Made by a program: the position numbers and the translations under genes
Shown: positions 1 through 64,000 of the stretch, one piece after another
Layout: each line of letters starts with the position of its first letter
Position numbering within the stretch: position 1 is the stretch's first letter
Assembly: GCA_016788425.1 (NCBI GenBank)
Contig: JAEURQ010000002.1
Span: 868,001 to 932,000 of the forward strand
Length of the DNA: 64,000 nucleotides
Direction of reading: 5' to 3'
Origin: Chthonomonas sp.
GTDB lineage: Bacteria > Armatimonadota > Fimbriimonadia > Fimbriimonadales > Fimbriimonadaceae
Notes under the pieces: model-generated
What the model saw: the letters and a program-made list of their open reading frames with translations, nothing else
The model's database searches: none
Told to the model about the DNA's origin: nothing

Positions 1-566
1 GTGTGGCCCATGTTGAGGCGGCAGAAAATGCTGAGCTCGGTGAACACCTCAAGCTCCTTAAACGACTTGACCTTCTGCCCGCCATTCATCACCTTTTCCA
101 GGAGCATCGCCAGTACGATGAACCCCACGCAGGAATACTCGGTGCGCGTGCCGGGCTCGTACACCAGCGGCTCCTGCAGGATGCCGGCGAAAGCGGCTTC
201 CGGAGAATCGTACAGCTTCCAATATTCGCGGTGAGCCGGAAGCCCGCTGCGATGCGTCAGCAAATCCAGCACGCGGATTTCGTTGCGGCCTTCGCCCGCG
301 AACTCGGGGAGATATTCGGCCACCGGGCGCTCCACATCAAGCTGGTCAATCTGCGAAAGCAGCATCGCGGCCGAGGTGGTCGCGACCACCTTGGTCAGGC
401 TCGCCACGTCGTATATCGTTTCGTGATCCACGGCGGGGCTGGCGTCGTCGTAGCGGAAGTGTCCGGCCGATCCGACCTCCAGATCGTCGAGCGTGCCGTA
501 AGCCCAGGCCGCGCCGGGAAAGGCACCGTCGGCAATCGCACGCTCCACAACTTCACGCGGGGTCAT
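1..566 (-). CDS. Serine hydrolase, beta-lactamase/class C family (3' end outside window)
   Basis: The reading frame starts at ATG 566 and runs off the left edge, giving the first 188 residues. An SLTK tetrad at residues 56-59 matches the SxxK nucleophile motif of class C beta-lactamases, DD-peptidases and related esterases. The second motif, normally YxN, reads YSC at 144-146, so the usual Asn is replaced. The segment LLTHRSGLP near residue 102 is typical of the family (LLTHTSGLP). No signal peptide is visible, so a cytoplasmic esterase or peptidase is more likely than a drug-resistance enzyme. It is divergent from the pyrophosphatase gene, with only 61 bp between the starts. Substrate cannot be told, and the C-terminal HxG/KTG motif is not in view. 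Confidence 0.85.
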   Translation of the reverse strand, partial: MTPREVVERAIADGAFPGAAWAYGTLDDLEVGSAGHFRYDDASPAVDHETIYDVASLTKVVATTSAAMLLSQIDQLDVERPVAEYLPEFAGEGRNEIRVLDLLTHRSGLPAHREYWKLYDSPEAAFAGILQEPLVYEPGTRTEYSCVGFIVLAMLLEKVMNGGQKVKSFKELEVFTELSIFCRLNMGH

Positions 567-573
567 TGGTTCT

Positions 574-619
574 ATTATCGGACATTCAACCCGAGCTTTA
601 CCGAGCCGCCTGTCATAAT
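574..619. promoter_or_regulatory. Divergent pair of -10-like elements, both adjacent to start codons
   Basis: On the minus strand GATAAT (579-574) ends 7 nt before ATG 566. On the plus strand CATAAT (614-619) ends 8 nt before ATG 628. Neither gene has a Shine-Dalgarno sequence. The positions fit transcription starting at or very near the A of each ATG, that is, leaderless mRNAs. No convincing -35 box is seen. Confidence 0.5.
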
Positions 620-627
620 AGGCTCAG

Positions 628-1137
628 ATGTCCATTCTCAACGCCAAAATTGGCTCCAACGCGCCGCATACGTTCAACACCATCATCGAGATTCCTCGGT
701 ACAGCACCAACAAGTACGAAGTTGACCAAGAGACGGGCATCGTCAAGCTGGACCGAGTCTTGTTCTCGCCCCTGTTTTATCCGTTCGACTACGGCTACAT
801 TCCGCAAACCCACTACCTCGACGGCGACCCTCTGGACGTGCTGGTTATGCTGAGCCACCCGACCGTGCCGGGCTGCATGGTCGAGGCGCATGCGATTGGC
901 GTTTTGGAAATGGCCGACGAAAAGGGCTCGGACGAAAAGATTTTGTGCGTGGCCACCAAGGACCCTCGCTTCCGTAATCGTAAGCACATCAACGACCTCA
1001 ACCCGCACACGCTGGCCGAGATCAGCCACTTTTTTGAGGTCTACAAGCAGCTCGAAGAAAAGGACGTCGAGATTGTCGGATGGCACGGGCCGGAGCTCGC
1101 CAACGAGCTGATCGACAAGTATCGCACCGACCGCTAA
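628..1137 (+). CDS. ppa: Inorganic pyrophosphatase, family I
   Basis: Cytoplasmic enzyme that hydrolyses pyrophosphate to two phosphates and so pulls biosynthetic reactions forward. The 169-residue length is normal for bacterial family I enzymes. The signature DGDPLDVLV (about residues 65-73) carries the metal-binding aspartates, and YPFDYGYIP before it and KDPRF and KHIND after it are family hallmarks. The start at 628 gives a full-length N-terminus, and a CATAAT element 8 nt upstream suggests a leaderless transcript. The same chromosome segment encodes a membrane pyrophosphatase at 38.5 kb, so soluble and energy-conserving pyrophosphate use coexist. Confidence 0.97.
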   Translation: MSILNAKIGSNAPHTFNTIIEIPRYSTNKYEVDQETGIVKLDRVLFSPLFYPFDYGYIPQTHYLDGDPLDVLVMLSHPTVPGCMVEAHAIGVLEMADEKGSDEKILCVATKDPRFRNRKHINDLNPHTLAEISHFFEVYKQLEEKDVEIVGWHGPELANELIDKYRTDR

Positions 1138-1152
1138 GGTAACTTAAGATTC

Positions 1153-1923
1153 ATGCAGACCATCGGCCTCCAACTCTACAGTGTTCGCGACGACCTCGGC
1201 AAAGATTTTGCCGGGACCATGGAGCGCCTGTTTGAGTTTGGTTACCGTAGCTTCGAGACCGCCGGCGCGTTCGGCAAGGGACCGCAATGGTTTGCCGACC
1301 TCCTGAAGTCGCATGGCGCGAGCGTGTGCAGCATGCACATCGGTCTTCCTAAGAAAGAGGACATCGCCGGGATCGCCGAAACGGCGGCCATTTTGGGCAC
1401 CAAGCAGTGCGTGGTGCCGTGGATGAACCCGGCACTGTTCCGCACGTCGAGCCAGATTCAAAAAGCCGCCGACGACCTCATCGGCGCGCGCGACATGCTG
1501 GCCGAGGCCGGACTGAAGCTCGCCTACCATAACCACGATTTCGAATGGCGCAAAAACGAGGACGGCAAGATTCCGCACGAGACCTTGCAGAGCCTCATGC
1601 CCAAGGACTTCATCTGGGAAATCGACGCCTACTGGGTGTTCGCCGCCGGCGGAAACCCATTTGACGTCGCCAAAAAGCTCGGCGCGAAGGCCGAGTTCTG
1701 GCACATCAAGGATGGGTTTGGCACCGGCGCGATGGTCGCGGTGGGCAAGGGCAAGATTCCGTACAAAGAGAACTTCGCCAAGCTCAAGGCCGCCAAGCAC
1801 CTCATCGTCGAACTCGACGAATCGCGCGGCGTGATGATGGACGATGTCCGCGATTCGTACAAGTTCCTGCGCGGACTCTTCGATCAGGCAAAGTTCGACG
1901 CCGCGCCGATCGGTGGACCCTAG
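1153..1923 (+). CDS. Sugar phosphate isomerase/epimerase (AP endonuclease 2-like TIM barrel)
   Basis: A 256-residue protein of the xylose isomerase-like TIM-barrel family. It opens with IGLQLYSVRD, a very common start in this family, where the first strand leads into the barrel. Candidate metal ligands of this fold are seen in YHNHDFEW (about residue 118), WEIDAYWV (about 157), FWHIKDG (about 181) and LIVELDES (about 216): Glu/Asp/His residues at the ends of successive strands. No signal peptide. It starts 15 bp after ppa in the same direction and may be cotranscribed. Members act on inosose, hexulose or similar substrates; the exact substrate cannot be inferred here. Confidence 0.85.
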   Translation: MQTIGLQLYSVRDDLGKDFAGTMERLFEFGYRSFETAGAFGKGPQWFADLLKSHGASVCSMHIGLPKKEDIAGIAETAAILGTKQCVVPWMNPALFRTSSQIQKAADDLIGARDMLAEAGLKLAYHNHDFEWRKNEDGKIPHETLQSLMPKDFIWEIDAYWVFAAGGNPFDVAKKLGAKAEFWHIKDGFGTGAMVAVGKGKIPYKENFAKLKAAKHLIVELDESRGVMMDDVRDSYKFLRGLFDQAKFDAAPIGGP

Positions 1924-1935
1924 GCCGCAACCTGG

Positions 1936-1941
1936 TAAACT
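1936..1941 (+). promoter_or_regulatory. Candidate -10 element for the ylxR-infB transcript
   Basis: TAAACT lies in the short gap after the sugar isomerase. The surrounding GTAAACTAGGGT is identical to the sequence directly in front of ccmE at 14604. Transcription would start about 17 nt before the ylxR TTG. Confidence 0.4.
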
Positions 1942-1964
1942 AGGGTATCAGTTCGTCCCGCCCC

Positions 1965-2198
1965 TTGCCCCCCATTCGCATGTGCATTTGCTGCCGGGGT
2001 CGCCGAGAGCAGTCGTGCCTCATCCGCATTCAGTGGGTGGACTCTCGATGGGTTCTCAATTCTCGCCATGCACCAGGCCGCAGCGTATACCTTTGCCAAG
2101 CCTGCCGCGAGCGCCTCAATCGCAAGGGATTGGAGCACGGACTGAAGCTAAGGTTGACCGCCGATGACGTGGTAGCCTTGCAAAGCAAGCTGATATGA
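1965..2198 (+). CDS. ylxR: YlxR-family RNA-binding protein
   Basis: A 77-residue YlxR (DUF448) protein. The family signature RxCxxCR is present as RMCICCRGR near the N-terminus, and PGRSVYLCQAC matches the central PGRGAYLC block. These proteins are small RNA-binding or regulatory factors, typically encoded just before infB, as here. The TTG at 1965 is preferred over ATG 1980 because the conserved Arg before the first Cys lies upstream of the ATG. The stop overlaps the infB start by 4 nt (ATGA), indicating translational coupling. nusA and rimP, often upstream in this cluster, are absent: a sugar isomerase gene is there instead. Confidence 0.88.
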   Translation: MPPIRMCICCRGRREQSCLIRIQWVDSRWVLNSRHAPGRSVYLCQACRERLNRKGLEHGLKLRLTADDVVALQSKLI

Positions 2199-4126
2199 CT
2201 GAACTGAAAAACGCTATGGACATCGCTGAACTCGCCAAAAAACACGGACTCGTTCCGGCTCAAGTGATCGGGGTTCTCGCCGATCTCGGATTGGAGCACG
2301 ATAACGAGCGGTTTGAAAGCGATGACGACACGATGGCCATCGTCACCGACGAGCTGAAGCAGCTTAAGGGCAGCAAGGAAGTGCCGCTGACGCCCGGCGT
2401 TACGCCGCGCGACGTGGCTCGCCTGCTGGGCATTGGCCCGCAAGAAGTTCAGAAAGTGCTGATGCTGAAGATGAAGGTGATGGCCACCCTCACCACTTCG
2501 CTCAAGGAAGATGTCGCCGAAACCTTGGTTGACAATCTCGGATTCAAGATTCGCTGGGCCGAAGCCAAGGCCAAGCCCGTGGCCAAGCCCAAGGCCGACG
2601 CCAAAGCAAGCGGCGGTTCGCAACTTCGACCGCCCGTGGTCACGATTCTCGGCCACGTTGACCACGGCAAGACTTCCCTGCTCGACTACATCCGCAAGGC
2701 GAATGTCGCCGCCAAGGAAGCGGGTGGCATCACCCAGCACATCGGTGCCTACCAAGTTCAAGCGGGCGAAGGCAAGACGATTACCTTCCTCGATACTCCC
2801 GGCCACGCCGCCTTTACGGCCATGCGAGCCCGTGGAGCGCAGGTCACCGACATCGCAATTTTGGTGGTCGCTGCCGACGACGGCATCATGCCGCAAACCA
2901 AGGAGGCGATCAGCCACGTCAAGAACGCCGACGTCCCGATGATTGTCGCGGTCAACAAGATTGACAAGCCCGACGCCAACCCCGACCGCGTGATCATGCA
3001 ACTGCCGGAGCACGAGGTCATCCCGGAAAGCTTCGGCGGCCAAACCATCATCTGCCCCGTTTCCGCCGTCACCGGCGAGGGCGTTCCGCACCTGCTGGAA
3101 ATGATCGCCCTGCAAGCCGACGTGATGGAGCTCAAGGCCGACCCGAAGGGCGACTTTGAAGGCGTCGTCATCGAAGCCAAGCTCGATCGGGGACGCGGCG
3201 CGGTCGCCACGATTCTCGTGCAACAAGGCACGCTCAAAGTCGGCGATTGCGTCGTCATTGGTAACGCGTGGGGCAAGATCAAGGCGATGACCGACTACCT
3301 GGGCGAGCGCGTTAAGGAAGCCGGCCCCAGCATGCCGGTCGAGATTCTCGGCCTGGACGAAGTTCCCGGTGCCGGGGAAAGCGTGCGCGTCCATGAGGAC
3401 GAGCGCTCGGCCCGCAATGAAGCCGAATCCCGTCGCACCGCCAAGCGCGAAAAGGACCTCGGCGTCGCCACCAATCGCCTTTCCCTTAAGGACCTGCGAG
3501 CCCAGCTCAACGCCGGCGAAATCAAGGACCTGAACCTCGTGGTGAAGGCCGACGTGCAAGGCTCGCTCGAAGCCGTCAAGGGCATGCTCGAGAAGATTGC
3601 CAACGAGGAAGTCACCGTCAAGGTCATCCACTCGGCGGTCGGAACGATCACCGAAAACGACGTGCTCCTGGGTTCGGCCGCGAACGCCATTCTCGTAGGA
3701 TTCAACGTGAAGCCCGAGCCCGGCGCCAAGAAGGAAGCCGAACGAAGCAAGGTCGAAATCCGCACCTACAGCATCATTTATGAGCTGATCGAGGACATCG
3801 AAGCCGCCGTCAAGGGCATGCTCGCTCCCAAGTTTGAAGAGGAATACATGGGCACGGTCGAGATTCGCATCGTGTTCGACCTCAGCCGTGCCGGCAAGAT
3901 CGCCGGTTCGCACGTCACCGATGGCAAGATTCAGCGGGGCGCCGATGTGCGCGTCAAGCGCAACAAGGAAGTGGTGTGGACAGGCAAGGTCGGCACGCTC
4001 AAGAACGTCAAGCAAGACGTGCGCGAAATGAACGCCGGTCAGGATTGCGGGATCACCTTCGACGGTTGGGAAGCCTTTGAAGAAGGCGACGTGATCGAAG
4101 TCTTTGAACTCGTCCAAATCAACTAA
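2195..4126 (+). CDS. infB: Translation initiation factor IF-2
   Basis: GTPase that places initiator tRNA on the 30S subunit and promotes subunit joining. 643 residues, at the short end for bacteria. An N-terminal IF2_N-type helix domain (residues 6-45) and a second one (about 66-115) are followed by a short Lys/Ala/Pro linker (124-138) instead of the long linker of enterobacterial IF-2. GTPase motifs are intact: GHVDHGKT at 153-160, DTPGH at 200-204 and NKID at 254-257. EF-Tu-like domain 2 and the C-terminal IF2 domains follow. It overlaps ylxR by 4 nt at its start and the next gene by 23 nt at its end. Confidence 0.98.
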
Positions 4127-4979
4127 TCACGCCGACCACGTCCGCGCTTGGGCGCGGGCCGAGGGTCTTGGTGAGCCGATTTCCGTGGAGCCAATGCTCG
4201 GTGGAATGTCGGCTCACCTTTTTCTTGTCGAGTTCGCCGATCGTCGGCTCGTGGCGCGCTTCCCGAGCCCGTATCTGGCCACGTTTGTCCCCGATCCAGT
4301 GACTTATGAGGCGGCCACACTGCGTGCTCTGGCGCGTCAGGAGGTTGATGCGCCGCGGGTTGTGGCGACCGACGGCGAGATGGTAGTGCTGACCTACTGC
4401 GACGGCGCGGCCACCGCGAACCCGGCCGGGTTTGACGACTACTACGGCGACCTGGCACGGCGATTGGCGGAGATCCACCGCACTCCGACCGACGGCTTTG
4501 AGCATCTCGTGCCGATGAAGCCAAACTACACGCCGCGGCCCGAACCGTGGCGGACCGATCTGAGCGAAGCGGATCTCGTGAGTGCACTGCAGGCGCTTCC
4601 GGCCCCCGACCTCAGCCAACGCGTGCTGCGGCACGGCGACTTTTGGCCGGGCAACGTGTTGTGGCAAGATGGCCATGTTTCGGCCGTGATCGACTGGGAG
4701 AACGCCTTGCTCGGCCCGGCCGTGGCCGACCTCGCGATCTCGCAGCTCGACATGATGTGGATCGGCGGCCGCGCCGCGATGCAGGCATTCACCGACGCCT
4801 ACTTGGCCGCGCGAGACGCGGACCTACGCGAACTGAAGTACTGGCAAATACGAGCCACGCTGCGTCCGATGCCGAACTTCGACGAATGGGCCGGCCCCTA
4901 CGCGAGTCTCGATCGGCCCGACATCACGACCGACACCATGCAGGCTGGACTACTGGAGTTCATCGAGGAGATTCTGTAA
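4104..4979 (+). CDS. Aminoglycoside phosphotransferase-family kinase
   Basis: A 291-residue APH/choline kinase-like small-molecule kinase. The catalytic loop HGDFWPGNVLW (about residues 173-183) has the Brenner-type Asp and Asn, and the metal-binding DWE follows in AVIDWENALLGP. The N-terminal lobe has a glycine-containing turn (MLGGMSAHLF) and RLVARF with a probable substitute for the ATP-binding Lys. The proposed TTG start lies 23 nt inside the end of infB; no better start is seen before the conserved N-lobe, but start choice is uncertain. The substrate is unknown and family membership alone does not imply antibiotic resistance. The 3' end overlaps the converging cyclase gene by 20 nt. Confidence 0.85.
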   Translation: MNSSKSTNHADHVRAWARAEGLGEPISVEPMLGGMSAHLFLVEFADRRLVARFPSPYLATFVPDPVTYEAATLRALARQEVDAPRVVATDGEMVVLTYCDGAATANPAGFDDYYGDLARRLAEIHRTPTDGFEHLVPMKPNYTPRPEPWRTDLSEADLVSALQALPAPDLSQRVLRHGDFWPGNVLWQDGHVSAVIDWENALLGPAVADLAISQLDMMWIGGRAAMQAFTDAYLAARDADLRELKYWQIRATLRPMPNFDEWAGPYASLDRPDITTDTMQAGLLEFIEEIL

Positions 4980-6762
4980 CCCGCTCCGGTTGGTGAACCC
5001 GCACCCGCTGCGTACGACCCTTCACCTCGATCTCGGCCACGAAGGTCCAATCGAAGCTGGTGGCGCACGCCAACATCGTCGCCTCGCTGGCCAGAATCTT
5101 CGCCCCCAGAGCATCGCAGCTACTCTCCAGCCGCTTGCCCAGGTTGATCGTGTCGCCGATGACGGTGTAGTTGAGGCGCTCCGGGCTGCCCATAGTGCCG
5201 ACCACCGCCTCGCCGGTGCTGATCCCGACCCGAATCCGCAGGTTCTGCCCCATGTCGGTCGCAAGTTCGGCAAATGCATCCTGACAAAGGAGCGCCGCCT
5301 CCACCGCGCGCGCCGCGTGGTCTTCGCCGCGCCAAAACGCGAGCACCTCATCGCCGATGTACTTATCCACGGTGCCACCCGTTTTTTGCACGCACTCGGT
5401 GAGCGCCGTCAGGTACAGCGAAAGCACCATCACCGCGTCTTCGGGCGCCATGTGCTCGCACAAACTTGTGAACCCCGCGATATCCGTGAACGAGGCCGTC
5501 AGCACCACCTTTTCGCCGGCCAGCCGCGCTTCTTCCCCGCTCTCAATCAGTTGGCGCACGTAGTTGCCGGGCACGAATTTGCCAAAGCTCTTGATGCTCG
5601 ATTTCATGTCGTGCACGGCCGAGGCGAGGGTGGCGATTTCGGTGATGGACGTTTGCACCTGCTCGTCGGAATCCAGTTCCAGGTTGCGAATGTTCTCCGT
5701 GTCTTGCGTAATCTCGCGCAGCGGCTTGGTGACGCGCCGCGAGATCAGCCATCCGAGCAGCGCGCTGCACGAGATCGCGACGAGCCCAGCGAGGGCGGCA
5801 TTGCGTTCGGCGCGCCGGATGTTGCCCAACAACTCGCTTTCGGGCACCACCGTCAAGAGGCCCCATGGCGGACTGTTGCGCCCTTTCAGAACGCTCACAC
5901 TGCTAGAAAACTGCTCGCCGCCGTAACTAAACGTGAAATCGGTAGCAAGGTTGCCCGCCAAAATATCGATCGGAATCGCGCCGAGCTTCGGGTTTGCGGC
6001 CAGCGGCGTGCCGAGCAAACTTCGCGCCGGGTGGGCCACGATCGCGAGGTCCGTGCGACGGTCGAAAATCGCGCCGTACCCAGTCTCCGCCAAGGTAAAC
6101 GAACGCAGATAATCGCTCAGCGTGTTCAGCGTAAAGTCCACCGAGAGCACACCCGCCAAGCGACCCGACTGATTCAGAATCGGAACCGCGAAGGTCACGC
6201 CAAGCTCGGTTTGACCCGTCGGCGTGATGAACTTGTACACCGGCGTCCACACCGCACGACGCTCGGCCTTGGCGAGTTGGTAGTAGGGTCGCTCACGCGG
6301 ATCGTAGGTGGTCGCCTGCCGCCGGACCTCCTCACGCGCGCCCCTCCAAATGTAGTCGGTGCGAAATCCGCCCAGGCACTGCTGCCGTTCCAATCGCCCA
6401 TCCGGACGGCGGTAGACGTGGGCGTATTCGCCGGATTCCAAGCCAAAGCTGATGTAGGTGAGGTCGGCTCGCACGCGCAACTCGCTCTCGAACTCGCCAA
6501 GCTTAGCCTCAAAATTCGCCGGCTGCAAGCTTTTCAGATCGGGGCCAAGCTTGTCGGCGGTGGCCGTCGCTTGGTCCACCATGCGCCCGACGCGCTCCTC
6601 CAAGCCACGCATCGCCTGGCTCATCAGGGCACTGTTGAGCTCGCTCACCGAGCGGCGACTGGCTAGGAACGTGCTGATGCTCAGCACCAGCGCGGTTGCG
6701 AGGAGCGGCACGAGAATTGCGGTGAGCAACGCCGACACCAGACTGACCCGACGCTTCCTCAT
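4960..6762 (-). CDS. Class III adenylate/guanylate cyclase with dCache sensor and HAMP
   Basis: A 600-residue membrane sensor that probably makes cyclic AMP. A first membrane helix (residues 8-33) is followed by an extracytoplasmic dCache-like domain (about 40-315), a second helix (323-341), a HAMP segment (342-395) and a cyclase domain (about 415-595). The two metal-binding aspartates are present: D427 in SFTDIAGFTSL and D471 in DKYIGDEVLAFW. NYTVIGDTINLGKRLE (531-546) has the Asp and the Asn/Arg positions of ATP-using enzymes, so adenylate cyclase is favoured. The dCache domain suggests a small-molecule ligand. A TACAAT element ends 9 nt before the ATG on the minus strand. Confidence 0.93.
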   Translation of the reverse strand: MRKRRVSLVSALLTAILVPLLATALVLSISTFLASRRSVSELNSALMSQAMRGLEERVGRMVDQATATADKLGPDLKSLQPANFEAKLGEFESELRVRADLTYISFGLESGEYAHVYRRPDGRLERQQCLGGFRTDYIWRGAREEVRRQATTYDPRERPYYQLAKAERRAVWTPVYKFITPTGQTELGVTFAVPILNQSGRLAGVLSVDFTLNTLSDYLRSFTLAETGYGAIFDRRTDLAIVAHPARSLLGTPLAANPKLGAIPIDILAGNLATDFTFSYGGEQFSSSVSVLKGRNSPPWGLLTVVPESELLGNIRRAERNAALAGLVAISCSALLGWLISRRVTKPLREITQDTENIRNLELDSDEQVQTSITEIATLASAVHDMKSSIKSFGKFVPGNYVRQLIESGEEARLAGEKVVLTASFTDIAGFTSLCEHMAPEDAVMVLSLYLTALTECVQKTGGTVDKYIGDEVLAFWRGEDHAARAVEAALLCQDAFAELATDMGQNLRIRVGISTGEAVVGTMGSPERLNYTVIGDTINLGKRLESSCDALGAKILASEATMLACATSFDWTFVAEIEVKGRTQRVRVHQPERVTESPR

Positions 6763-6821
6763 CCCGAAGCTATTGTATCGCTTTTTAACCCTAAACTCAC
6801 TCCGTTTTGCGATTCTGTTGC

Positions 6822-6827
6822 TACACT
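6822..6827 (+). promoter_or_regulatory. -10-like TACACT 6 nt before a start codon
   Basis: TACACT is followed by ATAGGC and then ATG 6834. There is no Shine-Dalgarno sequence, and the spacing fits transcription starting at the ATG. Confidence 0.5.
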
Positions 6828-6833
6828 ATAGGC

Positions 6834-7835
6834 ATGAAGTTCACTACCGTAGCCGCTTTCTCCGCCTGCGTTGCCCTCGCTTCGGCAGGCCCCGCCGTGG
6901 ATAAATTCCGCCAAGGCGTTGACTGGTCGCAACGATCGACAAGTTCGACAATCCAGATTACGGGCACCGTAAGCGAGACCATCACCGGCACGGAAACGGG
7001 GTACGTCGCAATCACCAAGGTTTCCGGCTCGATCAACGGCACCGTGAACCTGCAAGACCTTTACCCCACCTTCGCTATCAACACACCGGTATTCTTCACC
7101 GGCACGGAGCAATCTAGCGAACGCGTGCGATGGGCGATCACGTGCCCCGGCGCGGTTGGTCAAACCGTCAACGTCAACGGAGTGAACATCGTGCTGACCA
7201 GCGTAACGGGAACCTACACCGCCGTGTTCAGTTCGATCTCGCCGGTCCGCGACCCCGTCAGCGGCTTGCCGCGCAACGTCAGCCACACCAAGAGCGGGCC
7301 GGATACCAACACGCTGGTCATTCGCGGCAACGTCAACGGCCTGCCTTTCCTCCCCGTGACCGCCACCCAAACCGCAGTGGAATACGATGGCTTTAGCGGC
7401 GGAGCCGGACTCGGCCTCATTCAGGGCGTCGCGACCCTCCAGGGCGCGGCCAACTCGGCCGGCCTTGCAATATCGGTACGGGCAAACGACCAAACCTTTA
7501 CCGCGACCACCGCCACCGACGGTAGTTGGTGGGTCATCACGCCGTTCGCCGGAACGCATAATGTGCGCACCAAGTTGCCGACTGGACTCACCCGGCTCTC
7601 CGCGAATGTGGCCCTGAGCACCGGTACGCCGAGCCTCGCGTTGACCTACCTGAACGGCGATTGCGACAATAATGACATCGTGGACATTGGCGACTACTCG
7701 GTGCTCGCCGCCGCGTTTGACGCCACGCCAACCGATGCCAACTGGAACGTTGCGGCGGACCTCAATCGCGACCAGATCGTCGATATTGCCGACTACAGTT
7801 TGCTGGCCGGGAATTTTGATGTCGTCGGCGAATAG
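6834..7835 (+). CDS. Secreted protein with C-terminal dockerin-like domain
   Basis: A 333-residue exported protein of unknown function. A signal peptide spans residues 1-19 (MKFTTVAAFSACVALASAG, probable cleavage after AxA-like SAG). The middle is Thr/Gly/Val-rich, consistent with beta-sandwich folds. About residues 245-263 read like a bacterial Ig or carboxypeptidase-regulatory-like repeat (SVRANDQTFTATTATDGSWW). The C-terminus holds two EF-hand-type dockerin segments: DCDNNDIVDIGDYSVLA (from about 280) and DLNRDQIVDIADYSLLA (from about 312). ATG 6834 is chosen because it gives a clean signal peptide; an in-frame TTG lies 27 nt upstream. The 3' end overlaps the next gene by 17 nt. Confidence 0.8.
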   Translation: MKFTTVAAFSACVALASAGPAVDKFRQGVDWSQRSTSSTIQITGTVSETITGTETGYVAITKVSGSINGTVNLQDLYPTFAINTPVFFTGTEQSSERVRWAITCPGAVGQTVNVNGVNIVLTSVTGTYTAVFSSISPVRDPVSGLPRNVSHTKSGPDTNTLVIRGNVNGLPFLPVTATQTAVEYDGFSGGAGLGLIQGVATLQGAANSAGLAISVRANDQTFTATTATDGSWWVITPFAGTHNVRTKLPTGLTRLSANVALSTGTPSLALTYLNGDCDNNDIVDIGDYSVLAAAFDATPTDANWNVAADLNRDQIVDIADYSLLAGNFDVVGE

Positions 7836-8352
7836 CCCGCGCCGCATTCTCATCTACGGTTGCACGGGTTCGGGAAAGACGACTCTCGCTCGGCGCTTGT
7901 CTGAGGTCACCGGAGTCGCGTGGACCGAAGCCGACTCGCTCACCTGGGACCCGGGCTGGGTCGAAGTTCCGCTCGACGAGCAAACTCGGCGCATTCAAGC
8001 CGTGTGCGACCGCGAGGAGTGGATTCTTGACACCGCGTACGGCAAGTGGCTGGACGTGCCGCTACCCCGCGCGACCCTCATTGTCGCGCTGGATTATCCT
8101 CGGTTCGTCTCCTTGGGCCGCCTTTTGCGCCGGACCGTTCGTCGGGTTCGCAGCAAGGAAGCGGTGTGCAACGGCAATCGAGAAACTTGGAGCAAAGTCC
8201 TGAGCCACGACTCCATCATCGCCTGGCATTTCAAGTCGTTCGCCGCAAAACGGCGGCGCATCGAGAAGTTCATCGCCGACGGACGCCCGGTCGTGCGGAT
8301 TCGCTCGCCGCACGACTTAGAGAGTTTCCTTGGTGGCTTGAGAAATTTTTAA
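7819..8352 (+). CDS. Small P-loop kinase (adenylate kinase/DNA topology modulation-like)
   Basis: A 177-residue nucleotide-binding protein. The Walker A motif GCTGSGKTT lies at about residues 14-22, and SLTWDPGWVEVP matches the FlaR/DNA topology modulation protein-like family (D.l.w.pgW). RLLRRTVRRVR and an Arg/Lys-rich region near the C-terminus resemble the lid region. These proteins are kinase-like, but the substrate is generally unknown. The start lies within the last codons of the upstream dockerin-like gene, so the two are translationally linked although unrelated in function. The stop overlaps the converging PEP-CTERM gene by 4 nt. Confidence 0.8.
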   Translation: MSSANSPRRILIYGCTGSGKTTLARRLSEVTGVAWTEADSLTWDPGWVEVPLDEQTRRIQAVCDREEWILDTAYGKWLDVPLPRATLIVALDYPRFVSLGRLLRRTVRRVRSKEAVCNGNRETWSKVLSHDSIIAWHFKSFAAKRRRIEKFIADGRPVVRIRSPHDLESFLGGLRNF

Positions 8353-8981
8353 GAGCGGCGGCCCTTGCGCATTCTGATCCAAGTTGCACAACCGATAACG
8401 ACGGCAGCCATGGACGTGGGTTCCGGCACTGGAAGTACTGTGCTGTACTCAACGTTATCGAAACCAATTGTCCCTGAATCTTGCGTAAGTTCCACTCGGT
8501 GAATTCCCGGAATACTCAACTCCAATGTCAAACCGGCAGTCGAATCAGGCTGGGTTACACTCCCTAGCAGGTTCCCCGATACGTCATAGGCTCTAAGGTA
8601 GGCATTGCCAGAGGCCGGAGTTTGATCGCCTCGAACCTTAAAGTAGTCGACCATACCCTGGACACTCGCCGTCATCATGAATCTGATCTGTACATTGCTC
8701 GCGTATGATAGTTGACCACTTGAATTTGTTCCCCCGATCACGTTGGGCAGAGAAGGTGTTGGCACCACATGATTCACGACCGCGACATAACCAGCGCCAG
8801 AATTGAAGACCACCTTATGACTATCCAGGAGTTGGTTCGAAAGCTGATTTTGTGCCGGCACAAAAGAGCCCGGAATATTCGCCATCCCCGGAAGGTCATC
8901 AAATGTAATCACCGTGTTCGCCTTTGCGAACCCCATCGTCGCGCTACACAACAAGACAATAGACCAGAGTTTCTGACTCAT
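8349..8981 (-). CDS. PEP-CTERM secreted protein
   Basis: A 210-residue exported protein. A signal peptide (about residues 1-21, ending in FAKAN) leads into a beta-rich domain that starts VITFDDLPG, a motif common in PEP-CTERM proteins that resemble carbohydrate-binding or discoidin-like sandwiches. The C-terminus has the sorting tail: VPEPTS, a short hydrophobic stretch, then basic RMRKGRRS. Such tails are recognised by exosortase (EpsH/XrtA-like), which anchors or processes surface proteins. Its base composition looks lower in GC than its neighbours. No enzymatic motif is seen. Confidence 0.85.
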   Translation of the reverse strand: MSQKLWSIVLLCSATMGFAKANTVITFDDLPGMANIPGSFVPAQNQLSNQLLDSHKVVFNSGAGYVAVVNHVVPTPSLPNVIGGTNSSGQLSYASNVQIRFMMTASVQGMVDYFKVRGDQTPASGNAYLRAYDVSGNLLGSVTQPDSTAGLTLELSIPGIHRVELTQDSGTIGFDNVEYSTVLPVPEPTSMAAVVIGCATWIRMRKGRRS

Positions 8982-8987
8982 ATCACC

Positions 8988-8993
8988 ATTCTA
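8988..8993 (-). promoter_or_regulatory. -10-like TAGAAT 6 nt before the PEP-CTERM start
   Basis: On the minus strand TAGAAT is followed by GGTGAT and ATG 8981. This is the same 6-nt spacing seen at several other genes in the window. Confidence 0.5.
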
Positions 8994-9137
8994 CTTTACA
9001 CAGTAATCAAGCCAACTCCAAGGGTATGTTTTTTGCTCGATTCTTAACGTGACCATGTAACAAGTCCCTTTTGAATCAGGAGCGCACGATTCTTGAGCCA
9101 CCTCGTGCGATCACGAGCCTGCGGGTATCGTAACCCG

Positions 9138-9911
9138 GTGCGCATCGCCACGTTCAACGCCAATTCTGTCCGCCTGCGAACCGACCACCTGCTCGACTGG
9201 ATGGCCGAGCACGACCCTGACGTGGTGTGCATACAAGAAATCAAGTGCGAAGACGATAAGTTTCCGGTGGAGGAGTTTGCCGAGATCGGCTACTCGTCGC
9301 TGGTTTACGGACAAAAGGCGCGGCACGGCGTGGCCATGCTTTATCGCGGCGTGATGCGCGATCCGCAGCGCGGCTTCCCCAACCCAGCGATGGTGGACGA
9401 TGCCCGCTTGCAGGCGGCGGAAATTGATGGTGTGCGCATCATCAATACCTACGTCCCCAACGGAACCGCCGTCGGCGGCGACAAGTGGACCTACAAAATG
9501 CAGTGGCTGGAGGAGTTTTCGCGCTACTTACAGGGCGAGTTGCGGCGCTACGACAAAGTCATTTGGCTCGGCGACATCAACATTGCGCGGCAACCGCTCG
9601 ACGTGTACGATTCGGGCCGCCTGCTGGGGAAAGTTGGCCACCATCCGGCAGAGTTTGAGCGCCTCGACGCAATCCTGGAGCACGGCCTTGCCGACATGTT
9701 CCGCAAGTTCAACGCCGAGGGCGGCTACTACTCGTTCTGGGAGTTTGTCGATATCCGCGCGTTTGGCGCAAATCGGGGTTGGCGCATTGATCACATCTAC
9801 GCCAACCCCGGCATGGCCGAGCTCTGCACCGCATGCTGGATTGATCGCAGCCTGCGCGAGCAAGAGCGGCCCAGCGACCACACGATTGTGGCCGCGGACT
9901 TCGCCGTCTAA
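9138..9911 (+). CDS. xth: Exodeoxyribonuclease III / AP endonuclease
   Basis: DNA repair nuclease of the ExoIII/APE1 family, 257 residues. It cleaves at abasic sites and removes 3' blocking groups. Conserved catalytic elements are visible: Asn in FNANSVR (residue 8), Glu in CIQEIKCED (about 34), YVPNG (about 114), GDINIA (about 150), the GWRIDHI segment (about 218) and the terminal SDH in RPSDHTIV. The GTG at 9138 gives the canonical MRIATFN start. A TATCGT hexamer ends 6 nt before it, so the transcript may be leaderless. The longer frame upstream lacks family similarity. Confidence 0.95.
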   Translation: MRIATFNANSVRLRTDHLLDWMAEHDPDVVCIQEIKCEDDKFPVEEFAEIGYSSLVYGQKARHGVAMLYRGVMRDPQRGFPNPAMVDDARLQAAEIDGVRIINTYVPNGTAVGGDKWTYKMQWLEEFSRYLQGELRRYDKVIWLGDINIARQPLDVYDSGRLLGKVGHHPAEFERLDAILEHGLADMFRKFNAEGGYYSFWEFVDIRAFGANRGWRIDHIYANPGMAELCTACWIDRSLREQERPSDHTIVAADFAV

Positions 9912-11143
9912 ACCACGCTGGCTGCCTTCACTTGGCTGACCGAGATATCGCCCGCCACCGCGCTGATGTCGATGGAGCCGACGCCTTCGCCAAGCGTTCC
10001 GGTGACCCGCTTCTCTTGATCTGTTCGATCGCCGAGCTCGAGGTCCGATTTTACGGTCCCGCTCAAGGTCGAGAGCGTTACCCTCGCCGAGTTGCCGTCG
10101 GCCAAGTTCAGCACCGTGTCGCCGGAAACCGTGCGCAGGGTCATGGTCCCGTCAAAGGCGTTCTGCAGACCGACCTTCACGTCGCCGCTCACGGCTTCGA
10201 TCGCGACCACGCGGCCGCTGAAGGCCTCGACCACCACGTCGCCGCTGGCCGAGCGTGCATTTAGCGACCCCGAAGATTCGACCACGCTGATGTTGCCCGA
10301 CTTATCTTCGATTGAGATGCTGGGCGAGGTAACCCGCTCCAGCGAGACGTCGCCGCTCGCCGTGGAAATCTCCACCACGCCGCTCGTGTTGGTCACCTTC
10401 ACATCGCCCGACGCGCCATTGACCCGCACGTTACCGTTAATCTGCTCGACAACCACGTTCCCCGAGCGCGTTTTGAGCTCCAGGTTGGCGTCGTGGCTCA
10501 GGTGGATCGTGAGGTCCGCGACCATGCCCTGAATCTGCGGCAGCTTGATATCCACAAATTGCTCGGACTCCTCAATCATGAGCAGGAAGCCTTCGGCCCG
10601 ATTATCAGCCTCTTCTTGAGTCGCGGCCTGAATCTGCGCGGTCGCGCTCACCTTTCCCAGAGGACTGCCGCCCATGACCTTGACCATACCGGCCGAGTTG
10701 TCAATCCGCAAGGTCTTGCTGGCATCAAAGGCCAGCGGCAATTCTTGCGTGCGGGTGGCGACGGTTCCCAGGAACGACAAATTGATCTTGCCTTCCGAGA
10801 TGTCGCGCGCGGCATCGCGGATCGCTTCGAAGCCACGCTTGGCACCGCTGCGAATCTGGTCAGATACATCCTTCCAGTTCACCGACGAGGAGATGTCGCG
10901 TCCCAGCTTTTCGATGGCATCCATGGCTGCGCGCAAAGGATCCTTCTCGCCCTCTTCCTTAGCCGGCTCTTCGGGAGTCGGAGGCGGCGTGGTTTCGGCG
11001 CGATCCCAGGCTTGTGCCTCGGGCGGAACGGGCGGCGGCACGGAGCCCCCTCCCTGAATCGCTTCCACCAAATCCATGGCGTCGTCCGCCGAGAGCTTGC
11101 CTTCTTCCACAAGGCGCATGATTCTTCGTAGATCGTCTGACAT
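9908..11143 (-). CDS. DUF4097-type putative adhesin with SHOCT-like N-terminus
   Basis: A 411-residue protein. The first 30 residues form a short helical domain (MSDDLRRIMRLVEEGKLSAD) of the kind found at the start of YvlB/SHOCT-like proteins. A Pro/Glu-rich linker follows, and the C-terminal two thirds is a right-handed beta-helix-like series of short repeats with recurring SGDV, SGNI and SGRV turns (about residues 240-400), typical of DUF4097. No signal peptide or membrane helix is visible, so its location is uncertain. The start lies 1 nt after the stop of the DUF2089 gene. Homologous pairs occur in many bacteria and are often linked to cell-envelope stress; that link is family knowledge, not shown here. 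Confidence 0.83.
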   Translation of the reverse strand: MSDDLRRIMRLVEEGKLSADDAMDLVEAIQGGGSVPPPVPPEAQAWDRAETTPPPTPEEPAKEEGEKDPLRAAMDAIEKLGRDISSSVNWKDVSDQIRSGAKRGFEAIRDAARDISEGKINLSFLGTVATRTQELPLAFDASKTLRIDNSAGMVKVMGGSPLGKVSATAQIQAATQEEADNRAEGFLLMIEESEQFVDIKLPQIQGMVADLTIHLSHDANLELKTRSGNVVVEQINGNVRVNGASGDVKVTNTSGVVEISTASGDVSLERVTSPSISIEDKSGNISVVESSGSLNARSASGDVVVEAFSGRVVAIEAVSGDVKVGLQNAFDGTMTLRTVSGDTVLNLADGNSARVTLSTLSGTVKSDLELGDRTDQEKRVTGTLGEGVGSIDISAVAGDISVSQVKAASVV

Positions 11144-11144
11144 C

Positions 11145-11531
11145 TTAGTGTGTTTCCTCTCCTGAGATGCGGCGCTTCGCTTCGGCCGCGTCAATTTGTC
11201 CCTGTTCCAGTAAGTCGAGAATGGTGGCGCTTTCGGCGTTCGGAGCCCGGCGCGAGGATTCCTTAACGGGCACGATATCGAGCGCGGCGAGCAGCGCATC
11301 AATGCGCTTGACGACCGTCGGATAGCTAATGCCCATCTCCCGCTCGATCAGCGTAATCACGCCTCGGCAACGGAGGAAGGTTTCCAGAAACTGCGAGTTC
11401 TCGTCGTCCAACCGGCTCCATCGCGGAATCGCGAATTCGCCGCGTACGGTGATCTCACCGTCGGTGGTCGTCAGCTCGGAAACCACGAACGGCTTCCCCG
11501 AGATCGGATCGGTACCAGGAAGGTTTCTCAT
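11145..11531 (-). CDS. DUF2089-family putative transcriptional regulator
   Basis: A 128-residue protein matching DUF2089: FLETFLRCRGVITLIEREMG followed by ISYPTVVKRIDALLAAL is the family's helix-turn-helix-like core (about residues 48-86). The C-terminus ILDLLEQGQIDAAEAKRRI resembles the SHOCT-like helices at the start of the downstream protein. The N-terminal part, which often carries a zinc ribbon in this family, has no Cys pair here, so the metal site appears lost. ATG 11531 is preferred to GTG 11552 because the latter lies inside a 12-bp inverted repeat that probably controls the gene. It is followed directly by the DUF4097 gene, forming a two-gene operon. Confidence 0.83.
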   Translation of the reverse strand: MRNLPGTDPISGKPFVVSELTTTDGEITVRGEFAIPRWSRLDDENSQFLETFLRCRGVITLIEREMGISYPTVVKRIDALLAALDIVPVKESSRRAPNAESATILDLLEQGQIDAAEAKRRISGEETH

Positions 11532-11538
11532 ACAGAAA

Positions 11539-11566
11539 GCAACGCTTGACACAGGTCAAGCGTTGC
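11539..11566. promoter_or_regulatory. 12-bp perfect inverted repeat upstream of the DUF2089 gene
   Basis: Arms GCAACGCTTGAC (11539-11550) and GTCAAGCGTTGC (11555-11566) are perfectly complementary with a 4-nt centre ACAG. The repeat ends 7 nt before the ATG of the DUF2089 gene and contains TTGAC on both strands. It could be an operator for autoregulation, or a hairpin ending the upstream lipoprotein transcript (on the minus strand it is followed by only TTTCTGT). Confidence 0.6.
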
Positions 11567-11623
11567 AATTTCTCAGTGGAAGCTAAGAATTTCTTATATC
11601 TTAGGTCCAACTCCTCAAACCAT

Positions 11624-13294
11624 TTAGAATGGGAAGAAGGTCGAACTCACCGTCCACGGCATATCATCGCCGATCGCCGAATGATAGATGCCGGTGATCG
11701 TCGTTCCACTCAGGCTGCCGGTCGAGCCCGTGCCGCGATCGCCAAAGCTGTCCAGCCAGTTAAAGGTGACCACCGATCCGCTCGTTGACCCCACGCCAAC
11801 GATGCGGGTGGCCGAGAGGCTGTCGTACGCCGAAACGCTGATCGTGCCGCTCGCCTCGGCGAGCACGGCAAAGTAGCCGCCCGCGAACACACTGTCCGCA
11901 TCAAAGGCGCCGAAGAAGAGTCCACGACCCGCCGTAGTCACGCGGCTCAGCGAGACGCTCGCCGAACTGGAACCCTTTTTAATGTAGCCGCGGAAGTTGT
12001 CTTGATCACCAAATCCGGTGATTTCGCACAGCCCGTCGAGGGTTTCGCCGAACACTGCGCCTGGCGTATCGAACTCGCCAAAGGCGACGGGGTTCTCCTC
12101 GCGCAGCGAGCCTGTGCTGTTGACGCGGGCCGCTTCGTCGCTGGCGAAGACGACCACCGTAAACTGGCCGTTCTTCGCGAGTAATGCCACCTTGCCCATC
12201 CCGGTGACCGTTCCAAGGTACGTGCCGTCCGGGGTCAAATTTTGCAGCAAGGTGGTGGCTGCGTTACCGACCGCGGTCGTGCTGGTAAGGTCCGGCGCCG
12301 GCGTACCGAGCGCCAGGTAATCGGCCTCCCACGATTGGCAAATGCCTTGGAGGTCGCGGAACTGCGATCCGGTCACATTCGCGTCGGCGAGCGCAATCTG
12401 GTCGGTGATCGCTCGCCAACACACGGTGGTCACAAAGTCCAAATCGAGGCTTTCCGTGGACAGCGAGCTATCGGTGGTCAGGATTCCGCACACCCGAATG
12501 ACGCTGCTATCCAGGAGCGTCTTCGCGCTCCGAATCGCGTAATCCGAACTCGCCAAGAGATTGTTGAAGCCATACCGCCCCAGGCTATCCGTAGTCGTGG
12601 TCTCAATCACGACGTTGTCGCTCATGCGCACCAGGTTAACGGTCGCGCCGACCAGCGGCGTGGGATCATCGGGTCCGCGACCGGACACCTGCCCATCGGG
12701 AACATAGATGGTGCCGGTGACCAATCCGACCGGACCGCCGCCACCTCCGCCGCCACCCGTCGTGCCGCCGGTTGTCGAGCCAGTCGTTCCCGTCGTGCCC
12801 GTGGTACCGCCAGTGGTCGAGCCGGTCGTGCTACCGGTCGTTCCGCCCGTGGTCGAGCCGGTCGTTGAACCCGTCGTGCCGCCAGTTGTGGAGCCCGTGG
12901 TGCCACCCGTTGTACCGCCGGTTGTCGAACCAGTAGTTCCGCCGGTGGTTCCTCCGGTAGTCGAGCCGGTGGTCCCACCTGTAGTGCCACCTGTGGTTGA
13001 CCCTGTGGTACCGCCCGTCGTACCGCCCGTAGTTCCGCCAGTCGTACCACCTGTGGTTCCTCCGGTAGTCGAGCCGGTGGTCCCACCCGTAGTGCCGCCA
13101 GTGGTTGAGCCCGTCGTTCCGCCGGTCGTACCACCCGAAGTGGAGCCACTCGTTAGGCCGCCCGTGGTCGTGGGGCCTGGCACTTTTGCCGCGCCTCCAC
13201 CGCCACAGCCAACGGCAAATCCCCATACCGCTAAGCCGGCGAGGACCAAATTCTGAGGTGACAATCGCTTCTCCACGAGACACTCATTCCGCAT
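11624..13294 (-). CDS. Lipoprotein with long Thr-Thr-Gly repeat stalk
   Basis: A 556-residue predicted lipoprotein. The N-terminus has a hydrophobic segment ending in AVGC, a plausible lipobox, with Gly-rich sequence right after it. About residues 50-190 consist of TTGG/TTGS four-residue units, ending in a run of glycines: a flexible, possibly glycosylated stalk. A carboxypeptidase-regulatory-like beta-sandwich follows (VGATVNLVRMSDNVVIET... with a later GRYGFNNL motif). The C-terminal region (about 330-556) is beta-rich with no recognised enzyme motif. The start is set at ATG 13294 because it leaves a short signal peptide; an in-frame GTG 18 nt downstream is also possible. Confidence 0.75.
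   Translation of the reverse strand: MRNECLVEKRLSPQNLVLAGLAVWGFAVGCGGGGAAKVPGPTTTGGLTSGSTSGGTTGGTTGSTTGGTTGGTTGSTTGGTTGGTTGGTTGGTTGGTTGSTTGGTTGGTTGSTTGGTTGGTTGSTTGGTTGGTTGSTTGGTTGSTTGSTTGGTTGSTTGSTTGGTTGTTGTTGSTTGGTTGGGGGGGGPVGLVTGTIYVPDGQVSGRGPDDPTPLVGATVNLVRMSDNVVIETTTTDSLGRYGFNNLLASSDYAIRSAKTLLDSSVIRVCGILTTDSSLSTESLDLDFVTTVCWRAITDQIALADANVTGSQFRDLQGICQSWEADYLALGTPAPDLTSTTAVGNAATTLLQNLTPDGTYLGTVTGMGKVALLAKNGQFTVVVFASDEAARVNSTGSLREENPVAFGEFDTPGAVFGETLDGLCEITGFGDQDNFRGYIKKGSSSASVSLSRVTTAGRGLFFGAFDADSVFAGGYFAVLAEASGTISVSAYDSLSATRIVGVGSTSGSVVTFNWLDSFGDRGTGSTGSLSGTTITGIYHSAIGDDMPWTVSSTFFPF
12729..13146. repeat. Coding tandem repeat (12-nt units) inside the lipoprotein gene
   Basis: Degenerate 12-nt units encode TTGG or TTGS on the minus strand. 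Synonymous third positions vary, so the tract is old. A block of about 40 bp starting at 12947 recurs almost unchanged at 13055, a 108-nt offset, indicating a more recent duplication within the tract. Confidence 0.85.
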
Positions 13295-13323
13295 CCCGGC
13301 GGATTTACGTGCTCGTAATGTTA

Positions 13324-14490
13324 CTAGGCTGAGGCAATCCACGCCTCGCTGATGAGGCGAATCGTGCGCTCGATGTCCGAGTCCAGTCCGACACTCAATC
13401 GCACCAACCCGTCCGTCAGCCCCATCGCATGGCGCTCTTCCTCAGGGATCTCCGAGCTCGTGCTGCCGCCCGGATTGCTAATGAGCGTCCGGTGGAAGCC
13501 CAGGCTGACCGCGATGAGCCCCACGCCTCGCGACTCCATGCCCATCATAAACTGGCGCGCCCGCTCTTGCGAACCGGCGTCCACCACGACCATGCCGCTG
13601 TCGCCTTGGCACGGACGCTTTTGACGCTGAAACAGCGCGTATTGCGGGTGTGACTCGTGCCCCGGATAGTAGACCTTCGCGCCGTCGGCCATCAGCGCGT
13701 TGCTGACCATCGCCGCATTGCGGCTGTGACGCTCCATACGCACGTCGAGCGTGCCCAGATTTTTGAGGATGCTCGCGGCGCGAATCGCATCGAGCGTGGG
13801 CCCAAGCAACATGCTCATGCCATCGCCGACATCAATAAGTCGAGCGCGAAACTCCGCCGAGCAACAGATGGCACCGGCCACGCAATCGCTGCTGCCGTTG
13901 ATGTACTTGGTCATGCTGTGAATCACGATGTCCGCGCCGAGCGCGAGCGGCCGCATGACAAGCGGGCAAAACGTGTTGTCAACCAGCAGTTGCGCCCCGA
14001 CTCCGTGAGTCATGTCCGCCAATGCGGCAATATCGCAGACTTCGAGCAACGGGTTGCTGACCGATTCGGTGAATACAACTCGGGTCTTGTCGCTGATCGC
14101 CGCTTGCACCGAGCCCAAGTCTCGCATATCAACAAACTTCACGGTGATTCCGAACCGCGGAAACACGTTCTTGAACAGCGCGTACGTGCCGCCGTACAGC
14201 ATGCGGCTCGCGACGATTTCGTCGCCCGCCTGCGCGAGTTGCAACACTGCGCAGGTGATGGCGGCCATGCCGCTGGCGGTGACCACCGCGGATTCGGAGC
14301 CTTCCATCGCGGCGACTCCGGCGGCAAGCGCATCGCTGCTCGGGTGACTGTGCCGCGAGTAAAGGTAGCAGTCCTCCACTTCGCCGGCAAAGACGCCCTT
14401 CATCGTGGCCGGATCGCGATAAAAGAAAGTACTGCTATCGCAAATCGGCGGGTTGACGCCAAAAGCATGTTCGGGTTGATCGCTCGTCAT
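13324..14490 (-). CDS. Cys/Met metabolism PLP-dependent lyase/transferase
   Basis: A 388-residue fold-type I PLP enzyme of the cystathionine gamma-synthase/methionine gamma-lyase family. Visible family blocks are YLYSRHSHPSSDALAAGVAA (substrate entry), the PLP phosphate site SGMAAI (about residue 92), DNTFCPLV (about 165) and the Schiff-base Lys in HSMTKYINGSSD (about 195). Cytoplasmic. It has a purine-rich AGAGGA upstream of the ATG, so this gene does use a leader. Whether it makes cystathionine, uses O-acetylhomoserine plus sulfide, or degrades methionine cannot be decided from sequence alone. It has no clear functional neighbour. Confidence 0.9.
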   Translation of the reverse strand: MTSDQPEHAFGVNPPICDSSTFFYRDPATMKGVFAGEVEDCYLYSRHSHPSSDALAAGVAAMEGSESAVVTASGMAAITCAVLQLAQAGDEIVASRMLYGGTYALFKNVFPRFGITVKFVDMRDLGSVQAAISDKTRVVFTESVSNPLLEVCDIAALADMTHGVGAQLLVDNTFCPLVMRPLALGADIVIHSMTKYINGSSDCVAGAICCSAEFRARLIDVGDGMSMLLGPTLDAIRAASILKNLGTLDVRMERHSRNAAMVSNALMADGAKVYYPGHESHPQYALFQRQKRPCQGDSGMVVVDAGSQERARQFMMGMESRGVGLIAVSLGFHRTLISNPGGSTSSEIPEEERHAMGLTDGLVRLSVGLDSDIERTIRLISEAWIASA

Positions 14491-14604
14491 TGAGTCCTCT
14501 GTTTGTAGTTTATGCCACGAATCCTAAGAATCAAAGGTTAGACGCGAACATTTAACTAATTGTTGACGAGGTTTTCAACAGGAACGGAAAAAGCCCTGAT
14601 CGCG

Positions 14605-14610
14605 TAAACT
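14605..14610 (+). promoter_or_regulatory. -10-like TAAACT 6 nt before ccmE
   Basis: TAAACT is followed by AGGGTT and the GTG start at 14617. The 12-mer GTAAACTAGGGT also occurs before ylxR. No Shine-Dalgarno sequence is present. Confidence 0.5.
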
Positions 14611-14616
14611 AGGGTT

Positions 14617-15000
14617 GTGAAAGGTCGCTGGATCGTTCCCACCCTGTGCGTCACTCTCGGCGTCGGTTTAATGACCGCCGCTTTGATTGCGAACGCAAGT
14701 CCCTACGTTGATGTCGCGGCCGCCCGCACCATGGACGGAACCGACCTCCACGTGGCCGGAAAGCTTGTGCCAGGCACTCTCAAAAGCTCGCCCAAGGATA
14801 ACCTGGTGGCGTTTGAGCTAAAGGACGAGAAGGGCGCGATCATGCCTGTGAGCTACAAAGGCATCGAGCCGGGCAACCTCCAGCAAACCGACAAGATTGT
14901 GGCGATCGGCGGATTCCAAGACAAAGTGTTTGTCGCCAACAAACTGCTGGTGAAGTGCCCTAGCAAGTACGAGTCGACCAAGAAGGAACCCGCTAACTAG
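14617..15000 (+). CDS. ccmE: Cytochrome c maturation heme chaperone CcmE, CxxxY type
   Basis: A 127-residue CcmE. It has an N-terminal membrane anchor (residues 6-27), then the OB-fold with LHVAGKLVPGTL (44-55), VAFELKD (64-70) and VSYKGIEPG (78-86). In enterobacterial CcmE, heme is bound covalently at the His of HxxxY. Here the matching position is Cys in CPSKY (114-118), the variant known from some deltaproteobacteria and archaea with the so-called system I*. It delivers heme to CcmF, encoded next with a 1-nt overlap of the stop and start codons. Confidence 0.9.
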   Translation: MKGRWIVPTLCVTLGVGLMTAALIANASPYVDVAAARTMDGTDLHVAGKLVPGTLKSSPKDNLVAFELKDEKGAIMPVSYKGIEPGNLQQTDKIVAIGGFQDKVFVANKLLVKCPSKYESTKKEPAN

Positions 15001-17390
15001 TGGACCAGCACCTTCTGGAGCAGTTGCCCAAGCCGCCCCAGTGGGGCATGTTGGTGGGCTCGGCCGGAACTTGGCTGATTTTCCTCGCGATTGCGGCCTT
15101 CTTTCTGGTTGCCGTTGGCGCGTTCCTCCGCCGCGAAAAGCTCGTCCAACGCTCGTTTGTGGTCGGCTCCAGCAGTTTGTTGCTGGCGTTTGTGGCTCTC
15201 GGCGTGCTTATGGTGGGCGGCCAATATCAGTACCGCTACGTGTGGGCCCACACCGACAACCACATTGACCTTGGGTATCGCATCGCCGCCATTTGGAGTG
15301 GCCAAGAAGGCAGTTTCCTCCTCTGGGCGGTGGCCAGCGCCATTTTCGGGCTGATCGTCGCGCCGCGAACGCAGCACTACCGCACGGCGTTCACGGTGGC
15401 ATTCAGCGTGTTTCTGCTGGCGTTGGCTGGCATCCTCGCGTTCGAATCGCCGTTCAAAATTCAACTGATCGAAGGGCACCTGCTCATGCCGCCCGACGGC
15501 AACGGGCTCACACCGTCGCTCATCAACTACTGGGTCAAGATTCACCCGCCCACGATTTTTCTTGGGTTCGGGTCGCTCACCGTTCTGTACAGTTTTGCGA
15601 TGGCCGCGCTGGTCACCCGCGACTTCACCAACTGGGTAAAGATCGCCCGCCCCTGGATCATTCTTTGCAGCACACTGCTGGGCATTGGCCTCGCGATGGG
15701 TGGATTTTGGGCCTACGAAACGCTAGGCTGGGGCGGATTCTGGGCGTGGGACCCGGTGGAGAACACCAGCTTCGTCCCGTGGGTATGGAGCCTCGCGCTG
15801 CTTCATGGCGTGTTTGTGCAGCAGACCAAAAACAAGTGGCACGGCATGAACCTGGTGCTCGCCGGAACCGCATTCTTGAGCTTTGTCTACGGCACGTTCC
15901 TCACCCGAAGCGGATACCTCGGCGACACCAGCGTGCACAGCTTCGCCCAAATGGAGCGCCACGCGCTGCAGATTCTCATCGGCGTGCTTGTACTTTCGGC
16001 GCTGGCGTTCGTCGGTCTCTACCTCGCGCGGCGCAAAAGTATTCCGGTCGCCGAGCCCGCCGAAAAGGGTCTCACCTTGGAGCGAAGCTACGGCTGGGCG
16101 GCGTGGCTCTTCCTTGCTTTGGGCGCCGCTGCCGCCATCGGCATGAGCGTGCCGCTCATCACGCTCATTACCCAAGGCAAGCAGGCCACGGTCAACGAGG
16201 AGGTCTACAACCAGGTCACGACCTGGATGTTCATCCCGATGGTTCTGGCCATGGCCATTGCGCCCTACCTCCGATGGCGACCAACCTCGATGAAGGAAGT
16301 GTTCGACCGCGTGACCTACCCGCTCACCGCCTCGCTGGTCGTGGTGTCGTTACTGATCTACTGGCTCAAAACTCTGCCCGCTGAGTTCCGCGTCCCCGCT
16401 GGCGCACTCACCACCGGGCTCGGCAAGCTCGGCGTGCCGACGCTGTACTGGGTGTTTTTCCTCGCGTGGCTTTGCTTGTTCGGCATCTGCGCGAACATTG
16501 CTCGCATTGCCCAATCGGTGCGCCGGTCCCCGGCTGGAATCGGCAGCTTCATCTCCCACGTGGGCGTAATCACTGCCATGCTTGGCTTGGTCGTGAGCCG
16601 AGGGTTGCAGGTCAAGGAGCAGTTCACGCTGCAAGGCGACAAACCCACCCAAGCGCTCGGCTACTCGATTCGAATGGCCGGACGCACGGCCGACTTTTAC
16701 ACCCGCGAAAACAAGATTAAGCTGGAACTCACCGATGCCAAGGGCCGCGTGACCAAGGCCACGCCGACCCTCTACTACGTGCCCGCGAAGGGCGATCAAA
16801 CCGAAGATCAGTCGGTTGTCCGACCGGCGATCGAGTTCCGTGGGCTCTACGATGTGTACGTCAACCTCGGCAAGATGGTCTTTGAAGTCGGCGACCCCGT
16901 GGACCTCAAGAAGGGCCAAACGATGGTCGTCGAGGAGTCGGGCTACGAGGTTCACTACGAGAAGTTTCGGCGTGACGGCGAGGCCGGGCAGACCGGCACC
17001 AAGTTCTTCGCAGACCTCTTGGTGAAGAACCCCGAGGGCAAGGTGCTGCGCGTGAGTCCTGGCATGCAGGTCACCGGCGAAGGGCCGAACTTCATTCTCG
17101 CCGACGCCGGGCCGTACAAAATCGCGATGCGCCGGATGGAAGCCTCCGACCAAAGCGTGACCTTGGAGCTGTTCTATACAGATCCGGTGTATCCCGCCGA
17201 GATTTACTTTAAGCCGTTGCCGATTCTGGTTTGGGTGGGCGCGGGTATCATGACGATCGGCGGATTTTGGGCTGCGTGGTACCGCAGAAAGTCCCATGTT
17301 CCCGCCGGAGCCGGAACGCCCGATGCGCCCGTCGCGTCGGACAGAGGGTCGGAAGACACACAGAACAATGCGACTATCCCAGTTGCTTAA
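15000..17390 (+). CDS. ccmF: Cytochrome c heme lyase CcmF
   Basis: A 796-residue multi-spanning inner-membrane protein that attaches heme to apocytochrome c. The tryptophan-rich heme-handling motif WGGFWAWDPVEN is at residues 244-255, with IHPPTIFLGFG (181-191) before it and FLTRSGYLGDTSVHSFA (about 299-315) after it, all strongly conserved in CcmF. A large extracytoplasmic domain (about 535-735) and a last membrane helix near 745-765 complete it. The start is GTG, sharing its G with the ccmE stop. ccmA-D and ccmG/H are not in the window. The 3' end overlaps panD by 23 nt. Confidence 0.95.
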   Translation: MDQHLLEQLPKPPQWGMLVGSAGTWLIFLAIAAFFLVAVGAFLRREKLVQRSFVVGSSSLLLAFVALGVLMVGGQYQYRYVWAHTDNHIDLGYRIAAIWSGQEGSFLLWAVASAIFGLIVAPRTQHYRTAFTVAFSVFLLALAGILAFESPFKIQLIEGHLLMPPDGNGLTPSLINYWVKIHPPTIFLGFGSLTVLYSFAMAALVTRDFTNWVKIARPWIILCSTLLGIGLAMGGFWAYETLGWGGFWAWDPVENTSFVPWVWSLALLHGVFVQQTKNKWHGMNLVLAGTAFLSFVYGTFLTRSGYLGDTSVHSFAQMERHALQILIGVLVLSALAFVGLYLARRKSIPVAEPAEKGLTLERSYGWAAWLFLALGAAAAIGMSVPLITLITQGKQATVNEEVYNQVTTWMFIPMVLAMAIAPYLRWRPTSMKEVFDRVTYPLTASLVVVSLLIYWLKTLPAEFRVPAGALTTGLGKLGVPTLYWVFFLAWLCLFGICANIARIAQSVRRSPAGIGSFISHVGVITAMLGLVVSRGLQVKEQFTLQGDKPTQALGYSIRMAGRTADFYTRENKIKLELTDAKGRVTKATPTLYYVPAKGDQTEDQSVVRPAIEFRGLYDVYVNLGKMVFEVGDPVDLKKGQTMVVEESGYEVHYEKFRRDGEAGQTGTKFFADLLVKNPEGKVLRVSPGMQVTGEGPNFILADAGPYKIAMRRMEASDQSVTLELFYTDPVYPAEIYFKPLPILVWVGAGIMTIGGFWAAWYRRKSHVPAGAGTPDAPVASDRGSEDTQNNATIPVA

Positions 17391-17730
17391 GGCAAAAATT
17401 CACCACGGTCACGTCACCTATGCCAACCCCGATTACGTGGGCAGCATTGAGGTGGACCACGAGCTCATGGCCAAGATCGGCCTGCAAGATGGCGAACTCG
17501 TCAAGGTCTGGGCCGTGGATCACACCGCTCGGATCGAAACCTACATCTTTGGCGGTCCGCGCAACGTCATCGGCCTCAACGGCGGGGCGGCTCACTTTTT
17601 CAAGGCGGGCGACCGCATTATCATTGCTGCGTTCGATCTGAGCGACGAACCGATCACGCCCAAAATGGTGCTGCTCAACGAGCACAATGAGATCGTCCGC
17701 GACATGACCCCCTACTCCATTGTTGGCTGA
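17368..17730 (+). CDS. panD: Aspartate 1-decarboxylase (pyruvoyl enzyme)
   Basis: Makes beta-alanine from aspartate for pantothenate and CoA synthesis. 120 residues, normal length. The self-cleavage site is intact: GS at residues 25-26 in DYVGSIEV, which yields the pyruvoyl group. Other conserved positions are K8-K10 in LLKAKIHH, Y59 in RIETYIFG, and the NGGAAHFFKAGD block (family NGAAA.l...GD). The ATG at 17368 is supported by alignment with the family N-terminus, although it lies inside the end of ccmF. pyrE follows after 3 nt. Confidence 0.95.
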   Translation: MRLSQLLKAKIHHGHVTYANPDYVGSIEVDHELMAKIGLQDGELVKVWAVDHTARIETYIFGGPRNVIGLNGGAAHFFKAGDRIIIAAFDLSDEPITPKMVLLNEHNEIVRDMTPYSIVG

Positions 17731-17733
17731 CCC

Positions 17734-18300
17734 ATGGACTTGGGCAAGCTTCTCGAAGAAAGCGGCGCGATCCTTCGGGGGCACTTCCTGCTCACCTCGG
17801 GACGCCACTCCGACACCTATTTTGAGAAGTTCCGGGTCTTGGAACAGCCCAAGGTCCTCAGCGCCTTGTGCACCGAAATCGCCGAGGCGCATCGTCACGA
17901 GCGCATTGACTTCGTGGCCGGGCCGACGACCGGCGGCATCATCATCGCCTTTGAAGTCGCGCGCCAACTCGGTTGCGACGCGGTGTACGTCGAGAGCGAA
18001 GATGGCCGCAAGACTCTCCGCCGCGGCAAGACTCTACCGGCCGGCGCAAAGGTGCTGGTAGTGGACGACGTGCTTACCACCGGTCGCAGCGTGTTCGAAG
18101 TTCTCGACGTGATTCGCGAATTCGGCGCGGACCCCATCGGCGTGGCCGTACTCATTGATCGGGCCGAAACGCCGCCCAACTTTGGCGTGCCGGCGTTCGC
18201 GGCGTACACCGTGCAGGCACAATCATACGCGCCCGAGAATGTTCCGGCGAGTCTCGCAGCAATTCCGATTTCCAAGCCAGGCACGCGGGTTGGCGTATGA
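17734..18300 (+). CDS. pyrE: Orotate phosphoribosyltransferase
   Basis: Pyrimidine biosynthesis: converts orotate and PRPP to OMP. 188 residues. The PRPP-binding loop VLVVDDVLTTGRS lies at residues 107-119. The N-terminal GHFLLTSGRHSDTYFEK (16-32) is the orotate-type hood region, and GPTTGGIIIA follows. Bacteria of several phyla have such short PyrE proteins. It is translationally coupled to the downstream nif3-like gene through an ATGA overlap. A generic purine/pyrimidine phosphoribosyltransferase is the alternative, but the SGRHS motif favours PyrE. Confidence 0.92.
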   Translation: MDLGKLLEESGAILRGHFLLTSGRHSDTYFEKFRVLEQPKVLSALCTEIAEAHRHERIDFVAGPTTGGIIIAFEVARQLGCDAVYVESEDGRKTLRRGKTLPAGAKVLVVDDVLTTGRSVFEVLDVIREFGADPIGVAVLIDRAETPPNFGVPAFAAYTVQAQSYAPENVPASLAAIPISKPGTRVGV

Positions 18301-19403
18301 TCACGGTCCAGCATCTGCTTGAGGCACTGGAGCAAATTGCGCCGATGCGCTTTGCGATTTCGAGCTTCGACAACGTGGGGCTGCTCGTGGGCGATCCGCA
18401 GACCGAGGTCAAGGGCGTCCTGACCACGCTCGATCTGAGCATGGCGAGCATTCAGGCTGCGCGCGACCACGGCTGCAACGTCATCGTGGCGCACCATCCC
18501 GTCATCTTCGACCCCATGCGGCGCGTGACCACCGGCGACTATCAACAGCGCCGCGTGCGCGAGGCGATTCGGCACGACATCACGATCATCGCCTGCCACA
18601 CGAATTGGGACGCCGCCCCCGGCGGCGTGAACGACGCCTTAGCCGACGCGCTCGGGTTGCAGAATCGCCGGGCTTTTGGCTATGGCGAATCGCAACGCCA
18701 ACTCAAAGTCGTCACGATGGTCCCGACCGCCAAGGCGGATCATCTCATTGACGCGCTCGCCGCCGCCGGCGCGGGACACATCGGCAATTACGATCGTTGC
18801 GCTTTTTCCGTCGAGGGTCGCGGCACGTTTCGCGGCAACGAGCACAGCAACCCGGCGGTCGGCGAGCCAAACCGAATTGAGACCGTCGGCGAAACGCGCA
18901 TCGAAATGATCGTGGCTCCCGCTCGACAGCGCGCCGTGGAACGCGCGTTGCTTCGCGAGCATCCCTACGAGGAGCCTGCCTACGAGTTTGTCGTGCTCGC
19001 CGACCGCGTCGAGATGCCGATGGGCCGCGTGGGCGATCTCGCCCAGCCGCGCCTCGCCAGCGATCTTCTGCGCGCTCACGCGCACCTCTTCCCCACCATT
19101 CGCGCCTATGGCATTGACCGCCCGATCACGCGCGTCGCGGTGGTGGGCGGCGCCGCGGATGGTGATTGGGGCAACGCGAAGTTGATGGGCGCCGAGCTCT
19201 ATATCACTGGTGAGGTCAAGCAACACGTGGCGCTTGAGGCCAGCGAGTCCGGCATGATCATCGCCGAGTGCGGCCACTTTTGGACCGAGCATCCGGCCAT
19301 GGTGATTCTCGCCGACCGGCTCCGCGAGCATTTTGCCGACCTCTTTCTGGAGGTCTTTCTGCCGCCTGCGGGTGAAGCTGGAAGGCCGATGGACCTCGCC
19401 TAA
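18297..19403 (+). CDS. Nif3-like dinuclear metal-centre protein
   Basis: A 368-residue Nif3/YqfO-family protein. Metal-binding positions are visible in IVAHHPVIFDP (about residue 62), IIACHTNWD (about 100) and the C-terminal ECGHFWTE (about 322). A middle insert (about residues 130-235, including KVVTMVPTAKADHLIDALAA and HPYEEPAYEF) is the CutA1/PII-like domain found in YqfO-type members. Proteins of this family form toroidal hexamers; some are annotated as GTP cyclohydrolase I type 2, but the physiological reaction is not settled. Its start overlaps pyrE by 4 nt, so it belongs to the ccm-panD-pyrE run. Confidence 0.92.
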   Translation: MITVQHLLEALEQIAPMRFAISSFDNVGLLVGDPQTEVKGVLTTLDLSMASIQAARDHGCNVIVAHHPVIFDPMRRVTTGDYQQRRVREAIRHDITIIACHTNWDAAPGGVNDALADALGLQNRRAFGYGESQRQLKVVTMVPTAKADHLIDALAAAGAGHIGNYDRCAFSVEGRGTFRGNEHSNPAVGEPNRIETVGETRIEMIVAPARQRAVERALLREHPYEEPAYEFVVLADRVEMPMGRVGDLAQPRLASDLLRAHAHLFPTIRAYGIDRPITRVAVVGGAADGDWGNAKLMGAELYITGEVKQHVALEASESGMIIAECGHFWTEHPAMVILADRLREHFADLFLEVFLPPAGEAGRPMDLA

Positions 19404-19406
19404 GGG

Positions 19407-19412
19407 TATACT
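19407..19412 (+). promoter_or_regulatory. Candidate -10 element for tsf
   Basis: TATACT sits 4 nt after the stop of the nif3-like gene, about 66 nt before the chosen tsf start. This gives tsf an ordinary untranslated leader, in contrast to the many start-adjacent elements elsewhere. Confidence 0.45.
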
Positions 19413-19478
19413 TTCGCCATTCCCAGTTGTTGCGCGGGTTTTCGCGTGGCCGCTGTTATGGAGAACACGAAAAGACTT

Positions 19479-20330
19479 ATGGCAATTAGTGCGCAGGATG
19501 TAAAGAAGCTCCGCGATCTCACCGGAGCCCCGATGGGCGAATGTAAGGCGGCCCTTGAGGAAGCCAACGGCGACTTCGAAGCAGCGCAAAACATTCTCCG
19601 CGAAAAGGGTCAAGCCGCCGCCGCCAAGCGCGCCGGTCGCAGCACCAGCGAAGGCGCTGCCCTCATCGCGCTCTCAGGCGATTCGAGCAAGGCCGCGGGC
19701 CTGATTCTGGAATCAGAAACCGACTTCGTCGCGAACAACGATAACTTCAAGGAGCTTTCGAGCAAGCTGGTCAACGGTCTGCTCACCGCCGACCTCGGCA
19801 GCGATCCGATGGCGGCCACGATTGACGGCACCTCGGTGGCCAAGCTGGTGGAAGAAGGCGTTGCCCTGATGCGCGAAAACATCCAGCTCAAGAAGGCGAT
19901 TCAAGTCGAAGGCGAATTCGTGGGCGGATACACCCACCACGACCGCAAGTCCTCGGCGCTCGTCGTCTTTGCGGGCAAGCACGACAAGGCCGCTGAAATC
20001 GCCAAGAACATCGGCATGCAAGTGGTTTCGCTCCGACCGAGCTTCCTGACCAAGGAAGAAATCCCGGCCGAAGTGATCGACAAGGAATACGAACTGCAAA
20101 AGCGACGCGCGATTGAAGAAGGCAAGCCGGAAAACATTGCCGAAAACATCGCCAAGGGCCGCATCAACAAGGAGTTCTTCCAAGAGGCCGTGCTGTTGGA
20201 GCAACCTTACTTCATCGATAGCAAGCGAACCGTGGCCCAATACGTCAAGGACGAATCGGGTGGCGCGCTGGAAATCAAGAGCTTTGTTCGACTCGCCGTT
20301 GGCGAATCGAGCGACGAATCGGGCGAGTAA
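19479..20330 (+). CDS. tsf: Elongation factor Ts
   Basis: Guanine-nucleotide exchange factor for EF-Tu, 283 residues. The N-terminal UBA-like domain reads VKKLRDLTGAPMGECKAALE (residues 7-26), and the TDFVANNDNFKEL block (about 82-94) is the EF-Tu contact signature. ATG 19479 is chosen to match the family N-terminus; in-frame GTG 19446 and ATG 19458 lie upstream but would add non-conserved residues. rpsB, the usual partner, is not upstream. A strong intrinsic terminator follows within 15 nt. Confidence 0.95.
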   Translation: MAISAQDVKKLRDLTGAPMGECKAALEEANGDFEAAQNILREKGQAAAAKRAGRSTSEGAALIALSGDSSKAAGLILESETDFVANNDNFKELSSKLVNGLLTADLGSDPMAATIDGTSVAKLVEEGVALMRENIQLKKAIQVEGEFVGGYTHHDRKSSALVVFAGKHDKAAEIAKNIGMQVVSLRPSFLTKEEIPAEVIDKEYELQKRRAIEEGKPENIAENIAKGRINKEFFQEAVLLEQPYFIDSKRTVAQYVKDESGGALEIKSFVRLAVGESSDESGE

Positions 20331-20342
20331 TCTCAGCCCCTC

Positions 20343-20375
20343 AACGGCCCCGATCACGACGATCGGGGCCGTTTT
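20343..20375 (+). terminator. Intrinsic terminator after tsf
   Basis: A GC-rich hairpin with arms AACGGCCCCGATC and GATCGGGGCCGTT, a 5-nt loop ACGAC and a TTTT tail. The promoter element of the next gene begins 5 nt after it. Confidence 0.9.
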
Positions 20376-20379
20376 GCGT

Positions 20380-20385
20380 TAGACT
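20380..20385 (+). promoter_or_regulatory. -10-like TAGACT 6 nt before the EVE gene
   Basis: TAGACT is followed by GGTCGC and ATG 20392. The only leader space is between the tsf terminator and this ATG, so a leaderless transcript is the natural reading. Confidence 0.55.
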
Positions 20386-20391
20386 GGTCGC

Positions 20392-20850
20392 ATGGCCTAC
20401 TGGCTGCTCAAAAGCGAACCCGACACCTACGGCATTGATGACCTCGCCCGCGACGGCACCAACATGTGGGAGGGTTGCCGCAACTGGACCGTGCGCGGCT
20501 TTTTGAAGGATCAGATGAAGCCCGGCGATCTTGGGTTTTTCTACCACAGCAACATCGCTCCCATCGGTGTCATCGGCATCATGGAGGTGGTGAGCGAAGG
20601 CTATCCCGACCCCACCCAATTCGACCCGAAGAGCGATTACTACGACCCCAAAGCCACGCCCGAGAAGCCGCGTTGGACGGCGATCGACGTGAAGTTCATC
20701 CGCAAGTTTGACCGCTGCGTGACTTTGCAGGAGATGAAGGACAACCCCTCCCTCGAAGGCATGCTCGTGGTGCGCAAAGGTCAGCGCCTCAGCATCATGC
20801 CCGTCGAGGAGCATCACTGGAAGGAAGTTTTGCGAATGGCTGGTGCCTAG
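20392..20850 (+). CDS. EVE domain-containing protein
   Basis: A 152-residue stand-alone EVE domain (PUA-like superfamily, thymocyte nuclear protein 1-like). Typical blocks are YWLLKSEPDTYGIDDL at the N-terminus, MWEGCRNWTVRGFLKDQMKP and GDLGFFYHSN (about residues 43-52), and PRWTAIDVKF. EVE domains bind modified bases in nucleic acids, and stand-alone forms are widespread with unclear roles. The stop overlaps the converging HD-GYP gene by 4 nt. Confidence 0.93.
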   Translation: MAYWLLKSEPDTYGIDDLARDGTNMWEGCRNWTVRGFLKDQMKPGDLGFFYHSNIAPIGVIGIMEVVSEGYPDPTQFDPKSDYYDPKATPEKPRWTAIDVKFIRKFDRCVTLQEMKDNPSLEGMLVVRKGQRLSIMPVEEHHWKEVLRMAGA

Positions 20851-21440
20851 AGCGAGATCGGCTGAATGAGCGGCGCAATTTCAAGGAACGCCTGCACCAC
20901 GCGCGGGTCGAATTGCGTGCCCGCGCCCTTGCGCACTTCCTCAATCGCCTTGTCCTCATCAAGCCCGCATCGGTAAGCCGAGCCCGCCGCAATCGTGTCG
21001 TACGCCTCGGCCACGGCGATGATGCGCGCGCCCATTGGGATCATTTCTCCGGCCAACCCGGCGGGATAGCCCTCACCATCGAAACGCTCGTGGTGGTGTC
21101 GAATCAGTACGATCGCGGGTTTGAGCCACTCGTGCTCCAACAATAGTTCTTCGGCGCGCCGCGCGTGCGAGCGCAACACATCGAAGTCGGCGTCGGAGAG
21201 TTCGCCAAGTTTGCCGAGGAGTTCGCGGTCGATCTTGATCTTGCCGACGTCGTGGAGTTCCGCGGCGTAGCGCAGGTTCAAAAGTTCGGCGTCATCCAGC
21301 CCCAATCGCTGGCCGGTGGTCACCGCATAAACGGCAACGCGGTAAGCGTGCGGGCCCTCGCCCGGCCCGTGCAAATCGAGTTCGGCGAGCAAGTCGCGGA
21401 TCACTTGATTTCGTTGCCGTCGGACCAAACTGTCGTTCAT
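20847..21440 (-). CDS. HD-GYP-like phosphohydrolase domain protein
   Basis: A 197-residue protein that is almost only an HD-GYP domain. HDVGKI (about residues 63-68) and HHERFDGEGYPAGLAGEMIP (about 115-134) give the HD and GYP signatures, with RIIAVAEAYDTI following. Complete HD-GYP enzymes hydrolyse cyclic di-GMP. Here no receiver or sensor domain is attached. ATG 21440 is chosen because it overlaps the selA stop by 4 nt (ATGA). Coupling of an HD-GYP protein to selA is unusual. Confidence 0.88.
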   Translation of the reverse strand: MNDSLVRRQRNQVIRDLLAELDLHGPGEGPHAYRVAVYAVTTGQRLGLDDAELLNLRYAAELHDVGKIKIDRELLGKLGELSDADFDVLRSHARRAEELLLEHEWLKPAIVLIRHHHERFDGEGYPAGLAGEMIPMGARIIAVAEAYDTIAAGSAYRCGLDEDKAIEEVRKGAGTQFDPRVVQAFLEIAPLIQPISL

Positions 21441-22726
21441 TGCTTTGCCAGGAGTTCCCCTAGGGCCTGCCGCACGACCTTTGCCTCGGCATCGGTACAA
21501 GTTCGCAGGTCCAAAAGTACCTTACCCCGCTCCATCCGCCCGATCACCGAAGTTCTCCACATCCTGAGCGGCGGCAGCAGTTCACCCGGCGCGACGACGG
21601 CGAACGAAGGCAACTTCATGCCGGGGAATGATCCGCCGCCGATCTCGGATTCAGTGGCCATCACCTCGACCTGCGGGAGGCCACGCGCGACCGCTTGGCA
21701 GCGACGCTTGATGTCTTGGGGCGAAGCGAGAATCGCCGCCCAAGTCGGAATCACCGCGAGTTCCCCGCGCAGATGCTGGTCAAGCGTTACCCGCAAGCCG
21801 GCCAGCGCAACCTTGTCAATCCGCAGAGCCCGCGCCAGCGGGTGCCGACGAATCGTGGCGATGAGATCCGCGCGTCCGGCGATGATGCCCGCCTGTGGGC
21901 CGCCCAGAAGCTTGTCGCCGCTGGCCAAAACCAGGGCCGCGCCTTGCTCCAAACTGTGGCGCATCGTGCGTTCAGCGGGCAATCCGTGCCGCTGCGTATC
22001 CACCACGTTGCCCGAGCCCATGTCGTCAATTACGGGCACGCCGAGACTCGCCATTTCGCTGAGCGGCACCTCGGATGTAAATCCGCCGATCCAATAGTTG
22101 CTGGGGTGGCACCGCAAGATCGCGCCGGTGCTCTCGCTGAGCGCTTGCTGGTAGTCGCGCAGGTGCGTGCGATTGGTGCACCCCACTTCGACCAACTGGC
22201 AACCGCTGGCGCGGATCACGTCGGGCATGCGGAACTCGCCGCCGATCTCGACCATCTGCCCGCGCGAGAGGATGACCTCCCGCCCCACGGCAAGCGCGGC
22301 GAGGGTGAGCAAAGTCGCCCCCGCGCAGTTGTTCACCACGAGCGCATCCTCGGCGCCGGTTAGCTGGCAAAGCTGGTCACGCACGAGCGACTGGCGATCA
22401 CCGCGCTCGCCAGTAGCCAGATCAAACTCCACGGCGGCATGCTCGGCGGCTACCCGGGCCATCGCGGCGGCGGCCTCTTCGGAGACTCGCGCTCGCCCCA
22501 GCCCGGTGTGCAACACCACGCCGGTCGCGTTGATCACCGTCGCCACGCCCGAGCCCATCAGCTTGGCGCATTCGGCGCGCATCAGCTCCGCCGGGTCGCC
22601 GGTTTGGCGGCGCAAGGCCGCCTGCACCGTGCGGGCCGCCTGACGCCGAACGGCAAAGCTGAAACATTCCAGGCCCTCCAATCGTAACAACCTATCGACG
22701 CTGGGCGGTCGCGGCTTCGAGATCAT
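21437..22726 (-). CDS. selA: SelA-family L-seryl-tRNA(Sec) selenium transferase
   Basis: A 429-residue PLP enzyme of the SelA family, slightly shorter than E. coli SelA. Family blocks are INATGVVLHTGLGRA (residues 65-79, usually TNLGRA, so Asn is Gly here), EFDLATGERGDR (100-111), and the PLP Lys in SGDKLLGGPQAG (K272). A true SelA converts Ser-tRNA(Sec) to Sec-tRNA(Sec). No selB, selC, selD or Sec-containing gene is seen in the window, so a SelA-like enzyme with another substrate cannot be excluded. Confidence 0.85.
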   Translation of the reverse strand: MISKPRPPSVDRLLRLEGLECFSFAVRRQAARTVQAALRRQTGDPAELMRAECAKLMGSGVATVINATGVVLHTGLGRARVSEEAAAAMARVAAEHAAVEFDLATGERGDRQSLVRDQLCQLTGAEDALVVNNCAGATLLTLAALAVGREVILSRGQMVEIGGEFRMPDVIRASGCQLVEVGCTNRTHLRDYQQALSESTGAILRCHPSNYWIGGFTSEVPLSEMASLGVPVIDDMGSGNVVDTQRHGLPAERTMRHSLEQGAALVLASGDKLLGGPQAGIIAGRADLIATIRRHPLARALRIDKVALAGLRVTLDQHLRGELAVIPTWAAILASPQDIKRRCQAVARGLPQVEVMATESEIGGGSFPGMKLPSFAVVAPGELLPPLRMWRTSVIGRMERGKVLLDLRTCTDAEAKVVRQALGELLAKQ

Positions 22727-22752
22727 ATGAAGTTATGTTGGCATGACCCGAG

Positions 22753-22758
22753 TAAAAT
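22753..22758 (+). promoter_or_regulatory. -10-like TAAAAT 6 nt before a start codon
   Basis: TAAAAT is followed by GAACCC and ATG 22765. No Shine-Dalgarno sequence is visible. Confidence 0.5.
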
Positions 22759-22764
22759 GAACCC

Positions 22765-23493
22765 ATGAACGTGCCACCCACCTTTGAACAAGCTCCGCAG
22801 TATCAGCCGCCGAAGAAGCAAAACAACCTGCCGCGCATCCTGCTCCTTGTTTTCGTGTTCGTGTGTGTGCCTTGCGTGCTGATCCTTTTCTTCGGTAGCC
22901 GCCTTCTTCTCAACGTCGCCAAGAAGGGCATGAGCGTGGCTGGCTGTAGCTTTAGCCTGTCGTCTGCACGAGACGCAATGGTGGATTACTCCAAAGATCA
23001 CAACGGCAAATTGCCGCCCATGGCCGATTGGCAAAAAGAGATTTTCCCCTACTACCAAAAGCACGTGAAAAAGGTCACGGCCGAAATGGACAATGCAAAT
23101 GACTTCATTAAGGACCTGCTGGACCTCGACATGATGAAGGACCCCGCGAAGCCCTTTGGTTGCGCAACGGACGACGACGCCAAGCGCACCACCTTTGTTT
23201 ATAACTCCAAGATTGCCGGCCTTCCGCTCGCGGAGGTACGCAAGAACGCCGAAACCAAGTGGATTTTCGAATCAATGGATGGCGGTGTGAGTGTCTCGAA
23301 ACCCGCCCCGGACAAGCTTGATGACGCCTCGGCCCCAAAACTCATGGGCAGCGTGCGAGGTTGGTTCTGGATCAAGGGTGAAGGCGACTCCTATCTTCGC
23401 AATCGTGAGTTCAGCGAAGGCAACATCAAGGTGCGAATTGAAGAGGAAAAGGCGAAGCAAGCCGAAAAGGCAGCCGCCGAGAAGGGTAAGTGA
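22765..23493 (+). CDS. Hypothetical single-pass membrane protein, prepilin-like ectodomain
   Basis: A 242-residue protein of unknown function. A Pro/Gln-rich cytoplasmic N-terminus (1-22) precedes one strong membrane helix (about 24-49). The ectodomain contains ARDAMVDYSKDHNGKLPP (about residues 69-86), which resembles the segment after the helix in Armatimonadota and planctomycete prepilin-like proteins. It lacks the FTLIE cleavage motif, however. The last 30 residues are Lys/Glu/Ala-rich and probably helical. tatA follows after 20 nt, so the two may be cotranscribed. No enzymatic motif is seen. Confidence 0.75.
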   Translation: MNVPPTFEQAPQYQPPKKQNNLPRILLLVFVFVCVPCVLILFFGSRLLLNVAKKGMSVAGCSFSLSSARDAMVDYSKDHNGKLPPMADWQKEIFPYYQKHVKKVTAEMDNANDFIKDLLDLDMMKDPAKPFGCATDDDAKRTTFVYNSKIAGLPLAEVRKNAETKWIFESMDGGVSVSKPAPDKLDDASAPKLMGSVRGWFWIKGEGDSYLRNREFSEGNIKVRIEEEKAKQAEKAAAEKGK

Positions 23494-23513
23494 CGTAGGA
23501 AAGAGGTAACTTG

Positions 23514-23750
23514 ATGAATATGTCCTCCTTCCTCGCCCTTGGCTTCGGCACTCAAGAACTGCTGATCATTGTCGTACTCGTGCTGATCTTCTTTGGCGGA
23601 CGCAAAATTCCCGAACTGATGCGCGGCGTCGGCAAGGGCGTAGGCGAACTGAAAAAGGGCCTCGACGAAGGCAAGCGTGACCTGGATCGCGCGATGAACG
23701 ACGACAGCCGCGAAGCGGATCAGGATGAAATTCGACCCTCAAAGTCGTGA
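23514..23750 (+). CDS. tatA: Twin-arginine translocase subunit TatA
   Basis: A 78-residue TatA/E-type protein: short N-terminus, one membrane helix (about residues 12-27), the FGGRKIPEL hinge (27-35) and an amphipathic helix with GVGKGVGELKKGLDEGKRDL, then an acidic tail. It forms the pore part of the Tat export system for folded proteins. A Tat substrate candidate, the Gfo/Idh/MocA protein with SRREFV, lies close by at 24.6-25.9 kb. ATG 23514 is preferred to TTG 23511; AAGAGG upstream is a good ribosome-binding site. It overlaps ygfZ by 4 nt. tatC is not in the window. Confidence 0.92.
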   Translation: MNMSSFLALGFGTQELLIIVVLVLIFFGGRKIPELMRGVGKGVGELKKGLDEGKRDLDRAMNDDSREADQDEIRPSKS

Positions 23751-24622
23751 TTCTCAACCTGCAAGCAGACGACGTCGCCAGTTACAATCAAGCTCGAACC
23801 GAGCAGGTGGTCTTTCGCACGAATGACCGCCTGCTTGTTTTTTCGGGGGACGATCACCTTGATTGGCTGCAAGGCCAGCTGACGCAAAACCTCCTTCCCG
23901 CGCGTCCCGGCGACTCCACCGCTTTTGCGATCGCCAGCGCAACCGGCCAGATTCAGGGCTACGGACGCCTCTACTGGGGCGAGCGCGACACAACCGTGAT
24001 CGCCGACGTCACCAGCGCCTACGCCCTCCAGGAGCGCGTCCAGAGGTTCGTGATTCTGGAGGATGTCGAACTCGCGATGCCAAACGTGAGGGTCTGGTCG
24101 GCGCAAGGTCCGCTGGCGAGTGACCTGCCCGCCGATGGCTGGTGGCACGATCGATTTGGACTGGGCGGATTTGACTTCGCGCTCCCCATCGAAGGGGAGC
24201 ATCATACTTCCCTCACCCCCTTGGCGCAAGACCTCCTGCGCATGGAATCGGGTTGGCCCGTCATGGGCATCGACACGACCGAGAAAACGCTCGTCGCCGA
24301 ACTCGGCGAATGGTTTGTCGGCCAAACCGTGCACTACGAAAAAGGGTGTTACACCGGCCAGGAAATCCTCATGCGCATCTACTCGCGTGGCCACGTCAAC
24401 CGCTCGCGAGTAGGGCTTCTGCTGGAGGATCCCATTGAAAATTTGGCGGACATCACCGACCCGGACGGCCAAGTGTGCGGGTCCACTCAGCAGGTCGCGG
24501 TGAGTCCGCGCCTCGGCCCAATCGCTACGGGTTTACTGCGCACCGAAGCAATGGGCAAGCAGTTGTGGGTCGGTAAGGCAAAGGCTCGCGCCGTTGCCTT
24601 ACCGTTCCCTGAGAGTCGTTAG
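23747..24622 (+). CDS. ygfZ: YgfZ/GcvT-like folate-binding protein
   Basis: A 291-residue protein of the YgfZ family, needed for maintaining certain iron-sulfur enzymes in a folate-dependent manner. The diagnostic motif KGCYTGQEI is present (about residues 200-208), including the essential Cys. The GcvT-like N-terminus includes FSGDDHLDWLQGQLTQNLL. The start is GTG at 23747, overlapping the tatA stop. The gene ends in a 4-nt convergent overlap with the oxidoreductase gene. Confidence 0.92.
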   Translation: MILNLQADDVASYNQARTEQVVFRTNDRLLVFSGDDHLDWLQGQLTQNLLPARPGDSTAFAIASATGQIQGYGRLYWGERDTTVIADVTSAYALQERVQRFVILEDVELAMPNVRVWSAQGPLASDLPADGWWHDRFGLGGFDFALPIEGEHHTSLTPLAQDLLRMESGWPVMGIDTTEKTLVAELGEWFVGQTVHYEKGCYTGQEILMRIYSRGHVNRSRVGLLLEDPIENLADITDPDGQVCGSTQQVAVSPRLGPIATGLLRTEAMGKQLWVGKAKARAVALPFPESR

Positions 24623-25857
24623 CGGCCCGGAATCGCGACCGCGGGCATCGGCATGCTGCCAAAGCCCATGTCGTCGGGCATGAGCTTGAGGTCCGACTTC
24701 ATCGCGTCGTCCCACGTAATCAGCTTGCCCGAATAGCCCGCCATGCGGCCCATGATCGCGGTGAGCGTACTCTCGGCAACCTGCTTGCCCTCGTTAAAGC
24801 CCTCGTCCGCCTTGATGGACTTCGCCAGTCGCACGTGCTCCAGCACATAGGGGTTGGGGCGATCGCCCTCGAAGCGCCACGCCTTCTTGCCCGCCTTGAT
24901 GCTGGTGTTGGCGTTGCTGATGCCCTTCGAGCCGACGATGTGCTCGCTCACGCGGCCATCGCAGCCATCAATTTGGCGGCACATGGAGATCATCTTCACG
25001 CCGTTGGCATAGACAAACTCGGTGGCGAAGTGGTCGAACACGTGGCCGTAGTCGCCACCGGTACGAACCTGGCGACCGGCGAGCGACATCGCGCTCACCG
25101 GGTGTTCGCCCATGACCCAGTTGCACACGTCGATGTTGTGGATGTGCTGCTCGGCGATATGGTCGCCACTGAGCATGGTGAAATACAGCCAATTGCGGAT
25201 CATCCATTCGGTGTCGGACATGTTGGCCGCCCGATCCACCTTCCACAGACCGCCCTGGTTCCAGTAGCAGTTCATCGCGACAACCTCGCCGATTTCGCCC
25301 TTCTTGATGCGGCTGATGCACTGGTTGTAAGCTACGTCGTGGCGGCGCTGAGTGCCGGCGACGACAGTCAGATTCTTCTTCTTCGCCATTTCGGCGGCGG
25401 CCATCACCATGCGAATCCCGGTGGGGTCCACGGCGACCGGCTTTTCCATGAACACATGCTTACCGGCCTCAATAGCGGCGCTGAAGTGGCGCGGGCGGAA
25501 GCCCGGAGGCGTCGTGAGAATAATCACGTCCACGCCGCTATCAATGACTTGCTTGTAGGCATCAAAGCCGGTGAACTTTCGGTTGCCGACGTTCATCTGC
25601 GCGGCGGGAATGTCGCCCATCCAGCCCATGCCTTGGTTCAGGCGATCCTCAAACAGGTCACCCACGGCGTAGAGTTCAAAATCCTTGTCCGCGGCCATAC
25701 AGTCGCGAGCCGCGCCGCTGCCCCGTCCGCCGCAGCCAATGAGGCCGACCTTGATCTTAGCGGCGGAGCGAACTTCGCCCGCGAAAACACCCTCAGTGGC
25801 CAACATGGCCCCGGTTACGGCAGTAGCCGCGACAAATTCTCTTCGACTCAATGACAT
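24619..25857 (-). CDS. Gfo/Idh/MocA-family oxidoreductase with Tat signal
   Basis: A 412-residue NAD(P)-dependent sugar oxidoreductase-like protein. The N-terminus MSLSRREFVAATAVTGAML is a twin-arginine signal peptide. A Rossmann fold follows with VGLIGCGGRGSG (about residues 38-49). The catalytic EKP motif lies in GKHVFMEKPVAVD (about residues 134-146). Exported members of this family are common in Planctomycetes, Armatimonadota and Bacteroidetes, and several act on sugars or glycosides outside the cytoplasm. ATG 25857 is chosen for the Tat signal. It begins 7 nt after the SUMF1-like gene, so the two form an operon. Confidence 0.93.
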   Translation of the reverse strand: MSLSRREFVAATAVTGAMLATEGVFAGEVRSAAKIKVGLIGCGGRGSGAARDCMAADKDFELYAVGDLFEDRLNQGMGWMGDIPAAQMNVGNRKFTGFDAYKQVIDSGVDVIILTTPPGFRPRHFSAAIEAGKHVFMEKPVAVDPTGIRMVMAAAEMAKKKNLTVVAGTQRRHDVAYNQCISRIKKGEIGEVVAMNCYWNQGGLWKVDRAANMSDTEWMIRNWLYFTMLSGDHIAEQHIHNIDVCNWVMGEHPVSAMSLAGRQVRTGGDYGHVFDHFATEFVYANGVKMISMCRQIDGCDGRVSEHIVGSKGISNANTSIKAGKKAWRFEGDRPNPYVLEHVRLAKSIKADEGFNEGKQVAESTLTAIMGRMAGYSGKLITWDDAMKSDLKLMPDDMGFGSMPMPAVAIPGR

Positions 25858-25864
25858 TGGTTTA

Positions 25865-26590
25865 CTATTCCTCCAGTTCACAAACTAGCCGCAGACCCAC
25901 AAATTGTCCGTTCGCGAGCCACCACTTGGACTTTGGGTTTTGCGGATCGGCCATGTTCCAATCGGGAGAATACTCTTCGGCATAATCCGCGCGCAGGGCC
26001 TTCGGCTTTGTTCGCCACGAACCACCCATCAGGACGGGCGAACCATCGGCTTTGGTTGCCCACTCGCCCACATTTCCGTACATATCGAACAGGCCAAACC
26101 CATTCGGCTTCTTCTTGCCGATCGGGTGCGTGGCGTCCTCGGCATTGTCCCAGTGCCAGGCCACGTCGTCCATGTTCTTGGGCGGCTTCTCGTTGGCCTT
26201 GCACGCGAAAATCCATTCGGTTTGGGTGGGCAGGCGGAACTTACGCTTTGTGCGCTTGCTCAGCCAGTCGCAAAACTTGAGCGCGCCGTGAAAGCTGATG
26301 CAGTTCGCCGGGAATCCGTCGTGGCCAAACCCCGTGAAGATAACCGCATACGGCTTGCTCGGCCGACTGATGACCTTTGCCTCTTCGCCGAGTTGCTCCT
26401 CATCGAGGCGCAAGGCCCAAATGTCCAGCACTTCGTGCGGAATCTCGGTGACGCTCATCGCAATCGGCCGATCCTTGCCGAGCGCAGGCAGCGTCCGCAT
26501 GCGGATGACAGGAGACTGGCCCGGAATGGGGCACGTCCACTCCGCCGCTTGACCGGGCGCGAGCGAAAGACATAGAGCGGCGAGGATCAT
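25865..26590 (-). CDS. Exported SUMF1/FGE-fold protein
   Basis: A 241-residue protein with a short N-terminal signal peptide (ending about GQAAE) and a formylglycine-generating-enzyme (SUMF1) fold. Family blocks are NCISFHGALKFCDWLSKRT, FRLPTQTEWIFACKA, NGFGLFDMYGNVGEWATK, LMGGSW and the terminal FVGLRLV. The paired catalytic Cys residues of true sulfatase-activating FGE are not seen near LMGGSW, so this is probably a binding or structural member. It precedes the Tat-exported oxidoreductase with a 7-nt gap. TAAATC ends 6 nt before its ATG. Confidence 0.85.
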   Translation of the reverse strand: MILAALCLSLAPGQAAEWTCPIPGQSPVIRMRTLPALGKDRPIAMSVTEIPHEVLDIWALRLDEEQLGEEAKVISRPSKPYAVIFTGFGHDGFPANCISFHGALKFCDWLSKRTKRKFRLPTQTEWIFACKANEKPPKNMDDVAWHWDNAEDATHPIGKKKPNGFGLFDMYGNVGEWATKADGSPVLMGGSWRTKPKALRADYAEEYSPDWNMADPQNPKSKWWLANGQFVGLRLVCELEE

Positions 26591-26596
26591 AGGTTA

Positions 26597-26602
26597 GATT
26601 TA
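26597..26602 (-). promoter_or_regulatory. -10-like TAAATC 6 nt before the SUMF1-like start
   Basis: On the minus strand TAAATC is followed by TAACCT and ATG 26590. The match to a -10 box is weaker than at other genes, but the spacing is identical. Confidence 0.35.
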
Positions 26603-26692
26603 CCCGAGTGTTGAACGTTCGGGCGGCCAGATAATTTTGCCGGGCCTAGTAAAAAAATAAGGGAGTTGCCCCGATTTTCATAAGAATTGTTT

Positions 26693-26698
26693 TACAAT
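26693..26698 (+). promoter_or_regulatory. Candidate -10 element for the M43 protease gene
   Basis: TACAAT ends 33 nt before ATG 26732. The leader contains a small hairpin, AGGGCA/TGCCCT (26705-26720). Confidence 0.4.
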
Positions 26699-26731
26699 GC
26701 CTCAAGGGCAACGGTGCCCTCAGGGTTAAAC

Positions 26732-27646
26732 ATGAAGTTGATTCAAACTTTTGGGTTATCACTCGCCGCTTTGGGAGGCGGCATCGCACTTATCAGTTGT
26801 GGCGGCCAAGGCGCTTCCACCACCGATACCCGCGAGAATCTTGCAGAAATTGAAGTCTTGGAAGCCAAGAACATTCGCTGCGCTACGCCGGATCCGTCCG
26901 AGCGAGTCAAGAGCGCGGTCGAAACCGACCTCAAGGCATCGCTTTCGTCGCGAGCCGTCGGCGGAACCATTACTGTTTACTGGCACGTGATCTACAACGG
27001 CTCGGCCGGCAACGTTTCCACTACCTGGATCAACAACCAGATGAACGTGCTGAACAACGCCTACGGCGGATCCACCGGCGGTGTCAACACGCGCTTCACT
27101 TTTGTCAACGGTGGCGTTGACCGCACCAACAACGCGAGTTGGTACACCATGGCCTACGGCTCGACCGCCGAAAGGAACGCCAAGAACGCTCTGCGACGAG
27201 GCACAGCGGACGACCTGAACATTTACGTGGCCAACATTGGCGGCGGCCTCTTGGGCTGGGCAACCTTCCCGTGGGAGTACGCCGGTAACCCGAAGATGGA
27301 TGGGGTTGTGATTCTCAACCAATCCATGCCCGGCGGCAGCGCGGCACCCTATAACTTGGGCGACACCGGCACGCACGAAGTCGGCCACTGGATGGGCTTG
27401 TATCACACCTTCCAAGGCGGTTGCAGCCAAACCGGCGGCGACTACGTGACCGATACCAACGCCGAGCGATCGGCCGCGTACGGCTGTCCTTCCGGACGCA
27501 ACACGTGTAGCGGGGCAAACTATCCTGGCAACGACCCGATTGAGAACTTTATGGACTACACGGATGATTCGTGTATGTACAAGTTCACGACCGGCCAATC
27601 GAACCGCATGGATAGCGCTTGGTCGGCCTATCGCAGCGGACGCTAA
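26732..27646 (+). CDS. M43-family (pappalysin-like) zinc metalloprotease lipoprotein
   Basis: A 304-residue secreted protease. The N-terminus has a signal peptide ending in a likely lipobox, LISC, at residues 22-25. The zinc-binding motif [11 protein letters not shown] (about residues 215-225) matches HExxHxxGxxH, and [11 protein letters not shown] (about 271-281) is the Met-turn of the metzincin fold. TDTNAE and PIENFMDY are typical of family M43. It probably cleaves extracellular proteins. ATG 26732 is selected because it gives the signal peptide. An intrinsic terminator follows 18 nt after the stop. Confidence 0.93.
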
Positions 27647-27663
27647 GCAGACGTTCAACTTGT

Positions 27664-27697
27664 TAGCCCGCCCCTCGGGGTGGGCTATCTTTGTTTC
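27664..27697 (+). terminator. Intrinsic terminator after the M43 protease gene
   Basis: A hairpin with TAGCCC and GGGCTA outer arms and an inner CCC/GGG stem, followed by ATCTTTGTTT. The next gene's promoter element starts a few bases later. Confidence 0.8.
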
Positions 27698-27704
27698 AGG
27701 GGCG

Positions 27705-27710
27705 TACAAT
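27705..27710 (+). promoter_or_regulatory. -10-like TACAAT 8 nt before the MFS gene
   Basis: TACAAT is followed by AAGGGCTC and the TTG start at 27719. Confidence 0.45.
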
Positions 27711-27718
27711 AAGGGCTC

Positions 27719-28873
27719 TTGAGCGATCTCTTTTCTCGGCCGCAAGGTCCCCGTTGGTTGGCGCTGGCCGGATACAGCTCGTTCCTTGCGATCGGCGGCA
27801 TCGCGGGAATGTACGGTCCGATGCGCACTCCGCTCGAAAAGCGCTTTGGAGTGGAGCTCGGCGACACCGCCCTGATGGTGCAGTTGCACTTCGTGGGTGC
27901 CGTGCTGGGGTTGCTTGTGTTGCCCGCGCTCATGCGCCGCATCCCGGCCACTCCGCTGATGGTGCTCGGGTGCTTACTGTTTAGCTTGGCCAGCTTGGCG
28001 CTGGGGTTTGCTCCGGCGTGGGGCATGGTGCTGGTCGCGGCATTTTGTTTGGGGCTGAGCTTCGGGCTGATTGACCTCGGCGAGAACGCATTGTTCTCCT
28101 TCAAGTTTGCGGCCCGGCGCGGCCTGATGCTCAACCTGTTAAACGGCATGTTTGCCATCGGCTCGGTGCTCGCGCCGTTTGCCTTAGCGCAGATCGGTCG
28201 CTACCCGGTCGTGCTCGCCGGGCTTGCCGCTCTGGCCTCCTTTGCCCTGGTCAGCCATTTTCTCGTCGGGCCGACGACGTTGCCCCATACCGAGGAATCG
28301 AGTGGCAAAGTTTCGGGCGGAGCCGTGGTCCCCGCGTTTGTGGCCATGTACTTTTGTTACGTCATGGTCGAGGTCGGTGTCGGCGCGGGGTTTGCTAAGC
28401 TCCTCGAAGCCAAAGGATTTACGACCGAGCAAGCCGCGTTGTGGTCGGCAGGATTTTGGGGAGGACTGGTCATCTCGCGCTTTGCCTACGCCGCGGTTGC
28501 CGACCGACTTCCCGCACGCAAAAGCCTCACCGTCATCGCCATGGCCGCGGTCGCGGCCATGCTGCTCTGCTACCTTCCGGGGCTTTTGCCTTGGGGAGTG
28601 GTTCTTGCCGGATTTGCACTCGGGCCTTTCTTCCCCGTCGGCCTCGATTGGCTCGGCCACGTGCGCCCGAACAATAGCCGCGTGATGAGCTTTGTCATCA
28701 CCGGCGGATGCGTGGGCGGAATCGTCGGCCCTAAGCTGGTCGAAGCGGTCGCCGCGAGCCAGCCGGGCCAGTTCCTCACCGGCTTCATGCTGCTCGCGGC
28801 GCTACTGCTGGCGGCGGTGATTACCGCCCAGTTGCTAGTCGCCCACCCCGTCGAAGCCGCTGGCGAGAATTGA
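27719..28873 (+). CDS. MFS-family transporter
   Basis: A 384-residue integral membrane protein with about 12 hydrophobic helices, typical of the major facilitator superfamily. The cytoplasmic loop between helices 8 and 9 has VADRLPARKS, an MFS motif A-like sequence, and GLIDLGENALFS lies in an earlier helix. Members similar in outline (fucose permease-like) move sugars or other small molecules, but the substrate is unknown. The start is TTG, set by the N-terminal helix; no ATG lies near. The 3' end overlaps the converging dockerin-like gene by 39 nt, so the two messages are partly antisense. Confidence 0.83.
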   Translation: MSDLFSRPQGPRWLALAGYSSFLAIGGIAGMYGPMRTPLEKRFGVELGDTALMVQLHFVGAVLGLLVLPALMRRIPATPLMVLGCLLFSLASLALGFAPAWGMVLVAAFCLGLSFGLIDLGENALFSFKFAARRGLMLNLLNGMFAIGSVLAPFALAQIGRYPVVLAGLAALASFALVSHFLVGPTTLPHTEESSGKVSGGAVVPAFVAMYFCYVMVEVGVGAGFAKLLEAKGFTTEQAALWSAGFWGGLVISRFAYAAVADRLPARKSLTVIAMAAVAAMLLCYLPGLLPWGVVLAGFALGPFFPVGLDWLGHVRPNNSRVMSFVITGGCVGGIVGPKLVEAVAASQPGQFLTGFMLLAALLLAAVITAQLLVAHPVEAAGEN

Positions 28874-30271
28874 GTAGTCAGCCACGTCGATGATGCTGTC
28901 GCCGTTGATATCGCTGTCGAACGGGCGGTAGCCCTCCTCGTTGGCGATCAGCCAATCAAAGTCGCTGGCGGATTTGTCGAACGCGGTGGCGAGCTGCGTG
29001 TAGTCCGCGATGTCAATAATGTTGTCGTTGGTGATGTCGCCGTTCACCGGCAGGGTCACGTTCACGACCGTATTGCCGCCCGTGGTCACCACGTTGCTGG
29101 TCGCCTTCGCGAGCCAGTGCGTCACCTTTACCGTCACCTTGTAGGTGCCGCCGGTGTTGGGCTTCGGGTCGGGCACCAGGTAGCCCTTGGTCGGGCTGAG
29201 CGGAACCTCCATGGCCTGCAGGAGCGCACCGGTGGACTGCTCGTACACGCTAACCACGGCGGTCACCGGAAGCGGGCCAAAGCTCACGTAGTTGCTGAAA
29301 GTGAGAGTGCCGCTAATCGTGCGCATGTTCGTATCAACAAACAGCGCGGTGCTCGGCTGCAGAATGCCGCCCGCCGCCACCGAGCCGGTGTTGTTGGAAT
29401 ACTGCTCCGCATACGGGAAGAAGCCGTTCGCCGTCGTGTTGGTGTAGTCCTCAAAAAAGTAGTTGGGTTGCGGAATCGAAGGCGAATTCTGGGTGTCGTC
29501 TTCCCAATCGTATTCGCCGCTTGAACTCGGATTTGAGCCCGGGAAGTAGGGTTCGCTCGGCGAGTTCATGTTGCTGAGCAAGGGTTGCGCGGCCCACGTT
29601 CCGAGCGGGATCTCGGCGAAGTCACCATTGGCATCGGTCGTCCCGAACTCGGTGATGACGCCGCCGCCTTGCACTCGCGGAATCGGAACGCCGCCCGCCA
29701 AGTTGCCTAGGTCGGCATCCACCACGAGCTGCGCGCTCGGCGCTTGCGCCAGCTTTTTGATGATGATGCCGCTGTACTTAGTGCCTATCGCCGGCCCTTC
29801 GGCGGCCGGATCAATGTCACACGTCTTGCTGGTGTAGAACTTGATCACCAGGTTTTGCGGCCCACCCGACGGCTGCCACACCATGCCGCAGCGCACTCGC
29901 TTGGCGATGCCGCCGATCGTGCTCGTGCGCACATTCATGTCGTTGGCGGCCATGAAGGTCTTCTTCGCGAGCCCAAAGTGGCGCGGCGTGGTGTGCGCGC
30001 CATAGAAACTGCTGTACGAATTGAAGCTCGTCGTGTTCGTGCTCATTGAATCGAACGCCATGAGCCACGCCGGAACTTCGACGCCGATACCCGGAGACAC
30101 AGCTTGCCATGGTGTCACGCGGTTGCCCTTGGCGTCAATCATCGCCACGTAATCGGGCTGAATTGTCTGCACTCGACCGAGGTCGATGGGAACCGTTTGG
30201 CGGTTTTGCGCCGTGGCCAGGGCACTAGCCAGCGCCAAAAAGGCAATTGATGATCGCTTGAGCACGTTCAT
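28835..30271 (-). CDS. Secreted protein with C-terminal dockerin-like domain
   Basis: A 478-residue exported protein of unknown function. The signal peptide is residues 1-21 (ends TAQ). The body is beta-rich and the C-terminal half has a repeat similar to SdrD-B/carboxypeptidase-regulatory modules (about residues 320-400). Two dockerin-like EF-hand segments end the protein: DITNDNIIDIADYTQLA and DINGDSIIDVADYSILA, separated by a longer linker than in the other dockerin-like proteins of the window. No catalytic motif is seen. It lies downstream of the barrel-like protein gene in the opposite-strand layout without evident coupling. Confidence 0.8.
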   Translation of the reverse strand: MNVLKRSSIAFLALASALATAQNRQTVPIDLGRVQTIQPDYVAMIDAKGNRVTPWQAVSPGIGVEVPAWLMAFDSMSTNTTSFNSYSSFYGAHTTPRHFGLAKKTFMAANDMNVRTSTIGGIAKRVRCGMVWQPSGGPQNLVIKFYTSKTCDIDPAAEGPAIGTKYSGIIIKKLAQAPSAQLVVDADLGNLAGGVPIPRVQGGGVITEFGTTDANGDFAEIPLGTWAAQPLLSNMNSPSEPYFPGSNPSSSGEYDWEDDTQNSPSIPQPNYFFEDYTNTTANGFFPYAEQYSNNTGSVAAGGILQPSTALFVDTNMRTISGTLTFSNYVSFGPLPVTAVVSVYEQSTGALLQAMEVPLSPTKGYLVPDPKPNTGGTYKVTVKVTHWLAKATSNVVTTGGNTVVNVTLPVNGDITNDNIIDIADYTQLATAFDKSASDFDWLIANEEGYRPFDSDINGDSIIDVADYSILASGFDGVGD

Positions 30272-30333
30272 TAGACGCTCTTTAAGTACCCCAAGATCGG
30301 TTTTGGCGGAGGGGAATCCGCGAAAACCTGGTA

Positions 30334-33300
30334 TCAGAACCGAACGGAGAACTCGCCGCGCGCGCTCCAGTTCTGTACCTTAAACTGCGCGTCACGGCTG
30401 TTTTGCCAGCTGACGTTGCCCAGGAACAGGCTGAGCGATTGGTTCGGCCCAGGACGCTGGTCGAACCGCAGATGATAGCGGTGCGCCGTGCGCTTGTGGT
30501 TGCCCTTTTCGTTGTGCTCGAACCCGTAGTACAGGTTCAACGGCGAAGGATTGTTGCTGAACAGAGTCATGTTCAGGCCGGCGACGCGACTGAGATTCTT
30601 GCTCGTATCGTCGCGGAATTCGTCCCATGCGAGGCCGAGTTTTGTGGCCGCACTCCCATTAAAGTCGAGGCGCCACTTGGAGCTTCGCGCCGCTTGCGGA
30701 AGGCTACCGAGCAACATGTCGCCGCGCGCGACTTCGGGGTTCGTTTGCAGTTGGTGCGTCAGCGAGACGCCCTTCGTCGGCTTCCAACTCAAGTTGTAAT
30801 CGCGGATGGCGAACGACTTTTGGCTGGGCATCGTGCGCACCTTATAGAATACAGCGAGGCTCAGCGGAGACTTGTCCGACTTCGGCGTGCCGAATCGGAA
30901 CGAGCGGTCGATGGCGCGTTCACCGGTCGGTGCGATCTGCGAATTGTAATCGAACTTGACGTCCGTGCCGAGAATGCTGGCCGCCGCGCCAACCCAGCGG
31001 TTTTCGCGTTGGAAGCGCTGGTAATCGCGGAAGGTGTCCGCCTTGAGGCCGAAAGTGAAGTTGCGGAACAGACCCAGATTCATGGGTCGGACCAAACCAA
31101 AGCCGACGTTGCCCGTGGACTGGTAGCGCGTGCCGTCCCATCGCTGGTCGTTGTAGGCCGCATTGTCAATCTTGACGTTGCCAACCGTGCCGCCGGTGAG
31201 ACTGGCTTGGCTGGACATGGTGCCCGCCGCCGTGCTGTTGGTGGCGCGAACCTGGCCGTAGTTCAGGCGCAGACCCGAGCCGAGGTCAATCCACACTCCG
31301 TAGTTGCGGTTTTGCTCGTCGGGGCGATCGCCGCTTCGATTCACGCTGGTTTCGGTAACCGAAACGCCCACCTTGCCGTTGATGTCCTTGCTGATCGAGT
31401 GGCTCGAAATTTGGTCGTTGCTGCCGTCGCTAAACTCGATGCGCGTTTGCTCGGTACCGATGCTCGTCTTGGGATCCACCTGCGCGGTGATCCCAAACGT
31501 GCGGCGGTCCGAACTCGGCGCGGTCGTTTGCGTGCCGTCAAACGTCACGCGCTCGGACTCGTACTTGGCCGTCAAGTTGCGCATTTGGCGCGCCACGCTC
31601 AACCGGTCAATCGTGTTGAGGTACGAGAGTTCGGCTCCGACCATGTCTTGCTGGCGGAACTTGAAGAGTTCAAACTTGGTTTGCGCGTCGGGTTGGAAGC
31701 CAAGCACTTGCTCGCCGAACATCCGCGAAGTCTTGGTCTCCTCGTTGTAGCTGTCCGACTGCTTCATGCTCAGGCCAAGGCCGCGAATCATGCTCCAATT
31801 GAGGGCGTAGTCCTTTTGCTTGTAGCCGCGCAGGCTCCGCATCAGGTCGCGCTCGGGGTCCACGAGGTTGTTCACGGCTTCAAATCCGCTGCCGACCTCG
31901 CGCTGGTTGGCGCTGAACTCGAGGCCCTTGCCCTTAAATCCGACTTGAGTTTTGCTGGCCGAGCCCTGGCCGTCGATATTGGCCGACATCGTCGAGGCGT
32001 TCAGTTGGCCGCTTTTGCCCATTTGCAGGCTCATGCTTTGGTCGGTCTTGTTCAGACCGGCGTCCACGCCAAGGCGTTGGCGCTCAAACTCCATGAGGCT
32101 CGCCGCCTCGCTAAACGATCCGTCGAACTTCTGTTGCTTAAAGCTATAGCTCGCGTTCTTGGTTTGCAAACCAAAGCGGTTGACTTCCCCGTTGCCCTTT
32201 TCGCCGCCGAGCTTAATGGTATCGGCGATGAGATTGATCCCGGTTTTGGGCGTCCATTGCAGACGGTTCATTTCGCGGTCAATCCGCGCGCCGTTGACGA
32301 GTTCCATGCGACTCTCGGGCTTCACCCAAAAATCTTGCGGCTCGTACATCATCGCGATGCTCTTGACGTGACCGTCAAGTTCGCCGTCAGCCATCGAGCC
32401 CAGCGCCTCGAACTTCTTGTCGCGACTGCGAAGGATGCGCGTGAAGCTAAAGCCCTTCGCGCCAAGCGTGATGTCTTGCGCTTCGAACTCCGACCCATTG
32501 GCGTCTTCGCTTACGCTCGAAGTGGCGTACTTTAAGCCGTTGCCTTCAAAGGCGAGGGTGTCGCGATTGAGGCCGCGTTCGCGGGCCAGTTGCCCGCGGT
32601 CGCCTTCGCGCAGACCGTTGAAATTGGTAAAGCCTTGGTCCACCGATTGGTGCCCCAAGGAAATCTTGTACTTGCCGAACTGCGCAGTGTAGTTGTTGCG
32701 GGCGAAACCGGCGCCGGCTTCGTCCTTCACGACCATATTCGAGGCCGAGAAGTTGCTTGCACCGGACTTAAACCCGAAACCGACGTTTTCGCGGGTGAGC
32801 CCAGCTTCCTTGGCCAATTCGTTGCGATCGCCTTCCTTAAGGTCCTTAAAGCGCTTAAACTGCTTGTCCACTTGGCGACGGTCGAAGCTTGCTTCGAACG
32901 CACCGGCCTTGACCGAATAGCTACGCCAATCGATTTCGTTGTTGCCGTCGGTCACCATTCGCTGCGCGCCGCTAAAGCTCAGGCCGCCGACCTTCAGGTC
33001 CTTGCCTTGCACGCCGCTGCGCTTAAGGCCCTTTTCCTTGGCGAAGGCACTCGCCTCACCTTCGGTATAGCCGCTCGCCATGAGCGTGCTGACGCCGTCG
33101 AACTTGGAGCCGATATCTTGGTAATCCAGCGAAAGCTTGCCGGGACCGAGCGACCAATCCATGTTTTGGATCATCGCCTGGCTGGCTTCTTCGTTGACCG
33201 CGGCGTCCTTTTGCCCGGTCTCGATCATCGAGCTAGACTGGACTTTCTTGCGCTGAGTGACGCCCATGAAGCCGGACATCCGGACTCCGCCACCCATGCT

Positions 33301-33792
33301 GAAATTGTTGCGCAAGCCGAGCAGGTTCGAGCTCGTGATGCTGCCATCTGCCCCGCGCTCCGCCATGCCCAGGCCCATCACCATTTTGCTACCGCCGGTG
33401 AGGTTGAAGGTCAGTGCGTTCGCGACGCCCAGCTTCTTGCTCGCGTCGGCATACTTGCCCGCGAGCGTCAAATCAAATCGGTAAGTGACCCGCGCGGATT
33501 GGCCGGTCTTGGGCGGGAACATGAGGTAGACCACGCCCGAGCCATTGTCAATGCTGTAGTCGGTGCCGCGTCGCAACAGACGACCATCAACTTCGACTTG
33601 CTCCGAACCGGGCAGGACGCCGGCGTTGCGGAGAATGACGCTGGGGGAACCCGTTTCGAGGCGGATCAGGTCCATGGCGGTCTTGCCGCCAACGCTCGTG
33701 GCCGACTCAACCGGGGCGTCGCCCGCATACGTGACCGAACCTACGGTGCCAAACACCGCAAGCAGGGCAACAGTAATGCAAGACGACCTCAT
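30334..33792 (-). CDS. Large repeat-containing putative outer-membrane beta-barrel protein
   Basis: A 1152-residue exported protein. The signal peptide spans about residues 1-23 (ends TYAG). Residues 45-105 contain an Ig-like or TonB-plug-like beta domain (VILRNAGVLPGSEQVEVDG). The rest alternates short amphipathic strands and ends in SVRF, an aromatic C-terminus typical of BamA-inserted barrels. A degenerate element, F..F..L.EGDR..LA.E.GL.R, recurs at about residues 227, 307, 382, 457, 556 and 632, a 75-100 residue period. ATG 33792 is preferred for its signal peptide and the AAGGAAGGAA ribosome-binding site. No characterised family is recognised. Confidence 0.75.
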   Translation of the reverse strand: MRSSCITVALLAVFGTVGSVTYAGDAPVESATSVGGKTAMDLIRLETGSPSVILRNAGVLPGSEQVEVDGRLLRRGTDYSIDNGSGVVYLMFPPKTGQSARVTYRFDLTLAGKYADASKKLGVANALTFNLTGGSKMVMGLGMAERGADGSITSSNLLGLRNNFSMGGGVRMSGFMGVTQRKKVQSSSMIETGQKDAAVNEEASQAMIQNMDWSLGPGKLSLDYQDIGSKFDGVSTLMASGYTEGEASAFAKEKGLKRSGVQGKDLKVGGLSFSGAQRMVTDGNNEIDWRSYSVKAGAFEASFDRRQVDKQFKRFKDLKEGDRNELAKEAGLTRENVGFGFKSGASNFSASNMVVKDEAGAGFARNNYTAQFGKYKISLGHQSVDQGFTNFNGLREGDRGQLARERGLNRDTLAFEGNGLKYATSSVSEDANGSEFEAQDITLGAKGFSFTRILRSRDKKFEALGSMADGELDGHVKSIAMMYEPQDFWVKPESRMELVNGARIDREMNRLQWTPKTGINLIADTIKLGGEKGNGEVNRFGLQTKNASYSFKQQKFDGSFSEAASLMEFERQRLGVDAGLNKTDQSMSLQMGKSGQLNASTMSANIDGQGSASKTQVGFKGKGLEFSANQREVGSGFEAVNNLVDPERDLMRSLRGYKQKDYALNWSMIRGLGLSMKQSDSYNEETKTSRMFGEQVLGFQPDAQTKFELFKFRQQDMVGAELSYLNTIDRLSVARQMRNLTAKYESERVTFDGTQTTAPSSDRRTFGITAQVDPKTSIGTEQTRIEFSDGSNDQISSHSISKDINGKVGVSVTETSVNRSGDRPDEQNRNYGVWIDLGSGLRLNYGQVRATNSTAAGTMSSQASLTGGTVGNVKIDNAAYNDQRWDGTRYQSTGNVGFGLVRPMNLGLFRNFTFGLKADTFRDYQRFQRENRWVGAAASILGTDVKFDYNSQIAPTGERAIDRSFRFGTPKSDKSPLSLAVFYKVRTMPSQKSFAIRDYNLSWKPTKGVSLTHQLQTNPEVARGDMLLGSLPQAARSSKWRLDFNGSAATKLGLAWDEFRDDTSKNLSRVAGLNMTLFSNNPSPLNLYYGFEHNEKGNHKRTAHRYHLRFDQRPGPNQSLSLFLGNVSWQNSRDAQFKVQNWSARGEFSVRF

Positions 33793-33878
33793 GGAGTTCA
33801 CGTTCCTTCCTTGGAATAAAGAGTGATACAAGTATTATCGCGCAAAAGGTTCCGTAAGTTCAGTTGAACCTGCAGAAA

Positions 33879-33920
33879 ACAAAGAAAATCCCCGGCTTTT
33901 TTTAGCCGGGGATCGATTTT
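33879..33920. terminator. Bidirectional intrinsic terminator after the thioredoxin-fusion gene
   Basis: Arms ATCCCCGGCT (33888-33897) and AGCCGGGGAT (33904-33913) enclose six T. On the minus strand a TTTTCTTTG tail follows, so it ends the thioredoxin-fusion transcript before the barrel gene. On the plus strand CGATTTTTT follows. Confidence 0.85.
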
Positions 33921-33936
33921 TTGCCAACCGACTGGC

Positions 33937-34905
33937 TTACTTGAACTTTTCGAGCTCCGAGATCAGCTGCGCGGTCGGGCGGTAACCCACCATCTTGGCG
34001 AGCTCGTTGCCTTCCTTGTCTAGCACACGCAGGTCGGGAATGCCGCCGACGCCATAGCGCTGCGCGATTTCCGGTTCCTTGTCCGTATCGACTTGGCAAA
34101 GGACGAAGTTCTTCGCCACGTTCTTGAACTCTTCCGTACCGTAGGACTCGTTTTCGAGCTTGCGACACCAGCCACACCAATCGGCGGTGAAGTGCACGTA
34201 GACCTTGCGATCGAGGGTCTTGGCCATCGCCAGAGCTTCGTCGAAGCTGTACCACTTGACGGCGATGAGATCGGCTTCGGCCACTTCATCGGCACCCTTG
34301 GGAGCCTTGAACACGAATGCCGAGGCATCAGCGCTCGATGCAATCGAAGTCGTTTCGATAATCGTGGTCAGGTTGTCCTTGCCCTTCACGGCGACGACTT
34401 GCACGGCCGGGAAGTTGGTCGCCGGGTCCACCATCAGAGTCAGGGTGCGACCCTTTTGCGCGTCAAGCACGATCGAGATTTCGTTGAGCTTCTTGCCCTT
34501 GCGGTTGACGGTTGCGCCCGCCTTGCTTGTAAACCCGTTGAATGCGTTCTTGTTGAAGAAGGCCGTCCACATGCGCATTTCGTCGGCGGTGAGCAGCATG
34601 CTCAGAGCCTTTTCGCTTTGCGGCTTGGTGTAGTACTTCTTCATCTTCTTCATGTACACCGTCATGTTGTTGCCATCGGCGACGATCGTTTGATCTTCGT
34701 TATCGATACGCGCCTTGTTCGGCTTGGCGAAGGCGAACTCGGTGACGCTGGGCGAGCCGCCCATCGGCGTGGCCGAGAGCGTGACGGTCAGTGCTTCTTG
34801 AGCGTGAATTTTGCCGACCACGTCGCTGAGACTGGGCGCGGCGGCGAAGCCAGCGATCACCGCGATTGCGATGACGGCGATACCTGTTACTGCAAATTTG
34901 TTCAT
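33937..34905 (-). CDS. LolA-like domain fused to thioredoxin-like domain
   Basis: A 322-residue membrane-anchored or exported protein. A hydrophobic N-terminus (residues 4-24) is followed by a LolA/DUF2092-like beta half-barrel (about 25-205). Features there are repeated Thr/Val strands, MKKMKKYYTKP and a conserved-looking DPATNFPAVQV. The C-terminal thioredoxin fold (about 215-322) has the redox motif FTADWCGWCRKLE and a cis-Pro loop GGIPDLRVL. It probably handles disulfides or lipidic/protein cargo in the periplasm. A fusion of these two folds is uncommon. The domain boundaries are inferred by eye. Confidence 0.83.
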   Translation of the reverse strand: MNKFAVTGIAVIAIAVIAGFAAAPSLSDVVGKIHAQEALTVTLSATPMGGSPSVTEFAFAKPNKARIDNEDQTIVADGNNMTVYMKKMKKYYTKPQSEKALSMLLTADEMRMWTAFFNKNAFNGFTSKAGATVNRKGKKLNEISIVLDAQKGRTLTLMVDPATNFPAVQVVAVKGKDNLTTIIETTSIASSADASAFVFKAPKGADEVAEADLIAVKWYSFDEALAMAKTLDRKVYVHFTADWCGWCRKLENESYGTEEFKNVAKNFVLCQVDTDKEPEIAQRYGVGGIPDLRVLDKEGNELAKMVGYRPTAQLISELEKFK

Positions 34906-34971
34906 CGGAATGATTCCTCAATCGCATTCTAGTCCAAAGCGGCTAGAATTCGTACAGTTCATTTAACGAAA

Positions 34972-36261
34972 ATGCGCGCCAACTCGCTTCTCTTTTTCAT
35001 TCTTGTTGCATTCTTTGCCTTGGCGAGTTGGACCGCGACCACCACTCCCTACCGCCAGAGCGGCTTCTTGTTCAACCAACGAATGACGCCGTCGAGCGAA
35101 ATCGGCAACCCCGACGAGCGGCAGCACGCCAACTACATTCGGCACCTCCGCACCGAGGGGACCATCCCCGTGCTGCGACCCGGCACGCCCGACTTTGGCG
35201 AAACCTACCAAAGTCACCAACCGCCAACCTACTACCTTCTGGCCACGGGCTGGGCGAAGCTTTCCGGTGCGGACCCCGAACTTGCGAGCGGGAAGCGCAT
35301 TCGTTATCTCAACGTGGTCGTCGGCGTCATCACCCTCCTCGGCGTGTTTTTCGTGGGTCGCTGGGGATTGGAGCGCGACGACATCGGCGCGGCCGCGGCC
35401 ATGTTTGTGGGGCTCAACCCCATGTTCATTGCGCTGAACTCGGCGATCACCAACGACGCGCTCCTTTACTGCTTCTGCACGTGGGGCTTCGCGTGGTGTC
35501 TGCGGCTGATTAAGCCTGATTCCACGTTGCGAGATGCGGCGATCGTCGCCGTGCTCGCAGCCCTGGCGATCCTCACCAAAATGAGCGGCGTGCTCATGAT
35601 TCCGGTCGCGATGCTGGCCGTGTTCATGCGTCCGACCAAGGACATCAAGGTCATGACCCAGATGTTCAGCATCGTCGTGTTCGGCTCGATGCTGCTCGCC
35701 GGGTGGTGGCTTCTGCGCAACAACTCGCTCTACGGCGACCCGCTCGGCCTGAAGATTTTCAAGGAAGCCTTCGCGGGCAGTCCCAAGTCCATGGAAATGG
35801 CGGCCGTCCTTGGTCCGCGAGACTTTTGGGTGGACATGTTTGGCTGGTGGACGGCCCGCTCGTTCTTCGGCGCGATGGGCAGCATGGACATCTTTTACGG
35901 CCACCAGGTGTACCGACTGCTTTTTGCGGGCGCGCTGCTGCTGGTTGTGGGCACCCTGATGTTTCGCCGCGACGGCAACGAAGTGCCGAAGTCGTACCGC
36001 ATGCTCGCCTGGGCATTTGCCTTGTTCGTGCTGGCGCAGTACTTGCAGTTCAATCTCACGTACTTCCAGGCGCAAAGTCGCTATCTCTTCCCCGCGATCT
36101 CGGTGTTCGGGACCCTCTTTGCGATTGGTCTGGCCGGGTGGACCAAAGCCAAGTTCCTGCCCGTCGCGATGGGTCTGGCGGTGTTGCTCGTCGGGGCGAA
36201 CATCTGGAGCGGCGTGTACGTCCAGCACGAATTCGAACGGCGCATCTCCGGGCAGCGTTGA
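34972..36261 (+). CDS. Polytopic membrane glycosyltransferase-like protein (DUF2142/PMT-like)
   Basis: A 429-residue protein with about 10-11 membrane helices. The first extracytoplasmic loop has GNPDERQHANYI (about residues 45-56), with the acidic DE pair and His of GT-C lipid-linked sugar transferases, and QSHQPPTYYLL (about 82-92) matches the H.PP.YY motif of PMT_2/DUF2142 proteins. It probably transfers a sugar from a polyprenyl carrier to an acceptor at the periplasmic face. No neighbouring polysaccharide genes help to name the acceptor. The start at ATG 34972 is followed directly by the first helix. Confidence 0.8.
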   Translation: MRANSLLFFILVAFFALASWTATTTPYRQSGFLFNQRMTPSSEIGNPDERQHANYIRHLRTEGTIPVLRPGTPDFGETYQSHQPPTYYLLATGWAKLSGADPELASGKRIRYLNVVVGVITLLGVFFVGRWGLERDDIGAAAAMFVGLNPMFIALNSAITNDALLYCFCTWGFAWCLRLIKPDSTLRDAAIVAVLAALAILTKMSGVLMIPVAMLAVFMRPTKDIKVMTQMFSIVVFGSMLLAGWWLLRNNSLYGDPLGLKIFKEAFAGSPKSMEMAAVLGPRDFWVDMFGWWTARSFFGAMGSMDIFYGHQVYRLLFAGALLLVVGTLMFRRDGNEVPKSYRMLAWAFALFVLAQYLQFNLTYFQAQSRYLFPAISVFGTLFAIGLAGWTKAKFLPVAMGLAVLLVGANIWSGVYVQHEFERRISGQR

Positions 36262-36308
36262 ACCTGTTCTGTAACGTTTCGGGTTCAAAGCGAGTCTAAA
36301 CAGGAGTC

Positions 36309-36872
36309 TTGATCAGCTTGAGAATTGACACCGCCGAATCTTGGGCCTACGACGAGGACATCCGCCTCGTGGAGCGTTTCTTGGCGGGTGACGAATCGGC
36401 GTTTCACCAGATCTACACGCGATTTTACGGCAAGGTTCATCACATCGCGCAGGGCGTCCTTCTCGACGCTGAGGAAGCCGCCGACGCGACCCAGGAAATT
36501 TTCACGCTGGTCTACCGAAATCTGGGCCGCTTCGACAAGCGCAGCCGCCTGAGCACCTGGATCTATCGAATTGCGGTGAACCGCAGCATTCAGCACGGGC
36601 GCGCGTCGAGGTTCCGCTACCGATTCGTCGAGCTCGATCACGCTCAGCATCTGGCCGGCGAAAACGGCCATGCGATGTCCGACCCGGTCGTCGCCCAGGC
36701 GATGAGTCAACTATCGCCCTCCGACCGCGCTATTCTGCTTCTGTTTTATTGGGACGACCTGAGCCTGTCCGAGATCGCCGAGAGCCTCGGCTGCAACGAG
36801 AACGCGGCGAAGACTCGCCTGTTCCGCGCTCGCGAACGGTTCCGCAAACTCTACGAGGAGATGGACGCATGA
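36309..36872 (+). CDS. ECF-family RNA polymerase sigma factor
   Basis: A 187-residue sigma-70 family factor of the extracytoplasmic-function type. Region 2 runs FLAGDESAFHQIYTRFYGKV to DATQEIFTLVYRNL, and RLSTWIYRIAVNRSI is region 2.4-like. Region 4 (about residues 138-182) has LSPSDRAILLLFYWDDLSLS and the helix-turn-helix EIAESLGCNENAAKTRLFRA. The start is TTG 36309, preceded by CAGGAG at good spacing. The next gene overlaps its stop by 4 nt and encodes the likely membrane anti-sigma partner. Confidence 0.93.
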   Translation: MISLRIDTAESWAYDEDIRLVERFLAGDESAFHQIYTRFYGKVHHIAQGVLLDAEEAADATQEIFTLVYRNLGRFDKRSRLSTWIYRIAVNRSIQHGRASRFRYRFVELDHAQHLAGENGHAMSDPVVAQAMSQLSPSDRAILLLFYWDDLSLSEIAESLGCNENAAKTRLFRARERFRKLYEEMDA

Positions 36873-37597
36873 AGCCGATTGACCCCAGCGTTGACGACCT
36901 CATGTGGCTCATCGCCGACCAGAACGAAGCGGCGGCCACCGAGTCGTTTTGTAAGCGCTACCCGCAGCATCGCGACGAAATGCACAAGCGCATCCGTCTG
37001 GTCAATGGCATCCGTGCGAACCGGCCCGTCGCACCCGTCGCGGCGGCCACGCCGCCGGCATTTGAGGCGCGGCCCGTGCGGAGCAACTCCACGCCGCAGA
37101 TTTGGTGGACGGTCGGGCTGCTCGCGTTCTTCACCATGACCTACGCTTTCTCCCGATTCGCGTTTGCGCCTCCCGCGGCCAAGCCGACGGAGGTGGTGGT
37201 CAACAATCCGGTGGTCAACTCGGGCCTGGAACCCAAGCCAGCCGCGGGGCCGGACGAAACCGCGCATCAAAACTTTGGCACGCAATCCAACCCGGCGCCG
37301 CAAGCAGCGCCGAAGCCGCTCACACCGATGGAGCGACGCGTAAGCCTCGAGGCCAGCGAAAGCTCGCTGGTGCAAGTGCTCAACAAGATCAGCTTGCAAT
37401 CCGGAGTTCAGTTCCAACTCGCGCCGGGCGTCAATGACATGCCGCTCGCCCTTGGGTTTGAGGATCGCACCGTGGCCGAGGCGCTCACCGACATCGCGAT
37501 TGCGCTGAACATCAGCTTTTTGGAGCAAGAGCCGGGCAACGTGCTCATCATTCCGGCCGGGAATCAGGGCCCGGTGACCGAGAATTCCGGCGGCTAA
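36869..37597 (+). CDS. Putative anti-sigma factor with C-terminal STN (secretin/TonB N-terminal) domain
   Basis: A 242-residue single-pass membrane protein. The N-terminal cytoplasmic part (1-70) begins DPSVDDLMWLIADQNE, similar in layout to zinc-less anti-sigma domains. One membrane helix lies at about 73-94. A Pro/Ala-rich periplasmic linker leads to an STN-like domain (about 153-230) with RRVSLEASESSLVQVLNKIS and LNISFLEQEPGNVLIIP, the fold that in secretins and TonB transducers senses outer-membrane partners. The ATGA overlap with the sigma gene supports a sigma/anti-sigma pair. Anti-sigma function is inferred from position. Confidence 0.75.
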   Translation: MKPIDPSVDDLMWLIADQNEAAATESFCKRYPQHRDEMHKRIRLVNGIRANRPVAPVAAATPPAFEARPVRSNSTPQIWWTVGLLAFFTMTYAFSRFAFAPPAAKPTEVVVNNPVVNSGLEPKPAAGPDETAHQNFGTQSNPAPQAAPKPLTPMERRVSLEASESSLVQVLNKISLQSGVQFQLAPGVNDMPLALGFEDRTVAEALTDIAIALNISFLEQEPGNVLIIPAGNQGPVTENSGG

Positions 37598-37643
37598 CCG
37601 CAATTTTTGACCGTCTGCTTGGACATGCACGATTTTTCGTGTA

Positions 37644-37649
37644 TGGAAT
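37644..37649 (+). promoter_or_regulatory. -10-like TGGAAT 6 nt before a start codon
   Basis: TGGAAT, within GTATGGAATAGAGTC, is followed by AGAGTC and ATG 37656. Confidence 0.4.
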
Positions 37650-37655
37650 AGAGTC

Positions 37656-38381
37656 ATGTCGAAAGCCAAGCGAAGCTCGGACGTCGTTGAGGAGTTTGCC
37701 ACGCAGGTCCTCATTTACGGAGGTTGCGGCCTCGCCGCCTTCTTGTTCGGACTCCTGCTCTATGCCTACAAGGGCATGCTTATGTATGTCGGTCTGATCC
37801 TCATGGTGGGCGGGCTCGTGGCCATCGGGTACGCCGCGTATGAGTTCACCCAGGCCCGCAAGGTCACCACGTTTAAGAGCGTATGTCCCTATTGCAGTGC
37901 CACCAACACGCTCACCGAAGAAGCTCAAGAGAGCTTTGACTGCATCGAGTGTCACCGAATGATCCCGGTTGAAAACGGCCGCATGCTCAAGGTCATGCAG
38001 GTGCGCTGCGGTTTCTGCAATCACCTGAATTTCTACAACGAAAACTCCGTGGGGCTGCTATGCGAGGAGTGCGATCGCACGATTCCGATCGCAACCGCCG
38101 ACGGCGAGTTGCAGTCCAAGGCGTTCAATACGTATTCCCGGCACGACGACGACAAGTTCTACGACCTGGTGTTGACCGACCCGGGCAAGAAGACAGAAGA
38201 AGTGATTTCGTGCCTCCAGCACATGCTCGCGCTGAACCGCAACAACGTCAAGCAGATGTTCGACGAGGTGCCCGTTGTACTGCTCACCGGCATCAACAAG
38301 ATGAAGGCCGACATGCTCGCCGCGCAGGTGGAGAGCCACGGCGCGATCACCGCCATTCGGGAAACTCCAACCCAAAGTTAA
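37656..38381 (+). CDS. Membrane protein with two zinc ribbons and an L7/L12-like C-terminal domain
   Basis: A 241-residue protein not matching a named family that I recognise. Two membrane helices lie at about residues 16-38 and 42-63. Two Cys4 zinc-ribbon candidates follow: CPYC (83-86) with CIEC, and CGFC with CEEC, spaced about 17-18 residues. The last 75 residues (from about 163) read like the C-terminal domain of ribosomal protein L7/L12: FYDLVLTDPGKKTEEVISCL, an LNRNNVKQMFDEVPVVL stretch, then KADMLAAQVESHGA. Such L7/L12-like domains bind partner proteins. Role unknown. Confidence 0.72.
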   Translation: MSKAKRSSDVVEEFATQVLIYGGCGLAAFLFGLLLYAYKGMLMYVGLILMVGGLVAIGYAAYEFTQARKVTTFKSVCPYCSATNTLTEEAQESFDCIECHRMIPVENGRMLKVMQVRCGFCNHLNFYNENSVGLLCEECDRTIPIATADGELQSKAFNTYSRHDDDKFYDLVLTDPGKKTEEVISCLQHMLALNRNNVKQMFDEVPVVLLTGINKMKADMLAAQVESHGAITAIRETPTQS

Positions 38382-38472
38382 AGTCCTAGGACCGATTTGG
38401 GGTACTCTCGTCGGCAACTGTCCCGCCCTACCGGCTGGGGCGGCGTTCTCTGCATGGGAGCACCCAAAAATT

Positions 38473-41925
<3,453 letters not shown>

Positions 41926-41948
41926 CGAGCCGAACCCCACGACCAAGA

Positions 41949-41985
41949 AAGTGGCCCGAGTCCTGGACTCGGGCCACTTCTTTTT
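41949..41985. terminator. Bidirectional intrinsic terminator between hppA and pilT
   Basis: Arms AAGTGGCCCGAGT (41949-41961) and ACTCGGGCCACTT (41967-41979) with loop CCTGG, followed by CTTTTT on the plus strand. It serves converging hppA and pilT transcripts. Confidence 0.92.
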
Positions 41986-42003
41986 GCTCTACTGAGGAGG
42001 GGC

Positions 42004-43728
42004 TTAGGCCGCGCTCTTGGAGAGGCGGACAAAGGTTTCGCGGTCCACGGCGCGCATCAGGCACTCATCAAACGAGCAGTTGCCCGAGCGATAGAGCTCG
42101 CCCAGCGAGTGGTCCATCGTAATCATGCCCTGGTTCTTCGACGTTTCAAGAATCGAATACATCTGGTGGGTCTTCCCTTCCCGAATCAGGTTCTTAATGG
42201 CCGGAGTTCCGATCATGATCTCGATGGCGGCACGGCGGCCACCACCCAGCTTCGGCAACAGTTGCTGCGAGATAACGGCTTCCAGCGTGTTGCCCAGCAA
42301 GACGCGAATCTGCGACTGCTGGTCGGCCGGGAAGACGTCCACGATCCGGTCGATGGTGCTCGGCGCGTTGCGGGTGTGCAGCGTACCAAAGACAAGGTGA
42401 CCAGTTTCAGCCAGCGTCAACGCGGCTTCGATCGTTTCGAGGTCACGAAGTTCACCGACCAGAATGATGTCGGGGTCTTCGCGAAGAATGGCGCGCAGCG
42501 CGTTGTGGAAGCTGTACGTGTCCGAGTGCATTTCCCGCTGGTTCACCATCGACCGCTTGTGGCGGTGAAGGTACTCAATCGGGTCTTCAATCGTCATGAT
42601 GTGCGTCGGACGCGACTCGTTGATGTCGTCAATCATCGTCGCGATGGTCGTCGACTTACCCGAACCAGTCGGTCCGGTGACCAGGATAAGGCCCGAGCTG
42701 CGCTTGCTCAGGTCGCGAATCACGGGTGGCAATGCCAGCGAATCGAAGCTCGGAATCTTGTTTGGGATCGCCCGCAACGCACCAGCCACGCTTCCCCGCT
42801 GCATATACACGTTAAAACGGAATCGAGCCAGGCCCTTGACGGTGTAACCGAAGTCGAGTTCGTGCGTGCGCTCAAACTTTTCGATCTGCTCATCCGAAAG
42901 CACGTCGTAGATCAGGCGGCGCGTATCTTCCATCGTCAGCGGCTGGTAACCCAGCGGCGCCAGTTCGCCATCGATCCGGCCCAGAGGCGGCAGACCGACC
43001 GTAAAGTGGATGTCGCTCGCCTTCTTTTCTTGCGACATGTGCAGCACCTCGTCAATGTGGCGGTCGCCAATCTTGGGGGTGTCCGATGTGATGCCCAGCA
43101 ATCGGCGAACATCATCAAACTCATCGCCGTAAGAATTCTTCGGGCGTTCGGGCTGCCCTTCAAAGGCGGCGGCGCGTTGCTTCTGAATCGTTTCGGCACC
43201 CGCCGGAGCACTGTACTCGGCGCGGTCGTTTTTGCTCTCGGCCGACGCGGCGGGAGGAGCTTTGACCTCTTCCTTCACCGGCTCTTTAGCTGCCGCCGGA
43301 GCAGGTTTCTCCACCACCGGAATGGTCGGGATCGCGTCCAAAATCGAATCGGTGGCCGATTTTGCCTCGGCGACTTCGGTCACCGGGGCGGTGTCGTCCT
43401 TCGGACCAAACGCGTTGGGCACCGGCGTCGCGAATTCTTCCAGCACGGGCGGAGCGTCTTCGACAACTTCTTCTTTCTTCAGAGTCTCATCGTAGTCGGC
43501 GGGCCCGTTGTACTTCATCTTGGGGATGAACGAGCTGATGTCGAGCGGATTCCTCGTTTCCGCTTCGGGTTCGCTGGCCTGAGCCGACGGCGGCGTTGCG
43601 CCCTTGGTTTCGGGCTGCACCGAGCGCTGGACCGGCAAGCCGGTGCGCGGGTCAATATGCGTTTCGGTGGTCTCGCCCGGCGAGTCCTTCGGTTTCAGAA
43701 CGTTATCCCAATTGAAGTCAGACATCAT
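42004..43728 (-). CDS. pilT: PilT-family twitching motility ATPase with long disordered N-terminus
   Basis: Type IV pilus retraction ATPase. The C-terminal about 360 residues are canonical PilT: ASDIHFTVGLPPLGRIDGEL (from about 238), Walker A GPTGSGKSTT (about 352), the Asp box DPIEYLH, Walker B ILVGELRDLETIEAAL, a His box TGHLVFGTLHT and the PilT-specific TPAIKNLIREGK near the end. The first 200 residues are Pro/Ala/Glu-rich and probably disordered; ordinary PilT lacks them. AAGGAA precedes the ATG. It is the last gene of a pilB-HDOD-pilT run. Confidence 0.93.
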   Translation of the reverse strand: MMSDFNWDNVLKPKDSPGETTETHIDPRTGLPVQRSVQPETKGATPPSAQASEPEAETRNPLDISSFIPKMKYNGPADYDETLKKEEVVEDAPPVLEEFATPVPNAFGPKDDTAPVTEVAEAKSATDSILDAIPTIPVVEKPAPAAAKEPVKEEVKAPPAASAESKNDRAEYSAPAGAETIQKQRAAAFEGQPERPKNSYGDEFDDVRRLLGITSDTPKIGDRHIDEVLHMSQEKKASDIHFTVGLPPLGRIDGELAPLGYQPLTMEDTRRLIYDVLSDEQIEKFERTHELDFGYTVKGLARFRFNVYMQRGSVAGALRAIPNKIPSFDSLALPPVIRDLSKRSSGLILVTGPTGSGKSTTIATMIDDINESRPTHIMTIEDPIEYLHRHKRSMVNQREMHSDTYSFHNALRAILREDPDIILVGELRDLETIEAALTLAETGHLVFGTLHTRNAPSTIDRIVDVFPADQQSQIRVLLGNTLEAVISQQLLPKLGGGRRAAIEIMIGTPAIKNLIREGKTHQMYSILETSKNQGMITMDHSLGELYRSGNCSFDECLMRAVDRETFVRLSKSAA

Positions 43729-43745
43729 CGTGTTCCTTGTTGCGT

Positions 43746-44609
43746 TTAGGCTGCGGCTTGCGCAGACGAGATCGCCATCTCCCCTTCCATCACCAAGACC
43801 TGAAGCTTCAGGTCATCAAGATCGAGTAATTTGAGCGCCCAGTGCGGATAGGCCTCCATGAGCTTGGTTTGGTCGCTCACGCTAATTCCAGAAATCGCGT
43901 GTTTCGCCATGAGATGGCTCACCGCGACCACCGCAGGGTTAAGCGGCTTATCCACTTCGGCGGTCGGCTCGGTTAAATAGTTGAGCCCGTCCACCACGTC
44001 CTGCGGCAGGCCCCACTGGTTGGTAATCGCCTGAGCGACCTCCACGTGGGTGCAACCAAAAATCTGCGTTTCCGCCTCCGTTTCGCTTCCTCCGGCGCTG
44101 CTGTTGCCGACCACGAGCCCGTAGTTGTTCGGGTCCACGCGGTCCATGATCGTCTTGCCGAGGAGGTGCAAAAGGCTGCAGGTATAGGCTTCTTCGACAT
44201 TGAGCTTGCCCGGGAAGCGGCGCCCGATATGGCGGGCACAAATGGCCGAGTCGAGCGAGTGTCGCCACCAAGCGCGGCGGCGCATCGATTCGGTGTCGGT
44301 CTTGCCCAAGAACATGTCAAACACGCCCGCGGCCATCGCGATCTGCCGAATGCCGTTGGTGCCCAAAAACGCCACTGCCTCGCGGATCGTCGTGACCGGT
44401 CGCGGCAAGCCATAGCTCGCGCTGTTGGCCATTTTGAGGACCTTGATCGAAAACCCGGGATCCACCGAGATGGTCTTCTCGATTTCTCCGGTGGAGATGT
44501 CGCTATCCGTGATTGTCTCCATGATTTTGTAGACAACCTGCGGCATTACCGACACTTCGGCAATTTGTCCCGCAATCGCAAGCGCGGCCTGATTAAAGAC
44601 TTGAGGCAT
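43746..44609 (-). CDS. HDOD-domain protein
   Basis: A 287-residue protein consisting mainly of an HDOD domain (about residues 8-205), a catalytically inactive relative of HD hydrolases. It contains the family-like stretches VSVMPQVVYKIMETITDSD, DPGFSIKVLKMANSASYG and TTIREAVAFLGTNGIRQIAM. HDOD proteins act in signalling and often link to motility. Its place between pilB and pilT, 17 nt before pilT, suggests a role in controlling pilus extension and retraction. No output domain is attached; the last 60 residues are of unclear fold. Confidence 0.92.
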   Translation of the reverse strand: MPQVFNQAALAIAGQIAEVSVMPQVVYKIMETITDSDISTGEIEKTISVDPGFSIKVLKMANSASYGLPRPVTTIREAVAFLGTNGIRQIAMAAGVFDMFLGKTDTESMRRRAWWRHSLDSAICARHIGRRFPGKLNVEEAYTCSLLHLLGKTIMDRVDPNNYGLVVGNSSAGGSETEAETQIFGCTHVEVAQAITNQWGLPQDVVDGLNYLTEPTAEVDKPLNPAVVAVSHLMAKHAISGISVSDQTKLMEAYPHWALKLLDLDDLKLQVLVMEGEMAISSAQAAA

Positions 44610-44660
44610 AAATGTTCCCGTACCCTGCCCTTTGTATCGGCAGGTTTCAGGAAATCTGTA

Positions 44661-46364
44661 CTATGCGTACAGAACGCGCAACACTTCGTCGATCGTTGTT
44701 TGCCCGAGCATGATCTTCTGCACGGCATCTTGCTGCAAGGTGCGCATGCCGTTGTTTTGCGCAAGTCGACGTAGAATGTGGCTTGGCGAGCGCAGGAGCA
44801 CCTCGTCGCGAATCTCGTCCGAGAACATCATGATCTCGTGCACGCCGGTTCGGCCCTTATATCCGCCGCCCTTACACTTGTCACAGCCTTCGCCCTTAAA
44901 CACGGTGAGCACGCCGTTTGTCTCGGTGCCGACCTCTTCGTCGAGCGGCAAGCCTTGGCGCACAATTGACTCGCGATTCGTCTCGACCGGGCTCTTACAG
45001 TGCGGGCAGAGATTTCGCACGAGTCGCTGGGCGAGTACGCCAATAACCGAGCTCGAAATCAGGAATGGCTCCACCTCCATATCAATCAGGCGGGTGGCGG
45101 CCGAAGGCGCGTCGTTGGTGTGCAGCGTGCTCAAGACAAGGTGACCCGTGAGCGCCGCTTCCATGGCAATGGAGGCCGTTTCGTTGTCGCGAAGCTCGCC
45201 GACCATGATGATGTCGGGGTCTTGGCGGAGCATCGCCTTGAGGCCAGCGGCAAAGGTCATGCCGGCGCGGTTGTTCACCGAGCACTGGTTGATCCCGTCC
45301 AACTCGTACTCCACCGGGTCTTCGATGGTGATGATATTGCTCTGGCCGGTGTTCACGCGGTTCAGCATCGAATACAGCGACGTGGACTTACCCGAGCCCG
45401 TGGGACCGGTGACGAGGATGATCCCGTAACTCCGGTTGCACATGTCCTCGATAATCCGCAGGTTATGCGGCAAGAAGCCCAGCTTGTTCAGGCCGACATT
45501 GATGCCGCCCCGATCCAAAATCCGCATGACGATCTTTTCGCCATAGACGGTCGGCAACGTGGAAACCCGGAAATCGTATTCCTGGCCATTCACCGTGCTG
45601 GATATACGGTTATCTTGCGGCACGCGCTTTTCCGCGATGTCCATGTTGGACATGATCTTGAAACGGCTGGAAAGCGGGGCAATGACCTTGCGCGGCAGGC
45701 GCATAGCCTCCACGAGCACGCCGTCAATGCGGTAGCGCACCACCAAGTCGTTCTTGCGCGGTTCGATGTGGATGTCACTCGCCTTATCCGAAACGCCTTG
45801 GCCGACGATCATACTGGCCAGGCGAATGATCGGCGCATCATCCATGTCCTCGCCGTCATCATCGTCTTCGTGTACGGCCGTGAAGCTCACGTCGTCGAGG
45901 TCGTTGATGACGCTGGAGAGGCGCGCCGACACCTCGTTCTCCTGCACGTAATACTGCAGCAGAGCGGCGTCAATGTCCTCTTCGACCGAGATGAGCGCTT
46001 CGATCTCGTAACCCGAGATCATGCGGAGCTCGTCCAGCACAAATACGTCGAGCGGGTTCGCGAGAGAAACGAGCAGCTTGCCTTGGTGGATGACGAGCGG
46101 GAGAGCGCGGTATTTTTTGGCTTGTTGCGGGGTCAGCGTTTCGAGCGCTTCTTGCGACGGCATGCGCTCGCTGAGGTCAACATAGGGGATTCCCCACATC
46201 TTGCCGAGCGCCTTCACCCGATCGCGATCGGAGAGGTAGCCCATGTTGACGAGGATGCGGGCGATGGGTTCTTTCCCACCCATTTCACGGAATTTTTCCT
46301 GAGCAACACGCAGTTGCTCAGCCGTGACTAGACCATCCTCCAAAAAATTTTCGCCCGAAAGCAT
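44661..46364 (-). CDS. pilB: Type IV pilus assembly ATPase PilB (GspE family)
   Basis: A 567-residue extension ATPase. The N-terminal MshEN/T2SSE_N domain (about 1-150) includes EPIARILVNMGYLSDRDRVK. The ATPase domain has ASDIHIEPRKNDLVVRYRID, Walker A GPTGSGKSTSLYS (about 326), Asp box IEDPVEYELDGINQ, Walker B DIIMVGELRDNETASIA and His box TGHLVLSTLHTND. A zinc site is formed by CPHC (about 453) and CDKC (about 493). It powers pilin polymerisation at the inner membrane. The prepilin-like proteins in this window are potential but unproven substrates of the same machinery. Confidence 0.95.
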   Translation of the reverse strand: MLSGENFLEDGLVTAEQLRVAQEKFREMGGKEPIARILVNMGYLSDRDRVKALGKMWGIPYVDLSERMPSQEALETLTPQQAKKYRALPLVIHQGKLLVSLANPLDVFVLDELRMISGYEIEALISVEEDIDAALLQYYVQENEVSARLSSVINDLDDVSFTAVHEDDDDGEDMDDAPIIRLASMIVGQGVSDKASDIHIEPRKNDLVVRYRIDGVLVEAMRLPRKVIAPLSSRFKIMSNMDIAEKRVPQDNRISSTVNGQEYDFRVSTLPTVYGEKIVMRILDRGGINVGLNKLGFLPHNLRIIEDMCNRSYGIILVTGPTGSGKSTSLYSMLNRVNTGQSNIITIEDPVEYELDGINQCSVNNRAGMTFAAGLKAMLRQDPDIIMVGELRDNETASIAMEAALTGHLVLSTLHTNDAPSAATRLIDMEVEPFLISSSVIGVLAQRLVRNLCPHCKSPVETNRESIVRQGLPLDEEVGTETNGVLTVFKGEGCDKCKGGGYKGRTGVHEIMMFSDEIRDEVLLRSPSHILRRLAQNNGMRTLQQDAVQKIMLGQTTIDEVLRVLYA

Positions 46365-46449
46365 GTGCTGAACCCGAGGTTCTTATGCCATTTCTAACGG
46401 GAAGCGAGCCCGGTAATTATTGTGGTTCCCGCCACGCGAGCAAGCCGTC

Positions 46450-46455
46450 TAAACT
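46450..46455 (+). promoter_or_regulatory. -10-like TAAACT 6 nt before a start codon
   Basis: TAAACT is followed by GAAACC and ATG 46462. No Shine-Dalgarno sequence. Confidence 0.5.
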
Positions 46456-46461
46456 GAAACC

Positions 46462-46956
46462 ATGCGAAAAACGCTTCTTGCTTGTCTCCTCGTCGGTGCG
46501 ACCTTCTCCACGCCGCTTTTGCTTCGCAGCCAAACGATGCAGGAGACGCCCAAGAGCGCGCCCCGGCGCGCTAATCCGTTTGCCAACTTGGGCCAGCTGA
46601 CAGTCCGCGCCCAGCACGAAGTCGAGGGCAAGGCTTCTGCGTTTGCCCCCACGCTGGAACAACTGGAAACCTTCGGCGTGAAGAAGCTGGAAGGCGTGAA
46701 GTTGGAGGGCAATCTCCCCGGCGAGCTCGTGATTTCTTCCAACTCGTTCAAGTCCAAAGTGAACGGCGACACCATTTTTAGTATCGAACTGCGCGTGGTG
46801 CGTCCGGTTAGCATGCTCGGCACCGTCGAGGTCGTCGAAGCAACCGTCTGGAGCAATTCGACGGTTGGCCGCTCGACTGACTCAAGCGCGGCCACGGACA
46901 TGATGGAATCGGTCGGCGACATGCTGACGAACCTGCGCAAGGACCTCGAAGGCTAA
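46462..46956 (+). CDS. Hypothetical exported protein
   Basis: A 164-residue protein. The N-terminus MRKTLLACLLVGATFSTPLL is a signal peptide or membrane anchor. The mature part has no recognised domain: a region rich in Val and Leu strands (about 70-130, with TIFSIELRVVRPVSMLGTVE) and a C-terminal helix. Codon use looks like that of its neighbours, and the start-adjacent TAAACT element supports a real gene. It stands alone between divergent pilB and tRNA-Leu. Confidence 0.72.
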   Translation: MRKTLLACLLVGATFSTPLLLRSQTMQETPKSAPRRANPFANLGQLTVRAQHEVEGKASAFAPTLEQLETFGVKKLEGVKLEGNLPGELVISSNSFKSKVNGDTIFSIELRVVRPVSMLGTVEVVEATVWSNSTVGRSTDSSAATDMMESVGDMLTNLRKDLEG

Positions 46957-46994
46957 GCGTCGCCGTTCGGCGGCTGGTATAATTTTTCTTCACC

Positions 46995-47082
46995 TGCCCA
47001 GGTGGCGAAATTGGTAGACGCGCTAGTTTCAGGTACTAGTCCTCGCAAGGGGGTGAAGGTTCGAGTCCTTTCCTGGGCACCA
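46995..47082 (+). tRNA. tRNA-Leu (anticodon CAG)
   Basis: The cloverleaf is complete: acceptor arm TGCCCAG pairs with CTGGGCA; the D-arm contains TTGGTAGACGC; the anticodon stem CTAGT/ACTAG encloses TTCAGGT, giving anticodon CAG. A long variable arm typical of class II tRNAs (Leu, Ser) follows, and the T-arm is GGTTCGAGTCC. CCA is encoded. It reads CUG codons. An intrinsic terminator begins 18 nt downstream. Confidence 0.96.
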
Positions 47083-47100
47083 ACAGTTTAAGCACAAGCA

Positions 47101-47135
47101 AGCCCGATGCAGAGTTGCATCGGGCTGTTTGTTTT
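47101..47135 (+). terminator. Intrinsic terminator after tRNA-Leu
   Basis: Arms AGCCCGATGC and GCATCGGGCT with loop AGAGTT, followed by GTTTGTTTT. Confidence 0.85.
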
Positions 47136-47158
47136 CCGAGGACGACGAATCGCCTGAC

Positions 47159-47926
47159 TTAGCTGCGCTTGCGTCGCAGAAGAGCCACGGCGCCGATGGC
47201 GAGGGCAGCAATGCTGCTCGGCTCGGGCACGGCGGTTTCGGTGAAGCGAACCAGGTTAAAGGTCACGCTGCTGTCTTGAGGGGTTGTTGCGTTTTGGATG
47301 ATCGGCTGGAAGTAGAAGCCAAGTTCCATTTGCGGATCGTACATCGGGCCGCCCCAGTTACCGTTGATCCACGGCGACTGGTAGCTACCAAAGGTCAGGC
47401 GTTGCACTGAGTTCGCACCAGCAAAGTGATATTCCAGGCTCATTCGGACCGTGGTACCGAGCGCGTAGCTCGCGCCTTGGGCAACGAAGTCGTGACCCGG
47501 CAGCACCCAGTCGGCGCTGGTTTGGATCGCGGTTTGCGTCGGGCTGTGGCTCACGTAGTACTGCGACTCGGGGCGGAAGCCTCGGCTGTTGTCGTACTTC
47601 ATGAGAAGACCAGCTTCCACGCGGAAGCTTGAGCTCATGGTCATGTCCCACTCAAGCGTAAAGCTCTTGCGACCATTAATTTGAGCCTTCGTCACGCCGC
47701 CGTCGCTCGACAGCCAAGCTGCGTAGCGCTCGCCGTACTGTTCGCCGCCTTGCACCGGAGCTTGGTTAGCGATCGACATCGTGGTCGACGGGAATGCACC
47801 CGAGTTGGAGAACGTACCAGTGGTGTTGGAGAACAACGATTCCACCTTGTAGCCGTTAATCGAAACAGCGTGAGCACTTGTAGCAAGGGCGACACTGCCA
47901 ATCATCATCAAAGTTGCTTTTTTCAC
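47159..47926 (-). CDS. PEP-CTERM secreted protein, paralogue of the 48176-49372 protein
   Basis: A 255-residue exported protein of a family I do not recognise. The signal peptide is residues 1-21 (ends AHAVS). The mature domain (22-225) aligns along its length with that of the neighbouring dockerin-ended gene: both have YGER, a KxFTLEW or KDFSIEY strand, QTSADW, and SPWINGNWGGP followed by MELG.YFQP. The C-terminus is a PEP-CTERM tail: AVPEPSS, hydrophobic run, RRKRS. The start is GTG with AGAGGAATATT before it. A LacI-type operator lies 72 nt upstream. It may be a surface carbohydrate-binding protein; this is inference. Confidence 0.8.
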   Translation of the reverse strand: MKKATLMMIGSVALATSAHAVSINGYKVESLFSNTTGTFSNSGAFPSTTMSIANQAPVQGGEQYGERYAAWLSSDGGVTKAQINGRKSFTLEWDMTMSSSFRVEAGLLMKYDNSRGFRPESQYYVSHSPTQTAIQTSADWVLPGHDFVAQGASYALGTTVRMSLEYHFAGANSVQRLTFGSYQSPWINGNWGGPMYDPQMELGFYFQPIIQNATTPQDSSVTFNLVRFTETAVPEPSSIAALAIGAVALLRRKRS

Positions 47927-47997
47927 AATATTCCTCTGTGTAGCCGGCCTCGCCCTTACGGGCCGCCGGACCCTCTCTTTACGGCAATTGAACCTTA

Positions 47998-48011
47998 CTG
48001 AAACGGTTCAG
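47998..48011. promoter_or_regulatory. LacI-type operator upstream of the PEP-CTERM paralogue
   Basis: CTGAAACGGTTCAG, a near-palindrome with a central CG. On the minus strand it lies 12 nt after a TAGAAT -10 candidate, so near the transcription start of the 47926 gene. It matches the sites at the GH94 and lacI genes. Confidence 0.8.
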
Positions 48012-48102
48012 TTGCTTGTTTCTATTCTATCGCGAGTTATGACAAAACGGTGAATTTTAGGGAGAATCCCGTAATATTGCGTGCTTGGCCTTGTCACAAA
48101 TT

Positions 48103-48141
48103 AAGGCCCGCCTTTGCACAAGGGGTGTGCGGGCGGGCCTT
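48103..48141 (-). terminator. Hairpin terminator after the dockerin-ended paralogue
   Basis: Arms AAGGCCCGCC (48103-48112) and GGCGGGCCTT (48132-48141) with a 19-nt loop, then TTAATTTG on the minus strand. It lies 35 nt after the stop codon and may work bidirectionally. Confidence 0.65.
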
Positions 48142-48175
48142 TGAGGTTACTGCAGGGGAACCTGCAATCTCCTGC

Positions 48176-49372
48176 TTAGGGGGTGTCGTCGCCGAGATCG
48201 AACGCAGCGGCAAGACCGGCGTAGTCGGCGATGTCAATGATCGAGTCACCGTTCAGGTCGGCGGCTGCGTTCCAGTTTCCGCTCGACGGTTCTGCATCAA
48301 ATGCGGTGGCCAGAGCCGAGTAATCAGCAATGTCCACGATCCCGTCGTTCACGATGTCACCGTTCGGCAACGTGAAGTTCAGGTTCGATGCGCCGTTGTT
48401 GAGCACCATCGTTGCCTTGCGCTTCAGCCAAGCTAGACCGCCGTCAGCGATCACGGTGTACGTGCCGTTGGCGAGGGCCGTGTTGAAGCTGTAGCCGCCG
48501 CTCGCGTTGAGCGTGCCGCTGGCCGTGCCGACCTGCGTGAGACCGCTATAGATGGTGAAGTTCACCGTGCGACCATTGACGGCTTGCGACCACGTATTGA
48601 GGCCAACCGTACCGCTGACGGTCGGCTGACCGCCAAGCGTGCCCGTGAAGCTAATCACGTTGATGGCGCAAGTGGTGTTGTGGTTCGGATTCGCGGCTTC
48701 CACCAGAGGTTGGAAGTAGATGCCGAGCTCCATTTCGTCGTCGTAGACCGGGCCGCCCCAGTTGCCGTTAATCCACGGCGAGTAGAACCAGGTGCCATCG
48801 GCATTGCGGTAGCCAAGGCGTTGGACCGACGTCATCGGTGCGGCGTCAATGTAGTCGTATTCAAACTTCATGTGCACGACTTGGTTGTTCAACAGAGTTC
48901 CACCGTCCGCAGCGAAATCGTAGAACGGAAGGCACCAGTCCGCCGAGGTTTGGATAACCGGAGCTTCGATTTGCGGCTTGAACTTCGCGTAGTATTGCGA
49001 GGTCGGGAAGTACTGGTTCGGGCCCGGGTTGCGGACGCTGTATTGGAACAGCAAGCCACCCTCCACGTCGCGCTGAGCCGCTGCGTCGGTGGTCGTGTGC
49101 ATCGAATACTCAATCGAGAAGTCTTTCTTGCCGTTGATCTTAGCTCGGGTGAGGCTATCCGCCGAAAGCCAAGCGATGAACCGCTCGCCGTACGTGTTGT
49201 TGGCCGTATTGTTCTGGTTCAGAATCTGCATCGTGACCGACGGATAGGTGCCGGAGTAAGAGAAGGTTCCGGTGTTGTTGTTCCAGCCGTTCTGCACGAC
49301 GAACGAATTGATTTGCGCGACCGCTGCAGTGGCGCATGTGGCGAGCAGACAAAGGGCTCCTAATGTTCTCAT
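48176..49372 (-). CDS. Secreted protein with dockerin-like C-terminus, paralogue of the 47159-47926 protein
   Basis: A 398-residue exported protein. The signal peptide is residues 1-20 (ends AVAQ). Residues 21-240 are homologous to the adjacent PEP-CTERM protein (shared YGER, QTSADW, SPWINGNWGGP and MELGIYFQP). A carboxypeptidase-regulatory-like module follows (about 245-320, TVSGTVGLNTWSQAVNGRTV), then two dockerin-like EF-hands: DIVNDGIVDIADYSALA and DLNGDSIIDIADYAGLA. The start at ATG 49372 has GAGG upstream; the longer upstream frame is not coding. One clear operator copy and one weaker copy lie before the start, tying it to the LacI regulon. Confidence 0.82.
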   Translation of the reverse strand: MRTLGALCLLATCATAAVAQINSFVVQNGWNNNTGTFSYSGTYPSVTMQILNQNNTANNTYGERFIAWLSADSLTRAKINGKKDFSIEYSMHTTTDAAAQRDVEGGLLFQYSVRNPGPNQYFPTSQYYAKFKPQIEAPVIQTSADWCLPFYDFAADGGTLLNNQVVHMKFEYDYIDAAPMTSVQRLGYRNADGTWFYSPWINGNWGGPVYDDEMELGIYFQPLVEAANPNHNTTCAINVISFTGTLGGQPTVSGTVGLNTWSQAVNGRTVNFTIYSGLTQVGTASGTLNASGGYSFNTALANGTYTVIADGGLAWLKRKATMVLNNGASNLNFTLPNGDIVNDGIVDIADYSALATAFDAEPSSGNWNAAADLNGDSIIDIADYAGLAAAFDLGDDTP

Positions 49373-49385
49373 GATCTTTCCTCGT

Positions 49386-49399
49386 TGAAATCGTTTCAG
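49386..49399. promoter_or_regulatory. Imperfect second LacI-like half-site pair
   Basis: TGAAATCGTTTCAG contains TGAAA and TTTCA arms, but with a spacing one base longer than in the other operators. It lies between the better site and the start codon of the 49372 gene. Confidence 0.45.
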
Positions 49400-49403
49400 G
49401 TTA

Positions 49404-49417
49404 CTGAATCGGTTCAG
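49404..49417. promoter_or_regulatory. LacI-type operator upstream of the dockerin-ended paralogue
   Basis: CTGAATCGGTTCAG fits CTGAAnCGnTTCAG. On the minus strand it begins 8 nt after a TACAAT -10 candidate, covering the expected transcription start. Confidence 0.78.
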
Positions 49418-49473
49418 TACCAATAGATTGTACGCGAAAACCTGAAAATTCGAATGACTTTTCGATGAATTTT

Positions 49474-50502
49474 CTAAAGCTTGCCGCCGAGTCGCTTCGC
49501 AACACTGGCGCGTAAACGCACCAGCGGGCGTCGCAGGCGCTGCACCAATCGCATAAACGGCGATTCCCACCGGACGAAGTAGTCTTGCACCCGCTTGGCT
49601 TCCCCGCTCGAATTCGACTCCGTGGGCGCGGAGCGGCGAAGCACTGCGACCAGCCGCTCGTCCCCGACAATGAGTTCCAGACCCGCTCGCGCGGCCAGCG
49701 CTTGCAAGGACCGGAGCGTGAAGTGGTAGGTGTGCGCGATGTGGAAGTACCGCCCCGCCTCGCGATAGTCATCCAGCGCGCGCAGCGTGCCCGGCACCTC
49801 GATGAACATCACGCCGTCGGGGCTGAGCAAGTTTGCCCAGTTTTGCAGCTCGGCGAGCGGATCGAGCGTGTGCTCTAGCACGTGCCGCGCGATCAATAGG
49901 TCCGCACCGGATAAATCAAAAAGCGCATCGGATGCGCCGGCCCGTAGGTCGAGCCCATCCGCGCGACCGCGCTGCAGGTAGTCATCGCCAAAGTCGCATC
50001 CGGCAACTTCCCACCCCTCCGCGCGAAACGCGCTAAGGACGCCGCCCGCGCCACACCCGATCTCGAGCACGCGGCCAGGGCGCAAACCTGGCGCCCGCAG
50101 GCGTAGGTAAGCAAGAATGCCCTTCCCTTCGGCCTGCTGATTGGCAAAGAACTCGTCGGAGGCTTGCTTCGCGCCGAAGTAAAGTTCGCGGTAGTAGTCG
50201 CGGTAGAACAGCGCTTGGCTGGCGGCGTCGAACACCGGGCTCGACCACAACAGCCCGGTCTGCGGGCAGAGGTAGGTCGAAATCGGAAAGCCGTAGCGAT
50301 CGCGCTCGCCGACCAGCGTCGCGGTTTCGCGCGGCGCGCCACTCACGCAGTCCACCTCCACCAGGTTCAAAATCCCTTCCGCGAGCGCCGCATCAACGCG
50401 CTCTTTGGCCGCTCGCTGGGTCGCATTGAGGGCGATGAGCGGCTCGGCCGAGGCACGAAGAGATTGCAAAAGCGGCATGTCCGCCCGCGAGTCTACCGTC
50501 AC
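49474..50502 (-). CDS. SAM-dependent methyltransferase
   Basis: A 342-residue class I methyltransferase of the Methyltransf_23 type. The SAM-binding motif I is VLEIGCGAGGVL (about residues 144-155), with GCDFGDDYLQRGR as a later acidic loop, DLLIARHVLEHTLDPLAEL (post-motif region) and DGVMFIEVPG. The N-terminal about 90 residues precede the fold and may bind substrate. The GTG at 50502 overlaps the malG-type stop by 4 nt, and this fixes the start: longer readings run antisense-like through the permease. It is the last gene of the GH94-transport operon. Substrate unknown, possibly a glycan or lipid. Confidence 0.83.
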   Translation of the reverse strand: MTVDSRADMPLLQSLRASAEPLIALNATQRAAKERVDAALAEGILNLVEVDCVSGAPRETATLVGERDRYGFPISTYLCPQTGLLWSSPVFDAASQALFYRDYYRELYFGAKQASDEFFANQQAEGKGILAYLRLRAPGLRPGRVLEIGCGAGGVLSAFRAEGWEVAGCDFGDDYLQRGRADGLDLRAGASDALFDLSGADLLIARHVLEHTLDPLAELQNWANLLSPDGVMFIEVPGTLRALDDYREAGRYFHIAHTYHFTLRSLQALAARAGLELIVGDERLVAVLRRSAPTESNSSGEAKRVQDYFVRWESPFMRLVQRLRRPLVRLRASVAKRLGGKL

Positions 50503-51323
50503 TTCATCCCGGTCATCGAGATTCCTTTCACGAAATATCGCTGACCAAGAATAAAGATGATGATGAGCGGGATCGTGACCAGCACGGTGCCCGGCATGAG
50601 CAGGTGCCACTGCGCGTTGAACTGAGAGTTGAACGTGCTGAGGCCGAGTTCCAGCGTCTGCTTGTCCACGTCGTTCAGGTACAGCAGCGGACCCATGAAG
50701 TCGCGCCACGCACCGATGAACGAGAAGACCCCGACCGTCGCGATGACCGGTCCACAGAGCGGGAACAAAATCCGCCAAAAAATCTGCATGTGGCTCGCAC
50801 CGTCAAGCGTCGCCGCCTCGTCGAGGTCCCGCGGCAGGCCCATCATGAACTGCCGGATGAGGAAGATGTTGAACGCGCCGCCGCCCAGATACGCCGGGAC
50901 GATGAGCGGCAGGTACGTGTTGATCCAGTGCAGATGCTTGAACAGCACAAACGTCGGGATCAGCGTGACCACGCCCGGCAGCATCATCGTGCTGAGTAGC
51001 AACACGAACAAGCGGTCGCGGCCTTTGAACTTGAGCCTCGCAAACGGATAGGCGACCAGCGCGGCGCTGAGCACCGTGCCCAGCGTGGCCAGAGTCGCGA
51101 TCAAAAGCGTGTTTTGGAAGAACCGCCCGAAGCTCATGTTCGGGTTCGAAAGCACCTCCTTGTAGTTGTTGAGCGTCGGGTTTTGCGGAGGCGACCACAC
51201 GCTGGTCGTCGAGATTTCGCCCGCCGTTTTGAGGCTCAGCGAAATGGACATGAGGAACGGCGCGAGGAACACCAAACTGCCCGCGATGAGCAGTATCGTG
51301 ACCAAGATGCGGGTGGCTCTCAC
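50499..51323 (-). CDS. ABC sugar transporter permease, MalG type
   Basis: A 274-residue inner-membrane permease with six predicted helices. The EAA loop that contacts the ATPase is RDLDEAATLDGASHMQIFWR (about residues 166-185). It pairs with the upstream SBP-MalF fusion to form the carbohydrate uptake (CUT1) channel. The ATG overlaps the upstream stop by 4 nt. No ATPase gene is present in the window, so a shared MsmX/MalK-like ATPase elsewhere must energise it. Confidence 0.93.
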   Translation of the reverse strand: MRATRILVTILLIAGSLVFLAPFLMSISLSLKTAGEISTTSVWSPPQNPTLNNYKEVLSNPNMSFGRFFQNTLLIATLATLGTVLSAALVAYPFARLKFKGRDRLFVLLLSTMMLPGVVTLIPTFVLFKHLHWINTYLPLIVPAYLGGGAFNIFLIRQFMMGLPRDLDEAATLDGASHMQIFWRILFPLCGPVIATVGVFSFIGAWRDFMGPLLYLNDVDKQTLELGLSTFNSQFNAQWHLLMPGTVLVTIPLIIIFILGQRYFVKGISMTGMK

Positions 51324-53731
51324 TTGGCCTCCGCTTCGTAAAACACGTACTTGTGGAGCTTAAACTGCACCGCCGTGAAGATCATGATGATGACGAACAG
51401 AATCCAGGCGAGCGCCGAAGCGTAGCCCATGCGCAGGTTCGTAAACGCCTGATCGTACAGGTGCAGAATGTAGAACCGGGTGGCGTCGTTCGGACCGCCG
51501 CTTGTCATGACAAAGGCCGAAGTAAAGGTCTGGAAGCTGCCGATTACGCCCGTGATCAGGCTGAAAAAGAGCGACGGTGTGAGCAGGGGGAAGGTGATGC
51601 GCAGGAACTTGCGGACCGGTCCGGCGCCATCGATTGTTGCCGCCTCGTAATACATCTCGGGGATGCCCTGCAGGCCCGCCAGGAGAATCACCATGCCGCC
51701 GCCAAGACCCCACAGCGACATCACGATAAACGCGGGGAGCGCGAGTTTCTCGTTGCCGAGCCAGTTGGCCGGTTCGGTGCTGCCAGTCACCGAGGTCAGC
51801 AGCGAGCCCAGCCCGAACAGGTTGCGCGTGCCGTCGGGCCCGTAGATCACGGCGTTGAGCAAGCCGCCATCGGGCTGGAAAATCTTCCGCCAAATGAGCG
51901 CCGTCGCCACCACGCTGGCCAGACTCGGCAAGTAGAAAAATGTGCGGTACAGCGCAATGCCGCGCACTTTCGCGTTGAGCAAAAGCGCCAGCATCAGCGA
52001 GAACATGATGCCGAGCGGCACGGAGACCACCGTGTAGATTCCGGTAACCGCGAGGGTCTTCCAGAAGCGCGGATCGCCGCCGCCCGCCTCGGTAAAGTTG
52101 CCCACGCCACGCCATTTAGCCGGCGTAATGATGTCCCAATCGGCGAAGCTCATGATGAGCGAGAGCACCATCGGGCCGATCGTAAACACGAGCATCCCGA
52201 TGATCCAGGGCGTGAGAAACTTGAACGCCGCCCGATTGTCCTGTCGCTCGCGGCGCGTCATCTTCCACTTCGCGTCCGGGCGAAACACCCACGTGGCGAT
52301 GCCCGCGAGCAAAAGCGCTCCCCCAATAAGGCCCGCCGACCAGTTGATCTTTGGTAACTCCTGCTGACGCAAAATCTCGTTGAGCCGCGCCGTGGCGTTG
52401 GCTTGACCTTCTTTGAGACCGGCTTCGGCCCCCATCGAGCCGTTGAAAATAACCTCGGTTTTGGAGGCGACAAAGCCGTTGATTTCGCTCCAATAATCCG
52501 CACTCGGGGTGAAGACCACGTACGGAATCGCACGATCCGTGAGGATTCGCGACGGCGGATACTTCTCGGCTCGCGGGGCGTCGGCGGCCGGAATCCACGG
52601 TTGAGTCACGGCCAGGTGCTGAATCGCGGGCTGAGCCAATCCGGCCCGAGCCATGTCTTTCATGCCGACTTCGCCGGCCATAAACTGGGTGAGCAGCCAA
52701 GCTTCCTTGGGATGCTGCGTCGTGTTGACGATCGCGTAACCCGACCCGCCCGTCGGCATCGCGCGAGTGATCTTGCCGGTGCCGTCTTGGTATCCCGGCG
52801 CGAGCGCGATATCCCACTCAAAGAACTCTTTGGAACCCGGCACCAGGGTCTTGCGGAAGTTCGGCACCTCCCAGATTCCGCTCTGGAACATGGCGACCTT
52901 TTGCTGCAAGAACAGGTTCGAGCTGGACGATTGCAGCACCGAGGTGATTTCCTGCGGGTTGGGCATCCAGCCGCGCTTGTTGGCCAGGTCCGCCGCCCAC
53001 TGGAACGACTTGATCATCTGCGGATCGGCGTAGTTGAGCTTGGTCGGCTGCTCATCGTTATTCGCGTAGCGCATGCCCTGCGAAAACACGACCACGTCTA
53101 CCCACGCCATCATCCAGCCCGGGACGAAGCCCCATTGGACGGGTTTGCCCGCCTTGTTTCGCTTCGTCAGTTGTTGCATCACCCACAAGAAATCTTTCTC
53201 GCGAAGCTCTGGCCGCGGCTCCCAACTCCAGGTCCAGGAACCATCAGGATAGGGGATTCCGGCCTCGCCGAAGAGGCGCTTGTTGTAGTAGATCAGCCCG
53301 ATCGGGGCAATGTCGCGCGGCAACACGTACATGCTGCCTTGATAAGTGAAAGCGCGCCGAATCGGCTCGTAATAATCCTCAACCTTAAAGCCCGGAACGT
53401 CGCCATAGAATTGCTCAAGCGGCAACAGCACGCCGCGCTTGGCGAACTTTTGATAGAACGGCGGCTCCATCATCGCCACGTCGGGCGCGACTTCGGCCGC
53501 GTACTGCGTCAGAAGCTTCTGGGTGTAGATGCCGTACGGAACGTTTTCAAGTTTGACCTTGATATCGGGGTACTTGGCTTCGAATTTGTCGACCGAAGCG
53601 CGGATCACCTTCAGCGCTTCGTCCCCGTCCCACACCACAAATCGGATGGTGACGGGGGCCGACACGGCGTGCGCGGCGGCCATCAACAGAACCCAAAGGA
53701 GACAGAGTTTGCCGATGACGCCGCGAGCCAT
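51320..53731 (-). CDS. Fusion of solute-binding protein and MalF-type permease
   Basis: An 803-residue protein that joins two normally separate parts of a CUT1 sugar importer. After a signal peptide (about 1-25), residues 26-450 are an extracellular solute-binding protein family 1 domain: VTIRFVVWDGDEALKVIRAS, the acceptor-type RDIAPIGLIYYNKRLF and TGGSGYAIV. A membrane helix (about 465-483, GLIGGALLLAGIATWVF) then crosses inward, and a MalF-type permease (about 500-803) follows, with EAA loop MYYEAATIDGAGPVRKFLRI. The additional helix gives the correct topology for both halves. ATG 53731 lies 1 nt after the GH94 stop. Confidence 0.92.
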   Translation of the reverse strand: MARGVIGKLCLLWVLLMAAAHAVSAPVTIRFVVWDGDEALKVIRASVDKFEAKYPDIKVKLENVPYGIYTQKLLTQYAAEVAPDVAMMEPPFYQKFAKRGVLLPLEQFYGDVPGFKVEDYYEPIRRAFTYQGSMYVLPRDIAPIGLIYYNKRLFGEAGIPYPDGSWTWSWEPRPELREKDFLWVMQQLTKRNKAGKPVQWGFVPGWMMAWVDVVVFSQGMRYANNDEQPTKLNYADPQMIKSFQWAADLANKRGWMPNPQEITSVLQSSSSNLFLQQKVAMFQSGIWEVPNFRKTLVPGSKEFFEWDIALAPGYQDGTGKITRAMPTGGSGYAIVNTTQHPKEAWLLTQFMAGEVGMKDMARAGLAQPAIQHLAVTQPWIPAADAPRAEKYPPSRILTDRAIPYVVFTPSADYWSEINGFVASKTEVIFNGSMGAEAGLKEGQANATARLNEILRQQELPKINWSAGLIGGALLLAGIATWVFRPDAKWKMTRRERQDNRAAFKFLTPWIIGMLVFTIGPMVLSLIMSFADWDIITPAKWRGVGNFTEAGGGDPRFWKTLAVTGIYTVVSVPLGIMFSLMLALLLNAKVRGIALYRTFFYLPSLASVVATALIWRKIFQPDGGLLNAVIYGPDGTRNLFGLGSLLTSVTGSTEPANWLGNEKLALPAFIVMSLWGLGGGMVILLAGLQGIPEMYYEAATIDGAGPVRKFLRITFPLLTPSLFFSLITGVIGSFQTFTSAFVMTSGGPNDATRFYILHLYDQAFTNLRMGYASALAWILFVIIMIFTAVQFKLHKYVFYEAEAK

Positions 53732-53732
53732 G

Positions 53733-56150
53733 CTATTCGATTGCCAAAGCTTCAATGGTGCGAGTTTGACCTAATCCGGAGGCGGCGATAGGGCCGCTGT
53801 GCGGTTTTCCGTCCACGCGAATCTCATGCCGTTTGCCCGGCTCGATCCGAATGTTAAAGGTATCGCCCCGGAACTTGCGCACAAGGCTGATTTCGCCAAG
53901 CGCAGGAATGTCAGTCGGTTCGATCACCAATCCGGCAAAGGTCGCGCGAACGCCGATAATCCAGCGCACCGCGGTGCGACGCATCCACGCTGCCGAACCC
54001 GTGTACCACGTCCAGCCGGCGCGTCCTTCATAGGGCGAATCCGGTCCATCCACGTTGCCCGGCATTACGAATGGCTCGGCTTCGTAGCTGTCTACATCGC
54101 GCAGACCGCGGGTCGGCAACATGCCCTGATACAGTTCGTAGGCGGTGGCCATTTCGCCGCGCTGGGCAAAAGCCTCGATCGCCCACGTGCTCGCGTGGCT
54201 GTATACGCCGCCGTTTTCGCGCATGCCCGGCGCGTAGCGAGTGATGTAGCCCACGTAGGGATCCACATTTCGGAACGCGGGCGCGAGGAGCAAGGCACCG
54301 TACGGTTTCACCAACCGATCGCGCACGTTATCGAGAGCACGGTCAATGCGCTCGGGCGACCCAATTCCGGTAATGGCGGCCCACGTTTGCGGGTTCAGGA
54401 ATATGCTGCCTTCGGCGCATTCGGCGGCCCCAAACGGACGGCCATTGTCGCTGGTTCCAGCGATGTACCAATCGCCATCCCAGCCAAACTCCTCCACGGC
54501 GGTTTTGAGCGCGGCGGCGCGACTGCGATACTCGGCGGCCTTCGTTGAATCGCCACGGGTGTCAAGCACTCCGGCCATCCCGCCGAGAATCTGATAGAGG
54601 AACATCGCGAGCCAAACCGACTCGCCCTTGCCGTCGATGCCGGTGTGGCTGAGGCCGTCGTTCCAATCGCCGGCGCCGATGAGCGGCAGCCCACGCTCCG
54701 ATTGCCGTGACAGACTACGATCAATCCCGCGCAAGCAGTGATCGAGCAACGTTCCAGATTCGCTACTGAACTGGCGAGTTGCCCGATCGAGGTAGCGGCA
54801 GGTTTGGTCGAGCGCGCCAAGATCGGCGGTTTCTTCTAGGTAAAGCAATGTGCCAAATGCGAGCCAAAGGCAGGTGTCGCTGTGGTGGCTTTCGGCCACG
54901 ATATCGCTGTTGGGGTGCCACCAGTGCCGCACGCCGCCATCGATGAACATCGCTTCCGCGTGAATGATCAGCTGCTTGAGCGTGAGTTCGGGCTCAGTTT
55001 CCAGATAGACCAAGCTATCCTGCAGTTGGTCGCGGTATCCGTACGCGCCGCCCTGCTGATAGTAGGCCGAGCGGGCCAGAATCCGCCCGGTTTCCGCCTG
55101 ATACGGCAGCCAAGCGTTGTTCATCAGGTCGAACTCGGCGTCGCCCGTCTCAATCTTCATCTGCCCGTTGCGGGCGCGGAAGTAGGCCTGCGTGTCCGAG
55201 AGCCGGGCCTCTACTGTGCTCACCGCGCATTGACCGGCGACGGCTTGGGCGTCTTCTTGGGTGCGTTCCATGCCGAGAGTCACGGCAAAGGTGTGCTCCT
55301 CGCCGGGACCTAGTTCGATCTCGGCGGTAAACGCGCCCACCGGGTCGTCCCAACGGCCCGTCACGCGCGGCGTGGTGCCATCGGTGACGGCCTGAGGGCG
55401 AGCCAAGTTGCCGGCGCGGCCCACAAACTGAAGCTTATCGGTGAAGAACTTGAGACCAGCCAAACCCTCCACGTGGAGGTAGGCCACGCTCGGCGCTTCG
55501 GGCGCTTCGCGGGTGCCTTCGCTCAGGCCGCGCCGCTTCCACGCAAACAGGGTTTTGGGTTCGGTATCGAGACTCACGAACAGGCGATGGAACTCGCGGT
55601 GCCATTCCGATTGGTTGCCGAGAAACCATTCCAGGTAGCCGCCAACGCGATACGTGCGGCGGGCGCTAGTCGAGTTGCGGATGGTGACCAGCCAGTGCTC
55701 GTGGTCGCCCTCGGTCGGGACGAACACGGTGTGCTCGGTTTCGCATGTGGCGAACGAGCGGCGATACGTCATGTAGCCGAGTCCGAATTCGACGTCTTCT
55801 TTTTGCGCCGGGCGGCGTGTCGGAGCGAAGGTCGTGGACTCCACGTCACCCGAGCCCAGATCGGTGACAAAGATGCTGCGACCGTACTGGTCGAGCACCA
55901 GGTCTTGCTCCCAGCGCGTAAGTCGCTGAAGTTGGCTGTTGCCGACCCATGAGAATCCACCGCCCATGTGGCTGATCACCGCGCCGTACGAACCATTCGA
56001 AAGCACGTTCGCCCACGGGCGAGGCGTCAGGATATTGCGCAAGTGGAAAGCGCCGGTCTCGGGGTGAAAGGCGCCGTACGGGTGCTTCCCCTTAATGAAC
56101 GGGGTTTTCACTACGGCTGAGTATAACTGAGAGCTCACATCCAGACTCAC
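53733..56150 (-). CDS. GH94-family glycoside phosphorylase
   Basis: An 805-residue cytoplasmic phosphorylase that splits oligosaccharides with phosphate to give a sugar 1-phosphate. N-terminal blocks include PYGAFHPETGAFHLRN and GSYGAVISHMGGGFSW. The catalytic acid Asp is expected in IGAGDWNDGLSHTG (about residue 495), and GKGESVWLAMFLYQ and TRYAPGMRENGGVYSHA follow. The GDWNDG form resembles NdvB, chitobiose and 1,2-beta-oligoglucan phosphorylases. Specificity is not determined by these motifs. The start is GTG 56150 with GGAGG upstream. It heads an operon with the importer genes and has a LacI-type operator over its -35 region. Confidence 0.92.
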   Translation of the reverse strand: MSLDVSSQLYSAVVKTPFIKGKHPYGAFHPETGAFHLRNILTPRPWANVLSNGSYGAVISHMGGGFSWVGNSQLQRLTRWEQDLVLDQYGRSIFVTDLGSGDVESTTFAPTRRPAQKEDVEFGLGYMTYRRSFATCETEHTVFVPTEGDHEHWLVTIRNSTSARRTYRVGGYLEWFLGNQSEWHREFHRLFVSLDTEPKTLFAWKRRGLSEGTREAPEAPSVAYLHVEGLAGLKFFTDKLQFVGRAGNLARPQAVTDGTTPRVTGRWDDPVGAFTAEIELGPGEEHTFAVTLGMERTQEDAQAVAGQCAVSTVEARLSDTQAYFRARNGQMKIETGDAEFDLMNNAWLPYQAETGRILARSAYYQQGGAYGYRDQLQDSLVYLETEPELTLKQLIIHAEAMFIDGGVRHWWHPNSDIVAESHHSDTCLWLAFGTLLYLEETADLGALDQTCRYLDRATRQFSSESGTLLDHCLRGIDRSLSRQSERGLPLIGAGDWNDGLSHTGIDGKGESVWLAMFLYQILGGMAGVLDTRGDSTKAAEYRSRAAALKTAVEEFGWDGDWYIAGTSDNGRPFGAAECAEGSIFLNPQTWAAITGIGSPERIDRALDNVRDRLVKPYGALLLAPAFRNVDPYVGYITRYAPGMRENGGVYSHASTWAIEAFAQRGEMATAYELYQGMLPTRGLRDVDSYEAEPFVMPGNVDGPDSPYEGRAGWTWYTGSAAWMRRTAVRWIIGVRATFAGLVIEPTDIPALGEISLVRKFRGDTFNIRIEPGKRHEIRVDGKPHSGPIAASGLGQTRTIEALAIE

Positions 56151-56194
56151 GATTGGCCTCCAAAGGTCATGGCAAAGCGTATTCTATCACACAA

Positions 56195-56208
56195 CTGAAC
56201 CGTTTCAG
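56195..56208. promoter_or_regulatory. LacI-type operator in the GH94/lipoprotein divergent promoter region
   Basis: CTGAACCGTTTCAG, the reverse complement of the 47998 site, lies between GH94 (minus) and the small lipoprotein (plus). It covers the -35 positions of TAGAAT on the minus strand and of TATAAT (56220-56225) on the plus strand, as expected for a repressor controlling both directions. Confidence 0.85.
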
Positions 56209-56234
56209 TAAACCTGGGTTATAATGCGCATGAA

Positions 56235-56519
56235 ATGAAGAAAATCCTGGTAATTGCCTTGTTTCTCGTTCAAATCGGCCTGGTCGGCTGCTCCGGTGGC
56301 GCCAAAGATCCGCTGAATGACGAGGCGTATATCAAGCAGTCCGAAGAGATCGGCAAACAAAAACGCGAGATTTTCCTGCGGGCCGAAGGCGATTACACCA
56401 AAATGGTAGATGGGGATCGAAAGACATATCTCTCCTTTTTTGACAACGAAGAAGACGCCCGCGCGTTCTGGGACATCATGAAAAATCCTCCCGGCGGCGC
56501 TCCTGGCGGAACGAAATAG
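56235..56519 (+). CDS. Small lipoprotein in the glucan regulon
   Basis: A 94-residue predicted lipoprotein: signal peptide with lipobox LVGC (Cys about residue 19) and a charged, mainly helical mature part (KQSEEIGKQKREIFLRAEGD) ending Gly/Pro-rich. The family is unknown. It is divergent from GH94, shares its operator, and is followed after 35 nt by lacI, so it is probably cotranscribed with the regulator. TATAAT ends 9 nt before the ATG; an ATG 5 nt upstream is followed at once by a stop. It may assist the importer or sense the glycan at the membrane. Confidence 0.75.
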   Translation: MKKILVIALFLVQIGLVGCSGGAKDPLNDEAYIKQSEEIGKQKREIFLRAEGDYTKMVDGDRKTYLSFFDNEEDARAFWDIMKNPPGGAPGGTK

Positions 56520-56538
56520 CCGCCCCATCGGTCTAACA

Positions 56539-56552
56539 CTGAAACGGTTCAC
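56539..56552. promoter_or_regulatory. LacI-type operator abutting the lacI start
   Basis: CTGAAACGGTTCAC ends 2 nt before the lacI ATG at 56555. It differs from the consensus only in the last base. A repressor bound here would block its own gene, either at initiation or as a roadblock to transcription from the lipoprotein gene. Confidence 0.8.
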
Positions 56553-56554
56553 CA

Positions 56555-57610
56555 ATGACAAAGCGAATTACCATAGCGGACGTAGCTGAACGAGCGGGCG
56601 TGGGGAAAGTCACGGTCAGCTACGTGCTCAATGGTCGAGCCGACGAAATGCGGATTTCCAGCCAAACCCAAGAGCGCATCTTGGCCGCGGCCAAAGAGCT
56701 GGATTACCGTCCGAATGGCGTGGCCCGCATGCTCTCCCGCAAGCAGAGCGATATCGTGGCCGTCATCTTCCAAGACCCGAACTACTTCTCTCTCGGCTCC
56801 ACGTTTCTCAACGAGGTCCTGCACGGCGTTTGCCGCGAGTGCGTAGAACAGAAGCTCGACCTGATGCTTCACACCCGCCCCTCGGAGAACGTGTTTGACG
56901 AAGCCAACGCGCTTTCGGATGGCCGCATTGATGGCCTGCTGGCGCTTCGCGATGAAGATGATGCGACCCTCCGCGCGCTGATTCGCCGCAAGTTCCCGCT
57001 CGTGCTGTTCTTCAGCCGACCGCTCGATCCCGACATCGCCTATGTCGATTGCGACAACTATACTGGTGGCAAAATCGCCGCCCAGCATTTGCTCTCTCTG
57101 GGTCACAAGCGGCTGGGCATGGTCGTCGGGCCGCAAAAATCGGTGGACTCCGCGGACCGCTACCAAGGATTTGCCAGCGTGGTGCAAGCCGCTGGGCACA
57201 GCATTGACCCGGCGCACATTGTGCCGTTCAATTCGCCCAAGGCGAGCGCCGAAGATTTCGCCGCCTTGCTCAAAAAGAAGGATCGCCCGACGGCGTTCTT
57301 CGTGTGGAGCGATGACGTAGCCTTCGAATGTATGAAGGTCGCCAAGGGCATGGGGCTTCGATTGCCCGAAGATTTATCGCTCGTGGGGTTCGACAGTACT
57401 CCCGCGTGCGATTTGGTCGAGCCAAAACTCACCAGTATTCGTCAACCCGTGGAGGACATGGCCCGTGCGGCCACTCGGATTCTCGCGGCCATTATTCGCG
57501 AGGAGGAAGGCGAGGCGACACACCTCGTGTTTCCGCCTCAACTTGTCGTTCGGGCGTCAACTGCCGCTCCGAGCGATGCTCGCCATTCTATTCAAGAGGA
57601 CATCATCTAA
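56555..57610 (+). CDS. LacI-family transcriptional regulator
   Basis: A 351-residue LacI/GalR-type regulator. The DNA-binding helix-turn-helix is TIADVAERAGVGKVTVSYVL (residues 6-25), with the hinge helix around NGVARMLSRKQSD. The periplasmic-binding-protein-like sensor domain spans about 62-340, including YVDCDNYTGGKIAAQHLLSL and LSLVGFDSTPACDLVEPKL, typical GalR/LacI blocks. CTGAAnCGnTTCAG sites near its own start and near four other transcription units (GH94, lipoprotein, two secreted paralogues) make it the likely repressor. The inducer is presumably an oligosaccharide. The next gene begins directly at the base after its stop. Confidence 0.93.
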   Translation: MTKRITIADVAERAGVGKVTVSYVLNGRADEMRISSQTQERILAAAKELDYRPNGVARMLSRKQSDIVAVIFQDPNYFSLGSTFLNEVLHGVCRECVEQKLDLMLHTRPSENVFDEANALSDGRIDGLLALRDEDDATLRALIRRKFPLVLFFSRPLDPDIAYVDCDNYTGGKIAAQHLLSLGHKRLGMVVGPQKSVDSADRYQGFASVVQAAGHSIDPAHIVPFNSPKASAEDFAALLKKKDRPTAFFVWSDDVAFECMKVAKGMGLRLPEDLSLVGFDSTPACDLVEPKLTSIRQPVEDMARAATRILAAIIREEEGEATHLVFPPQLVVRASTAAPSDARHSIQEDII

Positions 57611-58417
57611 ATGCAACAACGACGTGCGTTCACTCTCATTGAACTTCTCGTGGTCATCGCCATCATCGCGATCCTGGCCGCGATCCTGTTCCCCGTTTTC
57701 ACCAAGGCCAAGGAGGCAGCCAAGGTCACCGTGTCCATCAGCGGCATGAAGCAAGTCGGCACGGCTTGGTTTTTGTACAACAGCGACAACGACGACCAGT
57801 TCTCGCCGCGCCGAATCGCGGCCAGTTCGGCCGCCGGCAACGGCGAGCTTTCCTGGAAGCAGATCATTTTCCCGTACGTCAAGAGCATTGACGTGTTCCA
57901 GGACAAGGTGAACCCCGCCGCCAAGTATCCCGACGACACCAGCGACACCGGCTACCGCGCGAGCCTCGGTCAAGTCGTGGTTGGTCCGCGCATGGCCCGC
58001 GGATACGCCTATTACGATATGGCGTTCCTCGTGAACAGCGACTTCAACTCGCGCAACTATTCGCCGAGCCAAGTCGAAAACCCGGCCGACGTCATCACCA
58101 TCTTCGAACACAAGCGCGCTTGGGTGGATGGTGGCCCCTGGCTTAACTGGAATCTCAACGAAATCGACCCTATCCTCGGCGGCCGCATCGGCAACCGATT
58201 TGGTTATCCGTGGGGCGGAAAGAAGTGGGAAGAAAAGGCGATGATTGTCAGCTATGTGGACGGTCACGTGAAGCGCGCCACCACCGGCTCCATCTGTGGT
58301 CGCCCGGACTCGCTGAACCAGTGGAACTACATCAAGAACAACCTGGCCACCGACGCCCTTGGCGACATCACGTGGATGGACACCTATTGCTCGACTCGCC
58401 CGGCCGCCGTTCAGTAA
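57611..58417 (+). CDS. Prepilin-like protein of H-X9-DG type
   Basis: A 268-residue type IV pilin-like protein. The N-terminus QQRRAFTLIELLVVIAIIAI is a class III prepilin leader with Ala instead of Gly before the Phe, followed by the long hydrophobic helix. The C-terminal part carries SYVDGHVKRATTG, the H-X9-DG-type motif of the prepilin-like proteins that are numerous in Planctomycetes and Armatimonadota. It lies directly between lacI and GH144, with 0- and 4-nt gaps, so it belongs to the glucan operon. It might localise or display machinery for glucan capture, but its role is unknown. Confidence 0.9.
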   Translation: MQQRRAFTLIELLVVIAIIAILAAILFPVFTKAKEAAKVTVSISGMKQVGTAWFLYNSDNDDQFSPRRIAASSAAGNGELSWKQIIFPYVKSIDVFQDKVNPAAKYPDDTSDTGYRASLGQVVVGPRMARGYAYYDMAFLVNSDFNSRNYSPSQVENPADVITIFEHKRAWVDGGPWLNWNLNEIDPILGGRIGNRFGYPWGGKKWEEKAMIVSYVDGHVKRATTGSICGRPDSLNQWNYIKNNLATDALGDITWMDTYCSTRPAAVQ

Positions 58418-58421
58418 GCGC

Positions 58422-59705
58422 ATGATCCCTTCCCTGCTCCTCGCTGGCCATCTCGCGATGGCCGCTCCTCAAAGCCTGACCGGACAAGCACTGCTCGACG
58501 ATCTCTCCAAGAAATCTGTCCAGTACTTTTGGGATCAGTCCCATCCGAAGACGGGCTTTACGCGCGATCGCGCGGCCAACGAGGGCACGCAGGGACCCAA
58601 CAACGTCAGCAGCATCGCCGCCACCGGCTATGCTCTTTCGGCCTATGCCATCGGCGCTCAACGCGGCTGGCTCAATCGGGATGAGGCGCGCAAGCGAGTC
58701 ATCACCACGATCACCAGCGTGCTGAACCTGCACTCAGGCAAGAACGGCTGGTACTACCACTTCGTGGACTGGCAAACTGGCCAGCGCGTGTGGAACTGCG
58801 AAGTCTCCAGCATCGACTCGGCCATCTTCTTTGCTGGCCTGACCGTCGCGGAGCGCGGATTCAACGATCCCAAGATCTCGAAGCTCGCCGAGCAAGTGTT
58901 CTCCCGCGTGAACTGGAACTGGATGCTCACCGATGGTGGCGCTCAGCCGAACAGCCTGTACTTCAATCACGGTTGGAAACCCGAGGGCTTCCTCAACTAC
59001 CGTTGGTCGGGCTTCTGCGAGATGCTGTTCCTCTACATTCTCGCGTACGGTCATCACCCCACCATGCCGCAGGGCTCGTGGAACGCGTTTGCGCGGCCAT
59101 TGGTGACCTACAACACCACCGAGTTGCTCGCCGGTGGCCCGCTGTTTATGCACCAAATGACGCAGGGCTTTTACGATCTCAAGGAGTATCGCGACGAGCT
59201 CGGCTACGACTACTTTGTCGAAGGACGCAACGCCACGCTCGCCAACCGCCAGTACTGTCTGAACAACCCGCTCGGGTTCACCGGCTACGGCAGCAACATT
59301 TGGGGGCTGTCGGCGTGCGACATCCCGGGCGGATACGGCGCGCAGGGCGCGCCCGGCTGGATCAGCGACAACGGCACCTTGGCGCCGGCGGCGGCCGTGG
59401 CGAGTGTGATCTACACTCGCACGCTCAGCATCCGCGCGGCCGAAGCTTATCTGCAAAACTATCCGGCCAGCTACGGTCGCTACGGGTTCACAACTGGCCT
59501 CAACCCCAGCCAAAACTGGCGCTCGCCCGACGTGATTGGGATTGACCTGGGCCAAATGATGCTGAACATCGAGAACGCGCGCGACGGCATTGTTTACAAG
59601 TGGACGATGGGAAATCCGAAGACGAGAACCGCCTACGACAAGATCAAGCTTCGCCGGACGGCGGAAGGCGTTTGGGAAACTCGCCCGCTGCGCCTGACAA
59701 ACTAG
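58422..59705 (+). CDS. GH144/glycoamylase-fold glucanase, exported
   Basis: A 427-residue exported hydrolase with an (alpha/alpha)6-barrel of the PF10091 glycoamylase type, best matching GH144. A short signal peptide (1-15, ends AMAA) is followed by characteristic blocks: YFWDQSHPKTGFTRDRA, VSSIAATGYALSAYAIG, WNCEVSSIDSAIFFAG (with the Ser/Asp cluster), GYGSNIWGLSACDIP, and SDNGTLAPAAAVASV. Characterised GH144 enzymes are endo-beta-1,2-glucanases, so beta-1,2-glucan (or cyclic glucan) is the preferred substrate guess. Its ATG lies 4 nt after the stop of the prepilin-like gene. Other PF10091 members act differently, so specificity is not proven. Confidence 0.87.
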   Translation: MIPSLLLAGHLAMAAPQSLTGQALLDDLSKKSVQYFWDQSHPKTGFTRDRAANEGTQGPNNVSSIAATGYALSAYAIGAQRGWLNRDEARKRVITTITSVLNLHSGKNGWYYHFVDWQTGQRVWNCEVSSIDSAIFFAGLTVAERGFNDPKISKLAEQVFSRVNWNWMLTDGGAQPNSLYFNHGWKPEGFLNYRWSGFCEMLFLYILAYGHHPTMPQGSWNAFARPLVTYNTTELLAGGPLFMHQMTQGFYDLKEYRDELGYDYFVEGRNATLANRQYCLNNPLGFTGYGSNIWGLSACDIPGGYGAQGAPGWISDNGTLAPAAAVASVIYTRTLSIRAAEAYLQNYPASYGRYGFTTGLNPSQNWRSPDVIGIDLGQMMLNIENARDGIVYKWTMGNPKTRTAYDKIKLRRTAEGVWETRPLRLTN

Positions 59706-59766
59706 GCTTGGAAAAACTCAAGAACACCTAGACAAACGATCCGCGACCAAGTATGATGGAGTTCTT

Positions 59767-60294
59767 ATGAAACGCATCATTGTTTCGCTTACGGTTTGCT
59801 CTATCGCCGCGCTGTCGCTTGCGGGCGGTCTCAAGGATATGGTCATGGCGACCAATAACGCCGTGATCAAGGCGATCAAGGCCAAGGACGTCGCCGCTTT
59901 CGAAAAGGCCGTCAAACCGACCGTCACCAAGGACTTCAAGTACATCGAAATGGGTCGAACCATGGACTATAAGACCATGGTCAGCAACATGAAGATGGGC
60001 TTCCAAATGATGGACAAGGTCGAAAAGGCCGAAGTCAAGCTGATTTCCTGCAAGGAAAGCGGCAACAAGGGTACGGCCGTTTACGTCGTTGACATGGTCA
60101 ACACGATGATGGGCGAAGACAAGAAGGTCCATAAGATTGGCTTCAAAGGCAAGTCCACCGATATGTACGTGAAGGTCAACGGCAAGTGGATGTGCAAGCA
60201 AATGACCTGGACCGAAGTCGTGATGACGATGGACGGCAAGCCGTTCGACCCCAGCAAGATGGCTCCTCCCGCCAACACCGGCAAGGGTAAGTAA
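59767..60294 (+). CDS. Exported SnoaL/DUF4440-like protein
   Basis: A 175-residue protein with a signal peptide (about 1-19, ends SLAGG). The mature part has the cone-like alpha+beta arrangement of NTF2/SnoaL proteins: NNAVIKAIKAKDVAAFEKAV (helix), TVTKDFKYIEMGRTMDYKTM, and a terminal strand containing DMYVKVNGKWMCKQMTW. It ends in a Pro/Lys/Gly tail. No catalytic residue can be assigned. A TATGAT element and GGAG lie upstream. A hairpin about 70 nt after its stop may end the transcript. Confidence 0.72.
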   Translation: MKRIIVSLTVCSIAALSLAGGLKDMVMATNNAVIKAIKAKDVAAFEKAVKPTVTKDFKYIEMGRTMDYKTMVSNMKMGFQMMDKVEKAEVKLISCKESGNKGTAVYVVDMVNTMMGEDKKVHKIGFKGKSTDMYVKVNGKWMCKQMTWTEVVMTMDGKPFDPSKMAPPANTGKGK

Positions 60295-60298
60295 ATCC

Positions 60299-60523
60299 TT
60301 GCGAGATGAGCTTTACCTTGACAGCCCGGTGAATCAGCCGGACCGGGAAGCTCATTTAGACGAAGCCCTGAACCAAGCTTGGGTTCAGGGCTTTCGTTGC
60401 GTCGTCGTCGAGATCGCGATGGACGACTCCGACTTTGTGTCGCTGGCCAGGGCTCGTCGGGCCGAGTTTCTGCCGATCCAATGCGGACTGGCCGAAGTTC
60501 GGTTTCGAGCCCCGCGCGACTAG
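60299..60523 (+). CDS. Possible small protein, 74 residues
   Basis: A TTG-initiated frame of 74 residues with GC-rich third codon positions. It contains VQGFRCVVVEIAMDDSDFVSLARARRAEF, and no domain is recognised. A stable hairpin (60364-60392) lies within it, which argues for a terminator of the upstream gene instead. The frame lacks a good ribosome-binding site and overlaps the end of the converging PEP-CTERM gene by 4 nt. It is listed as uncertain. Confidence 0.3.
   Translation: MRDELYLDSPVNQPDREAHLDEALNQAWVQGFRCVVVEIAMDDSDFVSLARARRAEFLPIQCGLAEVRFRAPRD
60364..60394 (+). terminator. Hairpin after the SnoaL-like gene
   Basis: Arms AGCCCTGAACC (60364-60374) and GGTTCAGGGCT (60382-60392), loop AAGCTTG, then TTTC. 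The U-tract is short, so terminator activity is moderately likely. Alternatively it is only part of a small coding frame. Confidence 0.5.
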
Positions 60524-61488
60524 TTCTTTCGGCGTCGGAGCAGCAACGCCGCGCCCGCGGCCAAGGCGATCATCGAAGCCGGTTCGGGCACCATTGCCAA
60601 GTAGCCCATGTTGTGGCCGGTGGCAAAGTTGCCGTTCGAAATCCAGAGACCGCTCGAGAATCCGAATCGCTCAATCTGGTTGGATTGGTGACCCGAGACA
60701 AACATCTCGTTACCGTCCGGGCTAAACGCAATTCCGAGAGCCGAACTGGAACTTGCAACCGCCGTATGTCCGGTCGGCATATAATTCGCGTCGAAGTCAA
60801 TTCGGCGCACCTGTCCGCTTTGGAACACAGTCGCGTAGATGGAGTTTCCGCGACGCGCCATTTGGTGCAATGCGCCACCGCCAATGCTAACGATGGTTGT
60901 GCCTCCAAACGAGTTGGCCAAGATATCCGTCACGCGGAGTTGCCCACCCGCAGTGGTCTCCCACAACTTCTTTCCGTCCGGTGACACCCAAGCATCGCGC
61001 ACGTCGCCACTGGCCACGCCACCGATATCTACGTAGCCCGAACCCGTGTCGCGGTAGCGGCGCGTGCCATTGCTCACCGTGGTTTGGAACAAGTCGCCGT
61101 TCGGAGCGAAATTGCCGCCATGGAAGCCCTGGTAAGCAGGCGACGATTGCGTAGCGATGGTGGTCGGCGCGCCCAGCGACGAGCCATTCCAGGCCATTTT
61201 TTGGACCGAACCCTGGCCAATCGTGTTGCCGTGCCGGTTCATCACATACAGGTTGTTGTTGCGATAAACAAGACCTGCCGGGTCGTGAAGCGCGGACGCC
61301 GCCACACCAGGGCCGGCAATGGCGGGCGCGTTATTGCTGGCAAAGTTGTAACGCTGAATGCCTCCGTAGGCAGCCGTGTTGCCGCCTTGCGAAAAGGCGT
61401 TGGTCTCAGCCGCGAAGATTGAGAAGCCGGCAAAGGCAAACTGCCCGAGAATCAGAACAGATGATGAGAGAATAAATTTGTAGGTCAT
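60520..61488 (-). CDS. PEP-CTERM protein with beta-propeller-like repeats
   Basis: A 322-residue exported protein. The signal peptide is about residues 1-20 (ends FAFAG). The body contains several NHL/SMP-30-like propeller motifs: PAGLVYRNNNLYVMNRHGN, GGNFAPNGDLFQTT, DAWVSPDGKKLWET and GIAFSPDGNEMFVS. The C-terminus is the PEP-CTERM sorting tail MVPEPASM, hydrophobic segment and RRRKN. Such propellers often bind surface or matrix components. It lies downstream of, and in the same direction as, the micro-ORF and CHRD genes, but a terminator separates them. Confidence 0.85.
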   Translation of the reverse strand: MTYKFILSSSVLILGQFAFAGFSIFAAETNAFSQGGNTAAYGGIQRYNFASNNAPAIAGPGVAASALHDPAGLVYRNNNLYVMNRHGNTIGQGSVQKMAWNGSSLGAPTTIATQSSPAYQGFHGGNFAPNGDLFQTTVSNGTRRYRDTGSGYVDIGGVASGDVRDAWVSPDGKKLWETTAGGQLRVTDILANSFGGTTIVSIGGGALHQMARRGNSIYATVFQSGQVRRIDFDANYMPTGHTAVASSSSALGIAFSPDGNEMFVSGHQSNQIERFGFSSGLWISNGNFATGHNMGYLAMVPEPASMIALAAGAALLLRRRKN

Positions 61489-61543
61489 GGTTCACCCATC
61501 AGTGTTATATCCGGCCATCGCTAAATTTGCGCTAAATGAAATG

Positions 61544-61583
61544 CCAAAAAATGGGTAGCCGCCAAGCTCGCCGGCGACTACCC
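61544..61583 (-). terminator. Intrinsic terminator after the PEP-CTERM-like micro-ORF
   Basis: Minus-strand hairpin with arms GGGTAGTCGCC and GGCGGCTACCC (one mismatched pair), loop GGCGAGCTT, followed by ATTTTTTGG. It lies 19 nt after the micro-ORF stop. Confidence 0.8.
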
Positions 61584-61602
61584 CAGTAAGGTTGCGGGGA
61601 AC

Positions 61603-61671
61603 CTACTTGCGGCGTCGAAGCAGCAATACAGCGCCCGCGACCAGTGCGCCCAGTGTCTTTACAGATTTCAT
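61603..61671 (-). CDS. 22-residue PEP-CTERM-like tail micro-ORF
   Basis: ATG 61671 opens a 22-codon frame, MKSVKTLGALVAGAVLLLRR plus Arg-Lys and stop, which is a membrane helix and Arg cluster like the ends of PEP-CTERM proteins, but with no PEP box and no ectodomain. It lies between the CHRD gene and a strong terminator. It could be the remnant of a deleted PEP-CTERM gene or a genuine small membrane peptide. No ribosome-binding site is evident. Confidence 0.4.
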   Translation of the reverse strand: MKSVKTLGALVAGAVLLLRRRK

Positions 61672-61792
61672 AGCATTGGTTTTTGAGTCGGGCAACTCTC
61701 TCCAATGCCAGTATAAGTGCCGTACTCGCAAAAACTTCCTTTCCAACTGGATTGTTCAGGCAATGTTCATGGAGTTGAGGCTGATTGTCGCC

Positions 61793-62371
61793 TCAGGTGC
61801 CTTTTCGGCGACGGCAGAGTAGCAATGCTGCTCCTGCAATCCATGCACTGAACATGCCGGGTTCGGGGACCGGTGCCAAATTCGCGCGAAGTTCACCCCC
61901 TGTAAAAGCCGAAGAGCGAACATTAAAATAGGCCCGGTATGCGAGCATCCTTCCTAGCAGCTGATGGTAAGCGCGAAAGGTCGTACCGCCACTTGCAGCA
62001 ATAAACGCCGGGTTGTATGTTGATGATTGCGCGAGACTGTAGGTCATGTCCATCGACCCGCTCTGAACTCCCAGCGGAAATCCGCTAAAACTGGGTGCCT
62101 CAGTAGCCGCAAGGCCATTTGTGGCGTTGCCATTTGAATCATGAATTTGAGCCCCTGTCGTATTGCCTGCTAGACCCGCAAAGTTTAGGCGAATTCGCAT
62201 GGTGTGGATGCTGGTATCCACCACGATGAAAACGTGTCCCGTACCGGTGGACGAATTGGCGGGGACCACTGTTGCTCCGCGAAGGGTTCCGGTGAAAAAA
62301 TATAAGTTTGCTTGAGCCAAGCCGGCGACTTGGACCACCCCAAAGAACAGAAAGACCTTAAAAAACCTCAT
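61793..62371 (-). CDS. PEP-CTERM protein with CHRD domain
   Basis: A 192-residue exported protein. The signal peptide is about residues 1-21 (ends AQAN). The mature part is a CHRD domain: FTGTLRGATVVPANSSTGTG at the start, a VVDTSIHTMRIRLNFAGL strand pair, a later QIHDSNGNATNG loop and a final AYFNVRSSAFTGGELRANL, the typical ending of this fold. The C-terminus PVPEPGM, hydrophobic run and CRRRKGT is a PEP-CTERM tail. ATG 62371 is chosen for the signal peptide; the longer frame upstream is not coding-like. The domain is widespread in extracellular matrix-type proteins of unknown role. Confidence 0.85.
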   Translation of the reverse strand: MRFFKVFLFFGVVQVAGLAQANLYFFTGTLRGATVVPANSSTGTGHVFIVVDTSIHTMRIRLNFAGLAGNTTGAQIHDSNGNATNGLAATEAPSFSGFPLGVQSGSMDMTYSLAQSSTYNPAFIAASGGTTFRAYHQLLGRMLAYRAYFNVRSSAFTGGELRANLAPVPEPGMFSAWIAGAALLLCRRRKGT

Positions 62372-62507
62372 ATCAGACAAAGAGCCAATGCCCTCTCCAT
62401 CTGCATTATAGTGTGCAATTGTCAGAAATCCGCACCTTTGAGTCGAATTTTCTGATGGGTCGGCCTCGGACAATTCCACCACCGCAGGCTTCATAATCGG
62501 AGTTGAC

Positions 62508-62807
62508 ATGACCTTACACGGCGTTGACGTTTACATTTGGTCGGCCGAAACCCCCGACCTACCCAAGGAGCACGGCCCCATGAAGTTGGAGCTCATCTCG
62601 AACCGCGGCACGAAAATTTATCCGGGTCCGGCCCCCGATATCAAGCTGCTGGATTGGCCGCGCTGCCGCTTCACCAGCGACGACGTGGTGACCAACGAGC
62701 AGATTCAGGCGCTGTTGAACGACCTCACCGCCGCCGGCCACACCTGGACGAAGTGCCAAAAGCTCTTCCGCGACAACGGGACGAACCTTTACTCCCAACC
62801 CTATTAA
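62508..62807 (+). CDS. Stand-alone isocitrate dehydrogenase C-terminal-like domain
   Basis: A 99-residue protein. GVDVYIW near the start, then MKLELISNRGTKIYPG (about residues 25-40) and DWPRCRFTSDD (about 49-59), resemble from memory the extra C-terminal domain of Thermus/Rickettsia-type isocitrate dehydrogenases, which has an LISNRGT-like block and an RCRF motif. Here that domain is a separate gene, 19 nt upstream of the catalytic gene. GGAG precedes the ATG. It is probably a partner subunit or stabilising domain of the dehydrogenase. The match should be tested by profile search. Confidence 0.7.
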   Translation: MTLHGVDVYIWSAETPDLPKEHGPMKLELISNRGTKIYPGPAPDIKLLDWPRCRFTSDDVVTNEQIQALLNDLTAAGHTWTKCQKLFRDNGTNLYSQPY

Positions 62808-62826
62808 GAGGATTTAGAACGAACAC

Positions 62827-63825
62827 ATGGCACACAAAGTAGCTCTCGTCCGAGGCGACGGAACCGGCCCCGAGCTGGTCGCCGCCGTCGAAAAGATCAT
62901 CAACACGGCCAAGGTCAACATCGATTGGGTTGACGTAGAAGCCGGTCTCAAGTGCGTGGAGGCGGGCAAACCCATCGTCCCCGACGAGACCATCGCGACG
63001 ATCAAGGAACTGGGCATCGGTCTCAAGGGCCCGATGACCACCCCGATCGGCAAGGGTTCGGTTTCGCCGAACGTAACCCTGCGCAAGAAGCTCGACCTGT
63101 ACGCCTGCGTGCGTCCGGTCAAGTCGATGCCCGGCGTCGAAACTCCGTTTAAGAATCTGGACATCGTCATCTTCCGCGAAAACACGGAAGACCTGTACGC
63201 CCAGATTGAATACATGTGCACGCCGACCGTCGCCCACAGCGTCAAGCTGATCTCGGAATACGGTTGCGAGCGCATCATCCGCGCCGCGTTTGAATACGCC
63301 GTCAAGAACAACCGCAAGAAAGTGGTCGCCGTTCACAAGGCGAACATCATGAAGGTGGCCGACGGCCTGTTCCTCAAGACCTTCAACCGCATCAAGGAAG
63401 AGTATCCGCAGATTGAAGCTTGGGACAACATCGTGGACAACCAGTGCATGCAACTGGTGACCCGTTGGAACCAGTACGACGTGTTGGTCACCCTCAACCT
63501 CTATGGCGATATCGTGAGCGACCTCGCCGCCGGCATGATGGGCGGTCTCGGCGTCGCGCCGGGTGCCAACTACGGCGAAGGCTGCGCACTCTTTGAAGCC
63601 GTTCACGGCTCCGCGCCGAAGTACACCGGCCTCAACAAGGTCAACCCCACCGCGCTGTTGCTTTCGGCAACTTTGATGCTTGAGCACTTGAAGGAAAACG
63701 ACGCGAAGGCCCAAATCGAGGGCGCGCTCCTGGCGACGCTCGCCAAGGGAATTAAGACCTACGACGTCGGTGGCTCGGCCACGCTCAGCGACTTCGCCGA
63801 CGCGATCTGCTCGGAACTTCGCTAA
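62827..63825 (+). CDS. icd: Isocitrate dehydrogenase (catalytic part)
   Basis: A 332-residue beta-decarboxylating dehydrogenase; the TCA-cycle isocitrate dehydrogenase fits best. Conserved blocks: VALVRGDGTGPE at the start, GSVSPNVTLRKKLDLYACVR (about 78-97, isocitrate site with Ser and Arg), IFRENTEDLYA (about 115-125), VHKANIMK, and LNLYGDIVSDLAAGMMGG with the metal-binding aspartates. HGSAPKYTGLNKVNP contains Lys-Tyr at the positions that favour NADP in E. coli Icd. Its length lacks the extra C-terminal domain of the Thermus type, which the upstream gene appears to supply. Isopropylmalate or homoisocitrate dehydrogenase is less likely because of NVTLRK. Confidence 0.92.
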   Translation: MAHKVALVRGDGTGPELVAAVEKIINTAKVNIDWVDVEAGLKCVEAGKPIVPDETIATIKELGIGLKGPMTTPIGKGSVSPNVTLRKKLDLYACVRPVKSMPGVETPFKNLDIVIFRENTEDLYAQIEYMCTPTVAHSVKLISEYGCERIIRAAFEYAVKNNRKKVVAVHKANIMKVADGLFLKTFNRIKEEYPQIEAWDNIVDNQCMQLVTRWNQYDVLVTLNLYGDIVSDLAAGMMGGLGVAPGANYGEGCALFEAVHGSAPKYTGLNKVNPTALLLSATLMLEHLKENDAKAQIEGALLATLAKGIKTYDVGGSATLSDFADAICSELR

Positions 63826-63844
63826 GCCTCACCGGCCACATCAG

Positions 63845-63875
63845 TCGGAGCCTGCAATCCAGGCTCCGATTTTTT
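63845..63875 (+). terminator. Intrinsic terminator after icd
   Basis: Arms TCGGAGCCTG (63845-63854) and CAGGCTCCGA (63860-63869), loop CAATC, followed by six T. Confidence 0.93.
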
Positions 63876-63885
63876 GCGTGTCTGG

Positions 63886-63891
63886 TACAAT
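63886..63891 (+). promoter_or_regulatory. Candidate -10 element of a gene starting at the window edge
   Basis: TACAAT shortly after the icd terminator. Transcription from here would make a leader of about 100 nt before ATG 63996. I see no known riboswitch or start-adjacent -10 in it. Confidence 0.45.
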
Positions 63892-63995
63892 AGGGGTATC
63901 TCTCAAGGGAGTGGTGGTCCTCGTGGTGCCCGGTTCGCCGGAGTTCGAGGACAAATCCATCGCCACTTTCTGACGGAAAACCAAAGGAAAAAAAT

Positions 63996-64000
63996 ATGGC
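63996..64000 (+). CDS. Probable start of a gene cut by the window end
   Basis: ATGGC at the last five bases follows AAAGGA at good ribosome-binding spacing and a promoter-like TACAAT about 100 nt upstream. The product cannot be told. Confidence 0.4.

Follow-up and report, generated by a model that had tools for sequence, protein, structure and literature searches.

Two neighbouring genes, A and B, lie on the minus strand of the window (the 64,000-nucleotide stretch of Chthonomonas sp. DNA analysed here) and encode secreted proteins that share a domain of about 210 residues and end in different C-terminal tails (Table 1). BLASTP aligns the two proteins with 103 of 251 residues identical (41% identity, E=5e-59), and the similarity begins within the signal peptide and stops at the onset of the tails. 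For B, the ATG at 49372 serves as the start codon, and the longer GTG start of the ORF finder is unnecessary. An earlier note on this DNA had described A and B as adjacent paralogues with swapped tails and had listed YGER, QTSADW, SPWINGNWGGP and MELG-YFQP as motifs common to both; both open reading frames and all four motifs were recovered, the latter within the BLASTP alignment. The PEP-CTERM end that it had assigned to A is likewise well founded: the protein ends in VPEPSSIAALAIGAVALLRRKRS, in which the PEP motif, the hydrophobic stretch and the basic end are all present, and scores above the cut-offs of both PF07589 (22.9 bits, cut-off 20.7) and TIGR02595 (24.1 bits, cut-off 16). Its reading of the B tail, a carboxypeptidase-regulatory module followed by dockerin-like repeats, also holds, with a weaker score for the first module. 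Dockerin_1 (PF00404) scores 23.1 bits, just above the cut-off of 22.9, and both this match and the tail consensus contain the duplicated calcium-loop and helix repeat that characterizes type I dockerins, whereas CarboxypepD_reg (PF13620) reaches 16.8 bits, under its cut-off of 32.3.

Table 1. Genes, protein modules and operator-like sites in and around the A/B locus (window coordinates)
Feature	Position	Strand	Basis
Gene A (255 aa): secreted protein, lectin-like domain, PEP-CTERM tail	47159..47926	-	ORF, translation, PF07589, TIGR02595
Gene A, shared ConA-like domain, about residues 21-230	47237..47866	-	BLASTP vs B, profile hit
Gene A, PEP-CTERM signal, residues 232-254, VPEPSSIAALAIGAVALLRRKR	47165..47233	-	PF07589, TIGR02595
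Gene B (398 aa): secreted protein, lectin-like domain, tail with CpD-reg-like and dockerin-like modules	48176..49372	-	ORF, translation, PF00404
Gene B, shared ConA-like domain, residues 20-247	48632..49315	-	BLASTP vs A, AF2 model, fold search
Gene B tail, transthyretin/CnaB-like beta-sandwich module, residues 251-335	48368..48622	-	PF13620 16.8 bits (below cut-off), model
Gene B tail, dockerin-like duplicated loop-helix module, residues 338-387	48212..48361	-	PF00404 23.1 bits, consensus of 41 tails
Operator-like palindrome CTGAAACGGTTCAG upstream of A	47998..48011		exact TGAAnCGnTTCA at 47999-48010, 73 bp upstream
Operator-like palindrome CTGAATCGGTTCAG upstream of B	49404..49417		exact TGAAnCGnTTCA at 49405-49416, 33 bp upstream
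Operator-like palindrome upstream of GH94-ABC operon	56195..56208		exact TGAAnCGnTTCA at 56196-56207, 46 bp upstream
Operator-like palindrome upstream of lacI-pilin-GH144 operon	56539..56552		exact TGAAnCGnTTCA at 56540-56551, 4 bp upstream
ABC sugar-transporter permease	50499..51323	-	PF00528
ABC transporter, solute-binding protein fused to permease	51320..53755	-	PF01547, PF00528
GH94 protein	53733..56150	-	PF17167, PF06165; PDB comparison
LacI-family regulator	56555..57610	+	PF00356, PF13377
Pseudopilin-like protein (N-methylation motif), between lacI and GH144-like gene	57611..58417	+	PF07963, synteny
GH144-like (SGL-clan) beta-1,2-glucanase homologue	58422..59705	+	PF10091 180 bits; PDB 8xul, 5gzh

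The genes next to the two paralogues form a sugar-utilization locus that recurs with the domain. Among the 31 domain-bearing genomes, several of which have contigs too short to show neighbours, pilin-like genes occur near the domain in 22, lacI in 20, GH144-like genes in 18, GH94 in 13 and GH1 in 4. The pseudopilin-like gene (start TLIELLVVIAIIAILAAILFPVF) is kept in the locus in 22 genomes, in most cases with lacI on one side and the GH144-like gene on the other. In four genomes (L085:9178-12129, L084, L083 and L032), a protein of about 1000 residues adjoins the domain; one copy matches F5/8 C, CBM11 and a six-hairpin glycosidase, and another has no Pfam match. In the window itself, two further minus-strand genes (60520-61488 and 61793-62509) stand near the locus, one with a PEP-CTERM-like end just above the PF07589 cut-off and the other encoding a CHRD-domain protein whose PEP-like end scores under that cut-off. 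The best solved relatives of the GH144-like protein are XcSGL (8xul) and CpSGL (5gzh), besides structural-genomics entries named "putative glucoamylase". The SGL-clan residues in XcSGL are E239, F286 and Y367 (PMC12102758), and the window protein aligns E, F and Y at these columns, all three being kept (8xul itself bears an E239Q change at the first). In the PDB comparison, other GH94 enzymes match the GH94 protein as well. The cluster around the domain is conserved and probably a beta-1,2-glucan-utilizing one. The earlier note had placed the pair in a sugar context and had named beta-glucans in general; the context holds, through the neighbouring GH144-like, GH94 and LacI genes and one glycanase fusion, and beta-1,2-glucan is the likeliest substrate rather than beta-glucans at large.

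A palindrome, CTGAAnCGnTTCAG, precedes each of A and B. Exact TGAAnCGnTTCA palindromes number eight in the 2.67 Mb genome, four of them in the cluster; the genome-wide number alone is no higher than that of a reversed-pattern control, and the count by itself was therefore not used as evidence. Position and conservation are more informative. The palindrome adjoins the domain gene in 8 of the 10 domain-bearing genomes of family f1, the two exceptions lying outside the locus, and the sequences thus present the hallmark of a LacI regulon, namely a common palindromic operator before the genes of the cluster that is kept in relatives. A regulon operator at both genes, as proposed earlier, is consistent with this arrangement, and the LacI-family protein of the cluster is presumably the reader of the palindrome. 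More distant families keep the locus and LacI but lack the motif, which indicates that the operator is family-specific.

The shared domain has no Pfam match, and neither it nor the third tail described below matches a known Pfam or NCBIfam family. A domain profile compared with the PDB by sequence gave two chance-level hits only, no sequence match to any catalytic family was obtained, and the domain was not found in the plasmid collection. With a profile of A and B, copies are detected in 10 of the phylum's 291 genomes, and with a wider profile in 31; comparing their profiles shows the close and the distant group to be homologous (probability 98.1%, E=1e-13). A sequence scan of genome contigs found only one close relative, a Lac Pavin MAG with the same tandem pair, in which the dockerin-tailed copy comes first and the PEP-CTERM-tailed copy second. 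The dockerin-tailed copy of that MAG (L016:1894-2986) is broken across two frames near residue 190, by an assembly error or as a pseudogene. The view that this is an unnamed family survives these searches, since neither a match to a known family nor an absence of homology between the members turned up.

Structure prediction with AlphaFold2 from four sequences yielded an all-beta jelly-roll of moderate confidence (pLDDT 75, pTM 0.79). Its best fold match is the archaeal legume-lectin domain 7elv (Z 13.4, rmsd 3.4, 169 residues), and the neighbours returned by Foldseek and VIA-align include legume lectins, SasG-type bacterial lectin domains, PL7 lyases and thrombospondin C-domains. The two-sheet jelly-roll typical of the concanavalin-A-like lectin/glucanase superfamily is found in both the model and the fold search, and the domain is predicted on this basis to have that fold, which accords with the carbohydrate-binding family supposed in the earlier note. 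R64, E104, G106, P149, Y219 and Q221 of B are conserved in more than 90% of lineage-weighted sequences. In one genome, G059 (L082:9072-11369), the domain is followed by a PF10091 GH144-like catalytic domain and then by Dockerin_1; this is the only case of joining to a carbohydrate-active catalytic domain, and in the other genomes the domain stands alone. The best reading of the domain is that of a binding protein of the beta-1,2-glucan locus.

The tails of A and B are genome-wide sorting classes in this genome, which encodes about 50 PEP-CTERM proteins above cut-off, about 40 proteins with a B-type dockerin-like tail, and one exosortase (PF09721, 169.9 bits). An exosortase is present in 30 of the 31 domain-bearing genomes. 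The dockerin-like tail has, over 41 tails, the consensus WL.r...NGDvn.DnivDIADYS.LAaAFD...W...ADLNgDgiVDIADYtiLA.nFD.vGd. In the window, the same tail also occurs on unrelated ectodomains at 6795-7835 (+) and 28835-30271 (-). The dockerin-like repeats noted earlier thus mark a genome-wide class; docking of the cellulosomal kind was considered for them and rejected. Cohesin PF00963 has no match in the own genome at E<=1 and none in any genome of families f1 or f19 searched at E<=0.001, and the B tail would for this reason not be a cellulosome-type cohesin-docking module.

Across the family, 45 domains carry 19 PEP-CTERM tails, 17 dockerin tails, 6 short half-dockerins and 3 copies of another C-terminal domain. 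The half-dockerins, each a single loop-helix repeat of about 30 residues, end the domain in the family f3 genomes G163, G164, G171, G172, G174 and G175 (L088-L093). The profile search had been suggested as a way to find members and their tails, and differently tailed members are indeed widespread: exactly one PEP-CTERM copy and one dockerin-tailed copy occur in 12 genomes, and G078 has one PEP-CTERM copy and one third-tail copy, so that all 13 genomes with two separate copies pair a PEP-CTERM tail with some other tail. Three lineages contain such pairs, namely G000/G109, a single genus with nine of the genomes, and G059. One early divergence between a PEP-tailed and a dockerin-tailed clade was rejected, the AU test excluding the dockerin-tailed domains as one clade (p 1.2e-5), in a tree whose deep nodes are weakly supported and in which the support for the long copy of G078 as an orthologue of B is 54/44. 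Therefore, the two-tail pair arose repeatedly or has been kept by domain exchange, and under either history the domain is not tied to one tail, yet the two-tail state is maintained. A second tandem pair with swapped tails lies elsewhere in the own genome (C4:430300-432800; L106, L151), where a dockerin-tailed copy stands beside a PEP-CTERM copy; the ectodomains of this pair (430.5-432.7 kb) are 69% identical over 221 residues and belong to a family unrelated to the A/B domain. Same-tail tandem duplicates are also present in the own genome.

The tail of the second copy follows the tail repertoire of its genome. Of the 23 genomes in which PF00404 matches at least four times, 22 have a dockerin-tailed domain copy, half-dockerins included; the 8 genomes with no more than two matches have none (Fisher p 1e-6 by genome and 6e-4 by genus, relatedness being only partly controlled). 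The long domain copy of G078, G106 and G107 ends instead in an unnamed C-terminal domain of about 150 residues (for example, L080:6652-7830, L081:7268-8446 and L035:7737-8927), which has no profile similarity to the B tail. These three dockerin-poor genomes, the only domain-bearing ones rich in the third tail, hold 63, 49 and 52 copies of it, respectively, and seven other genomes tested hold 0-1. The third tail occurs in at least 48 genomes, nearly all of families f1 and f2 among the matches listed, and in all 40 proteins examined it reaches to within 12 residues of the C-terminus. In 10 of these 40 proteins the ectodomain is homologous to that of a dockerin-tailed protein of the own genome (the figure for PEP-CTERM proteins being 3), some of the ten sharing repeat-rich Ig-like regions; homologous cargo thus bears unrelated tails in sister genera. 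Lineages have exchanged tails, and the dockerin-like tail and the third tail look interchangeable as judged from their distribution.

Taken together, these observations are best explained if A and B are secreted proteins that bind glucan without acting as enzymes, belong to a beta-1,2-glucan locus under LacI control and are sent to different places by two genome-wide tail classes, a reading to which we assign a probability of about 60%. Close to the cell, the ConA-like jelly-roll of both proteins would bind the polysaccharide or oligosaccharides derived from it, the GH144-like enzyme would cut beta-1,2-glucan, the ABC transporter would import the resulting oligosaccharides, and the GH94 enzyme would phosphorolyse them after import. 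The PEP-CTERM signal and the exosortase may deliver A to the envelope or the extracellular matrix, by analogy with the PEP-CTERM/exosortase (EpsH) sorting system (PMC1569441). B would travel by the house tail of its lineage, which in this genus is the CpD-reg-like and dockerin-like dyad, with a receptor other than a recognizable cohesin; this tail may be a second signal, for delivery or for retention. Some sister genera would instead use the unnamed domain of about 150 residues as their house tail, the cargo having been re-tailed accordingly. As a guess, one copy might capture polysaccharide in the matrix and the other at the cell surface. A broader proposal, which we put forward only tentatively, is that proteins of Armatimonadota are exported or attached to the surface by one or more as yet undescribed routes that recognize large house tails. 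The dyad of CpD-reg and dockerin-like modules would then be functionally equivalent to the 150-residue domain, cargo would be re-tailed when a lineage changes its route, and of the lectin pair one member would be retained on this route and the other on that of the exosortase.

Several parts of this reading have competitors. The ConA-like fold includes hydrolases and lyases, and the near invariance of R64, E104, Y219 and Q221 means that the domain could be catalytic; it might be a PL7, GH16 or DUF1080-type enzyme acting on the same glucan, and PL7 alginate lyases are among its fold matches. We regard such an enzyme as unlikely, considering that the domain resembles no catalytic family in sequence, that the L082 fusion protein has a catalytic domain besides it, and that the locus already encodes endo-acting and phosphorolytic enzymes. 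The substrate, in turn, might be cellulose, laminarin or a mixed-linkage glucan if the GH144-like and GH94 enzymes had shifted in specificity. GH94 includes cellobiose, cellodextrin and laminaribiose phosphorylases, and some of the loci carry GH1 genes; a GH1 specific for beta-1,2-glucan has now been described (PMC12369401), however, and the conserved SGL-clan residues of the GH144-like protein also make another glucan improbable.

The tails invite two further doubts. Both classes are abundant, which would make random capture easy, and tandem same-tail duplicates occur in the own genome too, so that tail changes might be neutral by-products of duplication and of the shuffling of C-terminal modules instead of marks of two destinations. 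Chance of this kind would hardly be expected to pair PEP-CTERM with another tail in 13 of 13 two-copy genomes from three distinct lineages, nor to make the long-copy tail track the tail repertoire of the genome, and we give it little credence. Still less probable is a diverged or non-canonical cohesin as the docking partner of the dockerin-like tail, which would place B in a cellulosome-like complex. The duplicated DxNxD loops and the above-threshold PF00404 score speak for such docking, and PF00963 does detect cohesins, in 33 other genomes of the phylum; against it stand the cohesin-free results for the own genome and for families f1 and f19, and the replacement of the dockerin tail on homologous cargo by the unrelated third tail. 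Delivery of A and B by two sorting classes remains our preferred reading.

On this reading, the domain is a candidate non-catalytic binding family for beta-1,2-glucans, and a literature search of limited coverage found no binding module for these glucans. The family also amounts to a natural swap experiment, in which one ectodomain is carried on two or three sorting tails and unrelated tails replace each other on homologous cargo in sister genera. The role of dockerin-like modules in cohesin-less genomes, long open, becomes directly testable, and comparing genomes with and without each tail could reveal the machinery that reads it. Tails that are both genome-wide and exchanged suggest that some routes of protein sorting still await description. 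Of the elements involved, PEP-CTERM sorting, dockerin modules, GH144 and GH94 are already known. What is new is the domain family, its tie to the locus, the recurring two-tail pairs, a cohesin-free dockerin-like tail class at such scale in the genus, the unnamed third tail and the tail exchange; a literature search with partial coverage found no paper on any of these points.

Compared with the ConA-like lectin/glucanase superfamily (legume-lectin-type and SasG-type), the domain is alike in its predicted all-beta jelly-roll (Z about 12-13 over 170-190 residues) but differs in having no sequence-level family match, and this superfamily has, to our knowledge, no established link with beta-1,2-glucan loci. 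Type IX secretion C-terminal domains, MYXO-CTERM and GlyGly-CTERM each place one genome-wide tail on dozens of unrelated secreted proteins. The tails described here are likewise genome-wide and carried by dozens of unrelated secreted proteins, but they differ in sequence, and two classes replace each other between sister genera. The B tail resembles cellulosomal type I dockerins and X-module-dockerin dyads in its duplicated loop-helix repeats after an Ig-like module, and the tail model, whose dockerin part is of low confidence (pLDDT about 40), has a Clostridium thermocellum scaffoldin ternary complex (4fl4) as one of its weaker fold matches; in contrast to the cellulosomal systems, the genome has no cohesin detectable with PF00963, and the tail is exchanged with an unrelated domain on homologous cargo. 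Protein A conforms to the PEP-CTERM/exosortase (EpsH) system (PMC1569441) in its motif and in the accompanying exosortase, whereas here the same ectodomain also bears a second, unrelated genome-wide tail. Finally, the sophorooligosaccharide clusters of Listeria innocua and Streptomyces griseus (PMC12369401) likewise combine a sugar-specific ABC transporter with GH94, SGL-type, GH3 or GH1 enzymes, and to this arrangement the present locus adds tailed secreted lectin-like proteins, a pseudopilin-like gene and a LacI palindrome.
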